Origin: a virus
Strand: one strand, 5' to 3'
IMG/VR virus record: IMGVR_UViG_3300034375_003622
Location: 1-28,711 of that record
Length of the DNA stretch: 28,711 bases
Of the stretch, positions 1 through 28,711 are shown piece by piece. Below the pieces are notes generated by a model. That model had not been told where the DNA came from and made no database searches. It saw only the letters and a program-made list of their open reading frames with translations. Position 1 is the first letter of the stretch; every line of letters begins with the position of its first letter. The position numbers were made by a program, and so were the translations under genes.

Positions 1-1
1 T

Positions 2-628
2 GAATCAACTGGCTTCCCTTCCTTCGCACATGGTCAGACAGGCGTATCGGGAGTGGGCCGTACTGCCTCTGGTATTTCTATGCTTATGTCTGCTGCCAAC
101 GGCAGTGTACGGAACGTAGTTAAAAACATTGACGACTATTTGCTTGCACCACTAGGTAAAGCATTTTTTAATTTCAACATGCAGTTTGACTTTGATACAG
201 AAATCAAAGGTGACCTAGAAGTTAAAGCCCGTGGTACAGAAAGTTTGATGGCCAACGAAGTACGTAGCCAACGTCTTATGCAGTTTATGCAGGTTGTATC
301 TAACCCAGCACTTGCACCATTTGCTAAAATGGATTATATTGTTCGTGAGATTGCTAAGTCTATGGATCTTGATCCTGACAAGGTTGGAAACAACATGGCA
401 CAAGCAGCAATCCAAGCTGAGATCTTGAAGAAGTTCCAGCAGGAAAATCCACCACCAGCTCCACCCCCTGGAGTAGCAGGTCCACAAGGACAAGCTCCAC
501 AGGGCCAAGGAGCAGCCCCAGGAGTGCAGGATACCGCAGGTGGCGGGGGTGGTAACATCGGAATAGGAACGGCCCCTCAGCCAGGAGAACAAGGCTTCTC
601 TGGTAATACTGGCCCACAGGTACAATGA
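2..628 (+). CDS. Portal protein, C-terminal part (5' partial)
   Basis: The frame is open to the left edge, so this is the 3' end of a longer gene. The visible 208 residues begin with a Gly/Ser-rich stretch holding the TASGISMLMSAANG motif, then VVKNIDDYLLAPL. This arrangement is typical of the clip/stem part of large podovirus-type portal proteins (P22-like and related). The last ~65 residues are a low-complexity Pro/Gly/Gln tail, common at portal C-termini in marine phages. The portal is the dodecameric ring at one capsid vertex through which DNA is packaged and ejected and on which the tail is built. The following gene starts inside the stop codon (ATGA). The GTG at 53 is internal, because the reading frame and the motif continue upstream of it. 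Family assignment rests on motif recall and gene order. Confidence 0.72.
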   Translation, partial: ESTGFPSFAHGQTGVSGVGRTASGISMLMSAANGSVRNVVKNIDDYLLAPLGKAFFNFNMQFDFDTEIKGDLEVKARGTESLMANEVRSQRLMQFMQVVSNPALAPFAKMDYIVREIAKSMDLDPDKVGNNMAQAAIQAEILKKFQQENPPPAPPPGVAGPQGQAPQGQGAAPGVQDTAGGGGGNIGIGTAPQPGEQGFSGNTGPQVQ

Positions 629-831
629 AACTCGTCGTGAATAATACTTTAAAACCTTTTGTAAACAATCCAGAAATGTATAATCCATTTTTGGAAGAAA
701 TCATGAGACGAATTGATAACGTACATAAACGCCTTGAGCAGATCAATGACGTAGAGGAATTGTATCGTGCTCAGGGTGAAGTACGTATTCTCAGATCCTT
801 ACTACTTCTTAGGGAACATGTAAATGGCTGA
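625..831 (+). CDS. Small conserved phage protein of unknown function (68 aa)
   Basis: A 68-residue protein that begins MKLVVNNTLKPFVNNPEMYNP and then forms one charged, probably helical segment (EEIMRRIDNVHKRLEQI...ELYRAQGEVRILRSLLLLRE). It overlaps the portal stop by 4 bases (ATGA) and its own last codons overlap the next start (ATGGCTGA), so it is translationally coupled on both sides. Small genes of this kind recur directly after the portal in marine podovirus-like genomes, which suggests a role in head assembly or packaging. I know of no assigned function. No membrane segment or signal peptide is visible. Confidence 0.75.
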   Translation: MKLVVNNTLKPFVNNPEMYNPFLEEIMRRIDNVHKRLEQINDVEELYRAQGEVRILRSLLLLREHVNG

Positions 832-3800
832 TTATCGTAAACGCCTTAGTGATATGACAGACGAAGAACGTGCAGAAGTAGCACCTGGTTCTGCAGCATA
901 CGGTAATTTTCTTGGAAAAGCTGAAAGTGGAAAGCCATTAAGTGTTCAGATGGTTGAGATGGGCTTGGAAGTAGCTACTCCACTAGGTACTGTAAACGAT
1001 ATCCAAGCAGAACTAGAAAAAGATAATCCAAGCTATGCCAAGATTGCTGGTATGGCTGGGCTAGAGCTTTTAGGTCCAGCTGCAAGTGCTGTAGAAATGG
1101 CAGCAAAAGCTGGTAATAAAGGGTTACTTCAGAAGATTTTAGATTCTTTTAAGAAAAAAGAAACTGACAATAATTTTGAAGATTTACCTGCATATGATGA
1201 TGATGGAAACCTTGACAGTGTGCTTACTGATGAGGGTGTAGTAGACGATATAGCTGAGTTAGAAGCTCAAAAAGCTTCTGGTATGTTTAATACTGAAATA
1301 GATGTTTTATCTGCATGGCAAGCTGGTGTCTTAGATGTTCCAGAGTATTTTGATGAAACTTATAAAGTTTTAAATAATAAATTAAAATACCTAAAGCCAC
1401 CTGTAGGCGGTATTGCTCCAGAGTGGTCAGAGTATGGTCGAGCTAAAAGATTTGTAGATGTCTATAATGCATTTGGTAGGGATGAGATCATACAGCTAGC
1501 TAAAGATTACCCTAGTGATGTTTTAGATGGGGATCTTGTAAGTAAATATCAGACTAAGCTAGGAGAATATGCTGATGAGCTTGGAGTATCTCCTCAAGAT
1601 GCTATAGAAGTTATTAGGGATGCTAGATCTATAGTTGGCTACGAACCACTTACAGAGGTAGCTTTACCTAAAGCTGTTGACACTGGGGATATTTACCCTA
1701 AAAAAGCTACAGAGTATTCTAGAGATCCTTTAGCAATGCCCCCTGGAATGACGGCTACAGATAAAGCTGCATCTAAATTAGGTTTTAATGACACTGTGTA
1801 CCATTTAGCAGTAAATGAAAGTGAGTTTACTGAGTTTAAAAACATTGATGACATGATTCCTGAAATTGGGGATGGCCCAACAGATAAATTTCAAGGGACT
1901 CCTCATGATCTTTTAGGTGCTCATGTAGGTACAGCAAGGGCTGCTGCAGAAAGGAATAAAATAAAATCTGGAAGTATGCTTGCTAAAGATCGTCCAAGAT
2001 TTACTATGGAGCTTAGGGCTAGGTTAGATAAACCTGTTAGACCTGAAGCATTAGCCAATATGGTAGGTTTAGATTTAAAAGAGCTTACACTAACTGCAGA
2101 CGAGTTAAATTTTACTGAAGGCGATCTTAAAACTCTTATTAAACAAAAAGCTAAAAATATGAATCCTGGAGAGAGTTATATCTCCACTACTATGGAAAAT
2201 AAAGCAGCTATAGCTTTACGCAGAGAACTTGCTGAGGCTGGCTATACACACATCCCTTATGAAAATTCTTTAGAGGATATGGAAAGTATTAGTTACATTA
2301 TGCTTGTAGATCGGCCTAAAGACTCTCCTGCAGTGTTAAGAGATACTAGAGCTAAGTTTGACCCAGAGCAAGCAAATAACCCAGACTTAAGATTGGCCGA
2401 AGGAGGCAAGGTAGGTAACATGAGCATGAAGAAACAAATGTCACTATTCGAATACGGTGGTATTGCCGATGATGGCATGACCAAAGATCCAGTATCTGGC
2501 AACAATGTACCTCCAGGGTCTCTTGCTAAAGAAGTACGAGATGATATTCCTGCTATGTTGTCGGAAGGTGAATACGTTGTTCCTGCTGATGTTCTTCGTT
2601 TTTACGGAGTAAACTTTTTTGAAAATCTTCGTAACCAAGCAAAAAACGGCTTGCAGAACATGGAGCAAAATGGTAGAATTGGTGGAACTCCAATGACACA
2701 ACAAGATGTTGCTCGTAATATGCAACAACCTATGGCACCAGTTCAGGCAGCTCAAGGGGCAATGATGCAATCCCCTATGAAAATACAACAAAGACCTGCA
2801 CCACAAGCTATGGGTAATTCAGGTATGCCTATGCAAGGTTATTCTGGGGAAGATGGTTCTGTAGTAACAGGAGATCCGAGACCTAATCAATATAGATCAG
2901 GCTGGTCTCCTGCAAGGGCACGTTGGTCTTCTCCTATGTTCCAAGGTACATCTTCTCAAGCAGCTAACGTTGCTGCAGCAGCAGAAGCAGCAGAAGCTGA
3001 AGAAATTACACAGTTTAGACCTCACTACAACCAAGCAGGGGAAAGTGTACAGGTTAAGTATGTAGGTACAACCCAAGAAAATATGAGGATAGCTGAGGGA
3101 CAAGACGATATAATTGCTAAATACCCACTAACTGAACAAGAGTATAATGCTTATAAAGCAGAGATGAATAAAGGCTCTGGTGGCGATGACGGTGGCGGTG
3201 GCGGAGATCCTACACCTACTGGTTCTGATACTTCTTGGATGGATGGCATTGATTTTGGTGATCCGGCCTCTGTTAAAGAGTGGGTAGAGTCTGATAATGG
3301 TTTAGGTATGTCTTCAGCAGCAAGAAAAATTGCCGGTATGGGAGGTATTATAGGTGGAATACCTCAAGTAGTACAAGCCCAAGATATTGCTAAAGTTAGA
3401 GGTATTCGTGACTATTATGATAGCATAGGTGACGAAAATATGGTTAAATATCTAGATGGTGAACTTAAAGAGGCTATGAAAGAAACTGGTCTACTTACAT
3501 CTGCCCTAGATAAATTAGGCCTTTTAACTGGTAAAAATTATTTAGAGCAGGTAAAATCATTTGCCCCCACTAGCTTAGACTTACAAAAAACATTTACTCC
3601 AGAGCAACGTAGAGAGTTTACAGATACCTCTGGTGACATGGTTAAAGATGAAGGTGGAGCCTCTGTCTACAAACCTGGGGGTATTGATGTTGCAATGGTT
3701 GATACAAGTGATGATGGTCCATCACTAACTGCTGCAGAACAAAATGCTATTAATAAGTCAAGAGCTAGATCTGCAGCAACTAAAGCAGCAGTGGAAGAAG

Positions 3801-3976
3801 CTTTTGAATCTGGTGCTTCGACAGACGATATTGCAGGTCTTCAAGAAGCTGTTGAACAAGCAGGTGGTACTTGGGCTACAGGTGGACGTGCAGAAGGTGG
3901 TTTAATGACCAAAGGAAAACCACCAAAAAAGAAAACGAGAAAGTATAATAAAGGCGGACTCGCAGGTAAAAAATAA
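824..3976 (+). CDS. Large capsid-module virion protein with ADP-ribosyltransferase-like domain
   Basis: A 1050-aa protein without a visible cysteine. Residues ~40-100 form a Gly/Ala-rich, possibly membrane-active helical stretch (GLEVATPLGTVNDIQ, GLELLGPAASAVEMAAKAG). Residues ~322-525 resemble the ART-PolyVal-like ADP-ribosyltransferase group: YHLAVNESEFTEF, then LLGAHVGTARAAAERN, later AEAGYTHIPYENSLED and TRAKFDPEQ near the end. Residues ~574-608 carry DDIPAMLSEGEYVVPADVLRFYG, a motif that recurs in marine phage structural proteins. After that comes a Gln/Met/Pro-rich linker, a GYSGEDGSV motif also found in the 1239-aa protein, a Gly-rich linker and a Lys/Gly-rich C-terminus. Placement between portal and scaffold suggests the protein is packaged in the head, perhaps delivered with DNA. 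The ART call is by pattern only; catalytic residues were not verified. Overlaps the upstream gene by 8 bases. Confidence 0.6.
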   Translation: MADYRKRLSDMTDEERAEVAPGSAAYGNFLGKAESGKPLSVQMVEMGLEVATPLGTVNDIQAELEKDNPSYAKIAGMAGLELLGPAASAVEMAAKAGNKGLLQKILDSFKKKETDNNFEDLPAYDDDGNLDSVLTDEGVVDDIAELEAQKASGMFNTEIDVLSAWQAGVLDVPEYFDETYKVLNNKLKYLKPPVGGIAPEWSEYGRAKRFVDVYNAFGRDEIIQLAKDYPSDVLDGDLVSKYQTKLGEYADELGVSPQDAIEVIRDARSIVGYEPLTEVALPKAVDTGDIYPKKATEYSRDPLAMPPGMTATDKAASKLGFNDTVYHLAVNESEFTEFKNIDDMIPEIGDGPTDKFQGTPHDLLGAHVGTARAAAERNKIKSGSMLAKDRPRFTMELRARLDKPVRPEALANMVGLDLKELTLTADELNFTEGDLKTLIKQKAKNMNPGESYISTTMENKAAIALRRELAEAGYTHIPYENSLEDMESISYIMLVDRPKDSPAVLRDTRAKFDPEQANNPDLRLAEGGKVGNMSMKKQMSLFEYGGIADDGMTKDPVSGNNVPPGSLAKEVRDDIPAMLSEGEYVVPADVLRFYGVNFFENLRNQAKNGLQNMEQNGRIGGTPMTQQDVARNMQQPMAPVQAAQGAMMQSPMKIQQRPAPQAMGNSGMPMQGYSGEDGSVVTGDPRPNQYRSGWSPARARWSSPMFQGTSSQAANVAAAAEAAEAEEITQFRPHYNQAGESVQVKYVGTTQENMRIAEGQDDIIAKYPLTEQEYNAYKAEMNKGSGGDDGGGGGDPTPTGSDTSWMDGIDFGDPASVKEWVESDNGLGMSSAARKIAGMGGIIGGIPQVVQAQDIAKVRGIRDYYDSIGDENMVKYLDGELKEAMKETGLLTSALDKLGLLTGKNYLEQVKSFAPTSLDLQKTFTPEQRREFTDTSGDMVKDEGGASVYKPGGIDVAMVDTSDDGPSLTAAEQNAINKSRARSAATKAAVEEAFESGASTDDIAGLQEAVEQAGGTWATGGRAEGGLMTKGKPPKKKTRKYNKGGLAGKK

Positions 3977-3982
3977 GGCTAC

Positions 3983-3996
3983 CCAGCTACGGCTGG
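3983..3996 (+). other. Short hairpin with UACG tetraloop before the scaffold gene
   Basis: CCAGC (3983-3987) pairs perfectly with GCTGG (3992-3996) around a TACG loop, giving a C(UACG)G closing of the very stable UNCG tetraloop type. There is no following T run, so it is not a standard terminator. It lies between the stop of the 1050-aa gene and the AAGGAG ribosome site of the scaffold gene, where it may stabilise or punctuate the mRNA. Role inferred. Confidence 0.4.
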
Positions 3997-4017
3997 CCCC
4001 AACATAAGGAGAATATA

Positions 4018-4911
4018 ATGCCTGAACTAGCAGAAGTAGAAACACCAAAGACAGCAGGATTTGTTGATCGAGGTTATAACTACGATAGAAAACGTAAACG
4101 TATGGAAGATGAGGAAGAGGAGATTAAACGTCTTGAAGCTCAACAACGTGGCGAAGAATCTGAATCAATTGAAGAAGAAACTACCAAAACGGAAGAGACC
4201 GATACAGAAGTTGAAGAAACAACGTTATCTGCAGAAGAAAGATCTTTTAAAAAGAGATATGGTGATTTAAGACGGCACATGCAAGAAAAAGAAAAAGAGT
4301 GGAACGAGAAGTTCCAAGCTTTTGAAAAACGCATGGAAAAAGAATCTATTGTTCCTCCAAAGTCCGATGAAGACATTGAAGAATGGGCAAAGCAATATCC
4401 AGACGTAGCAGGTATTGTAGAAACTATTGCTGCTAAAAAAGCTCAAGAAATGTTTAGTAAAGCAGATGCTAGACTACAAGAGCTGGACAAGGCACAGTCA
4501 GAAGCAGAACGGGTTAAGGCAGAGAATGCTATCCGTAAAGCACACGAAGACTTTGATGATCTACGTGCTTCTGATGAATTTCATAATTGGGCTGAAGAAC
4601 AGCCTAAGTGGGTACAAGATGCACTATACGAAAATGCAGACGATCCTGCTTCAGTAGTACGTGTTATTGACTTGTACAAAGTAGATAAAGGCCTTACTAA
4701 AACTGCAAGAAAAGCTAAGGCTAAAGACGCAGCCTCAACAGTCACAAGACGTAGTAAAACGTCTGTAGATGTAGATGAGTCTGGTGACACTATTCGTGAA
4801 TCAGATGTAGCAAGAATGTCAGACAAAGAGTTTGAAGCTAAATCTGAGGAAATTAACAAAGCTATCCGTTCGGGTAAATTTGTTTACGATGTATCTGGCA
4901 AAGCTAGATAA
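4018..4911 (+). CDS. Capsid scaffolding protein
   Basis: A 297-aa, highly charged protein directly before the major capsid gene, the standard place for a scaffold. Residues ~20-75 are almost entirely acidic with Lys/Arg patches (EDEEEEIKRLEAQQ, EEETTKTEETDTEVEE). Residues ~78-180 are long helix or coiled coil (FKKRYGDLRRHMQEKEKEWNEKFQAFEKRMEKE; MFSKADARLQELDKAQSEAERVK). A YPDVAGIVETIAAKKA segment resembles scaffold proteins of marine podoviruses. The C-terminus is basic-mixed (TARKAKAKDAAS; SGKFVYDVSGKAR), a possible coat-binding end. Such proteins line the inside of the procapsid during assembly and are then expelled or degraded. Start supported by AAGGAG at 4006-4011, seven bases before the ATG. 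No protease domain is visible in it. Confidence 0.8.
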   Translation: MPELAEVETPKTAGFVDRGYNYDRKRKRMEDEEEEIKRLEAQQRGEESESIEEETTKTEETDTEVEETTLSAEERSFKKRYGDLRRHMQEKEKEWNEKFQAFEKRMEKESIVPPKSDEDIEEWAKQYPDVAGIVETIAAKKAQEMFSKADARLQELDKAQSEAERVKAENAIRKAHEDFDDLRASDEFHNWAEEQPKWVQDALYENADDPASVVRVIDLYKVDKGLTKTARKAKAKDAASTVTRRSKTSVDVDESGDTIRESDVARMSDKEFEAKSEEINKAIRSGKFVYDVSGKAR

Positions 4912-4912
4912 G

Positions 4913-4937
4913 CTGTTGACAACAAGTAAATCAACAG
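4913..4937 (+). repeat. 7-bp inverted repeat overlapping the -35 box of the capsid promoter
   Basis: CTGTTGA (4913-4919) and TCAACAG (4931-4937) are perfect reverse complements separated by 11 bases. The left arm includes part of the TTGACA box and the right arm abuts the -10 box, so the repeat could be an operator. It could also be an RNA hairpin at the end of the scaffold transcript, though no T run follows. Function inferred. Confidence 0.4.
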
Positions 4938-4943
4938 TATAAC
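4916..4943 (+). promoter_or_regulatory. Sigma70-like promoter for the capsid genes
   Basis: TTGACA at 4916-4921 (all six consensus bases) is followed after 16 bases by TATAAC at 4938-4943 (five of six). It lies at the start of the only sizeable non-coding gap in the window, 214 bases upstream of the major capsid start. A start site near 4950 would put the first leader hairpin almost at the 5' end of the transcript. Extra transcription here fits the large amount of capsid protein needed. Confidence 0.6.
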
Positions 4944-4953
4944 TATAGGCACA

Positions 4954-4988
4954 GGGACAAAAGCCTCTTTTTGACTACCTTTTGTCTC
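4954..4988 (+). other. Leader hairpin near the predicted 5' end of the capsid mRNA
   Basis: GGGACAAAAG (4954-4963) pairs with CTTTTGTCTC (4979-4988) as a 10-bp stem with one G-U pair and a 15-base loop. If transcription starts near 4950, this stem-loop is at the 5' end, a position known in other systems to protect mRNA from decay. No T run follows, so it is unlikely to be a terminator. Confidence 0.5.
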
Positions 4989-5051
4989 GGCCAAATTTCA
5001 CACAAAAGTCTAAACTAAAAAGAACTACCTGTTCAAGTATAGGCCCAGTAT

Positions 5052-5075
5052 ATACTCGGTAGGCCAACTGAGTAT
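5052..5075 (+). other. Second leader hairpin upstream of the capsid gene
   Basis: ATACTCGGT (5052-5060) pairs with ACTGAGTAT (5067-5075): nine base pairs including one G-U, closed by a six-base loop. It sits about 70 bases before the capsid ribosome binding site. The remainder of the gap (5076-5143) shows no gene; GCCTCTTT occurs both at 4963-4970 and at 5100-5107. Confidence 0.5.
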
Positions 5076-5156
5076 TATCTGCACCCTAGAAAAACAACAG
5101 CCTCTTTATAGGTGTTTAGCTTTATTCATAAGCCAAATATCATGGAGGATTTTCAA

Positions 5157-6230
5157 ATGGCTTTTACATCCGCAGCAGGTCACGGAAATTTACCTAACGG
5201 TAATTTCAGTAGTGTGATCTACTCCAAAAAGGTACAGCTTGCATTCCGCAAGTCTACCGTAGTAGGAGATATTACAAACTCTGATTATTTCGGAGAAATC
5301 AGTGCCCAAGGTGATACAGTTAAGATCATCAAGGAACCTGAAATTTCGGTCAGCTCTTATGCTCGTGGCACACAGATCACAGCACAAGATTTGGACGATG
5401 AGGATTTCTCTCTAGTCGTTGATAAGGCTAACTATTATGCCTTCAAGATCGACGATATCGAAGAAGCTCACTCACACGTAAACTTCATGGATCTTGCGAC
5501 CAACCGTGCGGCATACCGTTTGGCTGACCAGCATGACCAAGAAGTTCTAGGTTACCTATCAGGTTATAAACAGTCTGCACTACATGGTGCTGCAGATACT
5601 GTGAATGATACTGTAAACGGTACTAAAGCAGTAACAACTGCAGGTTCAGACGAATTGCTTTCTTCAATGAAGTTGAAGAAGGGTGACTTTGGTAACATCA
5701 CAACTGCTTCTGCAGGTGACCACTCAATCCCAATCGCAGCTCGTTTACCAGGTGCAACAGATTTACCAACTGCTACGATTTCACCAGCAATGATGGTGGC
5801 TCGTATGGGTCGTCTACTTGACCAACAACAAGTTGACACTCAAGGTAGATGGATTGTCGTTGATCCAGTATTTATGGAAATCCTTCGTGACGAAGATTCA
5901 CGTTTCCTAAATGCTGATTACGGTGAATCAGGTGCTCTACGTAACGGTCTAGTCTTGAACAACTTCCACGGTTTCCGTGTATACAGCTCAAGCAACCTAC
6001 CTTCAGTAGGTACTGGCCCTGCAACAACTGGTACAGCTAACCAGAACACTAACTATGGTGTTATCGTTGCAGGTCATGACTCAGCAGTAGCAACTGCAGA
6101 GCAGATCAGTAAGACTGAAACATACCGTGATCCAGACAGCTTTGCTGACATCGTTCGTGGTATGCACCTATACGGTCGTAAGATTCTTCGTCCAGAAGCA
6201 ATCACAACTGCTAAATATAACTTGGCGTAA
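5157..6230 (+). CDS. Major capsid protein
   Basis: A 357-aa protein following the scaffold gene. The N-terminus is MAFTSAAGHGNLPNGNFSSV and is followed by VQLAFRKSTVVGDITNSDYFGEI, an extended segment seen in the coat proteins of many marine podovirus-like phages. Later come RWIVVDPVFMEILRDEDSRF and a C-terminal HDSAVATAEQISKTETYRDPDSFADIVRGMHLYGRKILRPEA, which fits the P-domain end of HK97-fold coat proteins (VRG..LYG..vlRPea is a recurring pattern). It forms the icosahedral shell. The start is set by GGAGG at 5144-5148, eight bases before the ATG at 5157; in-frame starts at 5112 and 5142 lie upstream of or against that site. Codon use is less A/T-skewed than in neighbours (many TTC, AAC, CGT), as expected for a highly expressed gene. 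Confidence 0.88.
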   Translation: MAFTSAAGHGNLPNGNFSSVIYSKKVQLAFRKSTVVGDITNSDYFGEISAQGDTVKIIKEPEISVSSYARGTQITAQDLDDEDFSLVVDKANYYAFKIDDIEEAHSHVNFMDLATNRAAYRLADQHDQEVLGYLSGYKQSALHGAADTVNDTVNGTKAVTTAGSDELLSSMKLKKGDFGNITTASAGDHSIPIAARLPGATDLPTATISPAMMVARMGRLLDQQQVDTQGRWIVVDPVFMEILRDEDSRFLNADYGESGALRNGLVLNNFHGFRVYSSSNLPSVGTGPATTGTANQNTNYGVIVAGHDSAVATAEQISKTETYRDPDSFADIVRGMHLYGRKILRPEAITTAKYNLA

Positions 6231-6244
6231 GGGAGGATTGACTT

Positions 6245-6655
6245 ATGGCTAAATCTACTTCTTTGCTTTCAAAAGCAGTCATGGTTGAAAAGGAAGTTGA
6301 ACTTCCAACTTCAACTGGTACAGTAACAGGTCCAACTGTTGCAGCAGGTACTCTTGTACTAGCAGCAGGTGTTGAGTTGATTGATGCAATGGACTCAGCA
6401 GACTACGATGTTACAGTTACTGATGGCACAACTACATTTATGGCTGCTACAGCTGTAGACAGTGGTTCTGCAGGTGACTTCGCATTCGGTACTCAAACAC
6501 AGGGTATCATTGCTTCAGAAGACACCATTGACGTAACAGGTACTGCAGGTGCTGCTCCAGCAGCAACAGTGACTGCTCGTGTATGGGCAATCGTTGTTGA
6601 TGTAAATGAAGCAACTAAAGGTGCTGACGAAGTTGATCGTGACTATCTTGCATAA
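6245..6655 (+). CDS. Probable head decoration / capsid-associated protein (136 aa)
   Basis: A 136-aa protein 14 bases after the capsid stop, with a good GGGAGGA ribosome site. It is rich in Thr, Val, Ala, Gly and Asp and lacks Cys. Residues ~20-125 look like consecutive short beta strands (TGPTVAAGTLVLAAGVELIDA; DYDVTVTDGTTTFMAATAV; TARVWAIVVDVNEA), consistent with a small beta-sandwich. Its place between coat and adaptor, cotranscription with the coat gene and the terminator-like hairpin right after it suggest a protein needed in capsid-like amounts, such as a decoration or head-stabilising protein. I do not recognise a named family. Confidence 0.6.
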   Translation: MAKSTSLLSKAVMVEKEVELPTSTGTVTGPTVAAGTLVLAAGVELIDAMDSADYDVTVTDGTTTFMAATAVDSGSAGDFAFGTQTQGIIASEDTIDVTGTAGAAPAATVTARVWAIVVDVNEATKGADEVDRDYLA

Positions 6656-6668
6656 CTGATTAAACTTT

Positions 6669-6690
6669 AGGGGCTGGGCAACTGGCCCCT
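6669..6690 (+). terminator. Terminator-like hairpin after the capsid genes
   Basis: AGGGGC (6669-6674) pairs with GCCCCT (6685-6690). The stem continues inward with U-G, G-U and G-C pairs to a GCAA (GNRA) tetraloop at 6678-6681. Only three T residues follow, so termination is probably partial, letting some transcripts continue into the tail genes. Confidence 0.6.
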
Positions 6691-6715
6691 TTAGGCTATC
6701 TGAAGGATTTTTGTA

Positions 6716-7447
6716 ATGGCAAATTACGTTACACTAGTTAATCAACTACTTACTAGACTAAATGAAGTTACTCTTGCTACAACAGGCAGTGGCTTTGATG
6801 ATGTACGTAACGTACAAGCATTAGCTAAACAAGCTATTAACAACTCCATTAGAAATATCCTACAGACAGGTCAGGAATGGCCTTTCTTAAAAACTACATA
6901 TACTCAGACATTGACTGCAGGTACAAGACAGTATGATTTTCCTGCAGATTTTGCTACGGTTGACTGGGACACTTTTTATATTAAAGAGTTAGGCTCTGCA
7001 AGTAATACACCTAGCTACTTGCCAACTATTTCTTTTGAAGAGTATACTCAAAGATATCGTGGAATAGATGATCAAAGTGATTCTGGATCTGGTGTATCTG
7101 CTCCACAAAGAGTTTATCAAACATACGAAAGTAAGTTTGGTGTAACTCCTGTTCCAAATGATGCTTATGAAATAGAGTACGTATATTGGACATTCCCTGC
7201 AGATCTTTCTGCCTATGATGATACAGCAGTTATTCCTGACAGATTTAATCATGTAATCATTGACGGTGCTATGATGTACATGATGAGATTTAGATCAAAT
7301 GATCAAAGTGCTGCTTTACACCAGCAAAGCCTTCAAGAAGGTATTCGTTCTATGAGACGTATTCTTATGGATGATCCACTAGATATTAGATCTACAGTTA
7401 TTCAAAGAAATAAATCGTTTAGCAATACTATGAGCACTATCGTCTAA
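6716..7447 (+). CDS. Head-tail adaptor (tail tubular A / gp4-like)
   Basis: A 243-aa protein. The N-terminus (MANYVTLVNQLLTRLNEV) and the next helix (VQALAKQAINNSIRNILQTGQEWPFLKTTYTQTL) match the helical bundle typical of podovirus adaptor proteins that dock under the portal (T7 gp11 / P22 gp4 class). A beta-rich middle follows (GTRQYDFPADFATVDWDTFYIKE; YEIEYVYWTFPADLS), then a C-terminal helix (FNHVIIDGAMMYMMRFRSNDQSAALHQQ) and a basic end. It extends the portal channel and forms the docking site for the nozzle or fibres. Gene order (coat, decoration, adaptor, nozzle, fibre) agrees. AAGG-type ribosome site at 6703-6706. The next start overlaps its stop (TAATG). Confidence 0.68.
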   Translation: MANYVTLVNQLLTRLNEVTLATTGSGFDDVRNVQALAKQAINNSIRNILQTGQEWPFLKTTYTQTLTAGTRQYDFPADFATVDWDTFYIKELGSASNTPSYLPTISFEEYTQRYRGIDDQSDSGSGVSAPQRVYQTYESKFGVTPVPNDAYEIEYVYWTFPADLSAYDDTAVIPDRFNHVIIDGAMMYMMRFRSNDQSAALHQQSLQEGIRSMRRILMDDPLDIRSTVIQRNKSFSNTMSTIV

Positions 7448-8997
7448 TGCCTGAAAATTTAGCTTCCTTTAAAGTATTTGCTGAAGGTGGATTGAACCTG
7501 AACAGGGACGTGTTGTCTCAAGGGGAAAGACAACCTGGTTCTGCTATTTCCTTACTTAATTACGAACCTGCTATAACTGGTGGATATAGACGTGTCAGTG
7601 GTTACACCAACGACTATGGCACAGTACCTGGTGATAGCTCTGGTAGTGTACTTGGTGTAGCAGTAGCTGCTGGTATTAACGATGGTATTCTTGCTGCACG
7701 TAAGCCTTCTTCAGGTAACAACTACTTACACTACTGGGATGCTACAGCAGAGTCTTGGACAGCAGTAACTACTTCTGGTTCACCTACAATGACAGGTGTA
7801 ACAAAAGTAAGATTTACTAGGTTTAACTGGGGGACAGCAAAGGTTATCCTGACAGATGGTGTAAACCCTGCAGCTACCTACGATGGTACAACTTACACCC
7901 AGATTACCCATGCTAATGCTCCTACAGATCCTAAGTTTGCTGCAGTATTCAAGAACCATATGTGGCTTGCAGGTGATCCTAGTGAACCTCATAACTTGTA
8001 TTTCAGTGCACCTACAGACGAAACCAAGTGGGCACCTGCAGATGGTGCTGGTGTAATCAACGTAGGTTTTCCTATTGTATCAATCAAACCGTTTCGTGAT
8101 TCTCTGTTTGTATTTGGTACGAACAACATTAAAAGGATTGTAGGAAACAACATCTCAGACTGGGCTTTACAGCACGTAACAGATGACCTTGGTTGCCTAG
8201 CATCAGATAGTGTTATTGAGATTGGTGGTGACCTAATCTTTTTATCACAGGATGGTATGAGACCTATCTCAGGTACAGATAAGATTGGTGACGTTAACTT
8301 GGAAACACTAACCAAGAACATCCAATCTTTTATTTCTGATGTTGTGTTTAATAACGATCTTGATGCTGTCTCTTCTGTAATCATCAGAGGTAAATCTCAG
8401 TTTAGATTATTCTATAACGTAGAAAATGGGAATGCACTTCTTGGTGGACTACGTATGGGACAACAGGGTGGCATTGGCTTTGAGTTTGGTCAGATGATTG
8501 GTATTGAGGCCACTTGTGCTGACAGTGGATACATCGACAAAGAAGAATATGTCATTCATGGGGACACTTCAGGTAAAGTCCACAGACAAGAATCAGGTAA
8601 TAGCTTTGGTGGAAATAACATCGTAAGCCTTTACCAAACACCATTCTTGCACATGCAAGATCCAGAGCAACGTAAGATTATTCATACTGTTGCTACTTAC
8701 CTTAGATCAGAAGGTGATAACGAGATCGTTATGTCGGTTGTATTTGACTACGATGATACCACCATTCTTAATCCAACTAACTTTACTTTAAGCACTGAAG
8801 GTGCTGCTGCATATTATAACGAAGCTGTCTTTAATGACTCTTCAACTATTTGGAGTGGTAACCCATCCCCTGTTCAAAGGGTGAATGTTTCAGGCTCAGG
8901 TAAATCAGTTTCTTTTAGATATGTTACAAATGACACGAATGCATCACACAGTATCCAAGGACTTGTTGTGACGTTTGGAGTGGGGGATAGATTATAA
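7447..8997 (+). CDS. Tail nozzle / DNA-stabilisation protein, beta-propeller-like
   Basis: A 516-aa protein starting one base inside the adaptor stop (TAATG). The N-terminus (FAEGGLNLNRDVLSQGERQPGSAISLLNYEP...GYRRVSGYT) is typical of podovirus tail hub or nozzle proteins that wrap the portal-adaptor assembly. Residues ~60-300 contain repeated strand-turn units of propeller type (DGILAARK...YLHYWDATAESW; TKVRFTRFNWGTAKVILTDGVNPAATYDGTTY; NHMWLAGDPSEPHNLYFSAPTDETKW; FRDSLFVFGTNNIKRI; DLIFLSQDGMRPIS). This resembles the P22 gp10 / T7 gp12 functional class that seals packaged DNA and carries fibres. Only two cysteines, in contrast to the next genes. Exact family uncertain. Confidence 0.62.
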   Translation: MPENLASFKVFAEGGLNLNRDVLSQGERQPGSAISLLNYEPAITGGYRRVSGYTNDYGTVPGDSSGSVLGVAVAAGINDGILAARKPSSGNNYLHYWDATAESWTAVTTSGSPTMTGVTKVRFTRFNWGTAKVILTDGVNPAATYDGTTYTQITHANAPTDPKFAAVFKNHMWLAGDPSEPHNLYFSAPTDETKWAPADGAGVINVGFPIVSIKPFRDSLFVFGTNNIKRIVGNNISDWALQHVTDDLGCLASDSVIEIGGDLIFLSQDGMRPISGTDKIGDVNLETLTKNIQSFISDVVFNNDLDAVSSVIIRGKSQFRLFYNVENGNALLGGLRMGQQGGIGFEFGQMIGIEATCADSGYIDKEEYVIHGDTSGKVHRQESGNSFGGNNIVSLYQTPFLHMQDPEQRKIIHTVATYLRSEGDNEIVMSVVFDYDDTTILNPTNFTLSTEGAAAYYNEAVFNDSSTIWSGNPSPVQRVNVSGSGKSVSFRYVTNDTNASHSIQGLVVTFGVGDRL

Positions 8998-11900
8998 ATG
9001 GCAGGTTATACAAGACAGAGTGTAGCTGATATTGTTTCTGGTCAGGTTATTAAAGCTGAACCAATCAACAACGAATTAAATCAGGTACTAGCTGCATTCA
9101 ATGCAAGCACAGGACACAAACATGATGGCACTTCAGCAGAAGGTGCTTACATTCCAACTATCTCTGATACTAACAACTATAACAAGGTTGTAATTGATAC
9201 AACTAACAACAGAATTAATTTCTTCACTAATGTTGGTAATGCAGCAGTAGAGCAGGTAAGGATACAAGATGGAGCTATTGTTCCTGTCACTGATGAAGAT
9301 ATTGATCTGGGTTCTCCGACTGCTGAGTTCAAAGATCTTTACATTGATGGTGTGGGTTATATCGACACTCTGGCGGTACATGAAAATGCTACTATTACGG
9401 GTAACCTTACCGTTAATGGGAATACTACTCTTGGTAGTGACGATAGTGATACTGTTACAGTAAATGCTGATGTTGCCTCAGACCTTATCCCTTCTGCAGA
9501 TGCAACATACGATTTGGGTGCTACAGGTAGTGAATGGAATGATGCTTACATTACTGGTACAGCAAACATTGATAGCCTTGTAGCTGACACAGCAGACATT
9601 AATGGTGGTACTATCGATGGTACTACTATTGGTGCTACTACCCCTGCTGCTGCTGACTTCACCACAATGGATGCATCTGGTAATGCTACTGTCGGTGGTA
9701 CACTTGGTGTAACAGGTAACACAACACTGTCTGGTACTCTTGGAGTTACAGGTGTTTCTACTTTCTCTGATACAGTCTGTGCACCTAACCTAAAAGCCAC
9801 AGGAACCTCAACTCTTAGCACAGTAGACATTAATGCAGGTAATATTGACAATACTGTTATTGGTGCCACTACTCCTGTTGCAGGTAGTTTTACTACAGTT
9901 AGTACGTCTGGACAGGGTACTTTTGCTACAGTAGATATCAATGGGGGTACTATTGACGGTGCTACTATTGGTGCTACTACAGCATGTCCTATAACAGGTA
10001 CGACTGTTGATGGTACAATTATTACAGCAAGCACTTGTTTTGCAGGTAATGTCTGTGGTTCTGTCACTGGTGACGTAACAGGAAACCTTACAGGTAATGC
10101 TGCAGGTTGCCATACAGGAAACTTTGATGGTACTGTAGGGGCTACTACAGCTTGCCCTATAACAGGTACTACTGTTACTGCTAACACTTGTTTTGTTGGA
10201 TGTGTAGTAGGTAATGTAACAGGAGATGTTACTGGAAATCTTACTGGAAATGCTGCAGGTTGTCACACAGGTAATTTTGACGGTACTGTTGGTGCTACGA
10301 CTGCATGTCCTGTAACTGCTACAACAATTGATGGTACTGTAATATGTGCAAGCACTTGCTTAGATGGACCTTTAGTAGGTAATGTAACAGGCGATGTCAC
10401 TGGTAATGTAAATTCAACAGGAATTTCTTGCTTTACAAGCCTTAAATTACAAGGTGATATGAATGCTAATAGTAATAAAATTACAAACTTAGCAGATCCT
10501 GTTTCTGATTCTGATGCAGCCACAAAATTGTATGTCGATAATGCAGTTGAAGGTTTGGATGTAAAAGGATCTGTTAAAGTTGCTACAACTGCAAACATTA
10601 CTTTAAGTGGTACTCAGACTATTGATGATATTGCAGTAGTTGCAGACGACAGGGTTCTTGTCAAAGACCAAAGTACAGCTTCAGAAAATGGCATATATGT
10701 AGTTGCTGCAGGTGCTTGGTCCAGATCAGATGATGCAGATACCTTTGACAAACATGCAGGAGCATTCTTCTTTGTTGAAGAGGGTACAACAAATGCTGAT
10801 AATGGTTTTGTTGGTACTGTGGATACAGGTGGTACTCTTGACACTACAGATATCACTTTCGTACAATTCTCAGGTGCAGGGCAGATTACAGCAGGTACTG
10901 GTCTCACTAAGTCTGGCAATACTATTAACGTTGTTACTGCAGACTCTGGTAGAATTGTAACAAATGCTGACAGTATTGATCTTGCTACAACAGGAGTAAG
11001 TGCAGGAACTTATAAGTCTGTTACTACAGATGTTTATGGACGTATTACAGGTGGGACAAACCCAACTACTCTTTCTGGGTATGGCATTACTGATGCTTAC
11101 ACAAACACCTGCACAGATACACTTTTAGATGCTAAGGTAGATCTTGCAGGAGACACAATGACTGGTGACCTAGCAATGGGTGCCAACTGTGTTACTTCTA
11201 CTGCTACACCTGCTACAGATGATACCTTAACTCGTAAAGGTTACGTTGATACACAGGATGCTTTAAAACTAAACTTATCAGGTGGTACTATGACTGGTGC
11301 CATTGATATGGGTTCTAGTAAGATAACCACAACGTATACTCCAACTGACAATGCCGATCTCACAACAAAAACATACGTTGACGGTATTTTAGGTTCTGCA
11401 ACTGCAGCAGCTACTTCTGCTACCAATGCTGCTACCTCAGAGACTAATGCAGCCACATCAGAAACAAATGCTGCTAACTCAGCTACTAATGCTGCTGCTT
11501 CAGCTACTTCGGCTGCCGATTCTTATGATGACTTTGATGACAGATACCTTGGTGACAAAGCTTCAGACCCATCAGTAGACAACGATGGTGATGGACTTAT
11601 TACTGGTGCATTGTATTGGAATACTACAGACAATGCTCTAAAAGTATACACAGGATCTGCTTGGGCTTCTGCAGCATTTACACTGGGTGATGCTCTTACT
11701 TGTATCCAAGAAGATACTTCTCCTGTCTTAGGTGGTAATCTTAATGCAGGTACAAACTGCATCTATGGTACAGGTGTAGTCTGTGTCTCTAACCTTTGTG
11801 GTACACTGACAGGTAACGTTACTGGTAATGTTACTGGTACTGTAAGTGATATCAGTAACCATGACACAGGTGACCTAACAGAAGGTTCAAACCAGTACTT

Positions 11901-13905
11901 CACAACAGGCAGAGTAGACAGCCACCTAACAGGTGGTACAGGTGTTACTTACACAACTGGTACAATAGCTATTGGTCAGTCTGTTGGTACAGCAGACAAT
12001 GTATGCTTTGGTTCTGTCTGTGTTACAGCTAACCCAACTTTAGCTTGCCAACTTGCAACTAAAGAGTACGTTGACACGATTGCTGCTGCTGGTATCCACT
12101 ACCATGACCCAGTACGTGTTGAATCACCAGACAGTGCAGGAAACCTAAATGCTACCTATGACAATGGTACAGCAGGTGTAGGTGCTACACTTACTAACAA
12201 TGGTACACAAGCTGCCCTAGTTATTGATGGTGTAACCCTAAACACAAATGATCGTGTTCTTATCTACAGCCAAACCAATGGTTACGAAAATGGTGTTTAC
12301 ACAGTTACCAACACTGGTTCAGCTTCAACTAACTGGGTTCTTACTCGTGCTACAGATGCTGACAGTTATGGTGCTTCAGATCAGAATGCACTAGGTGAAG
12401 GTGATGCATTCTTCGTAAAAGAAGGTGACACTGGTGCTGGTGAGTTGTACGTGATGAATACATCTGGTACAATTACATTCGGTACTACAAACATTAGCTT
12501 TACTGTCGTAGCTGAGACTGCTGTTTACGATGCAGGTAATGGTCTGACACTAGATGGTACAACCTTTGCTGTAGGAGCAGGAACAGGTGTTACAGTCAAT
12601 GCTAACACAGTTGCTATCGGACAGGCAGTAGGTACAGGCGATACAGTAACCTTTGCCAGAGTATGTGCTCCTGTCACAGGTGCTGTAACTGGTAATGCTA
12701 CTACTGCAACTTGCTGGCAAACTGGTAGAACAATCAGCCTTACAGGGGCAGTAACTGGATCTGTTACAGGTGTTAATGGTTCAGGTAATGTAAGTATTGC
12801 AACGACTGCTACTTCTGATCCTACACTTTGTATCTGTGGGGATGCTACAGGTTCTGCTACATTCACAAACCTTGGTAATGCTAACCTTAGCCTTACTATT
12901 GCAGACGATAGCCACAACCATACAGTAGCTAACGTTGATGGACTAGCAACATGTTTGTCAGGTAAAGCTGGAACAAATGGTTCTACATCTAATAACTTTA
13001 GTGCAGCCTGTCTTTGTGCAGCTAACTGTTTCCAAGCTCCATACATTGCAGTAAACTGTGGTTGTGCAGTAAACTGCTGGAAATCACCAGTTGTCTGTGG
13101 TTCAACTGCTCTTAGGGGTGCCTGTGCAGCTTTAACTACCTGTGTTTGCACACCATACCTAGTCTCATCAGGAATTGTTTGTGCAGGTACTTGTTTAAGA
13201 GGACAAACTTGTCTGAACACACCTATTGCTTGTGGATCAAGCTGTGTTATATCTCCTACTATCTGTGGTACTTCTTGGCTTGCAGTAGGTGGCAGATGTA
13301 TCTGTGAAACTGGTGGTGAGTATGGAACAATTTCTGTTACTACTGGTAATAATAACTGGTGTGGTTACTCCATTGCTAACAACTACGTGTTCATGGCATG
13401 TGGTGGATCGATGGGTCTGTACAATGATATTACAAATGAATGGGCACTTCTACATTGTTGCAACGGTTCAACATGTTTATACCACAATGGAACAGCTCAA
13501 TTTGCAACTACTGGTTACGGTTCTTATACATCAGGTTGTAGCTGTGCATCAAACTGCTTTATCTCACCAGTAGTATGTGGTGTTACAACCAGAGGTACAA
13601 CAGCTTGCTTCACTGACTTCAACTCTACTTCTGACTGCAGGTGCAAAGAGAACATTGCTACAGTAGATGATGCATACAATAAGATCGGTCAGATCAGAGG
13701 TGTGAACTATAACTGGAAAGATTCTGGCAAGTACACAATGGGTGTTGTTGCTCAAGAAGTAGAAGAAGCATTCCCAGAACTTGTTACAACAGATGACGAT
13801 GGTTACAAATCAGTCAACTATAATGGCTTGGTAGGTGCACTTATTGAAACTGTGAAGTGTCTACAAGGTAAAGTAGAGGAACTAGAGAATGGCTCTAAAG
13901 GTTAG
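8998..13905 (+). CDS. Giant tail fibre with C-terminal S74 intramolecular chaperone
   Basis: A 1635-aa trimeric-fibre-type protein starting immediately after the upstream stop. Residues 1-60 are a probable attachment domain (MAGYTRQSVADIVSG...NASTGHKHDG). Residues ~120-480 are repetitive Thr/Gly/Val strands (NLTVNGNTTL, GNVTGDVTGNLTG). ATK.YVD-type motifs follow near 505, 745, 790 and 1020. Two paralogous domains (DDRVLVKDQ...ENGIYVV and NDRVLIYSQ...ENGVYTV) lie at ~520-625 and ~1031-1171, with an Ala-rich heptad stretch between (~805-839). The C-terminus is an S74 domain: NSTSD.R.KENI at 1542-1552, predicted self-cleavage between S1545 and D1546, then a helical trimerisation tail that would be released. 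Cys appears only after residue ~260 and totals about 58 by hand count, unusual for a fibre. Role: receptor binding. Confidence 0.85.
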   Translation: MAGYTRQSVADIVSGQVIKAEPINNELNQVLAAFNASTGHKHDGTSAEGAYIPTISDTNNYNKVVIDTTNNRINFFTNVGNAAVEQVRIQDGAIVPVTDEDIDLGSPTAEFKDLYIDGVGYIDTLAVHENATITGNLTVNGNTTLGSDDSDTVTVNADVASDLIPSADATYDLGATGSEWNDAYITGTANIDSLVADTADINGGTIDGTTIGATTPAAADFTTMDASGNATVGGTLGVTGNTTLSGTLGVTGVSTFSDTVCAPNLKATGTSTLSTVDINAGNIDNTVIGATTPVAGSFTTVSTSGQGTFATVDINGGTIDGATIGATTACPITGTTVDGTIITASTCFAGNVCGSVTGDVTGNLTGNAAGCHTGNFDGTVGATTACPITGTTVTANTCFVGCVVGNVTGDVTGNLTGNAAGCHTGNFDGTVGATTACPVTATTIDGTVICASTCLDGPLVGNVTGDVTGNVNSTGISCFTSLKLQGDMNANSNKITNLADPVSDSDAATKLYVDNAVEGLDVKGSVKVATTANITLSGTQTIDDIAVVADDRVLVKDQSTASENGIYVVAAGAWSRSDDADTFDKHAGAFFFVEEGTTNADNGFVGTVDTGGTLDTTDITFVQFSGAGQITAGTGLTKSGNTINVVTADSGRIVTNADSIDLATTGVSAGTYKSVTTDVYGRITGGTNPTTLSGYGITDAYTNTCTDTLLDAKVDLAGDTMTGDLAMGANCVTSTATPATDDTLTRKGYVDTQDALKLNLSGGTMTGAIDMGSSKITTTYTPTDNADLTTKTYVDGILGSATAAATSATNAATSETNAATSETNAANSATNAAASATSAADSYDDFDDRYLGDKASDPSVDNDGDGLITGALYWNTTDNALKVYTGSAWASAAFTLGDALTCIQEDTSPVLGGNLNAGTNCIYGTGVVCVSNLCGTLTGNVTGNVTGTVSDISNHDTGDLTEGSNQYFTTGRVDSHLTGGTGVTYTTGTIAIGQSVGTADNVCFGSVCVTANPTLACQLATKEYVDTIAAAGIHYHDPVRVESPDSAGNLNATYDNGTAGVGATLTNNGTQAALVIDGVTLNTNDRVLIYSQTNGYENGVYTVTNTGSASTNWVLTRATDADSYGASDQNALGEGDAFFVKEGDTGAGELYVMNTSGTITFGTTNISFTVVAETAVYDAGNGLTLDGTTFAVGAGTGVTVNANTVAIGQAVGTGDTVTFARVCAPVTGAVTGNATTATCWQTGRTISLTGAVTGSVTGVNGSGNVSIATTATSDPTLCICGDATGSATFTNLGNANLSLTIADDSHNHTVANVDGLATCLSGKAGTNGSTSNNFSAACLCAANCFQAPYIAVNCGCAVNCWKSPVVCGSTALRGACAALTTCVCTPYLVSSGIVCAGTCLRGQTCLNTPIACGSSCVISPTICGTSWLAVGGRCICETGGEYGTISVTTGNNNWCGYSIANNYVFMACGGSMGLYNDITNEWALLHCCNGSTCLYHNGTAQFATTGYGSYTSGCSCASNCFISPVVCGVTTRGTTACFTDFNSTSDCRCKENIATVDDAYNKIGQIRGVNYNWKDSGKYTMGVVAQEVEEAFPELVTTDDDGYKSVNYNGLVGALIETVKCLQGKVEELENGSKG
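10063..10311 (+). repeat. Duplicated 32-residue fibre module with silent divergence
   Basis: Two copies, 10063-10158 and 10216-10311, encode the same 32 residues, from VTGDVTGNLTG through AAGCHTGNFDG to ATTACP. Codon-by-codon comparison shows 20 third-position differences and no amino-acid change. Shorter related units (GTIDG.TIGATTP) occur at ~9605 and ~9950. The repeats presumably form successive strands of the fibre shaft. Confidence 0.8.
11410..11514 (+). repeat. Five Ala-rich heptads in the fibre shaft
   Basis: Five consecutive 21-base units encode ATSATNA, ATSETNA, ATSETNA, ANSATNA and AASATSA. They are followed by ADSYDDFDDRYLG, a junction common in phage fibres, and by a DNDGDG loop that could bind calcium. 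This is probably a short three-stranded coiled coil between the two halves of the fibre. Confidence 0.75.
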
Positions 13906-14104
13906 TGGTACAACTGTTATTGACGACAGTAAAAACATTCCTTCAGGAACACCATCAGTGCAAGGGACGATAGTGACAGCTAACGTCCTTACTGCACCTT
14001 CTGGTACGACAGCACAAAGACCTGCATCCCCAAACACAGGTCACATCTTTTTTGATACAACTCTTGGTACAATAGTTTCTTACAATGGAACCGAATGGGT
14101 TTGA
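13889..14104 (+). CDS. 71-aa mini-fibre protein, paralogous to the head of the next gene
   Basis: A 71-aa protein starting inside the end of the fibre gene (17-base overlap). Its sequence MALKVSGTTVIDDSKNI and then RPASPNTGHIFFDTTLGTI with SYNGTEW (residues 44-70) aligns well with residues 1-69 of the following 1150-aa protein (MAYKINGTTVVDNSRNV; RPASPATGSIYFDTDLGSL; SYDGTAW). The RPASP.TG.I.FDT.LG...SY.GT.W unit is common in phage tail fibres. The whole gene is one such unit with no Cys. It could cap or connect the fibre, or be a leftover of duplication. GAACTAGAGA precedes the ATG as a weak ribosome site. Real-gene status rests on the homology to its neighbour. Confidence 0.72.
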   Translation: MALKVSGTTVIDDSKNIPSGTPSVQGTIVTANVLTAPSGTTAQRPASPNTGHIFFDTTLGTIVSYNGTEWV

Positions 14105-14134
14105 TTCACGATAGTCTTAGGACGGAGAATATAA

Positions 14135-17100
14135 ATGGCATATAAGATTAATGGCACTACGGTGGTCGATAACAGCAGGAACGTCTGTGCCTGTTGTGTT
14201 ACCTCGTGTTGTATTACAGCTAGTACACGTATGGATGTTCCTTCAGGTAACACAGCCAGTAGGCCAGCATCTCCTGCTACTGGGTCTATCTACTTTGATA
14301 CAGACTTGGGTTCTCTTATATCTTACGATGGGACTGCCTGGGCTGCTGTAGGTGGAGGATCTGGTTTAGACTTAGAAGAAATTGTAACTAGTGATGCAGA
14401 TGCTTGGGCATTTATTGCTCCTTCAGCACAATGTGCATGTAGAACATATAACCCTCAGTGTCATGGTTATGCTTGTTATAAACATGGAGATTTAAAAGAT
14501 TATTCTTTGTACTCTGTAGCTACAGATACTCCTTGTTTTCATACACTTCTAGCATTTCAAAACTACGGTAATGGTAGTTGTGCTGTACAATTATATTGTA
14601 GAGACTCACAACAATACATTTGCTGTGTAGAATGTGGGGAATACACAAAATGTGTAACTGCCCTTCCCTGTAGAACTAATAATTGTTGTATTGGTATGAT
14701 TGTTGGTTTGGAGCCAAACTGCAATGCATCATTAAATACTAGATTTAATGTTAAAGGACATTTTCCAATTCAGGTTGGACCTGATGGATCTGTAAGAATT
14801 TTTGCTGTAGACAGATGTGTCCAAACTGGAACAAACCATTGCCTAGTAGGAGCTAACTGCTGGTATCATATGGGGGAATACTTTGTTAATACAAAGGGTG
14901 GAGTTTCCTTAAATGAAAACACTAGTCCTTGGGCTTGTGCTCTCAACATTTGTAAATGTACTAGAGTACCTTTTGGCTATATAGCCACTCCAAGAATTGC
15001 AGGTAAAACTCGTGATGGATGGTTAGCTTACTTTAGAGGAAGAATACATTTTAGAGATGATATTGGTTCATCTCCAAATATGTGTTGCCCTGTTAATATT
15101 CCTATTTTAAGTAGCACGTATGGAACTGGACTTGAAGAGGCTTGTGATTACTTCTTTATTACAAAACCTGGCCCTGGTGTTCCTTACTTCAATGCTCCTA
15201 TGTTTCCTGTTTTAACCACAGGCTTGTGTTATTGTTATAACACATCTACACAGCTATGTGATACTGTTTACAATTGTTGTATGGCAAATCAGATACCTTT
15301 TAAAAGTACTATAAATGGTTTAGTTGGTTGTAATGAATTTAGCTTTTATAACTCCAGAACAGACATTCCTATGGGTGGTAGTGCTTATAATATAAACAAT
15401 TATGATTTATGTATTTGTTGTTACTCAGATGGCGTTTGTAATGCTGCATTCTCTGTAGGATGTTGTGCTTTTGCAATACAAAGACTTGTTGGGCATATTG
15501 GAGTATGTTGTATATGTTTTAGTAATTTTGCACAAGATTCACAAGGACTAATGTTTCCTTCAAGAGATGGATGTTACTTACACAGAATTTTTATATGTCA
15601 GCAAACATGTGCCTCAACTTCTGTCTGCTCCTGTAAAAGGTCTACAAGCAGCTCAGGTGCTAATAACTGCTGGGGGCGTTTTGACAGACTTTACCAAACA
15701 AAAATTGACAGGCTTAACCAATGTGTTGTACAACACAAAGGATTCTGTGGTGTAGATAAGCTTGCTTGGGAATGTAATGTTTTAGGATGCAGTGCTTTAT
15801 CTGAACCTAGACAAACTTGGGTATCTGAGTATCCACAACTTTTGTGTTCAATTGGTGCTGCTATAGATCCAAATAGGGATCACACAGATCTTACAACATA
15901 CATGAGATTTAATCATTCTGGTAGCAATTATACATGTCTCAGAACCATGCCACTTGAAGAACAACACCATGTTATTTGGAGTAAGGTTTGTTCTAACAGA
16001 GGGTTCCTCTTTTATGATAATTGTTGTGGAGAGATGGGGTACTCAGTCTTTGATTGTAACAAAGATCAACTAGACTTTACTTACAATTTTTGTAGATCTT
16101 TAGGAGTTCATCCAAACAATCCAGTAGCTAGACATTTAGTAGATTTATTTGGTACACCTCCAGTTTGTATGTCTACCTCTTGTGTTGGCTGTTTTGCTTG
16201 TTTCTTTGGTGGGTGTTCCTCTGGGTGGACTGCCTACAGAGAATGTTTGTGTGCTGTTACTGGAAACTGTAGTGTACCTTTAACTGCTAAATGTTTAGGG
16301 TATAAGCTTTACTTTGGTGGCTGTTCATGTATGTACAAATTTGTCCCACCAGGAACTGGTTCTCAGTTTTCAATGGTTCATAACAGGTATAACGACCATT
16401 TAGTTTTCTTTAGAGCTATAGGGTGTAGTATCTCTAGTTCTGAAAATTACCCTAGTGAGATCTCTTGGATAGGAGCTATTTGTTGGGATCTACATAACCA
16501 ATGTGTCTCTAAAGTAAATACTTTCTGGCCTCCTCCCCTTGATATATTACAGTATCAGTGTAAAGCATACTACGACATGCACCAGTGTGCTATAGCTTGC
16601 TCTACTTGTTATTTTACGTTATGTTCTCCTACCCATAAACCCCAGGGTTGTGGTTATGGTGGTTGTTTCTGTGAGTGTCACAGACCTTGCAACCAAGGTG
16701 TTAAAGTTATTCCCTATGGAAACTATAAGACCTGGATTGACAGTGGTTGTACTGACTATGGTGGGCTTGTTATAAGTTCTCACTTAGGGGGAGCAGGGTC
16801 ATGTCATGGTAATCTAAACAATCTACAAATACGTAGAGATACTACTTGTTGTAATTACTTCTGTTATTATTACTGCACTGCTGTAGCATCTACTGATCCT
16901 TGTATAAGAAGTTGTAACTCAAACTTAATTATGAATATCGTTCCTGAAGCAGCTATGGTAGCTAGGGTTCCTTTTACTAAACCTTTAGAATGTATTGGCT
17001 GGAGATCCGAACCAGACTTTGCAAAGATGTTTAATGCTGTTATATCACCTCAGTGCTGTGCTTGCTACTTTACAAATTTAATGACTTACGGTGGCACTGA

Positions 17101-17587
17101 ACACCAGTGTATTACAAGACTTGCTAACTGTATGAATTTTAAAGTAGGTGAGTGTCAAACTTGTCAGGCATTAACATGTTGGACCTGTGGTCCATACGGT
17201 AGTGTTGACTGTATGAGATGGCACTATACTCTAAAAATAGTAACTAGTAATTGTTGTTTATTTTCTAACTGTTGTTTTGTTACAGGTCAAAGTAATGGAA
17301 CTTGGTGTCCTGTTCCATTAAGTTGTTACTATGCTTATTTAACTACGTGTGCTCGTACTCATAACTGTGCACAAGTATATAAGTGTGTCCAACCATGTCA
17401 CTTAAATAAAAGTGAAACATCTAAATTGTATATACACCCTTACATAGAAAGTGATGCTCCAGTAGTGGCACACAACTACTCTAGAAATAATAGAGCAGAT
17501 GGACGATATATACCTCTTGCTACAGGTGAACACCCAAGAGAATGGTTCCACAGATTCTGGAATGAGTGTATAATCTGTTGTTGCTAA
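14135..17587 (+). CDS. Extremely cysteine-rich 1150-aa putative receptor-binding/fibre protein
   Basis: Begins after GGACGGAG at 14121-14128 with a fibre-type N-terminal unit (residues 1-69, shared with the preceding 71-aa protein). The remaining ~1080 residues match no family I know. By hand count there are about 118 Cys (close to 10%), spread over the whole length as single residues, CC pairs, CxC and CxxC (NVCACCVTSCC near the start; ending in ECIICCC). Tyr, Trp, Phe, Asn and Ser are frequent too, suggesting a folded, surface-exposed, aromatic-rich binding protein. No signal peptide, membrane segment or recognisable zinc-finger spacing. It follows the fibre gene, so it probably works with it at the tail tip. 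Disulphide cross-linking or metal binding is possible, but the sequence alone does not decide. The coding call is supported by length, the ribosome site and the homologous N-terminus. Confidence 0.75.
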   Translation: MAYKINGTTVVDNSRNVCACCVTSCCITASTRMDVPSGNTASRPASPATGSIYFDTDLGSLISYDGTAWAAVGGGSGLDLEEIVTSDADAWAFIAPSAQCACRTYNPQCHGYACYKHGDLKDYSLYSVATDTPCFHTLLAFQNYGNGSCAVQLYCRDSQQYICCVECGEYTKCVTALPCRTNNCCIGMIVGLEPNCNASLNTRFNVKGHFPIQVGPDGSVRIFAVDRCVQTGTNHCLVGANCWYHMGEYFVNTKGGVSLNENTSPWACALNICKCTRVPFGYIATPRIAGKTRDGWLAYFRGRIHFRDDIGSSPNMCCPVNIPILSSTYGTGLEEACDYFFITKPGPGVPYFNAPMFPVLTTGLCYCYNTSTQLCDTVYNCCMANQIPFKSTINGLVGCNEFSFYNSRTDIPMGGSAYNINNYDLCICCYSDGVCNAAFSVGCCAFAIQRLVGHIGVCCICFSNFAQDSQGLMFPSRDGCYLHRIFICQQTCASTSVCSCKRSTSSSGANNCWGRFDRLYQTKIDRLNQCVVQHKGFCGVDKLAWECNVLGCSALSEPRQTWVSEYPQLLCSIGAAIDPNRDHTDLTTYMRFNHSGSNYTCLRTMPLEEQHHVIWSKVCSNRGFLFYDNCCGEMGYSVFDCNKDQLDFTYNFCRSLGVHPNNPVARHLVDLFGTPPVCMSTSCVGCFACFFGGCSSGWTAYRECLCAVTGNCSVPLTAKCLGYKLYFGGCSCMYKFVPPGTGSQFSMVHNRYNDHLVFFRAIGCSISSSENYPSEISWIGAICWDLHNQCVSKVNTFWPPPLDILQYQCKAYYDMHQCAIACSTCYFTLCSPTHKPQGCGYGGCFCECHRPCNQGVKVIPYGNYKTWIDSGCTDYGGLVISSHLGGAGSCHGNLNNLQIRRDTTCCNYFCYYYCTAVASTDPCIRSCNSNLIMNIVPEAAMVARVPFTKPLECIGWRSEPDFAKMFNAVISPQCCACYFTNLMTYGGTEHQCITRLANCMNFKVGECQTCQALTCWTCGPYGSVDCMRWHYTLKIVTSNCCLFSNCCFVTGQSNGTWCPVPLSCYYAYLTTCARTHNCAQVYKCVQPCHLNKSETSKLYIHPYIESDAPVVAHNYSRNNRADGRYIPLATGEHPREWFHRFWNECIICCC

Positions 17588-17613
17588 ACTAGCATACCTA
17601 TGATAAAATTCAC

Positions 17614-17632
17614 CAGGGCTGTAATGGCCCTG
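17614..17632 (+). terminator. Hairpin between the fibre genes and the sugar module
   Basis: CAGGGC (17614-17619) pairs with GCCCTG (17627-17632) across a seven-base loop, 27 bases after the stop of the Cys-rich gene. What follows on the + strand is A-rich, not T-rich (17633-17660), so it is a weak terminator at best and may instead mark mRNA processing. The position between two functional blocks is suggestive. Confidence 0.42.
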
Positions 17633-17664
17633 TAAAGATAATAATAATAAAAAAGAAGAAGACT

Positions 17665-18591
17665 ATGAAAACTGTTTTTGTAATTGATGGTGGAGCAGGT
17701 AGGGCTATAGCAGCTATTCCTGCTCTCATCAAATACTCAAAGAAAAACCAAAACTTTAAAGTTATGGTTATGGGTTGGGACTCTCTGTACTGGGGTATCC
17801 CTGAGCTACACGATAAAGTATTTAATCCAGATCAAAAAGGTGCCTTTGAGCAATTCTTTATGGATGCTGACAGGGTTATCTCTCCAGAACCATACAGAGT
17901 TCCAGGCTACTACAAACAAGAAAAGTCTCTTGCTGAAGCTTTTGATTACTTGATCAACGAGACTGATGATCACTCTGACCTTGGTGCTCCTGTTCTTAAA
18001 ACAAATAGGCAAGAAGAACTACAGGCTGCTAACTTTATGCAATCTGTAAGACAGCAACAACAGAAACAGAAGACTATTGTTATACAACCTTTCGGTAGAT
18101 CTATTGAAAAACCACAAGAAGGTGTTTTATTAGATCAGTCTTCTCGTTCTATTAATCCAGATACGTACCTTAAACTAGTAAAGAAACTAGCAACAAAGTA
18201 TAACCTAGTTTTGTTTGCTGAGAAAAACTTCTGGATGCCTGAAGATACGTACACCATGAAGCCTGAAGCAGACCTTCGTATGTGGTCAGCATTTATTGAT
18301 GCAGCAGATTACTTCATTGGTTGTGACTCTGCAGGTCAACATATGGCAAGAGCATTTAATAAACCAGGTACAGTAATTATAGGATCTACTTTTTCTATAA
18401 ATACTAGTTATCCAAAACACTTTAATATTGTAGAAAGGGATGTTCCTAAAGTATACTCACCTATCCGTATATCAGGTCTTGAGTCACACTTAGCTGACAG
18501 GTTCAACGAGTCTACAGTAGAGTTTAGTGATGAAGAAATTAATACGATGTATGCTGACATTGTGAAAGACATCGAGAAGAAGGTGAAGTAA
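17665..18591 (+). CDS. GT9-like (ADP-heptose) glycosyltransferase
   Basis: A 308-aa protein with a GT-B, family-9 layout. The N-terminus KTVFVIDGGAGRAIAAIPAL (2-21) resembles the Gly-rich start of LPS heptosyltransferases. Residues ~136-145 hold a strand (KTIVIQPFGRS) opening the second domain. Residues 215-233 (DYFIGCDSAGQHMARAFNK) match the D.fig.DsG..H.A.a donor-site signature, followed by TVIIGST. It is slightly shorter than WaaC/WaaF-type enzymes (about 320-350 aa). Expected role: transfer of heptose from ADP-heptose to an acceptor, in the cytoplasm or at the inner face of the membrane. The flanking ADP-heptose synthesis genes support heptose as the sugar. The acceptor (lipid A-core, another glycan or a phage protein) is unknown. 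Weak ribosome site (AAGAAG). Stop and next start are one base apart. Confidence 0.7.
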   Translation: MKTVFVIDGGAGRAIAAIPALIKYSKKNQNFKVMVMGWDSLYWGIPELHDKVFNPDQKGAFEQFFMDADRVISPEPYRVPGYYKQEKSLAEAFDYLINETDDHSDLGAPVLKTNRQEELQAANFMQSVRQQQQKQKTIVIQPFGRSIEKPQEGVLLDQSSRSINPDTYLKLVKKLATKYNLVLFAEKNFWMPEDTYTMKPEADLRMWSAFIDAADYFIGCDSAGQHMARAFNKPGTVIIGSTFSINTSYPKHFNIVERDVPKVYSPIRISGLESHLADRFNESTVEFSDEEINTMYADIVKDIEKKVK

Positions 18592-18592
18592 A

Positions 18593-20308
18593 ATGAATAT
18601 CCTAGCAATTAATCCAGGTCATAATGGTTCTGCTGCCTTACTAATAGATGGTGAACTAGAGTTTTACGTAGAAGAAGAAAGACTGTCTCGTAGTAAATAT
18701 GATGGTAACCCTTTTATGGGAATGCTTGAATCACTTAAGTATGGGGTAGATACTTTAATTATTGGTGGTACACATCCAGACTTACCACAGCTTCCTTGGA
18801 CTGGCGAAGATCCCTATACTGCTATTATTCGTAAACATAATCCAAATCTTAAAGTAATAAAAGCTGGACATATTCATCATATAGGCCATGCTGCTGCAGC
18901 TTTCTTTAACTCAGGGTTTGAAGATGCTGCTGCTGTTATTGTAGATGGTTCTGGAACTAGACAAGATATAAAACTTAATGAGGAAGGTCAAACAAATCCA
19001 GGGTTTGAAACAGAGAGTATATTTAACTGTAGTTACTCTGATGGCATAGTTCCTGTGTTTCAATCTTTTGGTGGTAACTTTGATACCATGCCTGTCTCCT
19101 CTGATAACATTGAAATGGATAATGCTATCACACTTGTTAAAGCCTATGAAGCTGTATCAGACTATTTAGGTTTTGGTTTTATTGAAGCAGGTAAGACAAT
19201 GGGTCTTGCACCATACGGTAAGTATGATGAGATGATACCTAGCCTGTTCTTTAATGGTAGAGGAAACAAGAATGTATTTATCCCTAATTACCCTGCTGGT
19301 GCTCATATTGATCATGGTCGTCACCCCTATCTAAGTCTTAAAGAAGATCCAAAGGCTTGGCATAATGATCCTAGTAAGGTAACAGAAGCAGCTAAAAACT
19401 TAGCTTGGGCAGTACAAGATGAAACACAAACTCTTGTTGGTGACTTGATTGAGAAAGCTGTAAAGAAAACTGATAAGAAGAATATTGTTATTGCTGGTGG
19501 GTATGGTCTTAACTGTGTAGCAAACTACTACTACAAGAAACGTTTTCCTGACCTAAACATCTACGTAGATCCTATCTCTCATGATGGTGGTACAGCAATC
19601 GGTCTAGCTCAATTAGTCCACTACACAGAAACTAAAGATGAAACTATTCGTCCACTAAGTACTTTGTATCTTGGCCCTAAACGTGAAGAGTCTTACGACT
19701 TTGGTGACATTGAAACGACAGAAGTAAAACCTGCTGATGTAGCAAAGCTTATCTCTGAGAAGAATATCGTAGCCTTATACCAAGGACGTTCTGAGGCTGG
19801 CCCTCGTGCACTGGGTAACCGTTCTATCCTTTATGATCCCACAGATCCCAAGGGTAAGGACACTGTGAACAAGGTCAAAGGACGTGAGTGGTTCAGACCA
19901 TTTGCAGGTTCAATGATGCAGGAGTACTTTGAAGAGTGGTTCGAGACATATGGGATGGAAGAGTCACCATTCATGATGTATGCAATGGACTTCAAGTTAG
20001 AGAAGCATGGTGAGTGTCCTGCTATCACACACGTAGATGGTACTTGTCGTATCCAGACTGTGACTAAAGAGCAGAATGAAACATACCATACTCTGATAGA
20101 TGAGTTCCGTAAGATTACTGGTGTACCTATCCTGTTCAACACTAGCTTCAACCTAGCAGGTGAGCCATTAGTAGAAACATTAGATGATGCAATGAGAACT
20201 ATTAAGAACTCAGACATCAACTACTTGTACATACCAGAACAAGGTCTGTTGGTAAAGTATCCCCACAATGACTCAGTAGTTGAAGAAGAAAAGGAAGAGG
20301 CTGCTTAA
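18593..20308 (+). CDS. O-carbamoyltransferase of the NodU/TobZ family
   Basis: A 571-aa protein of normal length for the family. The N-terminal Kae1-like domain starts MNILAINPGHNGSAALLIDG with the acidic EEERLSR segment. HIHHIGHA (93-100) supplies the metal-binding His residues, DGSGT (118-122) a phosphate loop, and EAGKTMGLAPYGK and IVIAGGYGLNCVAN are typical later motifs. The C-terminal YrdC-like domain has GRSEAGPRALGNRSIL (~398-412) and FNTSFN (515-520), both family hallmarks. The enzyme makes carbamoyl-adenylate from carbamoyl phosphate and ATP and transfers the carbamoyl group to a hydroxyl, usually of a sugar. Coupled to the glycosyltransferase (one-base gap), so the heptose product is the likely acceptor. 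Its TAA overlaps the convergent stop of the GmhB-like gene at TTAA. Confidence 0.9.
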   Translation: MNILAINPGHNGSAALLIDGELEFYVEEERLSRSKYDGNPFMGMLESLKYGVDTLIIGGTHPDLPQLPWTGEDPYTAIIRKHNPNLKVIKAGHIHHIGHAAAAFFNSGFEDAAAVIVDGSGTRQDIKLNEEGQTNPGFETESIFNCSYSDGIVPVFQSFGGNFDTMPVSSDNIEMDNAITLVKAYEAVSDYLGFGFIEAGKTMGLAPYGKYDEMIPSLFFNGRGNKNVFIPNYPAGAHIDHGRHPYLSLKEDPKAWHNDPSKVTEAAKNLAWAVQDETQTLVGDLIEKAVKKTDKKNIVIAGGYGLNCVANYYYKKRFPDLNIYVDPISHDGGTAIGLAQLVHYTETKDETIRPLSTLYLGPKREESYDFGDIETTEVKPADVAKLISEKNIVALYQGRSEAGPRALGNRSILYDPTDPKGKDTVNKVKGREWFRPFAGSMMQEYFEEWFETYGMEESPFMMYAMDFKLEKHGECPAITHVDGTCRIQTVTKEQNETYHTLIDEFRKITGVPILFNTSFNLAGEPLVETLDDAMRTIKNSDINYLYIPEQGLLVKYPHNDSVVEEEKEEAA

Positions 20309-20952
20309 GGTAGCCTATCCACAAATTGGAGGAGGTTATCGAAAACCTTAGTCTTCTTTCTTAACTTCTCTTTTGAGAACTTCTTTAGCTCTCCTTCAGT
20401 GTCCACCCCATGACCAGTTCTTACTAAGATTGGGGTGGCACCAATTCTCTCAGCAGCTTTAAGGTCAGACATCTTATCTCCTACGTAGAAACCTTTATCT
20501 TTGAACCTAGTCTTTCCACCAAAGATTTCTTTCTCTGCTCTGTGAAACATACCTAAGTTAGGTTTGGCATAGATATCTTCTTTCAATGAAGACTCTGAAT
20601 AGAAAAGAGCATCAATAGAGTAGATACCTGCATTACCAAAGATCTCAAACATACGTTGGTGTACAGCTTCTACCTGCTCATGTGTTTGTAGTCCTTTAAT
20701 AATACCACCCTGGTTAGTTAATATTACCACTTTGTAGCCTTTCATACGAAGCTTGTGGATAGCTGCTAGGGACTCAGGGTACACCTCAAAGTCTTCAGGG
20801 TCTGTGATGTAGTGTCCTTTATCTACGTTGATAACACCATCACGATCTAGACCTACAATAGACTTAGGGAAGACTGTAGGCCAATCTGGTGGTAACTCTT
20901 GTTGAGGTTGTTGACTTGGTTCTTGTGTGATAATATGTTTAAATCTAGACAT
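20305..20952 (-). CDS. gmhB: GmhB-like HAD phosphatase (heptose bisphosphate phosphatase)
   Basis: The only minus-strand gene in the window, 215 aa. After a ~30-residue Gln/Pro-rich leader come the HAD motifs: LDRDGV (35-40, nucleophile D36 and acid D38), LTNQGGI (78-84), K130 in AKPNLGMF, and VGDKMSDL (157-164). LDRDGVIN, TNQGG and KPN.GM together are typical of the GmhB/HisB-N group. GmhB removes the 1-phosphate from D-glycero-beta-D-manno-heptose 1,7-bisphosphate. The Cys/His zinc loop of classical GmhB is missing: residues 117-130 contain no Cys or His. ATG at 20952 is preferred because the AGGAG ribosome site (20962-20958) overlaps the alternative GTG at 20958. Its stop overlaps the carbamoyltransferase stop; its promoter lies inside the divergent hldC start. 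HisB-like phosphatase is an alternative, but context favours GmhB. Confidence 0.75.
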   Translation of the reverse strand: MSRFKHIITQEPSQQPQQELPPDWPTVFPKSIVGLDRDGVINVDKGHYITDPEDFEVYPESLAAIHKLRMKGYKVVILTNQGGIIKGLQTHEQVEAVHQRMFEIFGNAGIYSIDALFYSESSLKEDIYAKPNLGMFHRAEKEIFGGKTRFKDKGFYVGDKMSDLKAAERIGATPILVRTGHGVDTEGELKKFSKEKLRKKTKVFDNLLQFVDRLP

Positions 20953-20972
20953 AAGCACTCCTTTTTAACAGG

Positions 20973-21001
20973 ATAATACATATGAAAAAAGTATTTGTCA
21001 A
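20973..21001 (-). promoter_or_regulatory. Near-consensus sigma70 promoter for the GmhB-like gene
   Basis: Read on the minus strand: TTGACA at 21001-20996 (six of six), a 17-base spacer, and TATTAT at 20978-20973 (five of six). The predicted start near 20966 leaves a leader of about 14 bases that includes the AAGGAG ribosome site. The -35 box and much of the spacer lie within the first codons of the divergent adenylyltransferase gene. Confidence 0.72.
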
Positions 21002-21392
21002 TGGAGCCTTTGACGTAATACATTCTGGACACCTCGATCTTATTGAATTTGCAGGGATGTTAGGTGGTCATTTACTTGTAGCTATTGACACAGACGATAA
21101 AATAAGGTATAACAAGGGGGCAGATAGACCTTTTAACAATCTGAAAAATCGGAAGCATCTTATATCAATGTTAAAGCCTGTAAATGCTGTTGTGTCATTT
21201 AATTCAGATGAAGACTTGGCAGCTATTATCAAAAGGTATGAACCTGATGTTATGGTGAAAGGTTCCGATTGGAGGGGGAAGAAGATTGTTGGTGAGGAAT
21301 ACTGCAAGGAAGTAGTATTCTTTGAGAGGACCAATAATGAATCAACAACAAAAACCCTCCAAGATTTTGTTGATAGGAGACGGATGTTATGA
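20982..21392 (+). CDS. hldC: Heptose-1-phosphate adenylyltransferase (HldE C-domain type)
   Basis: A 136-aa stand-alone nucleotidyltransferase matching the second domain of bifunctional HldE/RfaE. The N-terminus KKVFVNGAFDVIHSGHLDLI carries the HxGH motif (H14-H17). Further on are AIDTDDKIR, KGADRPFNNLKNR, DVMVKGSDW (89-97), and near the end NESTTKTLQ (119-127), equivalent to the STT segment of the family. It transfers AMP from ATP to D-glycero-beta-D-manno-heptose 1-phosphate, giving ADP-D,D-heptose. AGGA at 20970-20973 is its ribosome site, which overlaps the -10 box of the opposing promoter. Its 3' end overlaps the kinase gene by 56 bases in another frame. Glycerol-3-phosphate cytidylyltransferase is a related alternative, but the adjacent RfaE-type kinase favours heptose. 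Confidence 0.85.
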   Translation: MKKVFVNGAFDVIHSGHLDLIEFAGMLGGHLLVAIDTDDKIRYNKGADRPFNNLKNRKHLISMLKPVNAVVSFNSDEDLAAIIKRYEPDVMVKGSDWRGKKIVGEEYCKEVVFFERTNNESTTKTLQDFVDRRRML

Positions 21393-22092
21393 CGAGTACT
21401 GTTACGGTGTAGTAAACAGGCTAAACCCAGAGGCACCAGTACCAGTATTAGATTGGGATACCACTGTTCGTAAATTAGGGATGGCTGGTAATGTCTTACA
21501 AAACTTTCAGGCACTTGGTGTAGATTGTCATTATGACATTCTGTATAAAGAAACAAAGAAACGTTACATAGACTCAAAAACAGGTCAACAGATCGTAAGA
21601 GTCGATGTACCTCTTATAGAAGAAGAACATGATGAGCATCGGTTACACAACTTTAGTGATTACGATGCTGTCGTTATCTCTGATTATAATAAAGGTTATG
21701 TCTCTACTTTTGCTATCCAAAGTATCTTAGAAAGTTACAATGGCCCAGTATTTATTGATACAAAGAAGCAAGACTTAAAACTATTTAATAAAGCTTTTGT
21801 AAAAATAAATCAGTACGAATATGAAAATAGAACATCTGATGCAGATAACATGATTGTTACGTTTGGGTCAGAGAAAGTCGTCTACAAGGATAAGCTGTAC
21901 TTACCACCTAAAGTAGATGCACACGATGTTTGTGGAGCAGGAGATACCTTTTTAGCAGCTCTGGTATACAACTACTTACAAACAGAAAGTGTAGAAAAAG
22001 CTATTAAGTTTGCTATGAAAGCTGCTGCAGTAACTGTTCAACATGTCGGTGTGTATGCACCTCGTTTAGAGGAGATACGTCATGCGGCTTAA
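21337..22092 (+). CDS. hldA: Heptose-7-phosphate kinase (HldE N-domain type, PfkB family)
   Basis: A 251-aa PfkB-family kinase. Residues 11-37 (LLIGDGCYDEYCYG, then NRLNPEAPVPV) are the characteristic RfaE/HldE N-domain opening. GMAGNV (48-53) corresponds to the GGAANV substrate loop, SDYNKG (115-120) is a family motif, and CGAGDTF (199-205) is the PfkB signature with catalytic base D203. It phosphorylates D-glycero-D-manno-heptose 7-phosphate at O-1. It is shorter than the ~318-residue HldE kinase domain, so some loops are trimmed. ATG 21337 is chosen because AGAGGA at 21325-21330 is six bases upstream; TTG at 21322 lies before that site. In E. coli HldE the kinase precedes the adenylyltransferase in one chain; here the genes are separate and in reverse order. 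Confidence 0.85.
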   Translation: MNQQQKPSKILLIGDGCYDEYCYGVVNRLNPEAPVPVLDWDTTVRKLGMAGNVLQNFQALGVDCHYDILYKETKKRYIDSKTGQQIVRVDVPLIEEEHDEHRLHNFSDYDAVVISDYNKGYVSTFAIQSILESYNGPVFIDTKKQDLKLFNKAFVKINQYEYENRTSDADNMIVTFGSEKVVYKDKLYLPPKVDAHDVCGAGDTFLAALVYNYLQTESVEKAIKFAMKAAAVTVQHVGVYAPRLEEIRHAA

Positions 22093-22438
22093 TGGACATG
22101 TTAAAAAGGGTTGGGGGTCAGAACTAATATGGGCAACCAACGACAAATACTGTGGTAAGTTTTTACATTTTAACGAAGGTGCTAAGTTTTCTATGCACTT
22201 TCACAGAGAGAAAGATGAAACTTGGTATGTCCTTAAGGGAAAGTTTAAAGTTATCTACATTGATACAAAAGACGCAAGCACTCATGAAAAGACTCTTACA
22301 GCTGGTGATACATGGCGTAATGAACCTTTGGTCCCGCATCAAATCATTTGTGAAACGGAAGGGACAGTAATCGAGGTGTCTACTCCTGACTCGGTAGAAG
22401 ATAACTATCGTGTAGGTCGAGGAGACAGCCAAAAATGA
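22082..22438 (+). CDS. Small single-domain cupin, possible sugar-phosphate isomerase
   Basis: A 118-aa protein. WGSELIWATNDKYCGKFLHF (11-30) resembles the opening of mannose-6-phosphate isomerase-type cupins. The first cupin motif is complete: G33, H39, H41, E46 and G53 with exact G-x5-HxH-x4-E-x6-G spacing. The second is AGDTW...LVPHQI with H86. A metal site of H39, H41, E46 and H86 is expected. It overlaps the kinase by 11 bases and the epimerase by 4 (ATGA), so it is translated as part of the heptose operon. The substrate is not evident. A phosphomannose-isomerase-like aldose-ketose reaction would be chemically close to the missing GmhA step, but this is only a hypothesis; a regulatory or binding role is possible too. 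Confidence 0.7.
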   Translation: MRLNGHVKKGWGSELIWATNDKYCGKFLHFNEGAKFSMHFHREKDETWYVLKGKFKVIYIDTKDASTHEKTLTAGDTWRNEPLVPHQIICETEGTVIEVSTPDSVEDNYRVGRGDSQK

Positions 22439-23205
22439 AGATACTAGTTACTGGAAGTAATGGGTTCATTGGGCAGAACATGGTCAATGCACTTGAGCCA
22501 CACCACGAAGTAGTTAAAAACGAATGGGGGATGTCTTTTCCTAAAGTAAAAGGATTAGATTGGGTAATACACCTAGGGGCTATTAGCTCTACAACTGAGA
22601 CAAACATTTCTCGTATATACAGACAGAATGTAGAGTTCTCTATTAAGTTGTATGAAGAGTGTATCAAACATAACGTTAAGTTTCAGTTTGCTTCCAGTGC
22701 TTCAGTCTATGGATTAAAGTCAGACTTCAAGGAGACATCTCCTGTTGATCCTCAGAACCATTATGCTCGTAGTAAGGCATTGTTTGAAAAGTATGTAGAG
22801 TTTAGAAATGCTGATATCACTACTCAGATATTTAGATACTTCAACGTACATGGCCCCCACGAGGAGCACAAGGGAAACCAAGCAAGCCCCTTCACTAAGT
22901 TTATGTTCCAGGCTAAAACGACTGGTAAGATAAAGCTGTTCAAAGGATCAGAAAAATTTAAAAGAGACTTTATCCACGTAGGTAAAGTAGTTATGGATCA
23001 GCAAAGATTCTTTGATGTAGATGAGTCAGGTATATGGAATTTTGGCACAGGCAATGCTCGTAGCTTCTACGATGTAGCCTTAGAAGTCTCAGGTAAGACT
23101 GGTGCAACTATAGAATTTATTGATTTCCCAGAGAATTTAAAAGGTAATTACCAAGAGTTTACTAAAGCAGACACAACAAAGCTTAGGCAGACTTTAGCAT
23201 TATAA
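22435..23205 (+). CDS. hldD: ADP-L-glycero-D-manno-heptose 6-epimerase (HldD/RfaD)
   Basis: A 256-aa extended short-chain dehydrogenase/reductase protein. MKILVTGSNGFIGQNM gives the NAD(P)-binding GxxGxxG (G7, G10, G13). GAISSTTE (48-55), FASSASVYG (85-93), Y110-x3-K114, RYFNVHGPHEEHKGNQAS (134-151), KRDFIHV (176-182) and the C-terminal FPENLKGNYQ plus EFTKAD (231-246) follow the HldD pattern almost motif for motif; the HKG and FP..LKG.YQ.FT.AD elements distinguish it from other sugar epimerases. It inverts C-6 of ADP-D-glycero-beta-D-manno-heptose to the L-glycero form used in LPS core. It is shorter than E. coli HldD (310 aa), with a compressed early region. Last gene of the sugar operon; the next gene is 11 bases downstream. 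Confidence 0.9.
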   Translation: MKILVTGSNGFIGQNMVNALEPHHEVVKNEWGMSFPKVKGLDWVIHLGAISSTTETNISRIYRQNVEFSIKLYEECIKHNVKFQFASSASVYGLKSDFKETSPVDPQNHYARSKALFEKYVEFRNADITTQIFRYFNVHGPHEEHKGNQASPFTKFMFQAKTTGKIKLFKGSEKFKRDFIHVGKVVMDQQRFFDVDESGIWNFGTGNARSFYDVALEVSGKTGATIEFIDFPENLKGNYQEFTKADTTKLRQTLAL

Positions 23206-23216
23206 GGTATTAAGTA

Positions 23217-26200
23217 ATGGCAGTTGATTTAAATAATATTCAAACAGGCTACCTTGGGCAAGAGGGTGTCTTTAAAATAGAAGCCATGAATATCAATGAA
23301 GTAGCTGAACAAGAAAGGGAAGCTACACGTAAATTCTTCAATGAAAGTGAAGATCGTGCAATCTTAGCTGATGGTACTCTTGTCTTTTTAGATAAGGATG
23401 GTTCAACTCAGTACGTCCCCCAAAGTAAATCTGAAGCTGAAATAGATAAGTCTATGATTGATGAGTCAGTTGTTAAAGATTTAGCTGACTTAAAATATCT
23501 TGCACAAAATGTGGGTGCCAGCACTGCAAAAATGAATGCTGCCTATGAAAAGCTAGGACTTGATACCAGTAAATCAACAGTATTTTCTGATGCAGATGCT
23601 ATACTAAGGTCTTATGGGTACAAACCAGGTCAGCAAGGCTCTTCTTTTTGGGGATCAAATACATCAGATGATACATCAGTAAATATTTTAGTAAGTCGTT
23701 GGGATAGTAAACCAAGTGACGAAGACTTAAAGGCTGCTGGTATTGATCCATCTTCAGTAAGTATTGTTAATGATCATGCTGCTAATGCTGCTTATCTTGC
23801 AGAGCAATTAATTAAACAAGGAGTATCCCTTGACTCTACTAAAGCTCCAGTCTCAAGACTAGCTTCAGCTAGTAGGGCTGCTAGGGCTGAATCAAATAGA
23901 CAAGTAGAAGACTTACTTAAAAATAAGGCACCTGGTTCCTATTGGGACAAGAAGATGTCAGAAACTGGTTTAAGTTTAGATGAACTACAGTTAGACATGC
24001 TTGAGTGGGATCTTATTAAAAAGAAAGCTGAAGAAAAATCTGCAGATAAAACCCCTAAAGTCGGAGCCACAGGTATTACAACAGGTGGTGCTGAAACAGG
24101 TACACCTGGGGGAAGTATTTCTGGAGGCTTTACAACAGATCCAAATACCTTAGATATACCTAGCTCTGCAGTAATACCAACACTTAGTACTTCTCAGATA
24201 ACTCCAGGAGCTTCAGGAACTTATACAACTCCTGCACAAACTTTTGAACAAAACCTTACAAATCAAGCTACAGATTTTCAGAATAGGGCTGTAACAAACC
24301 AGCAGTTTGTAAATCCTCAAACTGCTTCTGAAAAGGTAGCCGCAGGTCAAGATGTATCTTCGTATGCTATCTCACAAAAACTATATCGTAATCCCCAAAC
24401 TGGGCACCAAATGTTTATTGCCTTCCAAGGTAGTCAACCCCTAGCTCCAATTCCTGCAGGTTACTACGAAATAAATCAACAGACAGGTACTTTTGGGCAA
24501 GAGAACGTATTTAACCCAATCACAGCAGGTGGTAACACTTTTACTACTCAAGCTGTTAGTGCTAACTCTGGTGGGTATATTCAAGGATTTAGTGGAGAAG
24601 ATGGTTCAACTACTATTCCAAATCCGAGTCCTATTGACCCTAACCAAATCTACGGTGATGTGAGTTTTCAAGACCCAGTAACTGGTGAAACAATTACACA
24701 AACACCAGAGGAGTACTTCCAATCTTTAGGAAATAAAGTAGCTCAAACTACATTCAATCCTGCTACTGCAGTTACAATGCCTGGAGTGTCTACTATGGCA
24801 GAATTAGGCTATCAGTATGATGCTGATGGCAATGTCATGATGGACCCTGAAACAGGTCAACCTATGTACCAAGAGTTGATGCCAGGAACTGTTATTGAAT
24901 CTACTGCAGGTCAAGCTTCTGGCATGGCTCCTATCGTAGGTAAGTATCAACAAAGAGATGCTTCAGGTAATCTTATGTTTGATGCTGCAGGACAACCTAT
25001 CATGGTTGGTACTGATCCTGCACAAGTTACAGATGTGGTTCAAGCTAAAGGACCAGGTTATCCTGGACTATCTGCTGATGACTATTCTAAAATGGCACTT
25101 CAAGTTAGTACTGGAGTACTGCCGTATGATCCTAGATTTGATACAAATGGTGATGGTACAGTTACCTCTGCAGATGCTTTAGCTATTGCTAGGGGCGAGT
25201 TTGTAGTAACTCCAACTCCTGAAGAAGCACCAGTACAAGCACCTGGAGCAGCTCAAGCTGGACTTACTACAGCAGCACCTGGGGTATCTGCACAGCTTCA
25301 AGGTGGTACAACTACTGACTATGCAGGTATGGCTGCTACTGTTCCTGGAGCTGTTTGGGATGTTGCCACAGGTACATTTAAAGTAGGTGACCAAACATTT
25401 ACACCAGATCAATTTATTGCAGCTAACGGCATAAACGTTGGCAACTTTATGACTACCACTGGTGGTCTACAAGCTGCTACAATGGATGATCTGACTAAGA
25501 CTGTAGATGCAGCTACAATGCAAAAACAAATGATTGATCCTGTAACAGGTCAACCAATGTTTGATGCACAAGGTAATCCTATTATGGAGTCAGACACGTC
25601 TGTGTCGGGGCTTTCAGCTGCTACAGGTTCAGCTACAAGAGTGGCTGATGCTCAAGGTGCAGATGGATCTGTTCCTGTTCGTACATTAGATACAACAGAA
25701 GGTCAAAGTGAACTTATTTCTGGATCTGCTGTAGATCAAGGAGAAGTAGGTAAAGCATTTGGTACTGGGGAAGTACAAGCAGCATCTGTACAAGATGAAT
25801 TAACAGGACTTATGGCTCAGTTTGAAGGTGGTGAAACTCCAGCTTGGGCTTCAGGAGCTATGCGTAAAGCTACAGCTATGCTTGCTGCTAGAGGTCTTGG
25901 TGCTTCGTCTATGGCAGGACAAGCTGTTATTCAAGCTGCTATGGAAGCTGCTTTACCTATTGCTCAGATTGATGCTGGTAATAAACAGCAGATGGCTTTG
26001 TTTAAAGCAGAGCAAAGATCTAAGTTCTTAGGCATGGAGTTTGACCAAGCATTCCAAGCTAAAGTTATGAATGCAGCCAGAATCTCTGAGATTGCAAACA
26101 TGAACTTTACTGCAGAGCAAGAAATTGCTCTTGAGAACTCTCGTGCTGCTAACACAATGAATTTGCAAAATTTGAGTAATAAACAAGCTTTGATTATGGC

Positions 26201-26936
26201 AGAAGCTGCAGCACTGTCTCAGATGGACATAGCAAACTTAAACAACTTGCAGCAAGCTCAAGTTCAGAATGCTCAAAACTTCTTGCAGCTTGATCTGGCT
26301 AACCTTAACAACTCTCAATCTACAGCATTGTTTAAGGCACAACAGGTTACTAATGCAATGCTTAGTGATGTTGCACAAGCTAATGCTACTGCACAATTTA
26401 ATGCTACATCAGAGAATCAAACTAATCAGTTCTTCTCTAACCTTGCAGCACAGGTGTCACAGTTTAATGCAGCTCAACAGAATGCTATTAATCAGTTTAA
26501 TGCTGAAGAAGTTAATGCACTACTTGAGTTTAACTCTGCACTACAAAACCAACGTGAGATGTTTAATGCTCAGAACTATCTTGTCGTAGCTCAGGCTAAT
26601 GCTCAGTGGAGACAAAACATTAACACTGCAAATACAGAAGCACAAAACGTTGCTAACCTAACCTATGCTAAAGAAGTAAACGGTCTTACTCAAAAAGCTC
26701 TGGATGACTATTGGCAAAAAGAACGTGATATTATGTCATATGCCTTTGCTCAGTCTGAGGGTGCTGCTGATAGAGCAATTAGGATTATGCTAGGTAATAT
26801 GGATCTAGATGCACTAAGAACTAAGTTAGACTTTGCCGAAGATAATGCTAAAGCTGAGTTCTGGTCAGATCTAATCTTTGGTGACATGAGTTTTAGTGAC
26901 GTATTTAAACTTCCAAAGAAAGAGGAAGACAAATAA
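23217..26936 (+). CDS. Large virion protein with long hendecad helical repeat (internal/ejection-type)
   Basis: A 1239-aa protein with no Cys noted. Residues 1-~280 are mixed charged helices. Residues ~280-480 are a Thr/Gln/Pro/Gly linker region including GFSGEDGST, a motif shared with the 1050-aa capsid-module protein. Residues ~530-800 repeat DP.TGQPM.D..GNPIM-type units three times. A DTNGDGTVTSAD loop (642-653) fits an EF-hand or dockerin calcium loop. Residues ~960-1160 are a regular 11-residue repeat rich in Asn, Gln, Ala and Phe, indicating a long helical rod. The C-terminus is acidic and helical. Downstream come a putative peptidoglycan hydrolase and small virion proteins, so a role as internal core/ejection protein or tail rod is likely. 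Family not identified. Weak AAGG ribosome site. Confidence 0.6.
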   Translation: MAVDLNNIQTGYLGQEGVFKIEAMNINEVAEQEREATRKFFNESEDRAILADGTLVFLDKDGSTQYVPQSKSEAEIDKSMIDESVVKDLADLKYLAQNVGASTAKMNAAYEKLGLDTSKSTVFSDADAILRSYGYKPGQQGSSFWGSNTSDDTSVNILVSRWDSKPSDEDLKAAGIDPSSVSIVNDHAANAAYLAEQLIKQGVSLDSTKAPVSRLASASRAARAESNRQVEDLLKNKAPGSYWDKKMSETGLSLDELQLDMLEWDLIKKKAEEKSADKTPKVGATGITTGGAETGTPGGSISGGFTTDPNTLDIPSSAVIPTLSTSQITPGASGTYTTPAQTFEQNLTNQATDFQNRAVTNQQFVNPQTASEKVAAGQDVSSYAISQKLYRNPQTGHQMFIAFQGSQPLAPIPAGYYEINQQTGTFGQENVFNPITAGGNTFTTQAVSANSGGYIQGFSGEDGSTTIPNPSPIDPNQIYGDVSFQDPVTGETITQTPEEYFQSLGNKVAQTTFNPATAVTMPGVSTMAELGYQYDADGNVMMDPETGQPMYQELMPGTVIESTAGQASGMAPIVGKYQQRDASGNLMFDAAGQPIMVGTDPAQVTDVVQAKGPGYPGLSADDYSKMALQVSTGVLPYDPRFDTNGDGTVTSADALAIARGEFVVTPTPEEAPVQAPGAAQAGLTTAAPGVSAQLQGGTTTDYAGMAATVPGAVWDVATGTFKVGDQTFTPDQFIAANGINVGNFMTTTGGLQAATMDDLTKTVDAATMQKQMIDPVTGQPMFDAQGNPIMESDTSVSGLSAATGSATRVADAQGADGSVPVRTLDTTEGQSELISGSAVDQGEVGKAFGTGEVQAASVQDELTGLMAQFEGGETPAWASGAMRKATAMLAARGLGASSMAGQAVIQAAMEAALPIAQIDAGNKQQMALFKAEQRSKFLGMEFDQAFQAKVMNAARISEIANMNFTAEQEIALENSRAANTMNLQNLSNKQALIMAEAAALSQMDIANLNNLQQAQVQNAQNFLQLDLANLNNSQSTALFKAQQVTNAMLSDVAQANATAQFNATSENQTNQFFSNLAAQVSQFNAAQQNAINQFNAEEVNALLEFNSALQNQREMFNAQNYLVVAQANAQWRQNINTANTEAQNVANLTYAKEVNGLTQKALDDYWQKERDIMSYAFAQSEGAADRAIRIMLGNMDLDALRTKLDFAEDNAKAEFWSDLIFGDMSFSDVFKLPKKEEDK
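26098..26727 (+). repeat. 33-base / 11-residue (hendecad) coding repeat
   Basis: The protein can be cut into successive 11-residue units with hydrophobic and Asn positions in register, for example QFNAAQQNAIN, QFNAEEVNALL, EFNSALQNQRE and MFNAQNYLVVA. About 18 units are visible with small phase slips at the start. An 11-residue period is the signature of a right-handed coiled coil. Confidence 0.75.
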
Positions 26937-27794
26937 ATGAGTAAAGCACCTTATCTAGCATATTTAAAAAACCTCAGAGAAGCTCCTGACAAAAGAGCAG
27001 CAATGCAAGCCTCACCTACAAAAGGTCTTGGAGGTCAGAGATTGGCTAAAGCTGATCTAGCTGTGTATCAGGATGGACCAGAAGAAATCTTAGCTCAATT
27101 AGCTAGAGATATTAAAATGCCTGAAGAAACAAAGATGAAACTCTTTGAAAGTCAGAGATCTAATAGGGCACTTACTACTGACGATGGTACTCCTATCACT
27201 CTTGACGAAGCAAATGCTATGATGGAAGAGTCTGAGGAAAAACCTACACCACCATCTGGTGGCTTGATGTCTCCTGCAGCAGAGGATACACCCCCTTCTG
27301 TAGACTCTGAAGACCCTGTACTTGGGCCATTCCAAAACACTCTTTCTATTCTAAAAGATAATACAGAGTTTATGACTCAGTTGAATAGTATGACTGAAAA
27401 ATACCCAGGACTTACAGAACGTGAGATCTTCATGGTTGCTGCCAAGGAAAGTAGCTTGCTTACAAATCCAAAAGCTGATAATATGTTCGAGATAAAATCT
27501 GTTGCAGCTGACGATATGAATAAAGAAGGTTTTGCAATAGACCTTAAAAAATTAAATAAGTCTAAAAATCCAACAGACCACTTAAAAGCTTTAGAGAAGT
27601 ACTTAGATCGTTGGGGCTATGATGGTAAAGCACCTCTAGGTCTTGTGATTGCTGCTCCTGGATTTAGAAATTCTTCTCCAGATACTGTTGTTTATGAAGC
27701 AGGTAGTAAAGAAGCAAAAGCAAATCCAGGTTGGTTAGACTCTAGTGGTAATGCTACAGTGGCAAGTATAACAGAATTTTATAGGGGCCAATAA
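26937..27794 (+). CDS. Putative virion peptidoglycan hydrolase (lytic transglycosylase-like)
   Basis: A 285-aa protein starting right after the upstream stop. Residues ~1-130 are helical and then a disordered acidic/Pro-rich linker (EESEEKPTPPSGGLMSPAAEDTPP). Residues ~140-285 hold LTEREIFMVAAKESSLLTNPKADNMFEIKSVAADDM, which resembles the catalytic opening of soluble lytic transglycosylase domains with E171 as candidate acid. DHLKALEKYLDRWGYDGKAPLGLVIAAPGF recalls the later helix and a variant of the usual ..AYNAGP.. segment. Internal virion proteins of podoviruses often carry such a domain to open the cell wall during DNA entry. The match is partial (no clear GLMQ motif), so an inactive or unrelated helical domain cannot be excluded. 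Confidence 0.45.
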   Translation: MSKAPYLAYLKNLREAPDKRAAMQASPTKGLGGQRLAKADLAVYQDGPEEILAQLARDIKMPEETKMKLFESQRSNRALTTDDGTPITLDEANAMMEESEEKPTPPSGGLMSPAAEDTPPSVDSEDPVLGPFQNTLSILKDNTEFMTQLNSMTEKYPGLTEREIFMVAAKESSLLTNPKADNMFEIKSVAADDMNKEGFAIDLKKLNKSKNPTDHLKALEKYLDRWGYDGKAPLGLVIAAPGFRNSSPDTVVYEAGSKEAKANPGWLDSSGNATVASITEFYRGQ

Positions 27795-27796
27795 AA

Positions 27797-28375
27797 ATGC
27801 TTTTTGATAGACCACAACCAGGGTTTTCATTAACTCAAGAACCAAAAGGTACACCTTTCGAAAATCCTCCAGAGATTGTAGATCCAGAAGAAGCAGCAAA
27901 GTTTCATTTAGATAACATGAATAATGCTAATGCTTTTGAAGATATTGCACACTTTCTAGAATCAGGTTTAGATATTCCTACACTAGTACAAGGCATTCTT
28001 CGTAGTGCTGTATTTCAAGGTGTACACAGCATTGATGTTAGTCTTATCATTGCACCAGTCCTACACGAGTTTATTAAAGATGTAGCAGAAGCAACTGGTA
28101 CAGACTATGATGAGGGTATCAGTGATGCAGAAGAAAGAGCTGTTATTCGTTATCAACGTAATGTAGCTCGTTCAGAAAAGATGCTTAAGAAACTAGGCAT
28201 AAGTGCTGAAGAAACTATGTCTGGTGAAGAAAAACCAGATAGCATGGAAGATCAGATGGAAGCTATGATAGTAGCTGACGAAGAAGAAAAGCCTATGGAA
28301 GAAACTCCAATGGAGGAGCCTACAGAGGCACCAATGGAAGAACCAAAGGGTTTGATGTCTAGGAGTGTAATGTAA
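27797..28375 (+). CDS. Acidic virion-region protein of unknown function (192 aa)
   Basis: A 192-aa protein starting two bases after the preceding stop. It opens with a Pro-rich stretch (RPQPGFSLTQEPKGTPFENPPEIVDPEEAAKFH), then a helical core with ESGLDIPTLVQGILRSAVFQGVHSIDVSLIIAPVLHEFIKDVAEATG, which is well-formed and partly hydrophobic. The last ~50 residues are low complexity: Met, Glu and Pro repeats of the MEETPMEEPTEAPMEEP type. I recall similar proteins (PEIVDPEEA ... VQGILR ... HSIDVSLIIAPV) in marine phages, without function. The core could be a structural subunit; the acidic tail may bind a basic partner. Its stop overlaps the next start (TAATG). Confidence 0.65.
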   Translation: MLFDRPQPGFSLTQEPKGTPFENPPEIVDPEEAAKFHLDNMNNANAFEDIAHFLESGLDIPTLVQGILRSAVFQGVHSIDVSLIIAPVLHEFIKDVAEATGTDYDEGISDAEERAVIRYQRNVARSEKMLKKLGISAEETMSGEEKPDSMEDQMEAMIVADEEEKPMEETPMEEPTEAPMEEPKGLMSRSVM

Positions 28376-28711
28376 TGTTTGTAGGCTTAGTCAACAGAGA
28401 AAGACGGATTAGAGCTAGAAGAGAAGCACTTGAAGATCAGGCTGCTGCAAAAAAGGATTGGCTAGATCGTTTTAAAACGCAGAATGAGGCTGCAATGAAC
28501 ACTTGGCAAATCCAGAATGATGTTCTTAATCGTCAACGAATTGAAGCAGCTGCACTTAAAAGAGAACAAGATCTAGAAGATATAGCTGAGGAAAGATTAT
28601 ATCAAGCAGATTTACGAGCATTAGAAAGAGCTTATGAGGTAGACGATAGAAATGCAGCTCAACAGTGGTGGATAGAACAACAAGATATCTTATTTGATCT
28701 TTCATCTCAAA
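28375..28711 (+). CDS. Coiled-coil protein, 3' partial (cut by window edge)
   Basis: An ATG at 28375 overlaps the previous stop by one base (TAATG), and the frame stays open for 112 codons to the edge. The visible sequence (MFVGLVNRERRIRARREALEDQ, later WLDRFKTQNEAAMNTWQIQNDVLNRQ, ending ..WWIEQQDILFDLSSQ) is strongly charged and helical, with Trp and Gln-rich segments like the helical part of the 1239-aa protein. It probably continues the set of internal or ejection virion proteins. No family can be named from this fragment. Confidence 0.7.
   Translation, partial: MFVGLVNRERRIRARREALEDQAAAKKDWLDRFKTQNEAAMNTWQIQNDVLNRQRIEAAALKREQDLEDIAEERLYQADLRALERAYEVDDRNAAQQWWIEQQDILFDLSSQ

Follow-up and report, generated by a model that had tools for sequence, protein, structure and literature searches.

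Predicted divergent promoters inside the hldC-like gene beside a reversed gmhB-like gene in a marine HMO-2011-type podovirus

How can a gene that lies against the direction of its operon be expressed? The question is raised by a gmhB-like phosphatase gene, which on ORF inspection is the sole convincing minus-strand gene in the window (the whole stretch of 28,711 nucleotides analyzed here), as the first-pass annotation had noted. In the structural-gene arm of the phage, the gene points leftward, with a carbamoyltransferase gene on one side and hldC on the other; rightward transcription cannot express it, and it would thus need its own promoter. We consider it probable that gmhB has a host-polymerase promoter, TTGACA-N17-TATTAT, and that this promoter stands with an opposing TATAAC element, the first 44 codons of hldC serving as a divergent promoter region. 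The features concerned are as follows.

4916 to 4943, plus strand: phage-type element TTGACA-N16-TATAAC upstream of the major capsid gene (5112 to 6230)
18593 to 20308, plus strand: NodU-like carbamoyltransferase gene, tail-to-tail with gmhB (4-bp overlap)
20305 to 20952, minus strand: lone reversed gmhB-like HAD phosphatase gene, 215 amino acids (PNK3P/HAD Pfam and PRK08942 matches)
20953 to 20966, minus strand: predicted 14-nt leader, with AAGGAG at 20963 to 20958
20973 to 20978, minus strand: -10 box TATTAT of the predicted gmhB promoter
20982 to 21392, plus strand: promoter-bearing hldC-like nucleotidyltransferase gene, 136 amino acids (CTP_transf_like and rfaE_dom_II matches)
20996 to 21001, minus strand: -35 box TTGACA of the predicted gmhB promoter
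21085 to 21113, plus strand: phage-type element TTGACA-N17-TATAAC in hldC codons 35 to 44
21340 to 23205, plus strand: hldA-like kinase, cupin, and epimerase genes, which follow the plus-strand element

The capsid protein of the window is 83% identical to that of CRP-9 and 72% identical to that of HMO-2011 (72 to 83% against the isolates), and the structural genes are in the same order as in HMO-2011 and the Roseobacter phages CRP-1, CRP-9, CRP-13, and CRP-345. On the basis of this homologous capsid and the syntenic structural genes, the phage is assigned to the marine HMO-2011-type podoviruses. The window is a fragment, and its host would be a member of the Rhodobacteraceae, judging from the closest isolates only. 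Rfam and tRNA scans of the window gave no matches. The predicted fibre-like protein encoded at 14135 to 17587 on the plus strand (1150 amino acids) contains 118 cysteines (10.3%) and has no family match in NCBIfam; the 1635-residue protein encoded upstream of it contains 3.5% cysteine, and the capsid protein contains none.

Unlike the HMO-2011-type isolates, the window carries the carbamoyltransferase gene and a cassette of heptose genes, and its GmhB has no match in those isolates; a search of cultured phages with GmhB gave six weak matches, the HMO-2011-type isolates not among them, and a distant search of cultured phages with the junction DNA gave no match. The cassette (17665 to 23205, in the structural arm) encodes heptosyltransferase-like, carbamoyltransferase, GmhB-like, HldC-like, HldA-like, cupin, and HldD-like proteins, and a GmhA isomerase was not recognised among its genes. 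The best NCBIfam match of the phosphatase is the heptose-bisphosphate phosphatase PRK08942, with 124.7 bits. Because this score lies under the curated cut-off of 178, the protein is best named GmhB-like rather than GmhB proper; it exceeds the threshold of the HAD-IIIA domain model. HldC scores 101.1 bits against rfaE_dom_II (cut-off, 181.5), and the HldA- and HldD-like proteins also match their families with scores under the curated cut-offs. Taken together, the GmhB-, HldC-, HldA-, and HldD-like proteins, the heptosyltransferase-like protein, and the carbamoyltransferase suggest that a heptose-type surface sugar is made or modified.

The divergent gmhB/hldC layout is identical in all contigs of the phage group that span the locus. 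In several outgroup phages, gmhB is absent between the carbamoyltransferase gene and hldC, and in others it shares the direction of its neighbours or converges tail-to-tail on the carbamoyltransferase gene. The distant phage L102, whose GmhB is 46% identical, also has a reversed gmhB between the carbamoyltransferase gene and hldC, with a larger gap.

On the minus strand, the TTGACA box, the 17-bp spacer, TATTAT, and the 14-nt leader with AAGGAG before the ATG at 20952 to 20950 were all confirmed by reading the sequence. As had been described, the -35 box lies in hldC codons 5 to 7, and the -10 box, which sits in the 29-bp gap between gmhB and hldC, touches the hldC Shine-Dalgarno sequence AGGA (20970 to 20973). 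The -35 box takes in the last base of codon 5, the whole of codon 6, and positions 1 and 2 of codon 7. The site agrees with the E. coli consensus at 11 of 12 positions, and its hexamers and spacing are those of sigma70 promoters (16 to 18 bp, with the start 6 to 8 nt on); the position of the -10 box predicts a transcript start at the A at 20966. The ORF list gives a GTG start at 20958. The ATG at 20952 is the likely start codon, because the GTG lies within the Shine-Dalgarno sequence; the residues MSRF are conserved at the ATG in the relatives. The site is the top-scoring promoter-like site on both strands of the 28.7-kb window, the score being based on the E. coli consensus rather than on one measured in the host. 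The exact TTGACA-TATAAT pattern was not found in the window.

The first-pass annotation called this promoter almost ideal. It is indeed the best in the window, but the ideal -35 box is supplied in part by a protein motif of HldC. When the HldC protein was held fixed and codons followed the usage of the window, TTGACA by itself appeared in 7.7% of the simulated sequences, because the conserved residues VFVNG already force TTNACN on the opposite strand. With the -35 box thus half owed to the protein, the stronger case comes from conservation across relatives rather than from chance figures.

IMG/VR scans with GmhB and HldC yielded 58 and 73 loci, respectively, and 39 sequences were compared at gmhB/hldC, of which 21 (including the window) form class A and 18 form class B. 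In all 21 class A sequences, Phe5 and Val6 of HldC are encoded by TTT and GTC, which gives TTGACA, and a -10 box of the form TA...T (TATTAT, TAGTAT, TACTAT, TAAAAT, TATACT, or TAAATT) is found after 16 to 18 bp and is kept even though the gap DNA differs between lineages. In class B, Val6 is GTT, which gives TTAACA or TTAACG; the gap is shorter, there is no well-placed Shine-Dalgarno sequence, and mostly there is no -10 box. The GTC codon and the -10 box are thus jointly present or jointly absent in 39 of 39 sequences, except for a weak TAATAT in L072, L077, and L078. The TTAACA beside the ATG was also considered as a leaderless promoter in class B and was rejected; those three loci alone have a fair -10 box.

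GTC accounts for 10.9% of the valine codons in the window. Among 16 class A sequences tabulated by codon, 10 of the 60 columns with an invariant residue use a single codon, including Phe5 and Val6 (P = 0.004 once the plus-strand element is removed), and the other valine columns all vary. The predicted promoter ranks first in the class A loci (approximately 7,000 to 12,700 positions per locus) but third in L087 and L089 to L091. These patterns show that the putative gmhB promoter is under selection in the relatives rather than a product of chance, with part of the conservation explained by shared descent, because one change on the hldC tree separates the two classes. The site could be a coincidence without a role, in which VFVNG gives TTNACN free and the AT-rich gap supplies the -10 box; the 7.7% frequency of TTGACA and the presence of GTC at Val6 in 7 of 24 outgroup HldC sequences are in keeping with this. 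We consider such a coincidence very unlikely, as a site of at least 11/12 arose in that place in only about 0.26% of the simulations, the GTC codon and the -10 box are linked, and several unlike gaps keep the -10 box.

Most class A members have a short leader with AAGGAG before the gmhB ATG. In L079, L086, and L087, the -10 box ends 6 nt before the ATG and there is no Shine-Dalgarno sequence, which predicts a leaderless mRNA that begins with the AUG. Such mRNAs are known from Alphaproteobacteria, including 119 TSS-gene pairs in Zymomonas (PMC7566282). Two start designs around one fixed -35 box are hard to explain if the site is not used as a promoter.

The proposed promoter is thus conserved in 21 of the 39 sequences, whereas the other 18 are without it and may use another site in hldC. 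In class B, codons 59 to 68 of hldC carry TTGACA-N17-TATAT[G/A] on the minus strand, approximately 190 nt upstream of gmhB, with Val67 GTC and Ile60 ATA fixed in 14 of 14 sequences (e.g., L068 to L083, L085, and L131). This site may be the class B gmhB promoter, as a weaker candidate, or may simply be inherited; it would meet the plus-strand hldC element head-on. By analogy, gmhB of the window might be expressed mainly from a minus-strand promoter deeper in hldC or by leftward read-through. We give this little credence, because class A sequences have no TTGACA at codons 59 to 68, the next-best upstream site in the window scores 8.8 against 14.2, and there is no minus-strand gene upstream of gmhB as a source of read-through.

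The class changes once on the hldC tree and seven times (six of them forced) on the gmhB tree, and these counts show that the predicted promoter class travels with hldC and not with gmhB. In 100-bp blocks, gmhB of the window has 83 to 100% DNA identity to class B L003, L005, L007, and L034 up to the start codon, past which identity is 35% in the gap and 56 to 61% in hldA. The boundary at 20952/20953 has the appearance of a sharp recombination boundary, with an unrelated gap and divergent hldC and hldA beyond it. This drop in identity at the start codon implies that gmhB alleles are swapped at about that point and take the promoter of the hldC side.

Another interpretation is that the site is mainly regulatory: a bidirectional or clashing promoter, in which leftward starts block hldC and the rightward genes or set their timing. 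The plus-strand hexamer GATAAT (20972 to 20977) lies exactly over the minus-strand -10 box, and the opposite starts would be at 20966 and 20984, 18 bp apart. According to PMC10268837 (citing Warman 2021), an 18-bp start spacing is usual for bacterial bidirectional promoters, whose opposite -10 boxes overlap. Unlike in the promoters described there, this geometry is not kept in all class A gaps (those of L079, L086, and L089 to L092 have no partner hexamer). A bidirectional promoter serving hldC was rejected because its plus-strand start would lie within the AUG of that gene; a plus-strand -35 box is also missing. The start codon and Shine-Dalgarno sequence of gmhB are kept, as expected for expression. 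A mainly regulatory role is therefore quite unlikely in our judgment.

The promoter for gmhB expression that we favour has a counterpart deeper in the same gene, one that the first-pass annotation had not noted. The plus-strand element TTGACA-N17-TATAAC is present in 30 of 30 HldC sequences of the group and in 0 of 24 outgroups. Asp36 is GAC in 30/30 sequences, whereas Asp38, two codons on, is GAC in 16 and GAT in 14; likewise, Asn44 is AAC in 30/30, and the control Asn52 is split 16/14. The Tyr43-Asn44 pair is absent from the outgroup HldC proteins. Among 57 columns, 5 of the 7 that use a single codon cluster in the stretch of the element (P = 2.9e-5). The two sites are back-to-back, 84 bp apart, and hldC seems to carry a pair of predicted divergent promoters. 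The plus-strand element might instead be frozen for the HldC protein or mRNA: Asp36, Thr37, Tyr43, Asn44, and Lys45 are themselves invariant residues, and Thr37 ACA, Lys45 AAG, and Arg49 AGA are frozen too, yet lie outside the hexamers. This is unlikely, since protein constraint leaves unexplained the fixed codons of Asp36 and Asn44 beside the mixed codons of Asp38 and Asn52, and these phages show strong enrichment of the same 12-base motif, which marks their capsid genes.

In the window, full-length relatives, and the isolates HMO-2011, CRP-1, CRP-9, CRP-13, and CRP-345, TTGACA-N16-TATAAC precedes the major capsid gene by approximately 170 to 200 nt. These isolates have TTGAC-N16/17-TATAAC elements in common with the window, and the motif before the capsid gene is apparently a hallmark of the HMO-2011-type phages. 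In the plus arm, other copies of the TATAAC motif are found where the DNA polymerase gene ends or a few genes later. TTGACN-N16/17-TATAAC was found in 29 copies against 0.93 expected from hexamer frequencies, copies that are not independent origins because many occupy homologous places in related phages; the -10 variants TATAAT and TATTAT numbered 3 and 5 in the same count. A whole-record pattern search gave 17 TATAAC motifs against 1 for the reversed control. In IMG/VR, among the matches listed, TTGACA-N16-TATAACTA lies no more than 500 nt before a capsid gene of this type in 87 of 120, and the TATAAT control TATAATTA lies upstream of such a gene in 0 of 120 of its listed matches. Searching the literature turned up no account of promoters in HMO-2011-type phages.

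T7-type RNA polymerase (PF00940) was found in none of 13 HMO-2011-type records (the T7 positive control gave 1e-110; the window itself is a fragment), and host polymerase therefore probably reads both kinds of promoter. The first-pass annotation proposed that host polymerase makes the phosphatase independently of late transcription. A sigma70-type promoter for gmhB, with the gene's own ribosome site, is supported. As no T7-type polymerase was found, however, the two kinds of transcription probably differ not in polymerase but in promoter class, one host enzyme reading promoters with T at -7 (gmhB) and with C at -7 (TATAAC, phage operons). The TTGAC -35 box and 16- to 17-bp spacer of the phage motifs are as in alphaproteobacterial sigma70 promoters (Myers 2021, PMC8407463). 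According to that article, such promoters often lack T at -7 and are thought to be aided by CarD (Henry 2020, cited there). The phage TATAAC, with a non-T at -7, resembles many of them, and its C is in keeping with Alphaproteobacteria; in the gmhB promoter, position -7 is T. Unlike in the promoters of PMC8407463, two promoter types occur in one phage, both embedded in a coding gene.

In the scheme that we favour, host RNA polymerase with the housekeeping sigma factor would bind TTGACA-N17-TATTAT and start at about 20966, giving a gmhB mRNA with a short Shine-Dalgarno leader. The TTGACA-N17-TATAAC element deeper in hldC would drive hldA, cupin, and epimerase in the opposite direction, and hldC itself would be made from read-through RNA. 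With both elements in hldC, its first 44 codons would double as a divergent promoter region. The scheme draws on the sequences, their conservation, codon freezing, motif enrichment, and no detectable T7-type polymerase, from which we infer the activity of both elements, their reading by the host enzyme, and a timing difference between T and C at -7. The gmhB RNA would be antisense to rightward transcripts, as had been pointed out, and the geometry of a minus-strand promoter facing opposing genes is real. Interference between leftward and rightward transcription may occur and, like any timing difference, is plausible.

A broader proposal, which we regard as tentative and somewhat doubtful, is that hldC has a dual use. 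Its codons, and even Tyr43-Asn44, would be fixed for the phage promoter, codons 5 to 7 or 59 to 68 would hold the gmhB promoter, and allele swaps would set gmhB expression, with hldC modules bringing a strong promoter with T at -7 and a Shine-Dalgarno sequence, a leaderless form, or a weaker distant promoter.

Morons are individual phage genes that carry a promoter and a terminator of their own. The gmhB-like gene recalls a moron in that it stands alone against the operon, has its own predicted promoter, and is missing at that place in several other phages. Unlike for morons, no terminator was found next to its end, and its predicted promoter overlaps the coding sequence of its neighbour.

The predicted promoter arrangement would account for the expression of a gene that was inserted against an operon, and promoter bases visibly constrain the codons, and perhaps the residues, of the overlapping gene. 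TTGAC-N16/17-TATAAC is a testable promoter for the capsid genes of these phages, and T and C at -7 can be compared in nature within one phage, whose likely hosts use CarD for C.
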